Assembly: GCA_013288285.1 (NCBI GenBank)
Contig: JABDCE010000017.1
Coordinates: forward strand, 1-45,242
DNA: 45,242 nucleotides
DNA from: Bacteroidota bacterium
GTDB lineage: Bacteria > Bacteroidota > Bacteroidia > Chitinophagales > Chitinophagaceae
Direction: 5' to 3'
Part shown: piece after piece, positions 1 to 45,242 of the stretch
Layout: each line of letters begins with the position of its first letter
Numbering within the stretch: position 1 is the stretch's first letter
Translations under genes and position numbers: made by a program
The notes under the pieces: generated by a model
Database searches by the model: none
Seen by the model: only the letters and a program-made list of their open reading frames with translations
Told to the model about the DNA's origin: nothing

Positions 1-123
1 TTTCTTTTTCAGTAAGCGTGCTTTTGCAGCGGCGCATTGTTTCATTACCAATGCTTTGTTTTCGATGAGCAGCCCGGTGATGATACCGGCAGCACTGTAT
101 GCTATTAACCTGGAGAGTTTCAT
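1..123 (-). CDS. Small membrane-anchored protein, partial (5' end only)
   Basis: A reading frame not listed in the ORF track starts at an ATG (complement of 121-123) and stays open for 41 codons to the left edge of the window. The translation begins MKLSRLIAYSAAGIITGLLI and continues with a Lys/Ala-rich stretch ending in LLKKK. One hydrophobic helix followed by a basic, helical tail is typical of small YtxH-like envelope proteins, but too little is visible to assign a family. It lies on the same strand as the lipoprotein gene upstream of it (192-1136), 68 bp away, so the two could be co-transcribed. The end of the gene is outside the window. Confidence 0.5.
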   Translation of the reverse strand, partial: MKLSRLIAYSAAGIITGLLIENKALVMKQCAAAKARLLKKK

Positions 124-191
124 GTTTCGTAGTGTTATACCAATGAGATACTACATAACCATGCCATGAACGAGGGGAACGATGACTTTCC

Positions 192-1136
192 TTACTTTGC
201 CGGGTTATCTTTAGGCAGGGCGTCGCTCCAGCCTATTCCGAATTTTTTGTAGGTCTTGGTGCTTTTGTAGGCCGGCTCCATCATACTATTGGCCTGACCC
301 TGGCTGTGACTACCATGAGACCCGCCACCTCCGCCCCCCATGCGCATACCCATGCCCATACCACCCATGCCGAAGCCGGGGCGCATACCACCACCTCCGC
401 CACCACCATGGTTACCACTTCCTCCGCCACCTGATGTGCGCTTCATGGCTACTGTCTCAACAGAGATGCTCATTGGCTTACCCTTGTCACGCCTGTCGAT
501 CTCGGCTTTTGTATAAAATGTTTTGAACGGCACAACAGCTTCCCATACAAGTTCATTGTCCATATCGAGTGCCATACTTACTTGAATTCCGCAGGAGTCT
601 TTTGCGAGAATGGGGTATTGCAGATTGCATGACTTAAAGCCCTGCAAAGAAAACTCGTTAGCGGTTTCCAGTTCGGCCCTTACCTTGTCCTCCAATTCCA
701 GGCGCTGCTTGTCCTGTCCGCCGCCATTGCCCTGCTGCCACTGGCCTGAAGAAGGTTTTTTGCTAGATTTGGGCTTGTCTTCATCGCTCGCCTCCTTAGG
801 TATGGGGAAGTTGATGGCGGTCTGTTCATTTTTTTCGCCGGTTTTGTCTATCCACACTGTAAGGCCATTGCGCATGATCTTCAACTGGGTGGCGGGATCG
901 CCGGTCTCGACGGTTATATACAGGTTGTTCTTATCATTGGATACAGCATAACCCAGTTGCGCCTTATCATCATATTCGGGGTATGGCGATGGCCAGTCTT
1001 TGTTGTTGCCGTCTATGGTTATCGGTTCGGCCTGCCATGTGCCGGGCAATCTCTTTTTGGAATGTTTGGAACTCTTACAGGAAACGAAAGAAAAAGCAAG
1101 AAGTAATAAAAACGCCGCTGCGCCGAATTTTTTCAT
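192..1136 (-). CDS. Gly-rich lipoprotein with possible carbohydrate-binding-like (DOMON/CBM9-type) domain
   Basis: The ORF track starts at 1166, but the internal Met at 1136 (MKKFGAAAFLLLL...) is a better start because it puts a normal lipoprotein signal peptide at the N-terminus. The lipobox FVSC is followed by KSSKHSKK. The mature part opens with 'ITIDGNNKDWPSPYPEYDD' and 'NNLYITVETGD', a pattern common in DOMON/CBM9-like beta-sandwich domains of Bacteroidota proteins (family suggestion only). A Lys/Ser/Gln-rich linker sits near the middle. The last third holds a low-complexity Gly/Met region (GGGGSGNHGGGGGGGMRPGF and GMGGMGMGMRMG) before a short non-repetitive C-terminus. The function is unknown. 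It is divergent from the AsmA-like gene. Confidence 0.75.
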   Translation of the reverse strand: MKKFGAAAFLLLLAFSFVSCKSSKHSKKRLPGTWQAEPITIDGNNKDWPSPYPEYDDKAQLGYAVSNDKNNLYITVETGDPATQLKIMRNGLTVWIDKTGEKNEQTAINFPIPKEASDEDKPKSSKKPSSGQWQQGNGGGQDKQRLELEDKVRAELETANEFSLQGFKSCNLQYPILAKDSCGIQVSMALDMDNELVWEAVVPFKTFYTKAEIDRRDKGKPMSISVETVAMKRTSGGGGSGNHGGGGGGGMRPGFGMGGMGMGMRMGGGGGGSHGSHSQGQANSMMEPAYKSTKTYKKFGIGWSDALPKDNPAK

Positions 1137-1259
1137 CTGAAAGTGTGGTCGTTTAAAACTGAGCATTGAAGATACTCCCTAGAGTCGCCTTTGACCAATC
1201 AAAATCCGGAAAGTTTAACCGAACAAAGCTATTCTTTTTTATTATTGGTATTACAATCT

Positions 1260-1267
1260 TACTTTTG
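1260..1267 (+). promoter_or_regulatory. Bacteroidota-type -7 box (TACTTTTG)
   Basis: TACTTTTG matches the TAnnTTTG -7 consensus of the Bacteroidota primary sigma factor. It lies about 25 bp upstream of the ATG chosen for the AsmA-like gene (1292). This supports that internal start over the ORF-track start at 1166, which would lie upstream of the promoter. No well-spaced -33 TTTG is obvious. Confidence 0.5.
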
Positions 1268-1291
1268 CACTTAAATATACAAAGTATCTTT

Positions 1292-3976
1292 ATGAATATA
1301 GGGAAATTAATTAAGCGTTTTTTCATATTTATAGGCATTATCGTATTGCTCTTCATAGGGGCGGCAATCATTATCCCTGTATTTTTCAAAGACAAGATAA
1401 TGGCTGTAGTGAAAACGCAGCTCAACGAGCAGCTCAATGCTACCACAGACTTTAAGGATGTGGATATATCGCTGATACACAATTTTCCACACCTCTCTGT
1501 AAGCATCACGGGCCTGAGCATAGTGGGGAAAGATGCGTTTAAGAATGATACCTTGATCTCTGCAAAAAGCATAGATATAGCGCTGGACCTTATGAAGGCT
1601 ATCAATGGCAGCTATGACATACTAAACATAGCACTTGTGACGCCCCGTATACATGCCATAGTGCATACCGATGGCAGCGCCAACTGGAACATCACCAAGC
1701 CGACACCACCAACTGCACCTGCGGCACCTGCAAAACCTTTTGCGCTGAAGCTGAGGAAGTACTCTATTGAAAACGGGTATATAGAATACAATGACGAACA
1801 GGGTAAGATGCACGCCATTATCAATAACCTGAACCATAGCGGATCAGGCGACTTCAGCAGTGACGCATTTACACTGGCCACAAAGACCGATATAGAGGCA
1901 TTGACATTCATAGATGGCAACATCAGCTACCTGCACGATGTAAAAACGACCATAGACCTGGACCTGCAAATAGATAATAAAACCAACAAGTACACCTTCA
2001 ACACAGACAAGATACAGCTTAACGGCCTGCGCCTATCGACAAAGGGATCTGTGGAGATGCCAGACACCAACAATATGATAGTAGACGTGCAGTTCAGCAC
2101 ACCATCTAATGATTTCAAAGACATACTATCGTTAGTGCCTGGTGTGTACCAGAGCAACTTTAAGGACATTAAAACATCTGGTAAGCTAACGCTGAGCGGT
2201 TTTGTAAAAGGCAAGTATAACAAGAAACAGATGCCTGCTTTCCATGTAGACCTTGGTATACAGGATGGCTCATTCCAATACCCTGACCTGCCGGAGAAAG
2301 TAGCTGACATACAGGTGAAGCTGGACGTGACCAACCCTGACGGTGTGCCCGACCATACGGTAGTGAACCTGGAGAAATGCCATGTGGCACTGGGTACACA
2401 GCCATTTGACCTGCGGATGCTGATGAAAACACCGGTAACTGACCAATGGATAGACGCCAATGCGAAAGGAAAGCTGGACCTGACCGAAATACAGAAATTT
2501 GTGAAGCTGGAAGGCGGTACAAAACTCGCAGGTATCATCACTGCTGATGTATCGGTAAAGGGATCGATGGCGGCTGCGCAGAAAAAGGAATTTGATAAGA
2601 TAGATGCATCGGGAACGATAGGCATGACCAATCTTTCCTACACTTCGAAAGATTATCCAGATGGCTTGAACCTGTATAGCCTGATACTCACGTTTACTCC
2701 TAAGAATGTGACGATGTCGAACCTGAAGGGAGCATATATGAAAACGGTATTCAGCGGCGATGGCAGCATCAATAACCTGCTGGGCTACTACCTGCACAAT
2801 GAATCGCTGAGTGGGTCATTCAATTTTGCGGCGGATAAGATAGACGTAAATAAATGGATGGGGACGCCTACAACAACGACTGCTACTACAGCGGCACCAC
2901 CATCTACAGTACCATTCCTGGTACCATCGAACTTAGACGTGGAGCTGCATATGAGCGTGGGATCAGTAAAGTATGATAACATAACGCTGACCAACGTAAA
3001 GGGCGGCCTTGTGGTACGTAACGAGACAGTAACACTACAGGGCGTATCTGGTAATGCGCTGGGGGGCTTACTGACCATGAGCGGCAGCTACTCTACCAAG
3101 AACGACAAGAAGAACCCGGATATCGCTTTTGAGTATGGAGTACAGGCAGTAGACGTGCAGCAAACGTTTGCAACCTTTAATACCGTGCAGAAAATGATGC
3201 CTGTGGCTAAATATATACAGTCGGGCAAGATGACCTCTAACCTGACGATGACGGGCAAGCTGGGACCTGATATGAGCCCGGTGATGAATTCACTGGCCGG
3301 CAAGGGCGACCTGATGACGCTGGGCTGTGTGCTGAGCAACTTCCCTGTTACAGACCAGCTTTCGGATAAGCTGCACCTGACCCAGTTCAAAACCATAAAG
3401 ATACAGGACACCAAGGTGTTTTTCACCTTTGAAAATGGCCGTGTAACTGTGCAGCCTTACAAAATGAACATAGGCGGAGTAGACGCGGAAATTGCTGGCA
3501 GTCATGGATTTGATAATACAATTAACTACGGTATAAACCTGGCCGTGCCGACAGCGATGATGGGCGCCGCAGGCAGCTCCATGATCAGTAACTTAGTGAG
3601 CCAGGCAGCCAGCAAGGGTGTGCCGGTGAAAGTGGGCGATAAAGTGAACCTGGCTGTAAAAGTGACCGGGACAACCACGAACCCGAAAATAGAGACCAAC
3701 CTTAAAAACGTGGTGGGTGATGCTGTGAACAATGTAAAAGAAGAAATAAAGAAAGAAGTGCAGCAAAAAGTGGACAGCGTAAAGACAGTGGTGAAAACGG
3801 CAGTAAAGGATACGGTAAAAGCCATAAAGACACAGGCCGTAAATACTGCCAAGGACGCCATAAAACAACAGATACAAGGTGGTAGTAACCCCGGTGACAA
3901 AAAGCCAGACCCGGTAAAAGACGCCCAGGATAAGGTGAAAGGTGGCCTGAATGACTTGTTTCATAAAAAGAAATAA
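1292..3976 (+). CDS. AsmA-like family protein
   Basis: An envelope protein of the AsmA/TamB-like superfamily, whose members form long beta-rich bridges and are implicated in lipid transport or outer-membrane homeostasis. The start is set at 1292 (MNIGKLIKRFFIFIGIIVLLF), giving 894 aa with an N-terminal signal anchor right after a basic stretch. This start follows a -7 box at 1260-1267. The body shows typical AsmA features: alternating beta-strand segments ('SISLT'-like stretches), a 'VSVKGSM' linker and the C-terminal AsmA region ('SGKMTSNLTMTGKLGPDM', then 'GKGDLMTLGCVLSNFP'). A Pro/Ala linker follows the first domain, and a second TTTTATTAAPPST linker lies in the middle. The C-terminus is a Lys/Val-rich amphipathic helix, unlike the rest. 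Roughly normal length for the family in Bacteroidota. The specific substrate is unknown. Confidence 0.85.
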   Translation: MNIGKLIKRFFIFIGIIVLLFIGAAIIIPVFFKDKIMAVVKTQLNEQLNATTDFKDVDISLIHNFPHLSVSITGLSIVGKDAFKNDTLISAKSIDIALDLMKAINGSYDILNIALVTPRIHAIVHTDGSANWNITKPTPPTAPAAPAKPFALKLRKYSIENGYIEYNDEQGKMHAIINNLNHSGSGDFSSDAFTLATKTDIEALTFIDGNISYLHDVKTTIDLDLQIDNKTNKYTFNTDKIQLNGLRLSTKGSVEMPDTNNMIVDVQFSTPSNDFKDILSLVPGVYQSNFKDIKTSGKLTLSGFVKGKYNKKQMPAFHVDLGIQDGSFQYPDLPEKVADIQVKLDVTNPDGVPDHTVVNLEKCHVALGTQPFDLRMLMKTPVTDQWIDANAKGKLDLTEIQKFVKLEGGTKLAGIITADVSVKGSMAAAQKKEFDKIDASGTIGMTNLSYTSKDYPDGLNLYSLILTFTPKNVTMSNLKGAYMKTVFSGDGSINNLLGYYLHNESLSGSFNFAADKIDVNKWMGTPTTTTATTAAPPSTVPFLVPSNLDVELHMSVGSVKYDNITLTNVKGGLVVRNETVTLQGVSGNALGGLLTMSGSYSTKNDKKNPDIAFEYGVQAVDVQQTFATFNTVQKMMPVAKYIQSGKMTSNLTMTGKLGPDMSPVMNSLAGKGDLMTLGCVLSNFPVTDQLSDKLHLTQFKTIKIQDTKVFFTFENGRVTVQPYKMNIGGVDAEIAGSHGFDNTINYGINLAVPTAMMGAAGSSMISNLVSQAASKGVPVKVGDKVNLAVKVTGTTTNPKIETNLKNVVGDAVNNVKEEIKKEVQQKVDSVKTVVKTAVKDTVKAIKTQAVNTAKDAIKQQIQGGSNPGDKKPDPVKDAQDKVKGGLNDLFHKKK

Positions 3977-4035
3977 GTTATAAAAAGAATGTGAGCTATC
4001 GCTTACTTAGTAGAACTTATTTTGACATTCTCACT

Positions 4036-4043
4036 TACTTTTG
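4036..4043 (+). promoter_or_regulatory. Bacteroidota-type -7 box upstream of rmlA
   Basis: TACTTTTG followed by CAC lies 34 bp before the rmlA ATG and fits the TAnnTTTG consensus. A TTTTGACA stretch sits about 12 bp upstream, closer than the usual -33 spacing, so only the -7 element is claimed. Confidence 0.5.
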
Positions 4044-4077
4044 CACAGTCAATTTTTCATAAACAACGATTAAGACT

Positions 4078-4944
4078 ATGAAAGGAATTATTCTTGCCGG
4101 CGGTTCTGGCACCCGTTTATACCCGCTTACTATAGCCGTGAGCAAACAACTAATGCCTGTATACGATAAACCCATGATCTATTACCCGCTATCTACATTG
4201 ATGCTGGCAGGGATAAGGGAAATACTTATTATCACTACACCTGAAGACCAACCGGCATTTAAAAAATTGCTGGGAGATGGCAGCCAGATAGGATGCAGCT
4301 TTGAGTATGTGGTGCAGCCTAAGCCGGAAGGGCTGGCGCAGGCGTTCATACTGGGCGCTGACTTTATAGGTAAAGACCCGGCTGCATTAGTGCTTGGGGA
4401 TAATATATTTTACGGGTCGGGCATGGGCACGCTTCTGAAGAAGAAGTCGAACCCGGACGGAGCTGTGGTGTTTGCGTACCAGGTAGGTGACCCGGAGCGA
4501 TATGGCGTTGTGGAGTTTGACAAGAACAACAAAGTACTGAGCATAGAAGAAAAGCCTGAAAAGCCGAAATCGCACTATGCGGTGCCGGGCCTGTATTTTT
4601 ATGACAACGATATTGTTGCCATCTCGAAAGCCATAAAACCATCTCACCGTGGTGAACTGGAGATCACAGACGTAAACAAAGTATACCTGGAAATGGGTAA
4701 ACTGGAAGTAGGCGTACTGGACCGTGGCACTGCCTGGTTAGACACCGGAACATTTGACTCACTGATAGAGGCCGGTGAATTTATAGAGGTTATAGAAAAA
4801 CGGCAGGGCCTGAAAATAGGTTGTATAGAGGAGATAGCCTACCGCAACAAATGGATAGATGACGAGCAGATGAATAAGCTCGCAACTATCTATCATAAAA
4901 GCGGTTATGGTGTTTACCTGAAGAAACTTATAGGTACAGTATAA
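4078..4944 (+). CDS. rmlA: Glucose-1-phosphate thymidylyltransferase
   Basis: Catalyses the first step of dTDP-L-rhamnose (and other dTDP-sugar) synthesis: glucose-1-phosphate plus dTTP gives dTDP-glucose plus pyrophosphate, in the cytoplasm. The 288-aa length is standard for the short RmlA type. The nucleotidyltransferase signature [11 protein letters not shown] is at residues 8-18, followed by K23 in [12 protein letters not shown]. '[13 protein letters not shown]' (about 78-90) and the metal-binding Asp in LGDNIFYG (about 107-113) are intact, as are '[20 protein letters not shown]' and 'AWLDTGT'. The rest of the rml pathway (rmlB, C, D) is not next to it, so here it stands apart from a polysaccharide locus. 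Own promoter box at 4036. Confidence 0.96.
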
Positions 4945-5007
4945 CATCCAAAACGATAATCAGGTATCATTTTTTTGCCAGCTTTTAAGTGAGCACTGCA
5001 TCCGCGT

Positions 5008-5610
5008 ATGAATAATTTAATGTTTTGGCTACAGCCGCTTATCTCGTCATTTATAGGCTGGGTAACTACCTGGGTGGCGATAAAAATGCTGTTTCACCCG
5101 AGGAAGCCAGTGCGCATATTGGGCTTAACCATACAAGGCGTTTTCCCAAAGCGGCAACAGCAGGTGGCGGAAAAACTGGGCAGCATGGTGGCGCAGGAAC
5201 TCATACACTTCAGCGAGATAGCTACTCAACTCAAAGACCCGGAAATGCTGAAGGGGCTAAACCCGACCATTGAAAAGCACCTGGATAATTTTCTGCAGGT
5301 GAAGCTAAAGGAGAAGCTGCCGGTGATATCTATGTTTGTAGGGGCGGATACGATGCAGAAAATAAAGGATGGGATGATGGAGGAAATAGAACTGCTGTTG
5401 CCAGAGATCATTCATCAATATACCGACTCGCTGAGTAAGAAGATAGACATTGAAAAAATGGTAACCGAAAAGGTATCAAACTTTTCATCTGATAAGCTGG
5501 AAGAGATACTTAATGCGGTGATGAAGAAAGAATTCTGGTTCCTGGAGATAGTGGCGGCAGTGCTGGGCCTGCTGATAGGACTGGTACAAATGGGGCTGGC
5601 GCTGATATAG
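5008..5610 (+). CDS. DUF445 family membrane protein
   Basis: A 200-aa protein with the DUF445 (YheB/YjiN-like) layout. An N-terminal hydrophobic segment (about 7-28) leads into 'KMLFHPRKPVRILGLTIQGV', then a charged helical middle, and a C-terminal hydrophobic helix (about 178-199, VAAVLGLLIGLVQMGLAL). The motif 'GVFPKRQQQVAEKLG' is the most characteristic part of the family. The function of DUF445 is not established. Short compared with long DUF445 proteins (about 400 aa), but this two-helix short form is common in Bacteroidota. It lies 63 bp after rmlA and 36 bp before the next secreted protein gene, so co-transcription is possible. Confidence 0.85.
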   Translation: MNNLMFWLQPLISSFIGWVTTWVAIKMLFHPRKPVRILGLTIQGVFPKRQQQVAEKLGSMVAQELIHFSEIATQLKDPEMLKGLNPTIEKHLDNFLQVKLKEKLPVISMFVGADTMQKIKDGMMEEIELLLPEIIHQYTDSLSKKIDIEKMVTEKVSNFSSDKLEEILNAVMKKEFWFLEIVAAVLGLLIGLVQMGLALI

Positions 5611-5646
5611 CCAACCGTTAACGTGCTTTACATTCAACAAAGCGTG

Positions 5647-6132
5647 ATGAACAATAAGCCAATACTCGCGGGATTACTGATACTCTGTATACCTACGATG
5701 CTTTGCGCGCAAAAAGTGAAGCTGGTAGCTGCGGTACACATGGCCTGGAGCGGAGGCATTGCGGGCAGAAGCGGTGACAACTATACCTTCACGGTTGAAT
5801 TTACCCAGTATAAAAAAGAACCGTTACCAGATACTTTATGGCTGGGACAAGAAGCAATACTGGTGACTGAACAGACAAACAGCAACCCTTATACAAATAC
5901 CAGGGTGATAAGGAAGAAAGGTTCGGTGAGATTTGAGATAAGCGGGCAGGTAACCCGCGACGAATCTGCGTACAGTGACCCTGAGTCGGCGTTAAATGAA
6001 GGAAAGGTGGCCCACCCTTCCCCGATCGGCTACAAGGGTATTGCCTTACTATCATATACCTGCAACGGGAAGCGGCATTACTTCCCTATAACCCGGATCA
6101 CGAGGGAGTTGCCGCCCGCAGATTACCCGTAA
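5647..6132 (+). CDS. Secreted protein of unknown function
   Basis: The ORF track starts at 5623 from a non-ATG codon. The ATG at 5647 gives 161 aa with a clear signal peptide (MNNKPILAGLLILCIPTMLCAQ), so that start is preferred. The mature protein is rich in beta-strand-like segments ('NYTFTVEFTQYKKEPLPDTLWLG', 'GSVRFEISGQV', 'GIALLSYTCNGKRHYFPITRI'), suggesting a small beta-sandwich. Two Cys are present, one in the signal region and one near the C-terminus. No family recognised. It follows the DUF445 gene closely and may share its transcript. Confidence 0.7.
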   Translation: MNNKPILAGLLILCIPTMLCAQKVKLVAAVHMAWSGGIAGRSGDNYTFTVEFTQYKKEPLPDTLWLGQEAILVTEQTNSNPYTNTRVIRKKGSVRFEISGQVTRDESAYSDPESALNEGKVAHPSPIGYKGIALLSYTCNGKRHYFPITRITRELPPADYP

Positions 6133-6194
6133 ATGAGGCTTTGTTTGTTGGCACAGTATTATTATGTGTAACATCAACTAAACAAACTAACATC

Positions 6195-6347
6195 ATGAGA
6201 TCACTATTGTATATCATCGCGGTAATCCTGGTTATTAGCTGGGCATTGGGAGAATTTGCATGGCATGCCGGCGGCATTATTTATGTATTGCTGGTACTGG
6301 CTATCGCTTCGTTTTTATTGGGAGTTATCCGCAGGGGCAACGTGTAG
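6195..6347 (+). CDS. Lmo0937-type small membrane protein
   Basis: A 50-aa protein starting MRSLLYIIAVILVISWALGEF at the ATG at 6195. The longer ORF-track start at 6141 is not needed and would prepend a non-hydrophobic leader. Two transmembrane helices flank a short 'AWHAGGIIY' turn, and the protein ends GVIRRGNV. This matches the tiny Lmo0937 family of two-helix membrane proteins, which are widespread, often multicopy and of unknown function. Confidence 0.8.
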   Translation: MRSLLYIIAVILVISWALGEFAWHAGGIIYVLLVLAIASFLLGVIRRGNV

Positions 6348-6460
6348 ACGCGAACCAGAAATATGTAAATGAATGTAGGCCAACTAAAAAGAACCGTTCG
6401 CAGGCATGATTTTTAAACGGGGTAAGTCAAATTCATCATCTCATTTAAAAACCAAGTAAA

Positions 6461-6694
6461 ATGAAAAAGTACACATCAATTGCGCTTTTAATGATCGGTA
6501 TGTTCTGCGTGTCTAATTTATCCGCCCAGGACGTGGGGCCGAAAACCGTTAAAAAAGAAACAAAGACGGAGAAAAAAGAAACAAAGAGCGATAAGAAAGA
6601 ATACAATGGCAGCGAACGCAAAGCCATGAAAAAGAACGAAAAGGCAGAAAAGAAACATGATAAGGCGAACCTGAAGGACGCACAATCAAAATAG
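6461..6694 (+). CDS. Small Lys-rich secreted protein
   Basis: A 77-aa product with a signal peptide (MKKYTSIALLMIGMFCVSNLSAQ) and a mature part of about 54 residues that is almost all Lys, Glu, Asp, Asn and Thr, including repeated 'KKETKxxKKE' units. Probably disordered and strongly basic. The downstream gene at 6803 has the same layout and may be a paralogue. An intrinsic terminator follows at 6715-6747. Function unknown; no family recognised. Confidence 0.75.
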   Translation: MKKYTSIALLMIGMFCVSNLSAQDVGPKTVKKETKTEKKETKSDKKEYNGSERKAMKKNEKAEKKHDKANLKDAQSK

Positions 6695-6714
6695 TAAGAT
6701 TTTATTTATGCGAG

Positions 6715-6747
6715 ATAGCCGTTGTATTTATTGCAACGGCTATTTTT
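6715..6747 (+). terminator. Intrinsic terminator after the first small Lys-rich gene
   Basis: The 10-bp perfect stem ATAGCCGTTG / CAACGGCTAT with a 9-nt loop is followed at once by a run of five T. It lies 20 bp past the stop codon of the gene ending at 6694. Confidence 0.85.
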
Positions 6748-6772
6748 ATGCATGCGGATTTGATTCTTTTTC

Positions 6773-6780
6773 TAACTTTG
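6773..6780 (+). promoter_or_regulatory. Bacteroidota-type -7 box (TAACTTTG)
   Basis: A perfect TAnnTTTG match 22 bp before the ATG of the 78-aa gene and just after the preceding terminator, so that gene has its own transcription unit. Confidence 0.5.
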
Positions 6781-6802
6781 TTATTCAATCGAACACAAAA
6801 TA

Positions 6803-7039
6803 ATGAGAAACTACATCCTGATCGCATTGTTATTCATAGGGTCGCTGGCGGGCTACTCGGTATCGGCACAAGAGTATTACAGCCCCCGGACGGCACGGAA
6901 AGGCTGGAAATCGGAAAAAAAAGAGAGCAAAATAAAAAAGAAAATGTTTCGTGACCGGCCCAACCAGGCAAGCAGGAAAAATATGAAGGCGCGCAAAAAG
7001 GAATTTAAACGGGAAAGACAAGAAGAGATGCACAGGTAA
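6803..7039 (+). CDS. Small Lys/Arg-rich secreted protein, possible paralogue of the 6461 gene
   Basis: A 78-aa protein with signal peptide MRNYILIALLFIGSLAGYSVSAQ followed by a highly basic mature region ('GWKSEKKESKIKKKMF', 'NMKARKKEFKRERQEEM'). Same size, same signal peptide type and similar composition as the 6461 product, though the mature sequences align only loosely. Bracketed by a promoter box (6773) and a terminator (7067-7096), it looks like a monocistronic unit. Function unknown. Confidence 0.72.
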   Translation: MRNYILIALLFIGSLAGYSVSAQEYYSPRTARKGWKSEKKESKIKKKMFRDRPNQASRKNMKARKKEFKRERQEEMHR

Positions 7040-7066
7040 CATCAACCTCTTTGTGCCAATTACTGT

Positions 7067-7096
7067 AACCCCTGTAGCAATGCAGGGGTTATTTTA
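7067..7096 (+). terminator. Intrinsic terminator
   Basis: The perfect 8-bp stem AACCCCTG / CAGGGGTT with an 8-nt loop is followed by ATTTTAT. It lies 28 bp after the stop of the 78-aa gene. Confidence 0.75.
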
Positions 7097-7153
7097 TGGG
7101 GTATACCGGCAGGCAGGGCCTTTCCGGAGCTATAAATTATCAGATTGTAGAAT

Positions 7154-7161
7154 TACATTTG
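7154..7161 (+). promoter_or_regulatory. Bacteroidota-type -7 box (TACATTTG)
   Basis: A perfect TAnnTTTG element 28 bp before the ATG of the S46 peptidase gene and downstream of the preceding terminator. Confidence 0.5.
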
Positions 7162-7189
7162 TTCCTGTCTATTTAAAAACAGGGATCAA

Positions 7190-9373
7190 ATGAAAAAAAT
7201 ATTTTTGTTATTTGTGGCGTTCATGTCGCTGCAGAGCGCTTGGGCTGACGAGGGAATGTGGATCCCAAGCCTTATAGGGAAGAACTATGATGAGATGCTT
7301 CGCCTTGGGCTGAGGCTATCGAAAGAAGACCTGTACAGCATCAACCACAGCAGCCTGAAAGACGCGATACTCCAGTTTGGCGGCGGGTGCACGGCTGAGA
7401 TGATCTCTGACAAGGGGCTGTTGCTCACTAACCACCATTGCGGTTATGACGCCATAGCTACACTGAGCACAGTAGACCGCAACCTGCTGGATAACGGATT
7501 CTGGGCGCACAATATGAGCGAGGAGTTGCCTGCACAAGGTGTAACGGCATTGTTCCTGCAACATATAGATGATGTGACCGACAGGGTGAAAGCAGCTGTG
7601 GGCAACGCTACCGGAGAAGAATACACTAAAAAGCTGGATGCTATACGCAAAGAAATTGAAGAAAAAGAAAGCGAAAAAGGCAAGTATGTGGCCAACGTAA
7701 AAGGCTACTTCAATGACAACCAGTTTTTCCTGCTGATATACAAGAAGTATACGGATGTGCGCCTGGTAGGCACTCCACCCAAATCGCTGGGCAAATTTGG
7801 CGGTGATACTGATAACTGGATGTGGCCACGCCACACTTCTGACTTCTCGATGTTCCGGGTATATGCAGATGAGAACAACCAGCCTAAACCATACAGTGCG
7901 ACAAACGTACCTTATCATCCGAAGAAATTTCTGCCGGTATCTATAAAAGGAGAACGCGAAGGGGACTATGCCATGATATTCGGTTATCCGGGACGTACCA
8001 ACCGTTATGAAGTTTCTTATGGTGTGGACCTGGCGGTGAATGTAACCAACCCGGCCATTGTAGCATGCCGGGACCTGCGCCTGAACATCATGCGCCGTCA
8101 TATGGACATGAACAAGGGTACTTATCTGCAACTGACGTCATTGTATTCACGCATAGCCAACTACTGGAAGTACTATATAGGGCAGACCGAGCAACTGAAA
8201 CGCCTGAACGTAGTGAGTGAAAAGATGAAAAGCGAGGACAACTTCTCTAAATGGGAGCGTGAAAATGGTATGAATACCGACCTGCTGGGCAATTTTGCCA
8301 GTATTTACGCGGCTTACAAACCTTATGCGAAACATGCGGTGTACTATAATGAATGTTTCAGGGCATCTGCTATAGCGCGTGTTGGCTCTGCATTGAAGCC
8401 GTTGTACGACGCATACGAAAGGCATGCCGGTGAGAAGGGCAAGGCAAATACCATGACCCAGGACACCGTGGATAAATATGTAAATATGGCCCGCACCACT
8501 TACCGCGCAAATATGAAAGAATTTGACCCCGGTACGGAAAAAGATATGCTGGCGGAGATGACAAAACTCTACCACGATAATGTGCCTGCTGACCAACTGC
8601 CGGAAGTGTACGCAAAAGTGATACTGAACGATAAGAATAAAGCTAAGGACGCTTATCATGGTAAGACTTACGGGGCATATGCTGACTATATCTTCGCGCA
8701 TACTTTCCTGGTGGACAGCAATAAGTTCAACGCATTCTGCAAGCAGCCAAGCCTTGCCAAGCTGAAGAGCGACGCAGCCGTAAGCTATGCGTTAAGTTTT
8801 GCGAGTAACTACAGTAAGAATTTTCAGCCTAAGATAGAGGCATTTGCGAGCAAGAAAGCTGATCTATCCCGCGAATACCTGCGCCAGATAATGATGCAGA
8901 AGAAGAATACGATGATGTACCCAGATGCGAACTCAACCATGCGCATCACCTATGGCCAGGTAAAAAGCTATGATCCGCAAGACGGCGTGCATGACAACTA
9001 TTTCACTACACTTGACGGGCTGATGACCAAGTATAAGCCCGGCAGTGACGAATTTGACGTACCGAAACAACTGATAGAACTGTACAATGAAAAGGACTAT
9101 GGGCCTTATGCCGACCGCGACGGCACGCTGCATACGTGCTTTATCACTGATAACGACATAACCGGTGGTAACTCAGGCAGCCCAGTGATAAACGCATACG
9201 GGGAACTGATAGGCGCTGCATTTGACGGCAACTGGGAAGCAATGAGCGGCGACATTGCGTTTGACAGTAAGTATAAAAGGACAATAGTGTGTGATGTACG
9301 TTACATACTCTTCCTGATAGACAAAATGGGACATGCCGATAACCTGATCAAGGAAATGGATATAAGGGAATAG
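7190..9373 (+). CDS. S46 family dipeptidyl peptidase (DPP7-like)
   Basis: A serine exopeptidase that releases dipeptides from the N-termini of oligopeptides in the periplasm. The 727-aa length is standard for family S46 (DPP7/DPP11). A signal peptide (MKKIFLLFVAFMSLQSAWA) is followed directly by the mature start 'DEGMWIPSLIG', typical of the family. Catalytic motifs are intact: TNHHCGYDAI (His at 82/83), the conserved WPRHTSDFS segment (Asp 218, likely triad Asp) and GGNSGSPV (Ser 662). The residue 18 positions after the catalytic Ser is Gly (FDGNWE). In characterised enzymes Gly here goes with DPP7-like hydrophobic P1 preference and Arg with DPP11-like Asp/Glu preference, so DPP7-type specificity is inferred. 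Monocistronic by its flanking promoter box and terminator. Confidence 0.95.
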   Translation: MKKIFLLFVAFMSLQSAWADEGMWIPSLIGKNYDEMLRLGLRLSKEDLYSINHSSLKDAILQFGGGCTAEMISDKGLLLTNHHCGYDAIATLSTVDRNLLDNGFWAHNMSEELPAQGVTALFLQHIDDVTDRVKAAVGNATGEEYTKKLDAIRKEIEEKESEKGKYVANVKGYFNDNQFFLLIYKKYTDVRLVGTPPKSLGKFGGDTDNWMWPRHTSDFSMFRVYADENNQPKPYSATNVPYHPKKFLPVSIKGEREGDYAMIFGYPGRTNRYEVSYGVDLAVNVTNPAIVACRDLRLNIMRRHMDMNKGTYLQLTSLYSRIANYWKYYIGQTEQLKRLNVVSEKMKSEDNFSKWERENGMNTDLLGNFASIYAAYKPYAKHAVYYNECFRASAIARVGSALKPLYDAYERHAGEKGKANTMTQDTVDKYVNMARTTYRANMKEFDPGTEKDMLAEMTKLYHDNVPADQLPEVYAKVILNDKNKAKDAYHGKTYGAYADYIFAHTFLVDSNKFNAFCKQPSLAKLKSDAAVSYALSFASNYSKNFQPKIEAFASKKADLSREYLRQIMMQKKNTMMYPDANSTMRITYGQVKSYDPQDGVHDNYFTTLDGLMTKYKPGSDEFDVPKQLIELYNEKDYGPYADRDGTLHTCFITDNDITGGNSGSPVINAYGELIGAAFDGNWEAMSGDIAFDSKYKRTIVCDVRYILFLIDKMGHADNLIKEMDIRE

Positions 9374-9398
9374 CCCCAAACCAATATTTTGAAGTAGA

Positions 9399-9431
9399 AA
9401 GCCATGGAGTTTCCGTGGCTTTTTGCTTTTT
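9399..9431 (+). terminator. Intrinsic terminator after the S46 peptidase
   Basis: Stem AAGCCATGG / CCGTGGCTT (9 bp with one T-G wobble), 5-nt loop, then TTTGCTTTTTG. It separates the peptidase gene from the accessory cluster that starts at 9554. Confidence 0.75.
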
Positions 9432-9484
9432 GTCAATAGCCTGTTATCACAAAGAGATAGCTATGAATAGCTGAAACATTTTAT

Positions 9485-9492
9485 TAGCTTTG
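9485..9492 (+). promoter_or_regulatory. Bacteroidota-type -7 box before the STAND cluster
   Basis: TAGCTTTG fits TAnnTTTG and sits 62 bp upstream of the first gene of the four-gene cluster, in an A+T-rich leader (AATAATTAATTAATAG). No clear -33 element. It is the only good candidate between the terminator at 9399 and the ATG. Confidence 0.4.
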
Positions 9493-9553
9493 GATCAGAA
9501 TAAAATAAATAATTAATTAATAGAAGGTAATCTACTAAAATAACCTACTGAAA

Positions 9554-10198
9554 ATGAAACAAATCCGTATTTTTTTAGCCTCCTCTAATGAACTAAAACC
9601 AGAAAGAGACAATTTTGAGATTGAGATATACCGCAAATGCAAGACTTGGTTTGACAGGGGTATTTTTCTTTACTTAGACATTTGGGAAGACCTGTCTGCA
9701 CGAATGGGGGCAAATGGCTCTCAAAGCGAATATGACAAAAAAGTAAAGAGTGCAGATCTGTTCGTTTTGCTGGGGTACACCAAGCTGGGCATGTATACAG
9801 CCGAGGAGTTTGATAATGCTATCGGCCAGTTCAAAGCGACCGACAAGCCATTTATTTTTACCTACTTCAAAAACACCACAGGGCCAGTGGAAGATAGCCT
9901 TACCGCATTCAAAGACAAGCTCTATAAGATGGGCCACTTTATCAGCCCTTTCACTGACTCTAACGATCTGTGGAATCAGTTCAACAAAGAACTGGACCGT
10001 CTGGATGCGGTATCGTTTACGAAAAATGAGCACCCCGAACCAACAGGAGCCGCCGCTATAAATGTTACCGGTAACAGCAACAATGTAATATCAGGAAATA
10101 CGAATAGCACCGTAACTGTAAATACAGGCAATACCAGTACACAGACCGCAGACAAAATATACAACATCAACAGTATTGACAGTGCGAATTTTTCTTAA
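9554..10198 (+). CDS. TIR/DUF4062-like putative effector with Asn-rich tail
   Basis: A 214-aa protein, first gene of the STAND cluster. The N-terminal 155 residues have the layout of DUF4062/TIR-like Rossmannoid domains: a first strand with 'RIFLASSNELKPERDNFE' (5-22), 'YLDIWEDL' (40-47), 'SADLFVLLGYTKLGMYTAEEF' (66-86) and 'KPFIFTYFK' (98-106). The Glu in YTAEEFDNAI occupies the place of the conserved acidic residue that is catalytic in NAD-cleaving TIR domains. Enzymatic activity is therefore plausible but inferred. The tail (about 168-214) is an Asn/Thr/Val-rich segment ('NVTGNSNNVISGNTNSTVTV'), as seen in linkers of effector-associated proteins, ending in DKIYNINSIDSANFS. That end is echoed at the start of the next protein. 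It is separated from the next gene by 15 bp. Family membership is from pattern recognition only. Confidence 0.75.
   Translation: MKQIRIFLASSNELKPERDNFEIEIYRKCKTWFDRGIFLYLDIWEDLSARMGANGSQSEYDKKVKSADLFVLLGYTKLGMYTAEEFDNAIGQFKATDKPFIFTYFKNTTGPVEDSLTAFKDKLYKMGHFISPFTDSNDLWNQFNKELDRLDAVSFTKNEHPEPTGAAAINVTGNSNNVISGNTNSTVTVNTGNTSTQTADKIYNINSIDSANFS
10151..10192 (+). other. Shared peptide motif, copy 1 (C-terminus of TIR-like protein)
   Basis: Encodes DKIYNINSIDSANF, the last residues but one of the TIR-like protein. It aligns without gaps to NKTYNIGQINNATF in the next gene: K, Y, N, I, I, A and F are identical and several others are conservative. The two copies differ at many bases, so this is a conserved peptide and not a recent DNA repeat. 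Confidence 0.6.
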
Positions 10199-10213
10199 AA
10201 AGAGCAGACGATA

Positions 10214-11461
10214 ATGGATACACCAGATAGTGCAGCTCCGGTAGCTGACGGAAACAAAACGTATAACATAGGGCAGATCAACAATGCTACTTTTGTACAG
10301 GAAACAGTGCAAGACCCGCCATTTAATGAAATACTTCTTGACAAGCTGATCAATGCCATAATACCATATAACCCAAAGGCAGAGCAGTTGCTAAGCTGGG
10401 CCGCCGGCCAGGATCCGAAGCCAGATATAAGTAACTACTCCATTTCCATACTCACCTATAGTTTTGTAGGCATCATAGGGATGCAGCTCACCAAGCTCTT
10501 TGCTATAGGTGCGGACTCTAAAAGCAACAGCAGGCGACACGACTATGTAGATATGTGCGTGGTAACTGCCAAAAGAGTGCTACAAATAATCTGCTTTGCC
10601 ATCATCTCTGATCTGTGGAATAAAGAAAAGGGCCACAGGTATGCCCTTACTGATGAACAAACAAAGAAAATTAATAACTTCTTTGTTACCCCTAACGAAC
10701 TGCCCTTAAGAGACTACCTGATACTACTGAGCAACCTGTGCGGTGTGTATGCCGGGAATTCTTTACCACTGCCGATCAGTGAGCTCTCGGCGATAGAAAG
10801 CCAGCTTACTGAGGGAGCGTTTTTTGATGCTTGCTGCAAACTGCAGGATATAAATGCGATCAAGAACACTGACGAAAAATACGCACCTAAAAATTGTATA
10901 GAAGCAGAAACGCAACTATCTGTGATATTGACAGCAGCAAGCTTCCTGGCTGCTTACAAGGTAGTATCGATCAAAAATATCGGTTATGAGGGCTTGCGGA
11001 ATACCGAAGGGCGTTACCTGCATAAATATGTGACACTGGGTCAGGACAGCGATCAGAATATAAACAGCGAGAAGATGAACTATGCCAACAACCCAATAAA
11101 TACAGATTCTGTTTTGCTGTACCGGGTGAGCAACCTGGACGATACTAACCTGTTTCCGGGTGTAAAGGAAACTGACATCATTAATATGTTCCCATTTATA
11201 ATAGACTATAACGCACTAACGGAGGAAACAGAAGGTGTGAAGATATGCTTTTATAGCTGCGTAGACTTACTCAACAATAAGGTCATGACCTATAGCTTCC
11301 TGGACGACAATAGCCCGCAAAAAATTACGTTCACCGACACGCAAGAGAATGACCCGCTGATCAATGATATAATTAAGGGCAAAGGAAAACGTACCGACCT
11401 GAAGTTAGATACTGTGTGGCGCCAGGTGAAGGAAGCGAAAGTAGCGATCATAGGCTCGTGA
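10214..11461 (+). CDS. Unrecognised 415-aa component of the STAND cluster
   Basis: No family recognised. The N-terminus carries NKTYNIGQINNATF (14-27), the counterpart of the C-terminal peptide of the TIR-like protein. Next come a helical region with two hydrophobic stretches (about 76-100, SISILTYSFVGIIGMQL; and 120-135, VLQIICFAIISDLW), which might be buried helices or membrane-associated, and a middle helical part with Leu-rich segments. The C-terminal half (about 235-415) is mixed alpha/beta, with 'EAETQLSVILTAASFLAAYKV' followed by a beta-rich end and a basic helix 'KGKRTDLKLDTVWRQVKEAKV'. No signal peptide, so probably cytoplasmic. The position between effector-like and STAND genes suggests an adaptor or a second effector; that is inference. 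Spacing is 15 bp upstream and 51 bp downstream. Confidence 0.75.
   Translation: MDTPDSAAPVADGNKTYNIGQINNATFVQETVQDPPFNEILLDKLINAIIPYNPKAEQLLSWAAGQDPKPDISNYSISILTYSFVGIIGMQLTKLFAIGADSKSNSRRHDYVDMCVVTAKRVLQIICFAIISDLWNKEKGHRYALTDEQTKKINNFFVTPNELPLRDYLILLSNLCGVYAGNSLPLPISELSAIESQLTEGAFFDACCKLQDINAIKNTDEKYAPKNCIEAETQLSVILTAASFLAAYKVVSIKNIGYEGLRNTEGRYLHKYVTLGQDSDQNINSEKMNYANNPINTDSVLLYRVSNLDDTNLFPGVKETDIINMFPFIIDYNALTEETEGVKICFYSCVDLLNNKVMTYSFLDDNSPQKITFTDTQENDPLINDIIKGKGKRTDLKLDTVWRQVKEAKVAIIGS
10253..10294 (+). other. Shared peptide motif, copy 2 (N-terminus of 415-aa protein)
   Basis: Encodes NKTYNIGQINNATF, residues 14-27 of the 415-aa protein, matching the tail of the preceding TIR-like protein. 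Proposed as a docking or oligomerisation peptide shared by two members of one operon. Confidence 0.6.
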
Positions 11462-11512
11462 CCCGAACAAGGTCGACACAAGTAAGAAGCACTCAATAAA
11501 CTACCCACCTGC

Positions 11513-13351
11513 ATGGACAAAATATACCCATTTAAATTCCTGGATTCTTACGGACAAGATGACAAAGAAGTATTCTTTGGCCGTAAAGCTGAAATAGATG
11601 CGCTTTACGAAATGGTCTTCCAAACCAGTATACTGATGGTGTATGGCGCATCAGGTACCGGAAAGACCAGCCTTATACAATGTGGACTGGCCGGCAGGTT
11701 CAAGTCGCACGACTGGCTGGCGATCTATGTCCGCAGGGGCGATAACCTTAACCGGTCTTTGGATAAAGCACTTGCAGAAAACGGCGCCAACGAAAAAATT
11801 CCGGATTTCGACATATTCAATACTACTAAAACTGCTGCCCCAGTTGCCGAGCTAACACCGCTGGCAAAATCATTCAAAGCTATTTATCTTAAAAATTTCC
11901 GTCCCATCTATCTCATCTTCGACCAGTTTGAAGAATTGTTTGTGATAGGTGATAAGACGGAACAAGAGGAGTTCATTAATACCGTACAGGAAATACTGCG
12001 GCTGGACCAGCCGGTGAAGATGATCTTCAGTATGCGGGAAGAATACCTGGGCAATCTGTTCGAATTTGAAAAGAGTGTACCCCAGCTCATGCGTAAGAAA
12101 TTGCGTGTGGAACCGATGAGCATTGACAAAGTACGGGAAGTGATTAATGGCATTGCAGCACTGAAAGAAACTTCATATGTAACCATAAAGGCTGGTGATG
12201 AAGGTCCCATTACGGAGAGTATCTTTCATAAAATAAAAGACAAAGACAAATCGCTAACTATACAACTCCCCTATCTGCAGGTATTCTTAGACAAACTGTA
12301 CCGCTCAAACACAGACGAAATAAAGCCGGAGGGAGTTCAGTACATCGATACCGAATTTACGAATGAAGCCATTACAAAAATGGGCAACATTGGTGACATA
12401 CTGCGCGACTTTCTTGATGAGCAAGTGGCCAGTGCCAGCAGTAAGCTCAGCAAAAGCGGTAGCCAGACAAGTGAAGATGATATCTGGGACATTCTGTCTC
12501 CGTTAGTGACCTTTGACGGCACGAAGAAACCAATGTCTATGGCAGCGCTACAAAAAGAGCTACCGAAGACAGAAAAGCCCGTTTTGGTTGCAGTAATAAA
12601 ACAATTTAAGGACAACCGGTTGCTGCGGCATACCGAAGAAGGCGATATATATGAACTGGCACATGACGCACTTGCCGGCCAGATAGCCAAAAAACGCTCC
12701 GTGGATGAAAAAGCTCTGATAGAAGTAAGAAGGATACTGACTATGCAGATAAGCCTGAACCAGGCCGGTTCTAATAATGGCATGCCGGAGTTACTGAGTA
12801 AAGCAAGGATGGATATCATTAACCCTTACAAGGATAAGATAACGGATCCAGACGAACTGGCTCTGATAAACGCCAGTAACAAGGCGATACAGAAGCAAAA
12901 AGAAGACGCTTTGGCAGAGGAGCTAGAGAAAAAGAAAAAAAGCAGGCAGCTGATTGCCGGGCTGGCGATCATACTCTCCGTTATGACCGTTTCATTTGTC
13001 TTTTCAATCTCCAAATATGTCGAAGCCAACCACGACAAACTATTAGCGGACACAGCTACGGCTAAAGCTAAATATGCGGAAACAAATGCGACAAAGAAAG
13101 AAGCTGAGACAAAAGAAACTCTGAAAGCACTGGTAAAACAAACAGCAATTTCAAAAGCAAAGGAAAAAGAAAGCTACGGCGACAGCTACCAGGACAATGG
13201 GAATAATGACTACGCACTGCAAATTTATAAAGAGGCTTTAGATTCGATTAAGGCCTATTCCGACGACAGCCTATATAAACAGATAGAACGGAAGAAAAAC
13301 GAATTAACTGTAACAACAACTCAAAGAAGTAGTCAAAAAAGAAAGCCATGA
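11513..13351 (+). CDS. nSTAND-type NTPase with single transmembrane helix
   Basis: A 612-aa STAND-class AAA+-like NTPase, a family of signal-transducing switches that oligomerise on ligand sensing. The opening 'YPFKFLDSYGQDDKEVFFGR' is the usual lead-in of the novel STAND (nSTAND1-like) group. Walker A is GASGTGKTS (45-53), Walker B is IFDQFEELF (135-143), and a downstream 'FSMREEYLG' (172-180) gives the likely sensor arginine. The winged-helix-like end contains 'YELAHDALAGQIAKKR' (380-395). A basic stretch (EKKKKSR, 472-478) precedes one transmembrane helix (about 480-500), so the positive-inside rule places the NTPase in the cytoplasm and the last 110 residues outside. That tail is coiled-coil-like, with a TPR-like end ('NDYALQIYKEALDSIKAY'). 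Its stop overlaps the start of the WD40 gene by 4 bp (ATGA), indicating translational coupling. Confidence 0.88.
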   Translation: MDKIYPFKFLDSYGQDDKEVFFGRKAEIDALYEMVFQTSILMVYGASGTGKTSLIQCGLAGRFKSHDWLAIYVRRGDNLNRSLDKALAENGANEKIPDFDIFNTTKTAAPVAELTPLAKSFKAIYLKNFRPIYLIFDQFEELFVIGDKTEQEEFINTVQEILRLDQPVKMIFSMREEYLGNLFEFEKSVPQLMRKKLRVEPMSIDKVREVINGIAALKETSYVTIKAGDEGPITESIFHKIKDKDKSLTIQLPYLQVFLDKLYRSNTDEIKPEGVQYIDTEFTNEAITKMGNIGDILRDFLDEQVASASSKLSKSGSQTSEDDIWDILSPLVTFDGTKKPMSMAALQKELPKTEKPVLVAVIKQFKDNRLLRHTEEGDIYELAHDALAGQIAKKRSVDEKALIEVRRILTMQISLNQAGSNNGMPELLSKARMDIINPYKDKITDPDELALINASNKAIQKQKEDALAEELEKKKKSRQLIAGLAIILSVMTVSFVFSISKYVEANHDKLLADTATAKAKYAETNATKKEAETKETLKALVKQTAISKAKEKESYGDSYQDNGNNDYALQIYKEALDSIKAYSDDSLYKQIERKKNELTVTTTQRSSQKRKP

Positions 13352-16300
13352 TAAGGATAAGTATACTATTTTTTGTATTGCTGTATATACCTGCAATGGG
13401 ACAAAGCCCTGCATCACGCTACAAAAACGCGATGAGGGAGGGTGACCATTATTTTAAAATCAATAATTATAGCGAGGCGCTAAAGAAATACCAGGATGCA
13501 ATGATAGCGGCAAGAGAATGCCCCGATTGCACAGAGACTGGTAACACCGCAACAACGCCTCATGAGAAAATCGTTCAAGTTTTCGAACAAATTCAAAAGC
13601 AAAAAAACAAGTCCGATAGCCTGGCCAAACGAGCGAAACAAATGTATGAGGTAGCAAAAAATAAATCCAGAATAGCGTCATCCTATGAAGCCTCCGGCAA
13701 GGCATTTATTGCTATCTATAAAAATCATCTGCTTGCAGAGGGGCTAAGACAAGCTGCATCTGCGTACAGTATTGACGATAGTAATATGGATGCAAGAAAT
13801 GCACTTTATGCCAGTGTGTATGAATCGCAAGACAATCCCCACCTTGTATTTCCAATATCAACGGATACGAATAGCCACTTTATAAAATCTGTTATTTTCT
13901 CAAAAAATGGCAAGAAAAAAATAGTATTAAATGACGAGACCAGTTCAGGCAGTTTTGGAGGATCTGGTAACAATGACGATAACGTGAAACCAGTGGGACC
14001 AAAACTTTCAATCCCTTGTCCGGGCAATAAGGAAGTGCTTGTAATAGACGATTCGAACTACGTAAAAAAATGGGATACAGAAACCGGGCAGTATGAGAAT
14101 GACAGCGTTAAACTGTCTAGCGACCTGTCCTGCACATCAGCCGTATTTAGCGGCAATGGAAAAAGTCTCATCACTGCAGGGAATGGTTATCTTAATGTAT
14201 GGGATATGGCTTCCTGGACGTTAATTTCAGACATTAGAATGGATGGCGTTTACACATCCCCAGTTATTTCTGACAACGGGGCAAAAGCTTATGTAACTGT
14301 ATATGATTCTATTAAGGTAATTGACGCACTAACCGGAAAACAAACAAACTCATTTTTAATTGATGCGAATAATCCCCCATCCGCTATTAGCTTTTCGCCT
14401 GATGGCCGGTATTTACTGGTAGCAACAACATATGACACCCTTGACGCAAAAAACACTTCTGCGAAACTTTATGACCTTGAACAAAAAGACATATCTCTGG
14501 TCAGGGATTTCGATAGCCTGGTATTCGCCAGTTATACCCCTGACGGCAGATTTCTGTTCATAGGCCGGTCGGACTCCAGCGCTATACTTTACGACCTTAA
14601 AAAAAATACAGATACTATTAATTTCCTGAACCTTGGAAATGTACCTAACTCGATTATTTTTTCGCCGAACGGGAATAAAATAATACTCACTTTTACCGAC
14701 GAGACAATGGGGATAGGCACTTTATCCAAGGATAAATTCCAACTTTTTAACGGTAATGCTACCGATGCTGTGTTTTCACCAGATAGCAATAAGATCATCA
14801 CCATATACGACAATACTGTAAAACTATGGGATACGGGGAATTACGTTCGTGAAATCGCAACGCTTTCGGGTTCAGAAAATAATATCATAAAAGCAGGTTT
14901 CAGTGCCAACTCCAAAATCGTTTGGGCAATTTCGGACAATAAAGAGATCATACTATGGAACATCGAAAATTTCAACGAGAAAGGAACCTTGTACGGGAAT
15001 TGGGAATCAGCTAATTTTTCGGCTTTTTCAACCGATGGCAACCTGGTTTTTACCCTGCATAGAAATAAAGGGAAAATTGTCAGCGTCACCAACTCAGCCG
15101 ATTCAATTCCTATATTGGGATACATGGCTGCAAATACGAGGGGTGGTTTTTCCCCTGATAGCCGCAGGTTAGTTACCAGAGCATCAGATACCCTAAAAAT
15201 ATGGGACACCAAAACCGGAAAACTGGTGGGGAACCCTATAGGAAACGTTGCCGGCATTTTCAGCCTGGCAGGTTATTCGGCAGACAACAGAAATGTATTC
15301 CTTATTTATGAAGGAAAATTATCTTTGGTAGATGTGGCTGATGGCCGTCGAATACCTATAGACATTAGCGCTGACTCAGTCATATCCGCATCATTTTCAG
15401 CCGACAACCACCACTTAATGGCGCTTCAAAAAAACGGGACATTCAGCATATGGAATATTGATCGCAGCAGCACTCAACCAATTTTTACTACCAGTTGCAT
15501 CTCCGTTCTTTTTTCGCCCGACCGTAAAAGCGCATTACTGAAGTCTTTTTCAAAGGATACTAATTCGACAATGCGCTATAGAATTTCCAAGACCGGAACT
15601 CAGAACAAATCAGACACCTTGGTTGCTTACGTGAATACGGAGATATTGCTTCGGACAACTTTTAAAACCGAAGTTCTGAAGAAAGAGGATACTTTGACTA
15701 TATTCAAAAAATGCGATACTGCTTTTTATTCGCCCGATGGCAGAAGAATACTGGCGTATTCTTCGTCAGGATTCCCAGATGCTGATAACAGTAACGATAA
15801 CCATATTCTGCTCTGGAATATGGAAAACAGCCACAGCCTATTTTTTGAGACCCGTAAATCAAAGTATAATAATTTAAAAATAACAAAACCGTTTTTTTCT
15901 GCTAAAAATGAATTTATTTTTATGTCGGTCAACGACGCTACGGTTATATTTTATGATAACGGGCGGCAGGAAACAGGAACAGCACAATATAATAATCTAA
16001 GGAATGTTGTTTGTTCTCGTGACAATAAATCGTTTTTATGGATAATGGCAGGAGATATTGGCTATTATTTTAACCTTGACAGGGCGGTTAATCCAACGAA
16101 GATATCTCATGTGAGCGATGCTGTCTTTTCCCCCGACAGCAAGTATCTGCTCATTAAGTATTACAACACGTACAGATTGTTTGATACGACCGGTGAATTA
16201 GCAACTCTACCTATAGGAACAGCGCGCAGATATTTCTTTTCGGCTGACAGCAAGCGGATCATCACTCAATACGACAATAAACCGTCTAAGGTATGGCTTA

Positions 16301-16356
16301 TAGATCCCGCAGACATTATTGCGAACCTATATTCAAAATTCGGTCTCAAACATTAA
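13348..16356 (+). CDS. Exported TPR/WD40-repeat protein (putative sensor of the STAND cluster)
   Basis: A 1002-aa protein. A signal peptide (MIRISILFFVLLYIPAMGQ) is followed by a TPR-like pair of helices ('GDHYFKINNYSEALKKYQDAM', about 33-53) and a helical region to about 150. From about 165 to the end there are many WD40-type blades, recognisable by 'VKKWDTETGQ', 'LNVWDMASW', 'VKLWDTGNY', 'IILWNIENF', 'LKIWDTKTGKL', 'FSIWNIDRS' and 'ILLWNMENS', each preceded by an 'FSPDGRRLL'-like strand. The total of about 13-14 blades suggests two beta-propellers. In related single-chain proteins the nSTAND, membrane helix and WD40 parts are fused; here they are split into two overlapping genes. Base composition is visibly more A+T-rich than the core genes. 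The ligand is unknown. Confidence 0.85.
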   Translation: MIRISILFFVLLYIPAMGQSPASRYKNAMREGDHYFKINNYSEALKKYQDAMIAARECPDCTETGNTATTPHEKIVQVFEQIQKQKNKSDSLAKRAKQMYEVAKNKSRIASSYEASGKAFIAIYKNHLLAEGLRQAASAYSIDDSNMDARNALYASVYESQDNPHLVFPISTDTNSHFIKSVIFSKNGKKKIVLNDETSSGSFGGSGNNDDNVKPVGPKLSIPCPGNKEVLVIDDSNYVKKWDTETGQYENDSVKLSSDLSCTSAVFSGNGKSLITAGNGYLNVWDMASWTLISDIRMDGVYTSPVISDNGAKAYVTVYDSIKVIDALTGKQTNSFLIDANNPPSAISFSPDGRYLLVATTYDTLDAKNTSAKLYDLEQKDISLVRDFDSLVFASYTPDGRFLFIGRSDSSAILYDLKKNTDTINFLNLGNVPNSIIFSPNGNKIILTFTDETMGIGTLSKDKFQLFNGNATDAVFSPDSNKIITIYDNTVKLWDTGNYVREIATLSGSENNIIKAGFSANSKIVWAISDNKEIILWNIENFNEKGTLYGNWESANFSAFSTDGNLVFTLHRNKGKIVSVTNSADSIPILGYMAANTRGGFSPDSRRLVTRASDTLKIWDTKTGKLVGNPIGNVAGIFSLAGYSADNRNVFLIYEGKLSLVDVADGRRIPIDISADSVISASFSADNHHLMALQKNGTFSIWNIDRSSTQPIFTTSCISVLFSPDRKSALLKSFSKDTNSTMRYRISKTGTQNKSDTLVAYVNTEILLRTTFKTEVLKKEDTLTIFKKCDTAFYSPDGRRILAYSSSGFPDADNSNDNHILLWNMENSHSLFFETRKSKYNNLKITKPFFSAKNEFIFMSVNDATVIFYDNGRQETGTAQYNNLRNVVCSRDNKSFLWIMAGDIGYYFNLDRAVNPTKISHVSDAVFSPDSKYLLIKYYNTYRLFDTTGELATLPIGTARRYFFSADSKRIITQYDNKPSKVWLIDPADIIANLYSKFGLKH

Positions 16357-16390
16357 AAAAAAGAAAAAAAACTGAGAGTGAAGGTTGCTA

Positions 16391-17119
16391 TTAGAGCGGT
16401 TTTATACTTACTGCCAGGATATTGCAATACCCGTCACCCTGAGCTGTTGCTGTAAGGCTTTTTATTTTCTTCGGCGAACCTACAGGATACAAATAGCAAT
16501 ACAATCCGGGCGCGGTGTAACGTACCTGGAAAAGATTTTTTACGTTGTCTTGCTTTATCACGAAGCGGCTGCCGATCACTGACTCAAAACTTTGGTTATG
16601 AGTGGGCACATACCAGTCTGGAATAGTATCGTTAAAAGCTACGCCCGACATTGTAGAATCATCGGTAAACCGAACAGAATAGGTGATATATGACTCACCA
16701 CTGCCAGAGGTGGCCAACACATAAAATGTATCTGCAGCAATGGGTGTAACAAACTCCAGCGTGCCTTGTGAGTTGTGAAGGGTCAAGGAATTATTGGCAT
16801 TATACGGCGCTAACTTATAAACCAAGCCCGGGAAAAATGTACTATTAACGATACGATCGGCAGGGAAAAAATAGGCAGGCTTGTAACCCATGTAATTAAA
16901 ATCATCGGCCATAAATACACCGCCTACGTTATCTGCCCCGAAATAAGGCGTGCTAGTAATGGTGGACTGAGGGTCTTTTGTTTCGCCATTCACTACTATG
17001 TCGCTATTAAATCCTCTTAATTCTACAGTTTTGTACCCCTGCGAAAAAGCCTTTTCGTTACTGGCTATGACTGAAAGCAAAATACCTATGTGGAAACTTA
17101 ATAAGATTATTTTCTTCAT
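16391..17119 (-). CDS. Secreted protein of unknown function
   Basis: About 242 aa. The Met at 17119 (MKKIILLSFHIGILLSVIAS) is preferred over the one three codons upstream because it gives the usual signal peptide start. The mature part is beta-rich and hydroxyl-rich ('KTVELRGFNSDIVVNGE', 'LTLHNSQGTLEF', 'YITYSVRFTDDST', 'KSLTATAQGDGYCNILAVSIKPL'). This pattern suggests a beta-sandwich or lectin-like fold without a firm family. It is convergent with the WD40 gene (34 bp between stops, no clear terminator) and divergent from the alpha/beta hydrolase. Probably not part of the STAND system, given its orientation. Confidence 0.75.
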   Translation of the reverse strand: MKKIILLSFHIGILLSVIASNEKAFSQGYKTVELRGFNSDIVVNGETKDPQSTITSTPYFGADNVGGVFMADDFNYMGYKPAYFFPADRIVNSTFFPGLVYKLAPYNANNSLTLHNSQGTLEFVTPIAADTFYVLATSGSGESYITYSVRFTDDSTMSGVAFNDTIPDWYVPTHNQSFESVIGSRFVIKQDNVKNLFQVRYTAPGLYCYLYPVGSPKKIKSLTATAQGDGYCNILAVSIKPL

Positions 17120-17241
17120 GCTCTGCATATTGATACAATATAGTCGTTTCGTAGAAACTATGCAACGATTGCCGGGGAAATAATATAGTGATCTCCCCTG
17201 CCGTCAAAAAAATCCGTAAAATTGTAGATCAATCATTAGTT

Positions 17242-18663
17242 ATGTTTCTTAAGGCGGTGTGTACCATTGGTGTGTTCTTCTCAGCTTTGCATTGCAGCGC
17301 TCAAACTTCATTTGCCGGAAGTTGGGAAGGCAAGCTGAACATTGGCACAACGATCAGGCTGGTATTCAATATTAAAGACACCACCGACAACAACTTGTAT
17401 AGTACCATGGACAGCCCCGACCAGGCAGCAATGGACATAGCATGTAGCCATACGGTGGCAAAGGAAGATTCTATATTCATCACCACACTTGGTGGCAGGG
17501 CAAAGTATAGCGGAAAGAAAATTGACGGTAATTATATACTTGGAGAGTTCAGGCAGAACGGGCATAAGCTGACACTGGACTTAAAGAAAACCGATAAAGC
17601 AATTACACTAAACAGGCCGCAGACGCCCAAACCACCGTTTGAATATATCAGCGAGGATGTCGTGTACCACAACGAGCCGAACAATATTCAGTTCGGAGCC
17701 ACGATCACTATACCTCATGGCGCAGGGCCTTTTCCCGCTGTGCTGATGATCACCGGCTCTGGCCAGCAGAACCGCGACGAGGAGTTATTTGGGCACAGGC
17801 CGTTTGCAGTGATAGCGGATTATCTTACTAAAAAAGGGTACATCGTATTGCGGGTAGATGACCGGGGAATTGGAAAATCGACGGGAGAATTCTCAGGAGC
17901 TACCTCAGAAGATTTTAAAAATGATGCGATCGTGAGCCTGAACTATCTGCGGTCGAGAAAGGAAGTAGACCAGAAGAAGATTGGCCTGATGGGACATAGC
18001 GAAGGTGGTATGATAGCACCCATGATAGCCGTGGAAGACAAAGGCGTGGATTTCTTAGTGCTGCTGGCTGCGCCGGGCGTGCCGTGCCTGCAACTGAACG
18101 AGGAGCAATTGGCGGCGTTGTTTGAAAAAAGCGGCGTCAAAAAAGAATCTACTGATGAATACCTGGAGCTATACGAAAAAATGGTAAAGAGCTCGCTTAA
18201 AACGGATGACAAAGAAGAATTCAGAAAACAAGTAAACAAAGAAGTAACAGAGTGGCGGGCAAAGACCCCTTCTTATGTGGTGCTGGAAACAACCAATATC
18301 TCTGATAACCGAAGCCAGGAAAAATTTGTTGACGGCATTGTAAATAAGCTCTCAGACCCGTGGTATAAGTACCTGATCTCTTACAACCCACAACCAACCC
18401 TGAGAAAGCTGTCGTGCAAGGTGCTGGCGCTGAACGGAGAAAAAGACATACAGGTATTGCCCGGCAGCAACCTTGTAGGTGTAAAAGAATGCCTGGATAA
18501 AAGCCATTCGCCAGAGCATGAAACTCTGGAGCTGAAAGGATTGAATCATTTGTTCCAGAGTTGCAAAACATGCAGCTTCCAGGAATATGCACAACTGGAA
18601 GAAACATTCTCGCCTACGGCATTAGCTGCCATATCTGACTGGATGGATAAGAACGTGAAGTAA
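17242..18663 (+). CDS. Exported alpha/beta hydrolase
   Basis: The ORF track begins at a GTG (17188), but the ATG at 17242 gives 473 aa with a normal signal peptide (MFLKAVCTIGVFFSALHCSAQ) and is chosen. An N-terminal beta-rich domain of about 120 residues ('FAGSWEGKLNIGTTIRLVFNI', 'ITLNRP') precedes an alpha/beta hydrolase core. The core has 'LMITGSGQQNRDEE' (oxyanion region), 'LRVDDRGIGKS', the nucleophile elbow GHSEGG (Ser about 253), a likely Asp in NGEKDIQV and the catalytic His in GLNHLF. This two-domain layout is common in periplasmic esterases or peptidase-like hydrolases of Bacteroidota; the substrate cannot be inferred. A helical lid-like insertion (about 285-370) lies between the Ser and the Asp. 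Confidence 0.88.
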   Translation: MFLKAVCTIGVFFSALHCSAQTSFAGSWEGKLNIGTTIRLVFNIKDTTDNNLYSTMDSPDQAAMDIACSHTVAKEDSIFITTLGGRAKYSGKKIDGNYILGEFRQNGHKLTLDLKKTDKAITLNRPQTPKPPFEYISEDVVYHNEPNNIQFGATITIPHGAGPFPAVLMITGSGQQNRDEELFGHRPFAVIADYLTKKGYIVLRVDDRGIGKSTGEFSGATSEDFKNDAIVSLNYLRSRKEVDQKKIGLMGHSEGGMIAPMIAVEDKGVDFLVLLAAPGVPCLQLNEEQLAALFEKSGVKKESTDEYLELYEKMVKSSLKTDDKEEFRKQVNKEVTEWRAKTPSYVVLETTNISDNRSQEKFVDGIVNKLSDPWYKYLISYNPQPTLRKLSCKVLALNGEKDIQVLPGSNLVGVKECLDKSHSPEHETLELKGLNHLFQSCKTCSFQEYAQLEETFSPTALAAISDWMDKNVK

Positions 18664-18674
18664 GACTTTGGACT

Positions 18675-20213
18675 ATGCAAAATATATTTGAAAAAATACT
18701 TAGCCTTTTTAAGCGCTCACGCACTGAAGAATTCATACGTCATAACACAGTATCTGACAAGAGTCATAAAGTTGTGGTCAGCAATGGCACTATCAAAGAA
18801 GTATTTGTTTTTAATTATTTAGGAGACTATTCTGTTCCAACGTTCGGCATTCAGTTCAATACCGATATAGTTGTCAATAGCGAATCTAGTTCCAACCGTG
18901 TTTATTACGTCAATTTGTATAATCTTACTTGTACATGCAAATCATATGAGCATTTAAAAACACTTTACAGCAGTCGACAACCTGGAATATTATGTAAGCA
19001 TCTTTGTAAGACGTTAATTAATCATGCTCAATTATTAGGGCTAAAACTTTGCGAAATATCTTGCATTGAATTAACAATAGGCAAGAAAGCACAGGAGAAG
19101 TATTCACTTTTTTCATACAATAGCCAGGAATTTATTGTTGCGTTTACAAAGGACAAAGGCTGGGTTAATATTTGTAAGGAAGCCTATTGGGGATATTCTC
19201 CATCAGAACAAAGATGGGCAGGTGCTGTTAAGCCCCAGGATGCGGGTATATTCCAAGCATTAGCCAAATATATACTACAGCGAACTACCATACCAACAAC
19301 TTTTAATCTTGAATCTGAAAGTGTAAAACCGTCAACAAGCGAAATTGTCTATCGTAAACGCCAACGCTGGATAAAGTCTATATCTGTAGTACCCGGAGGA
19401 GTTAGAATAAACTTTGAAAGTGATACTGCCCTAACTTTTTTAAATTGTACAACATCCATTATTAATAGTCTTGAGAATGAAATTTTACTAAATCCCAATA
19501 TATCATTAGATATCGCATTAGCTACATTTCTTTTCAAGCATCAAATTAGAGTTAAAGAAATTGAGGAATATTACGACCGTTATAGAAAAAAATATGAAGA
19601 GCGACTGGCAGAAGGTCAGCAGTCGGCAACGGCAATCAAATTTCTGAACATACGACCATTCAAATGCTGTAACAGAGAAATGAGTATTCTCAATGGTTAT
19701 GACAAAGATAGATTGATCTATCTTTTTACATTTAAGGATAGTATTTCTTTCAATAAAGTGAAATTAGTAGAACTTTTAGCTGGGGATGAACAGTTTAAAT
19801 TCAATCTTGCTTTTTATGTTTCACGAGGGCCAAATTCCATCCATAAAAGCAATACTTCTGACCACTATCGAACGAGGTTCCTATCTTTAGTCAAAACTGG
19901 GATAGTAAAACATGGGAGAGCGATAGATAGCAAAGATTTGTTGAAAACTCTTGCCATTAAGGATATAAGAAATATTTTATCTGGCAGTGGTCTAAAATGC
20001 AATACTAAAGAAGAAGGCATAACACATATTATAGGTTTGGATAACTATGAAGTAAAAGTTAAGCCATATCTATCCCAAATTGACGACTATTTTAAATTGA
20101 TGCCATTTCCATTTGAAGTTCCTAATGACTTAAGATCTGTAGTAGAAAGAGATTTAGAATACTACAATTCCATCGCAATTACTACAATAAACTTGACCGA
20201 CAATATTTTTTGA
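18675..20213 (+). CDS. SWIM zinc-finger protein with SAP-like segment
   Basis: A 512-aa protein of unknown function. A SWIM-type zinc finger is visible as CTC (Cys 86, Cys 88) followed after about 18 residues by CKH (Cys 107, His 109), within 'YNLTCTCKSYEHL'. SWIM fingers bind DNA or proteins. Further on, 'KDLLKTLAIKDIRNILSGSG' (about 417-436) resembles a SAP-type helix-turn-helix, another nucleic-acid-binding motif; this is a weaker match. The central part ('WIKSISVVPGGVRINFESDTALTF') could be a beta-rich domain. No signal peptide, so cytoplasmic. The gene starts 11 bp after the hydrolase but is markedly more A+T-rich than its neighbours, with many AAA/ATT/TTA codons. It looks like an insertion of foreign origin and not a long-term operon partner. 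Confidence 0.75.
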   Translation: MQNIFEKILSLFKRSRTEEFIRHNTVSDKSHKVVVSNGTIKEVFVFNYLGDYSVPTFGIQFNTDIVVNSESSSNRVYYVNLYNLTCTCKSYEHLKTLYSSRQPGILCKHLCKTLINHAQLLGLKLCEISCIELTIGKKAQEKYSLFSYNSQEFIVAFTKDKGWVNICKEAYWGYSPSEQRWAGAVKPQDAGIFQALAKYILQRTTIPTTFNLESESVKPSTSEIVYRKRQRWIKSISVVPGGVRINFESDTALTFLNCTTSIINSLENEILLNPNISLDIALATFLFKHQIRVKEIEEYYDRYRKKYEERLAEGQQSATAIKFLNIRPFKCCNREMSILNGYDKDRLIYLFTFKDSISFNKVKLVELLAGDEQFKFNLAFYVSRGPNSIHKSNTSDHYRTRFLSLVKTGIVKHGRAIDSKDLLKTLAIKDIRNILSGSGLKCNTKEEGITHIIGLDNYEVKVKPYLSQIDDYFKLMPFPFEVPNDLRSVVERDLEYYNSIAITTINLTDNIF

Positions 20214-20259
20214 GATAGTTTACTTAACCAAATAAACATGTACGCGGGTGACCCAACAT

Positions 20260-21213
20260 TTACAGTATCTGCTTCAGCACATTGTAGATGACGTTAGGTT
20301 TGCCCAGCGTGTAAAAATGTAAAACACGCGCGTTGTTCTTCAGCAGGTCCTTACATTGATGTAGCAGCCATTCCGTACCTACCTGTTCGCAGTCCGCATC
20401 AGTCTTGGCTTTCATCATTTCATTGCACAGCTCCACCGGCACTTCAATGTTGAAGGTGCGGGGAATAATGGTGAGTTGTTTCTTGCTGGTTATCGGTTTG
20501 AGGCCTGGTATAATAGGCACATCGATACCATGGTCCCTGCATTGTCTTATGTAGTTGTAATAGTGCTCATTGTTATAAAACAATTGCGTGGTTACATAGT
20601 CGGCGCCGAGGTCTATCTTGCGTTTGAGGTAGTAAATGTCGGTATCCATATTGGGCGCCTCAAAATGCTTTTCGGGGTAGCCCGCCACACCTATGCAGAA
20701 GTCTGTTTTAGCGCCATCAATAATATCCTCTTCCATGTAGTGCCCTTTATTGAGGGTCACTATTTGCTTCACGAGGTCCTCGGCATAACGGTGTCCGTTG
20801 GGGTGAGGATTAAAGAATTTTTCGTTTGCAGCCGCATCGCCGCGCAACGCCAGTACATTCTTGATACCGAGGAAGTCAAGATCAATCAGCGCGTTCTCCG
20901 TCTCTTCCTTACTAAAGCCGCCACAGATAAGATGAGGAATGGCCTCTATCTTATACTTATTCATGAGCGCGGCACAGATGCCCACGGTGCCGGGACGCTT
21001 GCGTATTTCCACACGCTCGAAATTACCATCTGTACGCTTTCTGAATACCTGTTCCGCGCGGTGATAAGTCACGTTAATGAACGCTGGCTTAAATTCCATC
21101 AGGGGATTGAGATGGGTGTATATAGATTCAATACTTTTACCCTTTGTAGGTGGCAGTATTTCAAACGAAATGATCGTGTCTTTGGCTTCTGCCAGGTGTT
21201 GTGTCAGTTTCAT
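20260..21213 (-). CDS. metF: 5,10-methylenetetrahydrofolate reductase
   Basis: An FAD enzyme that reduces 5,10-methylene-THF to 5-methyl-THF, the methyl donor for methionine synthesis. The 317-aa length is standard for bacterial MetF. Conserved pieces include 'ISFEILPPTKGKSIESIY' at the N-terminus, 'FINVTYHRAEQ', 'IPHLICGGFSKEE', 'NVLALRGDAA', 'IGVAGYPEKHFEAPN' and 'DLGADYVTTQLFYNN', in order along a TIM barrel. It follows the giant PKD gene on the same strand by 63 bp but has its own promoter box at 21225-21232, only about 12 bp from the ATG. Confidence 0.97.
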   Translation of the reverse strand: MKLTQHLAEAKDTIISFEILPPTKGKSIESIYTHLNPLMEFKPAFINVTYHRAEQVFRKRTDGNFERVEIRKRPGTVGICAALMNKYKIEAIPHLICGGFSKEETENALIDLDFLGIKNVLALRGDAAANEKFFNPHPNGHRYAEDLVKQIVTLNKGHYMEEDIIDGAKTDFCIGVAGYPEKHFEAPNMDTDIYYLKRKIDLGADYVTTQLFYNNEHYYNYIRQCRDHGIDVPIIPGLKPITSKKQLTIIPRTFNIEVPVELCNEMMKAKTDADCEQVGTEWLLHQCKDLLKNNARVLHFYTLGKPNVIYNVLKQIL

Positions 21214-21224
21214 ACTCAGGTTGG

Positions 21225-21232
21225 CAAAAGTA
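21225..21232 (-). promoter_or_regulatory. Bacteroidota-type -7 box, very close to the metF start
   Basis: On the minus strand this reads TACTTTTG (TAnnTTTG), ending 11 bp before the metF ATG. With a start point about 5-7 bp downstream, the leader would be only a few nucleotides long, i.e. near-leaderless. Confidence 0.5.
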
Positions 21233-21276
21233 TAAATTTATTGTCATTCCGTTTAAGGTAACTGACGGAGAGATAT

Positions 21277-24200
21277 TTATTTTTTTACAAATACTTTTGT
21301 GCCGATCTTTATCCCATTGTTGCTAATAACGACCATGTAGACCCCCGGAACGAGGTCATGCACATCTATCACCCCGCTGCCCTGCTCAATTTTGCCTGTA
21401 TAACGTTCCTTACCAGATACATCAAACACTTTTGCAACAACTTCTCCAGGCAAGCTATTTCCCTTCAGTTCTATATTGATACTGGCATCGGCAGGGTTGG
21501 GGAATAAAAGTATCTCCAAATTGCCTGCGGCGTATACAGGCCGTATTGCGGTAGGTACATTATAATAACTCTTCTGCAGGCAACCATTATGCATGGTAAG
21601 TACCCAATAATTCTTCCGCAGGAGATCAGGGGCTGCGCTGGTGTAGTTCTGATTGACGGCACTTTTGATGATCGTTGAATCAAGCGTAAACGCATCGTCA
21701 TACCCCCATTGATAACTTTCAGCCGTATTGTCTGTGCACACAAACTCAGGGGAATAATAGAGCACCGTAACATTCGGAGTCCTGCCCTGCCCTACGGTAA
21801 AGGGGAACACATCAGTGCTGATACAATCGGAACCCGGGAATGACGTAGACAATGTTATAGTGCCTGTACCTGAGGTATTGAAGCTGATGAGACAGTACTG
21901 CCCATCCTTACCGGTGGCGTAAATGTCGGCATTAGCAGCACCCCAGGTGTACTTGCCCCCCTGCGGCAGCAACGAGTCTGTGCCGAAGTTCATATATTCT
22001 GTATTGGCGCACAGCAGGCTATCAGGGTGCGTAGTGATCCGCGTAGGTGGCGCAGTTTGATTGACCGTTATGGTATCACGTGCTACGTCTGTTCCGCAAC
22101 TGTTGGTATAGGTGTACGATATGGTAACGGTAGCTGCTGTTATGCCATTCACCAGACCGATGCTGTCAATGTCGGCGATCTTGTAATCGGCGCTACTCCA
22201 TAGCCCACCACCAATGCTATCGGTGAGCGCAATAGAAGCCCCGGTACAAACTTTCACCGGCCCGTGTATGACACCTGCATAAGGCAATGGGTTGATCTGG
22301 ATACGTGCATTAGCCGTGCCACAGCTATTGACCAGTGAATAAGTAACAACTGCCGTACCGGGATCCACGCCGGTAACAAGCCCGGACGATACATCGACGG
22401 CTGCAATACCCGTATCGCTGCTGCTCCATTGCCCGCCGGGCACCACCTCGGTAAGCAACGACCGAACGCCCTTGCAAAACGTAGTAGTACCTATAAGCGG
22501 CTGCAATACGGGGAATACAGTATCGAGTACCGATATCAAACAATGCGCCGGTGAGGAGTATGTGATGGTCATGGTGCCCATGAATACACCTGTAACGCTG
22601 CCTGAAGTAACGTCGACAACAGCGACCGATGTAGTACTACTGCTCCATGTGCCTCCGGCCAATGAATCGCTCAACATGGTTGTTGATCCCGCGCATAGGT
22701 GTGTCGCCCCGGTTATTATAGATGGGTCAGGGTTAACAGTATATGCCACGGTAGACATACAACCCGTGCCCAGCATATAAGTGATAGTAGTGGTACCTGC
22801 TGAAACGCCAAGAACAGTACCTGAACTAACGACAGCAACGGCAGTGTTACCACTACTCCACCCGCCCCCTGTTGTATCATTAGTCAGCAATGTAACCAGC
22901 CCGGCGCAAACATTTGTAATGCCTTTTATTGGTGCGGGTAAAGGATTTACAGTTACTACTGTACTTGCCTTGCAACCGGTATTGAAGGTGTAAGAAATGG
23001 TATCTGTACCCGGAGCCGAACCGGAGAACATACCGGTACTTCGGTTGATCGTTGCAACAACTGTATTGTGTGAAGTCCATGCGCCACCGGCATCTGCATC
23101 GCTGAGTGTGGTCTTATCCTTATTACAGATAACCGACAGCCCCACGATAGGCGCTGGTGATGAATTGACTGTTACCGGCTGCGTGACCTGGCAACCCGTG
23201 GAGAAACTATAGGTGATCATTGCTGTACCAGCCGATACACCAGAAACAATTCCCGACCCGGCATCAACAATCGCAGTAACTGTATTGCTACTATTCCAGC
23301 CACCGCCGGTTGCAGCATCACTTAGTGCAGTGGTTAGGCCTGTGCAAACACTGTCTATACCACTTATGGCGACCGGCATCGGGTTAACCGTTATCTCAGA
23401 GGTAGCAAAGCAGCCTGTAGGAGCAGTATAACTGATGGTTGTAGTACCAGCAATCAGGCTGGTCACAATTCCCGAACCCGGATCTACTGTAGCGACAACA
23501 GTATTGGCAGAGGTCCACGTTCCACCGGCAGCGTCAGACAGGGCTATTGAGTACCCAGCGCATACCACATTAGGGCCGGTTATAGGGGTGGTCAACTGGC
23601 CTACAGTAACTACCTGGGTAATGCCGCATCCCGTTGGTAACGTATAGGTGATGGTAGCTGTTCCGAAAGCGCTGCCCGATACTATGCCCAACGATGGGTC
23701 TACCGTGGCTATAGATGTATTGCTGCTGCTCCATGCACCACCATTGGTAGCATCTGACAATGTAGTAGTATATCCTACACAGATATGCGGGTCTCCGGAA
23801 ATAGCCAACGGCAGGCTGTTCACAGTAACTGTTGTAGAGGCCTTACAACCTCCCACATCAGCATAGGTTATGGTAGCCGTTCCGCTTTTTATGCCGGAGA
23901 CAATGCCAGTTCCTACACCGACGGTAGCAATTGTAGTATTTGCAGTATTCCATGATCCTGCGCCTGCAGGGTCGCTTAGCGACGTAGTGGCACCCGCACA
24001 TACACTCATGACGCCTGTTACGGCGGCGGGCAAGGTGTCAACGGTGACAGATGTGGTGAGAATACACCCCGCTGTGTTGGTATAGCTGATCGTGGCAGTA
24101 CCAGCGGCCTGTCCTGTAACCTTTCCTGTACCTAATGTGACCGTTGCAACTGTTGTATTTCCACTCGACCATGCACCACCGGTCGGCGCATCTGTAAGGG

Positions 24201-27200
24201 AAGCAACGGAGCCAAGACAAACATCTGACGGGCCTGTAATAGGAGTCACAGGCGCGGTTACCGTAATTATTTTTGATACATTGCAGCCAGTGTTGAGCGA
24301 ATAGATAATGGCAACCAATCCGGTGGCGACACCCGTGACAACACCTGTGCCAGGCCCCACAACGGCAAGGGACGTACTGCTTGTTGTCCAGTTGCCGCCA
24401 GCTACCGCATCAGTGAGCACTATGGCGCCGCCTATACATACCGCAGAAAGCCCGGTAATGAGTTTTGGCGACTGGTCTACGATAATATTGCTGTCTACAA
24501 AACAACCGCCTGTCAACTGGTAAGTGATCGATGCAGTACCGGGATTAACCCCTGTAACAATTCCCGAACCCGACCCTATAGACGCAATAGAGGCATCGCT
24601 GCTGGACCAGGTACCACCTGATGCTATATCACTAAAAGTATTAGTGAATCCCTGGCAGATACGCAGCGATCCTTTGATAGCAGGAGGAATAGCATTTACC
24701 GTAGTGATCATGGAACTGCTGCAACCCGATGGGAGTGTATACAAAATCGTTGTTGATGCCGGGGATACCGTATTGGCAAAACCGGTAGTACCGTCTATGG
24801 TCATAACCGAGGTGTTTGCGCTACTCCACACCCCCCCGGAAGACGTATCAGTAAACGTGCCGGTCTGTCCTAAACAGATGCCTGCCGGGCCCGAGACAGG
24901 GCCAGGCAATGGACTGACCACTACATTTTTGGTGATACTTAATTTACAGCCTGCTGCATTGCCCACAGTAAGCGTTACGGCGTGGGTACCGGCAACTGTA
25001 TAGGTGTAAGCCGGATTATTTAATGTGCTGGTAGCGCCTGTGCCAAAGCTCCATTTCCACGAATTCAACGGAGTAAGATAGGTAGTAGATGAGTCAAGAA
25101 ATGCTGTACTGGTGTTGAGGCAGGCATGGTGCGGAGAAAATGTAAAACCAGGAACGAGTGTATCGATCCTGATGGTATCTGCACCAAGGCTAAAGCTGCT
25201 GCATCCTTTTGCCGTATCTGTCAGTATCAGCTTTGGAATATAGGCGCCGAGAGCATACCGGTGAGTGATGGTAGTGGATGTGGTAGGGCCGGCAGTAGTT
25301 CCATCGCTGAAATCCCACGTAATGTTCAATGACCCTGATATCGTGGCTTTGAACGTTACAGGAGTAGATGAGCATGCTGATAATGGAGTATATGTGAATG
25401 CAGCTGACGACACACCAATGCTTACATTGCCTATAGCTGTATCCGTACACCCTGCTGTATTAACCACTTGCAATTTCACCCTGTAAGCGCCGGGCACTGT
25501 GTAGATATCGCCGGGGTTATTATTAGTGGAATGTGCACCATCCCCGAAAGACCATTGGTAAGACGAAGCGCCCGTACTGGTATTAATAAAATTCACTGTC
25601 AGCGGAGGACAGATGGCAAACGAGTCGTCCATGTGAAATGATGCAACGGGCAGTGAGTTCACAGTGATGTAACCGGCTTGCGTCATGGTATCGGTGCAAC
25701 CCAGTGCGTTTGTCGCAACCAGCTTTACGGTATATACTCCCGGCGCTATGTATCTATGGCTTGGCAATGCCAGGGTTGTAGTGGCGCCATCACCAAACAT
25801 CCATAAATAACTGACGGCTCCGGAAGAAGTATTGTTAAAGTTGATGTTGGTGTTGACGCAGATATACTGGCTGCTTGCAGAAAACGAAGCTGACGGTTTG
25901 CTCACTGTTGGGTGCGAAGCACTCGTGAACGTATCCATACAGCCTACATTATCTGTCACAATCTCCTGCACCGTAAATGCCCCCGAAGCAAGATAAGTAT
26001 GAGATGTAAGCGGAGCAGATAAGGCCAGCGAACTGCCATCGCCGTAAGTCCAGCTATATTTGGATATAAATGCACCTGCAACGTCTGTGGTTGCATCTGT
26101 AAACTTAACAGGTAACGGCGAACAACCGGTGCCCGGCGTAAACGTATAGTTTGCCACGGGTTTAGCCACTAAAATACTTTGTGATGCGGTATCAAAGCAT
26201 CCGTTGTTATCCGTGAGTATCAGCGTCACAGTGTCTAATCCCCTGCGCGAAAATGTGTGGTACACTGAGTCATACATTTTTGACGCGATTACAATATAAG
26301 GTATATGCGTGTCGGTAAGCACCCCATTCAGATACCACGCTGCCTTTGCTGCTGAAACTTCTACAATTCCTCCAGGTCCTACATAAGTGTTGATATTTGC
26401 ACCAATTGAGTCAACAGCATCGCGGCAGATGCTTGTTTTGTAAGGCTTGAAGGAGACAGACAGCCGCTCAAGGTATATATTCTGATAGCTGGTGTCCCGG
26501 CAGCCGTTCGTAGTATTATCAGTAGTGAGTGTTACAGTGTATGTGGATAGTGCAGGAAAAGAATGAGAAGGGTTTAATACCGTAGATGTAGTCCCATCTC
26601 CAAAGCTCCACAGGTGGTTATTGTCTGTATTTGCTGTGTCATAAAAATTAACCACATTGTCTGGTATGCACGCATACGTATAGTTAATTGTGGCGCCGGG
26701 CGCGTCAGCCGTATCATTCAACATTGCGGCAGGGCCCCCGCAACCATTGTAGTAAGCTATAAGAGTGGGATTATAGACGCCAGGCGTTTTATAAATCTGT
26801 ACAGGATTCGCCACGATGCTGTGGTTACCATCCGCAAAATCCCACTGATAACCATTGATAAGCCCTGTAGACGTAGACGTAAATGTGACCGGCTGCCCGG
26901 TACATTCGCGGCTCCGCGACATAGTAAACGAATTAACGGGCGGCACTGCACCGGTACTTACCGAATCTACGCCACTGGCTACGCAGCCGTTAGTGGTGCG
27001 GATATTGCAAGTAACCGGGTATACCCCCTGCGCCGTATAGGTATGTACCGGTGATGAAAGCGTAGACGTAGTACCATCACCAAAATCCCATGCATATGTA
27101 GCAATACCGTAAGGATAGGGGTAATTGACCAGGTTTGACGGCGGGAATGAAGCGAAAGGTGTGTATACCAACGCAGCAAGCGATGCCGAGTAAGTTACGG

Positions 27201-28647
27201 TAAGCGGTATGCACCCCTTATTGTCAGGAGTACCTTTAAGGTTCACAAAAAGGCTGTTCACTGAATCAATAATTTTCCCTACTGTGTCCTTGCAGCCGCT
27301 GGCATCAGTGAGGTACATAGTGATGCCATCAATTACCCCGCCCAGGTTATTTCCTATTGTTTTGGGGTACGTAAATGTTACCGTATTGCCAGACCCCAAC
27401 GGGCCATATAGCAACGAACTCCAGGAGACCGTAGAACCCGGCGGAACCAATGCGCTCATTGTGACAGGGGCCGGTGGCTGACATCCTTTAGAAATACTAA
27501 CTGTGCCCGTAGGCTGGTAAATATTTATCACCCGTGATATGCTATCGTAGCAGGTACCATCGTAGACAACCAGTTTTACAATATAGTTACCTGCCACGCT
27601 GTAAGCGTGCACAGCAGTATCTGAAGTTGATGTTGCCCCATCGCCGAATGACCAGCTGCTGGAGATATGAGGTGTGCTTGCGTTCTTGAAAGTTACCGAT
27701 GAATACAGGCATGCTTTTGTCACAGACGTATAACCCGCTGTGAGATTGCCTATTTTTACTGTGGCTGTCTGCACCATGCTATCGGTGCAGCCTGTCCCGT
27801 CTGTTACTCTGAGTGTTACATTGTTGGTGCCGCTGGTTGTATACGAATGGGTTGGGTTTGTGGCGACCGATGTACCACCATCACCGAACAACCAGGTATA
27901 AGACAATGGCGGCGTACCGGTAGTAAGATTGGAAAACGATGCCGTGGCAGGCGCTTTGCAGAAGAAGGAATTAGGTGTACTGAAACTCACTAATGCAGGC
28001 TGGTAGACATAGATATAACCACTCTGAAGTTTGGAACCGGTACAGCCTGCCTTGTTTACCGCCGACAGGGTAACATTGTAAGAGCCAGGCACAGCGTAGT
28101 TATACACGGGGCTTGTGGCAGTGCTGCCACCGCCATCGCCAAAGTTCCAGGTGTAGGATAGTGTGCCCCAGCAATTAGCGATACTGGTACTGGTGAAGGT
28201 AACAGGTGTGCCCGGACATACTGACCCACTGCTTGCAAAGAAATTTACAGTTGGCGCAGTATAGGCATTGATCACCAGGCTATACTTCTTGCTGCCGCCG
28301 GCATTAGATGCGGTAAGGGTGACCGTATATGAGCCCACAGAAAGATAACTGCCTGAGACATCAGTAGCCGACGAAGTAGTGCCATTGCCGAGATCCCAGG
28401 CATAGCTGGTGGCGCCGGTAGATGTATTGGTAAAGTGAACAGAGAACGGGGCGCAACCGGCAGTATCAGAAGCTGTAAAACCAACAGTGAGCTGCGCCTG
28501 TGCATCTGCTGAACATAAGCAGATGATAAAGAGGATCACACACTTCACTGCCAGCGTTTGCCGAAAAAAAAGTTGATATAAAACATTGGGTGTTTTATAG
28601 CGAATGATAGTGGTTAAGTATATTACAAATTGTAAGAAATTATTCAA
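21277..28647 (-). CDS. Giant PKD/Ig-like repeat surface protein with T9SS sorting domain
   Basis: A 2456-aa extracellular protein. An unusually long N-terminal leader (about 50 residues ending in CLCSADAQAQ) contains the signal peptide; a GTG codon near VKCVILF could be the real start. Residues about 55-1240 hold about 12 recognisable PKD modules, each with a 'WxFGDGxxS...PxHxYxxxGxYxVxL...GC' pattern. One stretch after the fourth has lost the motif. Residues about 1247-2195 hold 13 Ig-like (BIG_2-type) repeats of about 72 aa. A non-repetitive linker leads to a C-terminal type A T9SS sorting domain ('LFPNPADASINIELKG', 'VFDVSGKERYTG', 'LVPGVYMVVIS', ending VKK), which directs export and surface anchoring. 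The role is probably adhesion or matrix/biofilm. Its own promoter box is at 28729. Confidence 0.93.
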   Translation of the reverse strand: MNNFLQFVIYLTTIIRYKTPNVLYQLFFRQTLAVKCVILFIICLCSADAQAQLTVGFTASDTAGCAPFSVHFTNTSTGATSYAWDLGNGTTSSATDVSGSYLSVGSYTVTLTASNAGGSKKYSLVINAYTAPTVNFFASSGSVCPGTPVTFTSTSIANCWGTLSYTWNFGDGGGSTATSPVYNYAVPGSYNVTLSAVNKAGCTGSKLQSGYIYVYQPALVSFSTPNSFFCKAPATASFSNLTTGTPPLSYTWLFGDGGTSVATNPTHSYTTSGTNNVTLRVTDGTGCTDSMVQTATVKIGNLTAGYTSVTKACLYSSVTFKNASTPHISSSWSFGDGATSTSDTAVHAYSVAGNYIVKLVVYDGTCYDSISRVINIYQPTGTVSISKGCQPPAPVTMSALVPPGSTVSWSSLLYGPLGSGNTVTFTYPKTIGNNLGGVIDGITMYLTDASGCKDTVGKIIDSVNSLFVNLKGTPDNKGCIPLTVTYSASLAALVYTPFASFPPSNLVNYPYPYGIATYAWDFGDGTTSTLSSPVHTYTAQGVYPVTCNIRTTNGCVASGVDSVSTGAVPPVNSFTMSRSRECTGQPVTFTSTSTGLINGYQWDFADGNHSIVANPVQIYKTPGVYNPTLIAYYNGCGGPAAMLNDTADAPGATINYTYACIPDNVVNFYDTANTDNNHLWSFGDGTTSTVLNPSHSFPALSTYTVTLTTDNTTNGCRDTSYQNIYLERLSVSFKPYKTSICRDAVDSIGANINTYVGPGGIVEVSAAKAAWYLNGVLTDTHIPYIVIASKMYDSVYHTFSRRGLDTVTLILTDNNGCFDTASQSILVAKPVANYTFTPGTGCSPLPVKFTDATTDVAGAFISKYSWTYGDGSSLALSAPLTSHTYLASGAFTVQEIVTDNVGCMDTFTSASHPTVSKPSASFSASSQYICVNTNINFNNTSSGAVSYLWMFGDGATTTLALPSHRYIAPGVYTVKLVATNALGCTDTMTQAGYITVNSLPVASFHMDDSFAICPPLTVNFINTSTGASSYQWSFGDGAHSTNNNPGDIYTVPGAYRVKLQVVNTAGCTDTAIGNVSIGVSSAAFTYTPLSACSSTPVTFKATISGSLNITWDFSDGTTAGPTTSTTITHRYALGAYIPKLILTDTAKGCSSFSLGADTIRIDTLVPGFTFSPHHACLNTSTAFLDSSTTYLTPLNSWKWSFGTGATSTLNNPAYTYTVAGTHAVTLTVGNAAGCKLSITKNVVVSPLPGPVSGPAGICLGQTGTFTDTSSGGVWSSANTSVMTIDGTTGFANTVSPASTTILYTLPSGCSSSMITTVNAIPPAIKGSLRICQGFTNTFSDIASGGTWSSSDASIASIGSGSGIVTGVNPGTASITYQLTGGCFVDSNIIVDQSPKLITGLSAVCIGGAIVLTDAVAGGNWTTSSTSLAVVGPGTGVVTGVATGLVAIIYSLNTGCNVSKIITVTAPVTPITGPSDVCLGSVASLTDAPTGGAWSSGNTTVATVTLGTGKVTGQAAGTATISYTNTAGCILTTSVTVDTLPAAVTGVMSVCAGATTSLSDPAGAGSWNTANTTIATVGVGTGIVSGIKSGTATITYADVGGCKASTTVTVNSLPLAISGDPHICVGYTTTLSDATNGGAWSSSNTSIATVDPSLGIVSGSAFGTATITYTLPTGCGITQVVTVGQLTTPITGPNVVCAGYSIALSDAAGGTWTSANTVVATVDPGSGIVTSLIAGTTTISYTAPTGCFATSEITVNPMPVAISGIDSVCTGLTTALSDAATGGGWNSSNTVTAIVDAGSGIVSGVSAGTAMITYSFSTGCQVTQPVTVNSSPAPIVGLSVICNKDKTTLSDADAGGAWTSHNTVVATINRSTGMFSGSAPGTDTISYTFNTGCKASTVVTVNPLPAPIKGITNVCAGLVTLLTNDTTGGGWSSGNTAVAVVSSGTVLGVSAGTTTITYMLGTGCMSTVAYTVNPDPSIITGATHLCAGSTTMLSDSLAGGTWSSSTTSVAVVDVTSGSVTGVFMGTMTITYSSPAHCLISVLDTVFPVLQPLIGTTTFCKGVRSLLTEVVPGGQWSSSDTGIAAVDVSSGLVTGVDPGTAVVTYSLVNSCGTANARIQINPLPYAGVIHGPVKVCTGASIALTDSIGGGLWSSADYKIADIDSIGLVNGITAATVTISYTYTNSCGTDVARDTITVNQTAPPTRITTHPDSLLCANTEYMNFGTDSLLPQGGKYTWGAANADIYATGKDGQYCLISFNTSGTGTITLSTSFPGSDCISTDVFPFTVGQGRTPNVTVLYYSPEFVCTDNTAESYQWGYDDAFTLDSTIIKSAVNQNYTSAAPDLLRKNYWVLTMHNGCLQKSYYNVPTAIRPVYAAGNLEILLFPNPADASINIELKGNSLPGEVVAKVFDVSGKERYTGKIEQGSGVIDVHDLVPGVYMVVISNNGIKIGTKVFVKK
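22065..24905 (-). repeat. Thirteen tandem Ig-like (BIG_2-type) repeats, period about 216 bp
   Basis: Each unit encodes about 70-72 aa with the pattern C-x-G...LSD...GG-x-W-S-S-x-N-x-x-x-A-x-V...G...G-x-x-x-G-x-A-T-I-x-Y...G-C. There are two Cys per repeat at fixed places, near the start and at the end. The units are diverged in DNA, so this is an old array and not a recent expansion. The period shows in the ORF track as a ladder of spurious antisense ORFs of about 70 aa. Boundaries are approximate. Confidence 0.85.
24930..28500 (-). repeat. About twelve PKD-type repeats
   Basis: The N-terminal half of the giant protein is built from PKD modules marked by FGDG-type motifs (e.g. WNFGDGG, WSFGDGA, WDFGDGT, WMFGDGA), spaced about 80-100 aa, each usually closing with GC. 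Boundaries are approximate. Confidence 0.85.
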
Positions 28648-28728
28648 TTCTATCCCATTTATTCAATCTACAGATTCATCTTCAATAACATTCGAAAAAC
28701 AAATTCTATAAAAAAAGTAACTACGATC

Positions 28729-28736
28729 CAAAGTTA
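28729..28736 (-). promoter_or_regulatory. Bacteroidota-type -7 box for the giant PKD gene
   Basis: Reads TAACTTTG on the minus strand, a TAnnTTTG match about 80 bp upstream of the ORF start at 28647 and just past the terminator of the preceding gene. Confidence 0.4.
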
Positions 28737-28780
28737 AGGAATTCCTGTCTTATAGAAAACTTTTAAATAAAATATTTGCA

Positions 28781-28808
28781 TAAAAAAAGGGCTTGAACAA
28801 AGCCCTTT
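28781..28808 (-). terminator. Intrinsic terminator after the OmpP1/FadL-like gene
   Basis: The perfect 9-bp stem AAAGGGCTT / AAGCCCTTT with a 5-nt loop is followed on the minus strand by a run of seven T. It lies 22 bp past the stop at 28831. Confidence 0.9.
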
Positions 28809-28830
28809 AAAATTGGTTCGCTGTGCCTCA

Positions 28831-30378
28831 TCAGAACTTCATCCCGACCGTCAGTGCCAGATTATTTACGTTGTAATTTATTTTGGCAGTAGGCACGGTT
28901 GCGGCATAGCCGGTATTCACGCCGCTATAGTCAATAGTGTATGGCTGTTCATACCCCTGGTACATACTATGTACGTAGCCCAGATCGGTAAAGAAGTGGT
29001 TGAAACGGAAGCCCAGGCCACAGCTCAGGTCTATGCGCTCGGTACTGTAAAAAGAGGTGGCAGTAGATTCGCCGTAAGAAGTATACGCATTGCCATAATA
29101 GCCAAAGCCCGCCCGTATCATAAAGTATTTAGACAAGCGGCCTTCCGCCCCCAGGCGGAAATTTGAGGCAGGCTGGAATGTCTTCTTGATCTGTTGGTTC
29201 ATGGCATCCTGCGCCAGTTGCAGGGAGTTGCCATTGTTGTCCATGCCGCCGGGATACTCGTAACGCATACTGCTATAATCCACATATTCATAGTCGGCTG
29301 TGATGAAGCCTATCTTATCCAGTAGCACAGTGGCGCTCAGCACGCCTTTCCATGGTGTAGTGAGGTTATAATCAAACCTGTTATGATAAAAATAGCTGCC
29401 GGAACTGTCTGCGTTTGAACTCAATGAAGGCGTAGACATATCCGAGATAGAATAGTAAGTAGGTGAATGAAACGCTGCACCAATGCGGAAGAGGTCATTA
29501 ACCTTGTATATCGCGCCTATTTTTGCGTTAATACCTGCACCAGTTATGTTTGTGTTTTCATTATAAGTAAAGGAATTAAACCCACCGGGATTAGCCTGGG
29601 TATTACCATCGGCCAGTGTTTCACTATAAGTGGAATTGCGCTGAATATTGATACTTGGTATACCTATGGTCATGCCCAGCATTAGCTTCTCTTTATAATT
29701 GCCGCCAAGCGACAAAAGGTATTCGTTCACACCTCCATTCTGCTGCACCGTTTTCAATTGGTTTACCCCACCCTGGAATGGCACAATGGATGAATACGTA
29801 CCATTAGCGTTGCGGTTCAACAAATAAGACTGATAGCCCATTGCGCCCAATGTACTTCCATAAGCGTTTCCGGCATCTGCCTTATCCAGGTTGGCATCTG
29901 ATTCGAAAACCTGTGAGCCCGAGCTGGTAGTGTTCTTACCCTGGTAGGTATAATTGTTATTGAAATCAGCCGTCCTGTTCATGCCAAATGCGAATGAAAC
30001 AGCCTTCCAGTTGCGGTGATCGTAATGCCGCCCATGGGGCGCACGGGTAAATACCATACCGAAATTGTTGACATTAAAATGCGTATTGTTATCCGCGGTC
30101 GTCTGATTGGTGTATTCCGAGGAGGTTGAGTTGATCCTGAGCGATGGCGTAAACGTGAATTCTGAACTTCTGTAGACTCCTAAACCTGCGGGGTTAACGC
30201 TTAAAGAACTAAAATCACCGCCTACCGAACCAAGCGCATTACCAAAGCCCATGGACCTTGCTGTGCCTTGTACCGTTAAATTAGAAAGACCATAGGCTTC
30301 TGTGAGATCCTGCGCAGACGCAGTGGCTACACAGCCGGCTACTATTGCGGGAAAAAATACAAATCTTAACTGACGCAT
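28831..30378 (-). CDS. OmpP1/FadL/TodX-like outer-membrane protein
   Basis: The ATG at 30378 (MRQLRFVFFPAIVAGCVATASAQD) gives 515 aa with a signal peptide and is preferred to the ORF-track start 17 codons upstream. The mature N-terminus 'YGLSNLTVQGTARSMGFGNA' followed by 'GGDFSSLSVNPAGLGVYRSSEF' is the typical plug/first-strand region of the OmpP1/FadL family in Bacteroidota. The rest is a beta-barrel of alternating strands, such as 'KLMLGMTIGIPSINIQ', 'GAGINAKIGAIYKVNDLFRIGAAFHSP' and 'FMIRAGFGYYGNAY'. It ends in 'NNLALTVGMKF' with a C-terminal Phe, as in outer-membrane proteins. It probably takes up hydrophobic compounds; the substrate is unknown. Confidence 0.88.
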   Translation of the reverse strand: MRQLRFVFFPAIVAGCVATASAQDLTEAYGLSNLTVQGTARSMGFGNALGSVGGDFSSLSVNPAGLGVYRSSEFTFTPSLRINSTSSEYTNQTTADNNTHFNVNNFGMVFTRAPHGRHYDHRNWKAVSFAFGMNRTADFNNNYTYQGKNTTSSGSQVFESDANLDKADAGNAYGSTLGAMGYQSYLLNRNANGTYSSIVPFQGGVNQLKTVQQNGGVNEYLLSLGGNYKEKLMLGMTIGIPSINIQRNSTYSETLADGNTQANPGGFNSFTYNENTNITGAGINAKIGAIYKVNDLFRIGAAFHSPTYYSISDMSTPSLSSNADSSGSYFYHNRFDYNLTTPWKGVLSATVLLDKIGFITADYEYVDYSSMRYEYPGGMDNNGNSLQLAQDAMNQQIKKTFQPASNFRLGAEGRLSKYFMIRAGFGYYGNAYTSYGESTATSFYSTERIDLSCGLGFRFNHFFTDLGYVHSMYQGYEQPYTIDYSGVNTGYAATVPTAKINYNVNNLALTVGMKF

Positions 30379-30439
30379 ACTATCTGTTTTTCTTTTTGAC
30401 AAAAAATAAGGGCAAATGTTTAAAACCAACCAGGCTGTG

Positions 30440-30447
30440 CAAAAATA
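30440..30447 (-). promoter_or_regulatory. Possible -7 box for the OmpP1/FadL-like gene
   Basis: Reads TATTTTTG on the minus strand, followed by CAC, about 62 bp upstream of the ATG at 30378. A second, imperfect candidate (AACATTTG) lies closer to the gene, so the choice is uncertain. Confidence 0.35.
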
Positions 30448-30503
30448 AATACTTCAGTGGATTTAAGGCATAAAAACCGTACCTGTCGCGTGTTTCAAAA
30501 TAT

Positions 30504-30536
30504 AAAGGCATTATCACAAAACGTAACAATGCCTTT
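30504..30536 (-). terminator. Hairpin terminator after the Gly-rich gene
   Basis: Stem AAAGGCATT / AATGCCTTT (9 bp, perfect) around a 15-nt loop. On the minus strand it is followed by a T-rich ATATTTTG. The plus strand has a better run of T, so it may work in both directions. It lies 22 bp past the stop at 30559. Confidence 0.55.
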
Positions 30537-30558
30537 TTTATAAAATCGTTAACTAAAC

Positions 30559-30870
30559 TTAGTGCCTGCCGCCACCGCCGCCATGACCACCGCCACCGCC
30601 GCTACGACCACCACCGCCGCCGCCGCCACTACGACCACCACCACCGCCACCTAAACTGCGTGCTGCACCGCCGCCACCGCCGAAACTACGACCGCCGCCG
30701 CCATAATTGCCACCACCGCCGCGTGACATGGCGCCACCATAGTTACCGCCACGCGCACCGCCATAATTACCGCCACGTGCACCGCCATAGTTACCACCAC
30801 GTCCGCCATAATTGCCTCCGCCACGGTTACCATAGTTTCCACCACCACGATTGCCAGAATTGCTCATACG
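30559..30870 (-). repeat. Gly-rich microrepeats in the C-terminal tail
   Basis: Short imperfect DNA repeats of the GGNYGGARGG-coding type (e.g. GCCACGCGCACCGCCATAAT repeated with small changes) and CCACCGCCGCC tracts. Such DNA is prone to slippage, so length may vary between strains. Confidence 0.7.
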
Positions 30871-31662
30871 GCTGCCCTGGCCGCCACCACGGTTGCCATA
30901 GCCTGCCCCACCTGCACTGCTGCGGGCGCCCATGCTATTTCCTGCGGTATGATTTGCTGCTGCCAGTGGAGCGCTTCTAAGACCCATGCTGCCACCTGAA
31001 GAGCGGAAACCACTGCCGCCACCACTTGTCCTGAATCCATTATGCGATGCCATCCTGTTGCCTATGCTGCCTCCGCGCGGACCATAATTAGCATATCTGC
31101 CACCCCCGTAACGACCGAAACGGCCACCTTCAAACCCGCCATAGTACCTGTTCCAATATCCACCATAAAAATGACCATACCAGCCGCCTGCATACAAAGG
31201 ATAGTTCCAGTAGCCGAAGCCACCAAAGCCCCACCAGGTGTTCCATCCCCAGCCACCATACCAGCATGGGCCGACACCAATAGCCAGGCCACCGCCATAC
31301 CATGGGTTATATCCCCAATAAGGGTCTACCCAGTAACGGTCGTACCAAAACGGATTATAAAATGTGCTGTAATAGCCCATATTATAGAAGTCATTATCAA
31401 AACGATTGATACGTGAGCTATAGGCGTCGTCGTCATAGTCTACATAGTCATCGCTATTGTTATTCTGATAATTGTCCGGCACATCACTCTGATCACGGTT
31501 GCCGTATTGGTTACCGTCATTGCCCTGATCCCTGTAGTTATGATGGCGGGTGCTATCATTACCCCGTTGGTCAGCGCCGGTAGAATAAATATCGTCATTC
31601 TGAGCATTTGCTATAGCTCCTATTCCGAGGACGAATAAACTGATTAACGCAAAACGTTTCAT
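30559..31662 (-). CDS. Secreted Gly/Tyr/Trp-rich low-complexity protein
   Basis: The start is set at 31662 (MKRFALISLFVLGIGAIANAQ), giving 367 aa with a signal peptide. Three zones follow: an Asp/Asn/Gln-rich stretch ('GNDGNQYGNRDQSDVPDNYQ'), an aromatic Trp/Tyr/Gly zone ('WYDRYWVDPYWGYNPWYGGG', 'WYGGWGWNTWWGFGGFGYW'), and a long Gly-rich tail with NYGGARGG and GGGGGGRSGGG repeats ending HGGGGGRH. Proteins like this are common but uncharacterised in Bacteroidota and are thought to be extracellular or cell-wall matrix components. The C-terminus does not carry a T9SS sorting domain. It is divergent from proS. Confidence 0.8.
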   Translation of the reverse strand: MKRFALISLFVLGIGAIANAQNDDIYSTGADQRGNDSTRHHNYRDQGNDGNQYGNRDQSDVPDNYQNNNSDDYVDYDDDAYSSRINRFDNDFYNMGYYSTFYNPFWYDRYWVDPYWGYNPWYGGGLAIGVGPCWYGGWGWNTWWGFGGFGYWNYPLYAGGWYGHFYGGYWNRYYGGFEGGRFGRYGGGRYANYGPRGGSIGNRMASHNGFRTSGGGSGFRSSGGSMGLRSAPLAAANHTAGNSMGARSSAGGAGYGNRGGGQGSRMSNSGNRGGGNYGNRGGGNYGGRGGNYGGARGGNYGGARGGNYGGAMSRGGGGNYGGGGRSFGGGGGAARSLGGGGGGRSGGGGGGGRSGGGGGHGGGGGRH

Positions 31663-31704
31663 GTTTCTCTGTTTTTTACTTAAAAATATCAATAGTGAAA
31701 TTAC

Positions 31705-31712
31705 TACTTTTG
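31705..31712 (+). promoter_or_regulatory. Bacteroidota-type -7 box for proS
   Basis: TACTTTTG followed by CAA lies 47 bp before the proS ATG and fits TAnnTTTG. Confidence 0.5.
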
Positions 31713-31759
31713 CAACACCTCACCAATAAATAGACGTTAAAAGATACTCTTAGTTTATT

Positions 31760-33238
31760 ATGTCAAAAACTTTAACAAATAGAAAAGATGATTATGCCCA
31801 ATGGTATAATGATATCATATTAAAGGGCGGACTTGCTGACTATTCGGCGGTTAAAGGCTGCATGGTCATCAAACCGCACGGCTATGCCCTGTGGGAAAAT
31901 ATGCGCGACAACCTGGACAAGAGGTTTAAAGAGACCGGCCACCAGAATGCTTATTTTCCTTTATTTATCCCTAAGAGCTTTTTGAGCAAGGAGGCCGCCC
32001 ATGTGGAAGGATTCGCGAAAGAGTGCGCCGTAGTGACGCACTATCGCCTGAAGAACGACCCCAACGGCGGCGGCGTGATCGTAGACCCGGAAGCAAAACT
32101 GGAAGAAGAGCTGATAGTAAGGCCTACCTCTGAAACCATCATCTGGAATACTTATAAGGACTGGATAAAATCTTACCGCGACCTGCCACTGCTCATCAAC
32201 CAATGGGCGAATGTGGTACGGTGGGAGATGCGCACACGCCTTTTCCTGCGTACAACTGAGTTTTTGTGGCAGGAAGGCCATACCGCGCACGCCACCCGTG
32301 AAGAAGCCATAGAGGAAGCCGAAAAGATGCTGGAAGTGTACGCCAGTTTTGCTGAAGAATATATGGCCATACCGGTGATCCGTGGTGTAAAATCTGCCAA
32401 CGAGCGTTTTGCCGGCGCAGAAGACACTTACTGCATAGAGGCGCTGATGCAGGATGGCAAAGCATTGCAGGCAGGTACATCGCACTTCCTGGGGCAGAAT
32501 TTTGCAAAGGCATTTGATGTTAAGTTCCAGGACAAGGACAATAACCATGACTACGTATGGGCCACGTCCTGGGGAGTATCTACCCGCCTGGTGGGCGCAC
32601 TGGTAATGGTGCACAGCGATGATGAGGGCCTGGTACTGCCCCCAAAACTGGCTCCGCTACAGGTGGTCATTATCCCCATCTTCAATAAAGACCCTGAAGC
32701 TACAGCTAAGATAGAACGCACTGCCCAAGACATCATCAACAATCTGAAACAGCAGGGCATACGGGTTAAATATGACAACGACGACAATACCCGTGCAGGC
32801 TTTAAGTTTGCGGAGTATGAGTTGAAGGGTGTACCCGTGCGCATAACACTGGGCGCCCGCGACCTGGAAAACAATATTGTGGAGGTAGCCCGCCGCGATA
32901 CCAAGGAGAAAAAGGCCTACCCGCTTGATGGTATAGCGGCCAGTATCCCCGGATTACTTGACGACATCCAATCGAACATGTATAACACAGCATTAAAGTT
33001 CCGTACGGAAAACACTATCGAAGTGAATAGCTGGGACGAATTTGTGAAGATACTGGACGAGAAGCCCGGCTTTGTATCTGCACACTGGGACGGGACGCCG
33101 GAGACAGAAGAAAAAATAAAGGAGCTTACAAAAGCTACCATCCGCTGCATACCGCTGAATAATAAAATGGAAGAAGGCAAATGTATCCATTCCGGTAAGC
33201 CATCAACGCAACGGGTATTGTTTGCGCGGGCGTATTAA
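31760..33238 (+). CDS. proS: Prolyl-tRNA synthetase, archaeal/eukaryote-like type
   Basis: A class II aminoacyl-tRNA synthetase that attaches proline to tRNA(Pro). At 492 aa and without the large editing insertion, it belongs to the short archaeal/eukaryote-like ProRS type, which is the usual one in Bacteroidota. Motif 1 region '[15 protein letters not shown]', motif 2 '[16 protein letters not shown]' and motif 3 '[18 protein letters not shown]' are intact. The anticodon-binding domain '[12 protein letters not shown]' starts near residue 300, and the C-terminus ends in VLFARAY with the family's terminal Tyr. Its natural terminator region has been replaced or modified by the IS1182 insertion that starts 17 bp past the stop. 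Confidence 0.97.
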
Positions 33239-34905
33239 GCATCACATTTATACGACAAAGAGGCCGTCTCAAAATTGCTTTTGAGACGGTTTTTTATTTC
33301 CGGTAAATCGATGTTGATGTAGCTTCTGGTATCGTTTATGGAGTCAGATAGAATGATAAGGGCGAAGAAGCAGGTTTTTAAGCTGCTTTTTTTCCTTAAG
33401 TTTTGTGCAAGTGCCAATAATCCAGCCTCTATAGCCACTTTTTCTTTACCTCTGAGCATGAAGCGTCTGAACCCATGATTGGATTTAATGTTTCCGAAGA
33501 CCGGCTCCACATCTACAGGTCTTCGCTTTCGATGATAAATACCTTTTTCGCTGGTTAATCTTTCGGTAGCTTTTCTTTTATGCTCGTTAAGTGCGTGATT
33601 GATCTCTATAATTCTGTTTTCTTTGGATTTATGGCAGGCTCCCCGAAGTGGGCATCCCTCACAGTTAGCCACCTGGTAGCGGGTAACATTTTGCTTAAAT
33701 CCGGTAACTGTTGTTTTATTTGTTGTCCCTATGTTCTGCATCGGCTGGCCCATAGGACAGTAGTAGCGATCCTGCTCCTTATTATAGTAAAGCTGGTCTG
33801 CTGCAAATGGGTGTTTCTTTAAGTATGCATTATGCTGGTCTTTGTCAAAGTAGTTATACTTAACATAGCCTTCCATGTCGTTGGCTTCCAGGTACACATA
33901 GTTCTGTTCTGATCCATAGCCTGCATCTGCTACTACAATATTGGGATATTGTCCATATTGCTCTTTATGTTCATCAAGGTGGGGTTCAAGAGTAGTTGTA
34001 TCCGCTGTGGTCTGATGTATACTGTAGTCAACTATATACTGATTATTGCTCGATACCTGAAGATTGTATCCCGGCTTTAACTGTCCGTTCTTCATATGGT
34101 CTTCCTTCATCCTCATAAACGTCGCATCAGTATCTGTTTTACTATAGCTGTTACGGCCTGCCAGTATCTTTTCCTGCTGTTCATATTTATCAAGTGCTGC
34201 AGGCCAATGCTTCTTTGCGTAATTAAGCTTTTGTTTTACCTGGTTGCTTACCGGTTTGTCTTTGATCGACTCTGATATTTGTTCGATAGCCTCTTTTACT
34301 TTCTGTGCATCCGGCTTATCAAAATCAGGTGGCTCAGGTAACTCCATTTCCTGGGCAAGTATTTGTTGCGCTTGCTGCCATAACTCATCCAACTGTTGTT
34401 TCATCTTCTCCTTATTGGCCTTTATACTGTTACCCCAAACAAAAGTGTATTTATTGGCATTTGCCTCTATTTTGGTACCATCCACATAAATCTCTTTGAG
34501 GCTCACAAGACCCTGATCGGCTAACAACTGCACAACCTGGACAAATATCTTTTTGAGCACACTCTTAAGTCGCTCACTTCTAAACCGGTTAAGTGTGTGA
34601 TGATCAGGCTTCTGCATCCCGCTTAACCACATCAGGTGAATGTTTTCTTTTATCGCTGTTTCCATCTTACGACTACTGTAGATATTGACCAGATAGCTAT
34701 ATACTACAACCTTAAGAAGCATTGCAGGATGGTAAGAGGAGGTCCCGCCTCCTTTATATTTACTTAGCAACGGACTGATGTCTATTTTATTGATCACATC
34801 ATTTACGACCCGAACAGGATGATTAGAAGCAATAAGATCATCCAATGACGGAGGAAGTAGAAACGCCTGCTGCTGATTATACGCTTTAAATACAGGTTTT
34901 ATCAT
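33235..34905 (-). CDS. IS1182-family transposase
   Basis: A 556-aa DDE transposase. The N-terminus has the IS1182 pattern '[15 protein letters not shown]', '[21 protein letters not shown]' and '[11 protein letters not shown]'. The catalytic residues are visible as Asp 142 in '[14 protein letters not shown]', Asp in '[13 protein letters not shown]' and Glu in '[15 protein letters not shown]', and a Cys cluster '[11 protein letters not shown]' is present. The reading frame is intact, so it may be active. The last residues (YKCDA) and the stop codon lie outside the left inverted repeat, in host DNA, and overlap the proS stop on the other strand. The transposase therefore ends on a borrowed stop codon. 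Confidence 0.95.
33255..33274 (+). repeat. Left terminal inverted repeat of the IS
   Basis: ACAAAGAGGCCGTCTCAAAA. It matches the reverse complement of the right repeat at 18 of 20 positions. Confidence 0.8.
33264..33295 (+). terminator. Terminator hairpin inside the left IS end, facing inward
   Basis: The perfect 11-bp stem CCGTCTCAAAA / TTTTGAGACGG with a 4-nt loop is followed by six T on the plus strand. The left arm is part of the inverted repeat. It should stop proS transcription from entering the IS and now acts as the proS terminator, 25 bp past its stop. Confidence 0.85.
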
Positions 34906-34918
34906 GCTGATATAACAG

Positions 34919-34944
34919 CAAATTGCATTCCATTATTATCACAA
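34919..34944 (-). promoter_or_regulatory. Possible transposase promoter
   Basis: On the minus strand a TTG and a CAATTTG box (one mismatch to TAnnTTTG) are spaced by about 16 bp, just upstream of the transposase ATG. Confidence 0.3.
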
Positions 34945-34961
34945 TCCACACCAGTGTGAAT

Positions 34962-34996
34962 AAAAAAAGAGGATGTCCTTTTGAGACACCCTCTTT
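34962..34996 (-). terminator. Terminator hairpin inside the right IS end, facing inward
   Basis: The stem AAAGAGGATGTC / GACACCCTCTTT (11 of 12 pairs) overlaps the right inverted repeat. Read on the minus strand it is followed by a run of seven T. It should block read-through from the acyl-CoA ligase side into the transposase gene. Confidence 0.7.
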
Positions 34997-34998
34997 GT
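34979..34998 (-). repeat. Right terminal inverted repeat of the IS
   Basis: Reverse complement reads ACAAAGAGGGTGTCTCAAAA, matching the left repeat at 18 of 20 positions. Confidence 0.8.
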
Positions 34999-35054
34999 TC
35001 ACTAATAGGCTTACCGCAATAGCCTGTGTCTATATGTTAAAGAACCAGCTATTC

Positions 35055-36848
35055 TTATCTTTTAAATCCAGGCTCTTCGTACATTTTTTCTATCTCTTTG
35101 GAAAATCGCTGCTCTATCGCTTTACGCTTGATCTTCAGAGATGGCGTTAACTCACCTGAGTCTATCGTCCATTCATCGGGTATCAGCGTTATCTTTTTTA
35201 CCTGCTCAGGATGGCTGAACAGGACATTGTACTTGTCTATCTGCTTTTGCACCAGCGCGGTCACTTCAGGCAGGCTGATCAGGTCGCCGTTCTTATCCGG
35301 CACACTCATATTCGGAAAACTATCTCTCAGGTATTTTCTCAGCTGCATAAAGCTGGGCACGATCAATGCACTTACAAATTTCCGGTCGGCGCCTATTATC
35401 ATCATCTGCTCTATGTAAGGGCTCTCCTTCATTTTATTTTCAAGTGCCTGCGGAGCTACGTATTTCCCACCTGAGGTCTTGAATATCTCTTTCTTACGGT
35501 CTGTGATCTTTAGGAACCTGCTGTCTACCCACTGCCCTATATCGCCGGTATGAAACCAGCCATCGTTCATGGCAGCGGCAGTAAGCTCAGGATGTTTGTA
35601 ATATCCCATCATCACATTAGGGCCTTTGATCAGTATCTCTCCGTCTTCCGCCAGCTTCACATCTACATGCTCTATCAGCGTGCCTATGGTGCCTACGCGC
35701 CTGTCTGCGCTTTCAAACCTGTTTACTGATACTACAGGCGAGGTCTCGGTAAGCCCGTACCCTTCCATGATCACAATGCCCGCAGCACAGAATATACGCA
35801 CCAGCCTTTCCTGGCAGGCGGCAGAGCCTACCACTATGGCTTTAACATTGCCACCTAATGCTTCGCGCCACTTACTGAATATGATCTTATTGGCCAGCCA
35901 CAACTGGAAGCGATACCAGGGGCTGCCGGGAATAGAGTTATCATACTGCTTGCCCAGGTCAAGCGCCCAGAAAAACAGCATACGCTTAATGCCTTTAAGG
36001 TCCATTGCCGTATTCATGATCCGCTCATACACCTTCTCCAGCAGGCGGGGCACGGTGGTGAATACCAGCGGATGTACCTCCTTCAGGTTAAGGCCTATCG
36101 TATCCATGCTCTCTGCATAATAAATACACACACCCGAATAGATATACACGTACGTCACCATCCGCTCAAATATATGGTTGAGCGGCAGGAAGCTCAGCGC
36201 CTTACTGCCCACCTGCGCAAAAGTGAATGCCGGCAGCGAGTCATTAATATTGCTGACAATATTATTGTGGCTCAGCATCACACCCTTAGGGTTGCCCGTA
36301 GTGCCTGATGTATAGATGATGGTAGCCAGTGTCTCCGGTTTTATGCGGGCTATCACTGTTTCATCAGGCTGAAGGTTCTTTGCCACCAGGTCCTTCCAGT
36401 TAGTGACTCCATCTATCACATCAAACGAGTAAATATTGGTCAGTGTGGGTATCTGTTTAAATGCATCTTTGAACCGTTCGTATATTTCGGCGTTGGCTAC
36501 AAAACATACTTTTACGCCTGCCTCACCCAGCACATAAACGAGTTCAGATGGGCTGATGGTAGGATAAACCGGTGTCAGCACCGCACCTGTCAGTTGCACA
36601 CCTATATCGGTGATCATCCATTCCGGACGGTTTGGCGAAATGATGGCTATTTTTTCCTGCTGGTCGGGCTCCAGTATTTCATTAGCTATGCCTAGTGTCA
36701 GCAGGCCGCCGGCAAGCTTGCGCGCAGTCTCCCACACTTCACCACAACTGTAGGTGCGCCACTGCCCGTTTTCTTTTGCGGCAAGCATTACGGCGTTTGG
36801 AGCTTTCTTCCCTTGCTGCTCCGCTATGTCAAATAGGCGCTGAATCAT
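35055..36848 (-). CDS. Long-chain fatty-acid-CoA ligase (AMP-forming)
   Basis: A 597-aa member of the ANL superfamily that activates fatty acids to acyl-CoA via acyl-AMP, for beta-oxidation or lipid remodelling. The ATP-binding motif 'IIYTSGTTGNPKGVMLSHNN' is at about 178-197, followed by 'LSFLPLNHIFERMVTYVYIYSG', 'YGLTETSPVVSVNR' and 'GWFHTGDIGQW', with the hinge/lysine region 'ITDRKKEIFKTSGGKYVAPQ'. Length and motifs fit the Bacteroidota FAA1-like group. It is convergent with proS, with an IS between them. There is no other fatty-acid gene next to it. Confidence 0.94.
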   Translation of the reverse strand: MIQRLFDIAEQQGKKAPNAVMLAAKENGQWRTYSCGEVWETARKLAGGLLTLGIANEILEPDQQEKIAIISPNRPEWMITDIGVQLTGAVLTPVYPTISPSELVYVLGEAGVKVCFVANAEIYERFKDAFKQIPTLTNIYSFDVIDGVTNWKDLVAKNLQPDETVIARIKPETLATIIYTSGTTGNPKGVMLSHNNIVSNINDSLPAFTFAQVGSKALSFLPLNHIFERMVTYVYIYSGVCIYYAESMDTIGLNLKEVHPLVFTTVPRLLEKVYERIMNTAMDLKGIKRMLFFWALDLGKQYDNSIPGSPWYRFQLWLANKIIFSKWREALGGNVKAIVVGSAACQERLVRIFCAAGIVIMEGYGLTETSPVVSVNRFESADRRVGTIGTLIEHVDVKLAEDGEILIKGPNVMMGYYKHPELTAAAMNDGWFHTGDIGQWVDSRFLKITDRKKEIFKTSGGKYVAPQALENKMKESPYIEQMMIIGADRKFVSALIVPSFMQLRKYLRDSFPNMSVPDKNGDLISLPEVTALVQKQIDKYNVLFSHPEQVKKITLIPDEWTIDSGELTPSLKIKRKAIEQRFSKEIEKMYEEPGFKR

Positions 36849-36988
36849 TCCTAAATTTATAAAAATATTTTTTAGACAACCGAATTTATAACCCCGGCCA
36901 TCATTATTTTATTGTAATACCTCTATTCCTGCCTATCTGCGCCCACCAATTTCCATACGTTCCCCGCCTTTTGTATCTTGCCGCCCTT

Positions 36989-37987
36989 ATGAGCAAGGAA
37001 ATTGTAGTGAGCGGAATACGCTCCACCGGGCATTTACACCTCGGTAATTATTTTGGCGCAATACAGAACTACGTGATGATGCAGGAAAATTATAACTGCT
37101 ATTTCTTCGTGGCCGATTATCACTCGCTGACAACGCATCCCGACCCGAAGCTGCTGCGGCCAAATGTATTCCGTGTATTGGCGGAAAACATAGCCAGCGG
37201 CCTAAACCCGGATAAAGTAACCCTATACGCCCAAAGTGATATACCCGAGATACCCGAGCTGTACCTGATGCTGAACATGCTCGCTTACAAGGGTGAACTG
37301 GAAAAAGTACCCACTTTCAAAGATAAAGTACGCCAGCAGCCAGACAATGTGAATGCGGGGCTGCTCACTTACCCTGTATTGATGACTGCCGATATACTCA
37401 TACACAAGGCGGTAAAAGTACCGGTGGGCAAAGACCAGGAACAGCACCTGGAAATGGCGCGCAACTTCGCACAGCGGTTCAATACCCGCTATGGTGATTT
37501 TTTCCCGGAGCCGCAGGTATTCAGGTTTAATACCGATGCGGTAAAGATCATGAGCCTGGATGGCAATGGTAAAATGAGCAAAAGTGAAAATGCCAACAAT
37601 ACCATCTACCTGAGCGACGATGACGATACAATACGTAAAAAGATAATGAAGGCAAAAACCGATTCAGGCCCTACTGCGCCCAATGCGGAGATGCCGGGTT
37701 ACATTCAAAACCTTTTCCTGCTGATGCAGCTCACATCCACACACGAGGTGTATGACCATTATCGCGCTGCCTACAATGGCTGTAACATCCGGTACGGAGA
37801 TATGAAAAAGCAACTGGCAGAAGACATGGCTGCATTCGTTCGCCCCATACGTGAGCATGCTGCAGAATTGCAGAAAGATGAAGAAAGCCTGGGGAAAATA
37901 CTGAAAGCGGGCGCGGAAAAAGCGCGAGCCAGTGCATCGGCAACAATTGCCGGCGCTCGTAAACTTATTGGGATCAGTTATTACTGA
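36989..37987 (+). CDS. trpS: Tryptophanyl-tRNA synthetase
   Basis: A class I aminoacyl-tRNA synthetase that charges tRNA(Trp). The ATG at 36989 (MSKEIVVSGIRSTG) gives 332 aa, the usual size. The ORF-track start at 36971 is a TTG and adds nothing conserved. The HIGH-type motif appears as GHLHLGNY (about 14-21) and the KMSKS motif as GKMSKSEN near residue 195. 'MTADILIHKAVKVPVGKDQEQH' is also typical. It is divergent from the acyl-CoA ligase gene. Confidence 0.96.
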   Translation: MSKEIVVSGIRSTGHLHLGNYFGAIQNYVMMQENYNCYFFVADYHSLTTHPDPKLLRPNVFRVLAENIASGLNPDKVTLYAQSDIPEIPELYLMLNMLAYKGELEKVPTFKDKVRQQPDNVNAGLLTYPVLMTADILIHKAVKVPVGKDQEQHLEMARNFAQRFNTRYGDFFPEPQVFRFNTDAVKIMSLDGNGKMSKSENANNTIYLSDDDDTIRKKIMKAKTDSGPTAPNAEMPGYIQNLFLLMQLTSTHEVYDHYRAAYNGCNIRYGDMKKQLAEDMAAFVRPIREHAAELQKDEESLGKILKAGAEKARASASATIAGARKLIGISYY

Positions 37988-38007
37988 TCCTGGTCGCCCG
38001 GAGTTTA

Positions 38008-38220
38008 TTAACTGACGTGTTCATTATTTTTCATAACATCCCTTGTGCCCCTGATGAGGCCAATGCCTGAAAAGAAAAATATGAGACCCAGCAACAAACT
38101 TACGGCCATCACTTTCATATTATACGTACCGCCAGAGTGGTTTATAAAAGTAACCGCTCCGTATATCAATCCCAGGATACCAAGTAATGTCAGTATACCG
38201 CCTATTGCCCTTTTTTCCAT
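38008..38220 (-). CDS. Small two-helix membrane protein
   Basis: A 70-aa protein with two transmembrane helices (about 6-26, IGGILTLLGILGLIYGAVTFI; and 36-58, KVMAVSLLLGLIFFFSGIGLI) and a short charged C-terminus (RGTRDVMKNNEHVS). The glycine pattern resembles small stress-related membrane proteins, but no family is recognised with confidence. It is convergent with trpS, with only 20 bp between stops. Confidence 0.7.
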   Translation of the reverse strand: MEKRAIGGILTLLGILGLIYGAVTFINHSGGTYNMKVMAVSLLLGLIFFFSGIGLIRGTRDVMKNNEHVS

Positions 38221-38401
38221 GGTTTTAATGTTTACTATAGTGTATATAAATAGCGTGCCTGTAAAATATTTGAATGAAACCCGGCTTATTAACTGACTCT
38301 TATTATATTTACACGCTTAGTATGTATGTATTTATATCACGAACAGCTAAATAACCCTATCTTACTTTTTAATTTTACTTTTTTGAATTGAATCAGCAAA
38401 C

Positions 38402-39049
38402 ATGCCGCCAAAATCTACCACAAAGCATATAGCAGTAGCAGGGAATATAGGTTCCGGAAAAACAACCCTTACCGGTATGCTCGCCAAACATTACAAGTGG
38501 ACGCCACATTTTGAAGATGTGGAGCACAACCCATACCTCGTCGATTTTTATGAAGACATGCCCAGGTGGTCATTCAACCTGCAGATATACTTTCTCAACA
38601 ACCGTATCAAGAACCTGATAGAGATAAGGAATGGGAAAGAAACCGTGATACAGGACCGTACCATCTACGAAGACGCCTACATATTCGCACCCAACCTTTT
38701 TGAAATGGGCCTGATGACCAAGCGCGATTTTGAGAACTACACTTCATTTTTTCATAATCTTAAAACACTGATCCAGCCACCCGACCTGCTGATTTATCTG
38801 AAGGCTACCGTACCTGCGTTAGTAGACCAAATACAGAAGCGTGGCCGTGACTATGAAGAAAATTTAAGGCTCGATTACCTGAAAAGGCTCAACGGTTTTT
38901 ATAACAAGTGGATAGATAACTATACCGATGGCCCGTTATTGGTAATAGATGTAGACAACTGCAATTTTGCAGACAAAGAAGAAGATCTTGCCGATGTGGT
39001 GCGTAAAATAGATGCACAGATGCACGGCCTCTTCAGTAAAAGTAAGTAG
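38402..39049 (+). CDS. Deoxynucleoside kinase
   Basis: A 215-aa member of the dNK family (deoxyadenosine/deoxyguanosine kinase type), which phosphorylates deoxynucleosides in the salvage pathway. The P-loop GNIGSGKTT is at 14-22. 'FEDVEHNPYLVDFYEDM' carries the catalytic Glu region, and the conserved 'VIQDRTIYEDAYIF' (83-95) holds the DR motif. 'IYLKATVPALVDQIQKRGRDYE' is the usual lid region. The specific base preference cannot be read from sequence alone. Confidence 0.92.
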   Translation: MPPKSTTKHIAVAGNIGSGKTTLTGMLAKHYKWTPHFEDVEHNPYLVDFYEDMPRWSFNLQIYFLNNRIKNLIEIRNGKETVIQDRTIYEDAYIFAPNLFEMGLMTKRDFENYTSFFHNLKTLIQPPDLLIYLKATVPALVDQIQKRGRDYEENLRLDYLKRLNGFYNKWIDNYTDGPLLVIDVDNCNFADKEEDLADVVRKIDAQMHGLFSKSK

Positions 39050-39103
39050 ACAAAACAAAATGAGTATCTGAATATTTCTTACCCCGAAAATGTGCTGCAG
39101 TTG

Positions 39104-41650
39104 ATGAAATACCCGGTAACGCTCATTTGTCTGCTGCTGCTTCCCTGTAGCTTGTTTGCCGGTATGCTGAAAGGCAAGGTGACTGACGAAAAAGGCGGTC
39201 TCCTACCCTATGCTACGGTCTTTATCGAAGGTACCACTATAGGCACGAACGCCAATGGTAATGGAGACTTTGAATTAGCTATCGAGCCGGGCCTCTACAA
39301 AGTTGTCTGTCAATATGTAGGTTACAAACAAGCTTCTTTCAATCTCACAGTTATCGGGACGGAGACCACACAGCATACTTTCATATTGAAGTCGCAGAAC
39401 CTGGAGATGAAAGAAGTGGTGATCCATGTCAGCTCAGAAGACCCGGCATACCCTATTATCCGCAAAACCATAAAGAGAAGAAAATTTCACCTGGAGCAGG
39501 TACACTCATTCCAGACGTCAATTTACCTTAAAGGGCTGGCCCGCTCACGGAAGATGCCCGATAAATTCATGGGCCAGAAAGTAAAGGACGATGAAACAGT
39601 GGTAGACAGCATAGGCAAGGGCATACTATACCTCATGGAAGAGAATGCCGATTTCTATACACAGGACAACAAAGAAAAAACGGTCATCCATTCTGTACAT
39701 GAAAGCGGCAACAATAACGGCCTCGGATTTTCACAGCTTCCACCTGTGGTTACTTTTTACGACAATAATGTGAACCTGTTAGGCCGCCAGAACCGGGGCT
39801 TTATCTCGCCGGTCAGCGATAATGCCTTATTATACTACAAGTATAAATTGCAGGGGCAGTTTGTGGAAAACGGGCATACGATCTACAAAATAAAGGTAAC
39901 AGCCAAGCGGGCCTTCGAACCATGCTTTAACGGCACCATATACATTGTTGACGAAGACTGGGCTATTCACAGCCTCAATATGACGCTGGCAAAAAAATCG
40001 GGCATGGATATTTTTGACACCATGGTGGTCAGCCAGCTATCCCTGCCGCTGCAGAAAGATACATGGGTAATAAAAAGCCAGGTGGAGTATGTTACCGTCA
40101 ATCTGCTGGGCTTCGATATCACTGCAAACTTCGTTACCGTCTATAATAACCAGAAAATAAACAGCCCTATACCGGATTCTGTATTTGCCGGCAAGGTTAC
40201 CAGCGCCTACGATAAAACAGCCAATAAAAAGGATAGCACCTACTGGACAGAATCGCGGCCCATACCGCTGGAAACAGATGAGAAACATGATTTTGTTACA
40301 AAGGACAGCCTGTTTAAGAAACTGAAAGATCCCGCGAGGGTGGATTCTGTGAGAAGAAAGCAGAATAAACCGAAGCCGTTTGCATTGCTGTTGGGTGGCT
40401 ACGATTATAGTGGCAAAGACTATAAGAACACCTTTAAAACAAACTCACTGCTGCTGGGCCTCGGCACCGATAATATCATCAACTACAACATTGTGGAAGG
40501 GTTTAATATTGCGCCCAAGGTACAATGGAAACACATGGTGGATACTGGTGTATACCTGGTGGGCGATATTGCTGCCCGGTACGGTTTCAGCAATACACAT
40601 TTCAACTCAGTCGCAAGGCTGTATTATATCCGTCGTGACAGGGCTTTGCTGAACAATTCATGGCTGTATGGTATAGAGGGCGGGAAGTATGTGTATCAGT
40701 ATAATCCCGATAATCCGGTACTCCCCTGGTTCAATACCTACGATGCGCTCTTTTTGCGGGAAAACGACCTTAAACTATATGAGCGCTGGGACGGCTCGGC
40801 ATTTATCAGGCGCAATTATGGCGATGGCCTTAGTTGGATAGTCAAAGCATCTTACCAGGAGCGTATCCCACTTCAGAACACTGTATACTATAGCTTCTTC
40901 GACGCTACCCGAAACGGATTCGCTGATAATACGCCGCCGCATCTGCTACAGACGGCTACCGCATGGGAGAAAAATGATGCCGCGCTTATCTATGCTTCAG
41001 TTACTTACAAGCCGGGGATCACCTATACACAATACCCCGATTATAAAGTAGCCAATGGCAGCGCCTGGCCACGGTTCACGCTTACCTACGACAAAGGGAT
41101 ACCCGGGATATTGAACAGTGTTTCCGATTTTGATAAATGGCGTTTTACAGTTACCGACGAACTGCACCTGCGCTTACTCGGCAATATCAAATACAATTTT
41201 GCCGTCGGTGGTTTCCTGAATACAAATTATGTTTCCATTCCCGATCTGATGCACATCTATGGCAACCGGGGTATTGGCTACGTGGCGCCCTACCTGCAAA
41301 GTTTCCAGTTTGCACAATACTATGATTTCAGCAACAAGGCGTCACTGTACGGAGAAGCGCACGTGGAGTATCATCTCAACGGCCTGCTGAGCAATAAGAT
41401 CCCGTTACTGCGGCAGGCAAGGTATTACCTGCTGTTTGGCGGCAATGCATTTTACATCAACCAGGGCCAGTACTATACTGAGGCTTTTGTGGGCATAGAC
41501 AATATCGGCTGGAAGTTGCTGCGGATATTGCGGATAGACTTCGTTCAGTCATGGGATAGCTACATGGGTCATAACTCGGGTATCAGGTTCGGGCTCAATT
41601 TGCCGGGAATACCCCAGGCGAAGAATAACCCTACGCATAGCGAATGGTAA
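39104..41650 (+). CDS. DUF5686 outer-membrane protein with carboxypeptidase-regulatory-like domain
   Basis: The ATG at 39104 (MKYPVTLICLLLLPCSLFAG) gives 848 aa and is preferred to the GTG at 39092. After the signal peptide comes a CarboxypepD-reg-like domain ('LKGKVTDEKGGLLPYATVFIEGT', about 22-100), as in TonB-linked and related surface proteins. The rest matches the DUF5686 type: 'PAYPIIRKTIKRRKFH' near residue 125, a long central region, and a C-terminal beta-barrel of aromatic-rich strands ('YYDFSNKASLYGEAHVEYHLNG', 'GIRFGLNLPGIP'). Probably an outer-membrane protein; function not established. It is 54 bp downstream of the dNK gene, same strand. Confidence 0.85.
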   Translation: MKYPVTLICLLLLPCSLFAGMLKGKVTDEKGGLLPYATVFIEGTTIGTNANGNGDFELAIEPGLYKVVCQYVGYKQASFNLTVIGTETTQHTFILKSQNLEMKEVVIHVSSEDPAYPIIRKTIKRRKFHLEQVHSFQTSIYLKGLARSRKMPDKFMGQKVKDDETVVDSIGKGILYLMEENADFYTQDNKEKTVIHSVHESGNNNGLGFSQLPPVVTFYDNNVNLLGRQNRGFISPVSDNALLYYKYKLQGQFVENGHTIYKIKVTAKRAFEPCFNGTIYIVDEDWAIHSLNMTLAKKSGMDIFDTMVVSQLSLPLQKDTWVIKSQVEYVTVNLLGFDITANFVTVYNNQKINSPIPDSVFAGKVTSAYDKTANKKDSTYWTESRPIPLETDEKHDFVTKDSLFKKLKDPARVDSVRRKQNKPKPFALLLGGYDYSGKDYKNTFKTNSLLLGLGTDNIINYNIVEGFNIAPKVQWKHMVDTGVYLVGDIAARYGFSNTHFNSVARLYYIRRDRALLNNSWLYGIEGGKYVYQYNPDNPVLPWFNTYDALFLRENDLKLYERWDGSAFIRRNYGDGLSWIVKASYQERIPLQNTVYYSFFDATRNGFADNTPPHLLQTATAWEKNDAALIYASVTYKPGITYTQYPDYKVANGSAWPRFTLTYDKGIPGILNSVSDFDKWRFTVTDELHLRLLGNIKYNFAVGGFLNTNYVSIPDLMHIYGNRGIGYVAPYLQSFQFAQYYDFSNKASLYGEAHVEYHLNGLLSNKIPLLRQARYYLLFGGNAFYINQGQYYTEAFVGIDNIGWKLLRILRIDFVQSWDSYMGHNSGIRFGLNLPGIPQAKNNPTHSEW

Positions 41651-41729
41651 CGGAAACTATTTGCTGTTATATTTATTTTCGTACATTTAAATGAAAATAG
41701 GTGTCTCCACTTCTTAAAACACACTTTTT

Positions 41730-42263
41730 ATGAAGATCATTTACTTGCTTACTATACTTGCATGTGTACAAACTGCCCATGGACAGGACTATTGCAAACT
41801 GATAACCAAAGAAGTGTCTGACGACAAAAAGACTTTTGAATACGCATCCCCTTTCGACCAGAATGATAAGCCGGCAGTTAGGGTAACCAGGAATTACAAC
41901 ACAGACCCTGAATACGCCTACGACAACTTCTATGTCATCTTCCGGCTGGAGAGTCCCCTGGACAGTATTTACAACACCACCCCTGATGGGCGGCAGACGG
42001 AAAGAGATGAGCGGAAGCTGGTAGTGGAATTTGAAGACCAATCAAAAATAACAGACGATACCATACGTATCAACCACGACGTTTCTGACGACCATACCCA
42101 GGCAGTCCGTTATATCGACTTCCCGCTGACAGATGCAACTGCAAAAGATTTTGCTACAAAAAAGATCGCACGGTTCAGCCTGGCCGGCAACTACCGGTCT
42201 GTAGCGCCAGACAGCGCTAATTCCATCCTTCACTATATACAATGCATGAAATCAGTAAAATGA
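41730..42263 (+). CDS. Secreted protein of unknown function
   Basis: A 177-aa protein with signal peptide MKIIYLLTILACVQTAHGQ and a mature part of mixed charge ('KLITKEVSDDKKTFEYASPF', 'AVRVTRNYNTDPEYAYDNFYVIF', 'ARFSLAGNYRSVAPDSANSI'). Probably a small beta-sandwich domain. One Cys follows the signal cleavage site and another is near the C-terminus (HYIQCMKSVK), so a disulfide is possible. No family recognised. It follows the DUF5686 gene by 79 bp. Confidence 0.72.
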   Translation: MKIIYLLTILACVQTAHGQDYCKLITKEVSDDKKTFEYASPFDQNDKPAVRVTRNYNTDPEYAYDNFYVIFRLESPLDSIYNTTPDGRQTERDERKLVVEFEDQSKITDDTIRINHDVSDDHTQAVRYIDFPLTDATAKDFATKKIARFSLAGNYRSVAPDSANSILHYIQCMKSVK

Positions 42264-42277
42264 TGGTATACGTTCAA

Positions 42278-42289
42278 AATCACGTGATT
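42278..42289. promoter_or_regulatory. Perfect 12-bp palindrome AATCACGTGATT
   Basis: A perfect inverted repeat in the 176-bp gap between the secreted unknown and the PAS kinase. It could be an operator for a dimeric regulator of the kinase gene, but a single palindrome of this size can occur by chance. Confidence 0.3.
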
Positions 42290-42439
42290 GCGTCCTTGGC
42301 ATGATTTTTGATATCTGATCATTATCATTTTTTCTATCAGAAACTACAGAAATACCAACCAAAATAACAGGAATACCGTTATTTTAGTTGCTGTTATCGT
42401 AGAATAGAAAAATTCATACGTGTAAAAATCGAACGCATA

Positions 42440-45242
42440 GTGTCAAAAGAAGCCTTGGCAGAAAAAAAGCACCATACAACCCCAAAAGGCCAGTCTACAG
42501 GCTTTAGGTATTTGCCTGCTTATGCCCGTTTCATTAAAGACAATTACCTGGTGCCTTACATACAGGAGCAACTGGATATATGCCGGGAAGTAGACCTACC
42601 TTTATTGAAGTTCATAGAAGGTTTGACCGATGAGCAGTTGATAGATATGGGTATTCAATCCCATCGCGACTTCCTGGAGGCTGTTGAAAATAATGCTATA
42701 AAAGAACATCAGCAGAAGACACTGAAAACGTGGGCCGAGGACCGGCTGGGTGTGATGAAACGCGAAGAGCTGACGGCTGAAGATATTACACTGGCCGGAT
42801 ACGTGCGCAAAAGGGCATTGGTGAAGTTTCTTCCCTCTTACACCACCGACGTGAATGAAGCCATAGAAGTAATAAATGAGATCGATGCATTTACGGTAGA
42901 AGGCACTACTGCTGCTACCAACATGTATATAACGTTGCTCAAAGACCGGATAAATGAGCAGGCATTATTTACAGAGATTTTGTCTAATACTACCCCTGGC
43001 CTTAACTACATTTTCGATCTGTCGCGCATGTCCATAAAATACGCTAACCAGAACGCTATCCGTTTTTTTGGCCAGACATTGCTGCAGATGCAGGAAATGG
43101 GCAACGCGGTCATTGGGCAGAAAGTACATCCTGATGATGTGGCTTTGACTATCGATGAACTGGAGAAATGTGCCGGTGCCGCAGATGAAGAAGTAATAAC
43201 CTGGGAGTTCAGATTAAAAACAGCAGGTGGCCTTTACCTGTGGATGAGGAACTATGCGTCAGTTTTTAAAAGAGATGAGCAGGGCACGCCGACTGAAATA
43301 GTTGGGATAATACTGGATATAAACGAAGAGAAAAATACCTCGGAGCAATTGTCTGTCAGGGAGCAGCAATTGCTGGATGCACAAGCGCAGGCGCAGGTAG
43401 GCAGTTTTGAACTGGATATTGAAACAGGGCAAATGGTGTTTACACCACAATTCCAGGCGATATATGAGATGGATGCCACCGACCTTGCTGCATTCAATAC
43501 AAATGTGCATCCTGCCGACAAAGAACGGGTAACAGCAACCCGGAATGATGCTATAGCAAACGGAACTCTTTACGACAACGAATACCGGTATATTGTAAAT
43601 GGCAAAGAAAAAGTAATACGCGCACGGGGGATAATATCTAGTAAGAAGGGGCGGAAAGTACTAACGGGTACAGCTATGGACGTAACCGAGCGACACCAGA
43701 TGGTGCAGCAAATAATAGAGAGTCGCGACCTTTATAAGCAAGCCCAGGAGCTGGCACACATAGGAAACTGGAGTTGGAACTTGAAAACAAATGAATGCAC
43801 CTGGTCTGACGAGTTATACCGCATTTACGAGATGAAGCCTGAACCCGGCAACGTACAACCACAAATAACACGTACATACCGGCACCCTGATGACGAAAAA
43901 ATGGTTGATGCCGAAATGGAGCGCTTGATGACCCAACACATGCCTGCCAATTACAACTTTCGCATCGTTCTGCCATCAGGAGTTATCAAATACCTCAATG
44001 TAAAAGGCGAGGTGTTTTATGATGAGCAAAAGACAGCCACAAATATATTTGGCACCGTTCAGGATATTACCGAGAAGCAATCGCTGATAGAAAAACTGCA
44101 AAAAAGTGATGCGCTATACAAGCAGGCGCAGGCCATAAGCCATATTGGCAACTGGACCTGGGACATGAAAACAAAACAACTGGAATGGTCTGATGAGATA
44201 TACCGTATCTATGAACTGGAGCCACAATCGCTCGATAGCAGTTTTACCCTAGATCAATACAATCATCCAGAGGACGCGCAACTTGTACTTGACAATATAA
44301 AGCTTGCTGTAGAGACCCATCAGCCATTTAGCTTCGACTACCGCATTATCCTGAAGACCGGAAAGATAAAGACGGTACATACAAAAGGAGAGATAGACTT
44401 CTCAAATAAAAGATCCATAAAAATCTATGGCACGCTGCAGGACATAACAGACCAAAAAGCCGTGGAGCGCCAGCTAAAAGATTACCAGGAATTTATTGAA
44501 AAGATCACAGACGTTACACCTTCTATCATTGCTGCTTACAATATCCATACCGGCGAGTATTCATTTATTAATGACGCCATCGAGAAGCTGCTGGGCTATT
44601 CTACCATCAAAATAATGGAGGAAGGGGTACCATTTTTTGTCTCCATCATACATCCTGACGACCTGGCCTCGCTGATGGAAAAAAACACCAAAGCACTTGA
44701 AGAAGCAAACCTGTTGCCGCCCGGCAGTGAAGAACCTGTAGCAGAATTCAAATACCGGATGCGCAACAAGAATGGCGAATACCGCTGGTTCCAGACTTAC
44801 GGCACCATTTTCGAACGCAATACAAAAGGACTTGTAGAAAGTGTACTGAACATCTCTGTTGACATTACCGGCCAGGAAATGGCAGAACAGGAATTGTTCA
44901 GAAAAAACCTTCAGTTGCAGCAATCAAACACCAGCCTGGAAGAATATGCATACGTAGCCAGCCATGACCTGAAAGAGCCGCTGCGCAAAATAGCCACATT
45001 CAGCGATCGTATCCTTATCACCCAGGCTGCAACGCTTAATGATGATGGCAAGGTATACCTGAATAAAATGATCGATGCATCTAAACGCATGCAGGTCATG
45101 ATCAACGACCTGCTCTCTGTATCTACCATTCTCGGTAATACTGCTTTCGAAACCTGCGACCTAAATGTTATCCTGGAAGAAGCGATCATCCCGCTCGAAT
45201 TTAAAATAGATGAGACCAACGCTACGGTGGATGTCAGCAAAT
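42440..45242 (+). CDS. Multi-PAS sensor histidine kinase, partial (3' end missing)
   Basis: Missing from the ORF track because it runs off the right edge. The frame is open from 42368 and contains no ATG before a GTG at 42440, taken as the start (VSKEALAEKKHH). At least 934 residues are present. An N-terminal helical region (about 20-165) precedes about five PAS domains (roughly 175-300, 315-425, 431-555, 559-685 and 690-820). Several carry an HPDD/HPED motif and end in 'G-x-x-x-D-I-T-E'. The third and fourth are close copies ('HIGNWSWNLKTNECTWSDEL' and 'HIGNWTWDMKTKQLEWSDEI'). The HisKA H-box 'YVASHDLKEPLRKIATF' puts the phospho-acceptor His at about 842. The ATPase domain lies beyond the window. 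No transmembrane helix was seen, so it is a cytoplasmic sensor; ligands unknown. Confidence 0.93.
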   Translation, partial: MSKEALAEKKHHTTPKGQSTGFRYLPAYARFIKDNYLVPYIQEQLDICREVDLPLLKFIEGLTDEQLIDMGIQSHRDFLEAVENNAIKEHQQKTLKTWAEDRLGVMKREELTAEDITLAGYVRKRALVKFLPSYTTDVNEAIEVINEIDAFTVEGTTAATNMYITLLKDRINEQALFTEILSNTTPGLNYIFDLSRMSIKYANQNAIRFFGQTLLQMQEMGNAVIGQKVHPDDVALTIDELEKCAGAADEEVITWEFRLKTAGGLYLWMRNYASVFKRDEQGTPTEIVGIILDINEEKNTSEQLSVREQQLLDAQAQAQVGSFELDIETGQMVFTPQFQAIYEMDATDLAAFNTNVHPADKERVTATRNDAIANGTLYDNEYRYIVNGKEKVIRARGIISSKKGRKVLTGTAMDVTERHQMVQQIIESRDLYKQAQELAHIGNWSWNLKTNECTWSDELYRIYEMKPEPGNVQPQITRTYRHPDDEKMVDAEMERLMTQHMPANYNFRIVLPSGVIKYLNVKGEVFYDEQKTATNIFGTVQDITEKQSLIEKLQKSDALYKQAQAISHIGNWTWDMKTKQLEWSDEIYRIYELEPQSLDSSFTLDQYNHPEDAQLVLDNIKLAVETHQPFSFDYRIILKTGKIKTVHTKGEIDFSNKRSIKIYGTLQDITDQKAVERQLKDYQEFIEKITDVTPSIIAAYNIHTGEYSFINDAIEKLLGYSTIKIMEEGVPFFVSIIHPDDLASLMEKNTKALEEANLLPPGSEEPVAEFKYRMRNKNGEYRWFQTYGTIFERNTKGLVESVLNISVDITGQEMAEQELFRKNLQLQQSNTSLEEYAYVASHDLKEPLRKIATFSDRILITQAATLNDDGKVYLNKMIDASKRMQVMINDLLSVSTILGNTAFETCDLNVILEEAIIPLEFKIDETNATVDVSK

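What the first reader, a model, noticed from the sequence alone, without database searches (positions are those of the whole stretch)
18675..20213. SWIM zinc finger combined with a SAP-like segment
The CxC...CxH finger near residues 86-109 is clear. A SAP-like helix pair near 417-445 would add a second nucleic-acid-binding motif, while the centre is unassigned. The gene sits alone in foreign-looking DNA next to a STAND cluster, so a role in mobile-element or defence biology is possible.
Basis: partly seen in the sequence, partly recalled or inferred. Interest (0 to 1): 0.5.

Follow-up and report, generated by a model that had tools for sequence, protein, structure and literature searches.

The report
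Rare SWIM-finger and FAN1-like SAP protein
A rare, horizontally acquired bacterial gene encodes a probable DNA-binding protein that joins a SWIM zinc finger to a module folded like the DNA-gripping part of the FAN1 repair nuclease, but without a nuclease; its relatives sit on mobile elements, in a defence island or beside the recombination gene rmuC.

Summary
The observation largely holds. ORF 18675-20213 (+, 512 aa) carries a conserved CxC-x18-CxH SWIM finger (C86, C88, C107, H109). The SAP-like segment gives no sequence-profile signal, but two AlphaFold models predict a winged-helix/SAP-type helix-loop-helix (residues 399-475, pLDDT about 85-92). For the C-terminal model (residues 228-512) the six best PDB matches are all human FAN1 structures (E 0.01-0.3, probability 0.77-1.0), with bacterial paFAN1 behind. 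The centre starts with a KTSC-like beta-meander. No nuclease domain was found. The gene has 33.9% GC against about 46.5% for its flanks and is absent from 30 congeners. One full-length homologue is known (50% identity), in a low-GC island with two DUF262/GmrSD genes, an ImmA/IrrE regulator and a serine recombinase. Its C-terminal module recurs in membrane-anchored Bacteroidota proteins: two lie directly beside rmuC, two in prophage-like regions. A SWIM-only relative shares an integrase element with a BRCT gene. Best explanation: a non-catalytic DNA-binding adaptor of mobile or defence DNA, probably membrane-peripheral through an N-terminal amphipathic helix. A fixed DUF262-DUF262-SWIM/SAP system is not supported: two plasmid DUF262 pairs lack the third gene.

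The parts
18675..20213 (+). SWIM/KTSC-like/FAN1-like-SAP protein gene, 512 aa
   Evidence: Open frame; full-length 513-aa homologue L010:9194-10735, 50% identity end to end; GC 33.9%.
18684..18716 (+). N-terminal amphipathic helix, residues 4-14 (IFEKILSLFKR)
   Evidence: Hydrophobic moment at the 99.8th percentile of the protein, likewise in L010; five of six complete C-terminal relatives have a transmembrane helix at the same end. Membrane association is inferred.
18930..19001 (+). SWIM zinc finger C86-x-C88...C107-x-H109
   Evidence: Pfam SWIM sub-threshold; ligands invariant in L010 and L003.
19101..19223 (+). Post-SWIM conserved block, residues 143-183 (YSLFS...FIVAFTK..WVNI..YWGYSP..RWAG)
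   Evidence: Conserved in L010 and recognisable in L003; no family assigned.
19368..19490 (+). KTSC-like beta-beta-beta-alpha unit, residues 232-272
   Evidence: AF2 model of 228-512; Foldseek BFVD best hits are phage KTSC-domain proteins, probability 0.94-0.97, E 0.17-0.24; weak, and the matched residues are not printed, so the placement is inferred from the short aligned length and the secondary structure.
19839..20099 (+). FAN1-like winged-helix + SAP module, residues 389-475
19956..20036 (+). SAP helix-loop-helix, residues 428-454 (IKDIRNILSGSGLKCNTKEEGITHIIG region)
   Evidence: Helices 428-435 and 445-454 in the model; no SAP profile hit.
9374..20259 (.). Strain-specific segment between conserved S46-peptidase and metF genes that contains the finding
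   Evidence: NTP-transferase/DUF445/S46 block and metF are conserved in congeners; none of the genes in between is found at those places.

Best explanation
A horizontally acquired accessory gene encodes a non-catalytic DNA-binding adaptor. The FAN1-like winged-helix/SAP module (residues about 389-475) grips DNA, possibly at ends, flaps or branches as in FAN1. The SWIM finger and the block after it add a second nucleic-acid or protein contact, and the N-terminal amphipathic helix places the protein at the inner membrane, as the transmembrane helix does in sister proteins. The protein would hold or recognise foreign or replicating DNA there and pass it to a nuclease supplied in trans (a DUF262/DUF1524 restriction enzyme in L010, RmuC in two sister proteins). 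Shown: architecture, rarity, foreign origin, neighbourhoods. Inferred from predicted fold: DNA binding. Inferred only: membrane location, partner nuclease, anti-phage or element-maintenance role.
For: SWIM ligands conserved across diverged proteins. FAN1 is the top PDB match of two AF2 models. In FAN1 the SAP domain is the DNA-binding part and the nuclease lies in a separate VRR module (PMC12078616), which is absent here. The C-terminal module recurs in membrane-anchored proteins. Two of these are immediate neighbours of rmuC in distant genera: G163 with RmuC 59 bp upstream and G1402 with RmuC 35 bp downstream. RmuC domains serve the Shield anti-phage system (PMC10270631). Full-length homologue in a low-GC DUF262 / ImmA-IrrE / serine-recombinase island. 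Other relatives in prophage-like regions and on an integrase element. The gene is rare and compositionally foreign.
Against: No SAP or FAN1 profile hit by sequence. Foldseek E-values are only 0.01-0.3, the alignments have 7-8 rows and the full-length model averages pLDDT 47. Only one full-length homologue is known, so its neighbourhood is a sample of one, and related DUF262 pairs occur without it. No nuclease gene lies next to the window copy. The amphipathic helix could be a simple packing helix.
Confidence: 0.42

Rival explanations
1. It is the third gene of a DUF262-DUF262-SWIM/SAP restriction system: the SWIM/SAP protein is the DNA-sensing subunit for the GmrSD-like pair, and the window carries an orphaned copy.
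For: In L010 the three genes are co-directional with gaps of 6 and 19 bp, at similar low GC (0.363-0.39), followed by an ImmA/IrrE regulator.
Against: Two Bacteroidota plasmids with related DUF262 pairs have no SWIM/SAP gene next to them. The window copy has no DUF262 neighbour.
Confidence: 0.12
2. It is a DNA-repair or recombination accessory protein of mobile elements rather than a defence protein. SWIM and FAN1-like SAP domains would help branched DNA of an element survive, with RmuC or BRCT proteins as partners.
For: RmuC neighbours; the SWIM-only relative is coupled to a BRCT gene on an integrase element; the SAP fold is of the FAN1 repair type.
Against: The RmuC neighbours belong to the membrane-anchored sister proteins, not to the SWIM form; the BRCT neighbour belongs to a protein of which only the SWIM half is seen, at a contig end.
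Confidence: 0.28
3. It is a degenerate or selfish cargo gene with no role in the present host.
For: Single copy, very rare, low GC, no partner genes adjacent.
Against: Full-length open frame; 50% identity to L010 with all zinc ligands and many C-terminal motifs intact, as expected under purifying selection.
Confidence: 0.15

Closest known systems
FAN1 (Fanconi-associated nuclease 1), SAP/winged-helix region
   Same: Best PDB fold match for the C-terminal module in both models; in FAN1 the SAP domain binds DNA (PMC12078616).
   Different: No TPR or VRR nuclease module found here; no FAN1_HTH Pfam hit for the protein; SWIM and KTSC-like parts are not among the FAN1 domains described in that paper.
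SWIM zinc-finger proteins (PF04434)
   Same: CxC-x18-CxH finger with conserved ligands.
   Different: Score below the family cut-off (15.2 against 19.6 bits); fused to a FAN1-like SAP module, a pairing for which no bacterial paper was found in the held library.
Membrane-anchored C-terminal relatives in Bacteroidota (unnamed; G163, G969, G1402, G1027, L008, L009)
   Same: Share residues about 228-512, including the wHTH/SAP part.
   Different: Transmembrane or short amphipathic N-terminus instead of SWIM, and an extra C-terminal CxC...HIGCNC-type motif that the window protein lacks.
GmrSD/DUF262 type IV restriction (neighbour in L010)
   Same: Adjacent genes in the only full-length homologue's locus.
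   Different: The window protein has no DUF262 or DUF1524 domain; the DUF262 pair exists without it.

Membership tests
SWIM zinc finger (PF04434) | CxC...CxH zinc-ligand pattern | tested here: met
   C86, C88, C107, H109; invariant in L010 and L003.
SWIM zinc finger (PF04434) | Profile score above the curated cut-off | tested here: not met
   15.2 bits against 19.6; L010 16.0.
SAP domain | Sequence-profile match to Pfam SAP | tested here: not met
   No hit at E<=10 for P0001, the 50-aa segment or relatives.
SAP domain | Helix-extended loop-helix fold | tested here: met
   Helices 428-435 and 445-454, pLDDT about 90, inside a FAN1 match. Predicted structure, not solved.
SAP domain | Binds DNA | not testable with these tools
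   Needs a binding assay.
FAN1 nuclease family | VRR nuclease domain | tested here: not met
   No such Pfam hit; the protein ends 37 residues after the SAP module.
FAN1 nuclease family | SAP/winged-helix region of FAN1 type | tested here: inconclusive
   Foldseek probability 0.99-1.00 but E 0.01-0.035 and query TM about 0.3 for ranks 1-5; PF21315 not hit.
Known anti-phage defence protein | Match to a PADLOC model | tested here: not met
   No hit for P0001 or its L010 homologue.
DUF262-SWIM/SAP three-gene system | Third gene present beside related DUF262 pairs | tested here: not met
   Present in L010, absent in NZ_CP091789 and NZ_CP137560. Sample of three.

The most novel reading that the evidence does not exclude
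The window protein and its membrane-anchored sisters form an undescribed Bacteroidota family of membrane-proximal FAN1-type SAP adaptors that capture DNA at the cell envelope and hand it to a partner nuclease (RmuC, DUF262/DUF1524), as a new kind of anti-phage or anti-plasmid module.
Probability: 0.17. Interest if true: 0.65.

Novelty: new variant of a known kind. Interest (0 to 1): 0.4.

Why it matters
It would add a FAN1-type DNA-gripping module without a nuclease to bacterial mobile and defence DNA, in both a SWIM-fused and a membrane-tethered form. The rmuC neighbourhoods give a concrete partner to test. None of the family libraries searched (Pfam, NCBIfam, PADLOC, PHROGs) names the full protein.

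Tried and rejected
1) SAP by sequence: Pfam on the whole protein, segments and relatives, and PDB profile searches: nothing. 2) Weak PDB sequence-profile hits (a DEAD-box helicase C-terminus 2z0m, BRG1 bromodomain) rejected: not reproduced by Foldseek. 3) PHROGs: no hit for the window protein or L010; only weak hits for relatives. 4) Relatives of the protein in plasmids, phages and IMG/VR: none found. 5) An operon link to the STAND cluster: rejected, two unrelated genes lie between and L010 shows no STAND gene. 6) A fixed DUF262 system: weakened. 7) FAN1_HTH search in Bacteroidota to get sequences for a profile-profile test: nothing rang, controls included, so uninformative. 8) First C-terminal alignment including L003 misplaced its SWIM part; redone without it.

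Full report
WHAT IS THERE. The ORF at 18675-20213 (+) encodes 512 aa. Its GC content is 33.9%, against 46.5% for the hydrolase gene before it, 46.6% for metF after it, and 46-47% for the outer parts of the window. It starts 11 bp after an alpha/beta-hydrolase gene on the same strand and ends 46 bp before metF, which is on the other strand.

SWIM FINGER. C86-x-C88-x18-C107-x-H109 matches Pfam SWIM below the cut-off (E 0.016). The ligands are invariant in the 50%-identical homologue L010 (E 0.0092) and in the distant L003 of genome G441. Shuffled versions of the protein contain such a motif in 0.1% of trials. A block after the finger (residues 143-183) is conserved with it.

SAP-LIKE SEGMENT. 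No sequence profile sees a SAP domain. AlphaFold2 on 7 aligned sequences gave a poor full-length model (mean pLDDT 47) but a confident island at residues 400-475. Foldseek against the PDB put human FAN1 first (probability 0.95, E 0.12) with three bacterial paFAN1 chains in the first ten. A second model of residues 228-512 on 8 sequences reached mean pLDDT 71.7, and about 85-92 over residues 399-475; its six best PDB matches are all human FAN1 (4ric, 4rea, 8s5a, 9eo1; probability 0.77-1.00, E 0.01-0.32), with paFAN1 behind. The SAP helices are at 428-435 and 445-454. The paper on 9eo1/8s5a describes FAN1 as a DNA-binding SAP domain, a TPR domain and a VRR nuclease (PMC12078616); no nuclease module was found here. 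The start of the centre (232-272) is a three-strand meander plus helix; the best viral matches of the model are KTSC-domain proteins (probability 0.94-0.97, E about 0.2), which by size and secondary structure fit that stretch. These are weak-to-moderate fold matches and should be read so.

FAMILY. The gene is single-copy in its genome. Searching 299 genomes of the family, 399 of the order, 396 of the phylum and 395 of the class gave only partial relatives. A scan of 84,980 species genomes with a C-terminal alignment, using only two short peptide patterns, found three loci, one of them full-length: L010, 513 aa, a Sphingobacteriales MAG. No relative was found in plasmids, phages or IMG/VR. The C-terminal module (residues about 228-512) also occurs in proteins of 397-590 aa from G163, G969, G1027, G1402, L008 and L009. 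Five of these six begin with a transmembrane helix and the sixth (G163) with a short amphipathic stretch, and all six end in a cysteine-rich motif of the type CxC...H(I/V)GC(N/K/T)C that the window protein lacks. The SWIM forms instead begin with a strongly amphipathic helix (99.8th percentile moment in both).

NEIGHBOURHOODS. L010: two DUF262/GmrSD genes directly upstream (gaps 6 and 19 bp), an HTH-ImmA/IrrE gene and a serine recombinase downstream, then a gene read by eye as dnaA; island GC 36-42%. G163: RmuC ends 59 bp upstream. G1402: RmuC starts 35 bp downstream. G969: S24 repressor nearby and an MmeI-like methyltransferase. L009: ORF6N and D12 methyltransferase, prophage-like. G441 (SWIM only, cut by the contig end): 6 bp after a BRCT gene, on an element with integrase, HTH_17 and AAA_25 ATPase. 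Control: the two plasmid DUF262 pairs examined have no such gene beside them.

GENOMIC SETTING. In congeners the S46-peptidase gene (with DUF445 and NTP-transferase upstream where the contig shows it) and metF are conserved, but none of the intervening window genes was found at those places in the 16 stretches compared. Whether S46 and metF were once adjacent was not shown. No tRNA was found in the window.

INFERENCE. A DNA-binding, non-catalytic adaptor on mobile DNA is the simplest reading. Partner nuclease, membrane location and a defence role are inferences. The association with DUF262 rests on one locus and the one with RmuC on two loci of the membrane-anchored form; the latter was noticed after the fact.

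Noticed in passing
L005:7173-10048 and L069:10282-12755: Membrane-anchored sister proteins lie directly next to rmuC on the same strand in two distant genera, in opposite gene order.
   Followed up: partly
window 9554-16356: Four co-directional genes: a 214-aa protein that looks DUF4062/TIR-like by eye (no Pfam hit), a 415-aa unknown, an nSTAND1 NTPase (E 2.8e-43) and a 1002-aa WD40 protein; a likely STAND-type defence cluster.
   Followed up: no
L007:3-971: BRCT protein coupled (6 bp gap) to a SWIM protein on an integrase element.
   Followed up: partly
L010:401-3631: Group of minus-strand genes incl. a transglutaminase-like protein (DUF553, E 0.008, sub-threshold) upstream of the defence island; possibly a provirus remnant.
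   Followed up: no
L072:3692-9115 and L073:4099-8277: Paired DUF262 genes on Bacteroidota plasmids, one with WYL and 3'-5' exonuclease genes upstream; a recurrent two-gene cassette.
   Followed up: no
window 21277-28647: 2456-aa minus-strand protein with many repeated PKD-like and Ig-like units and a C-terminal sorting-type end (by eye).
   Followed up: no
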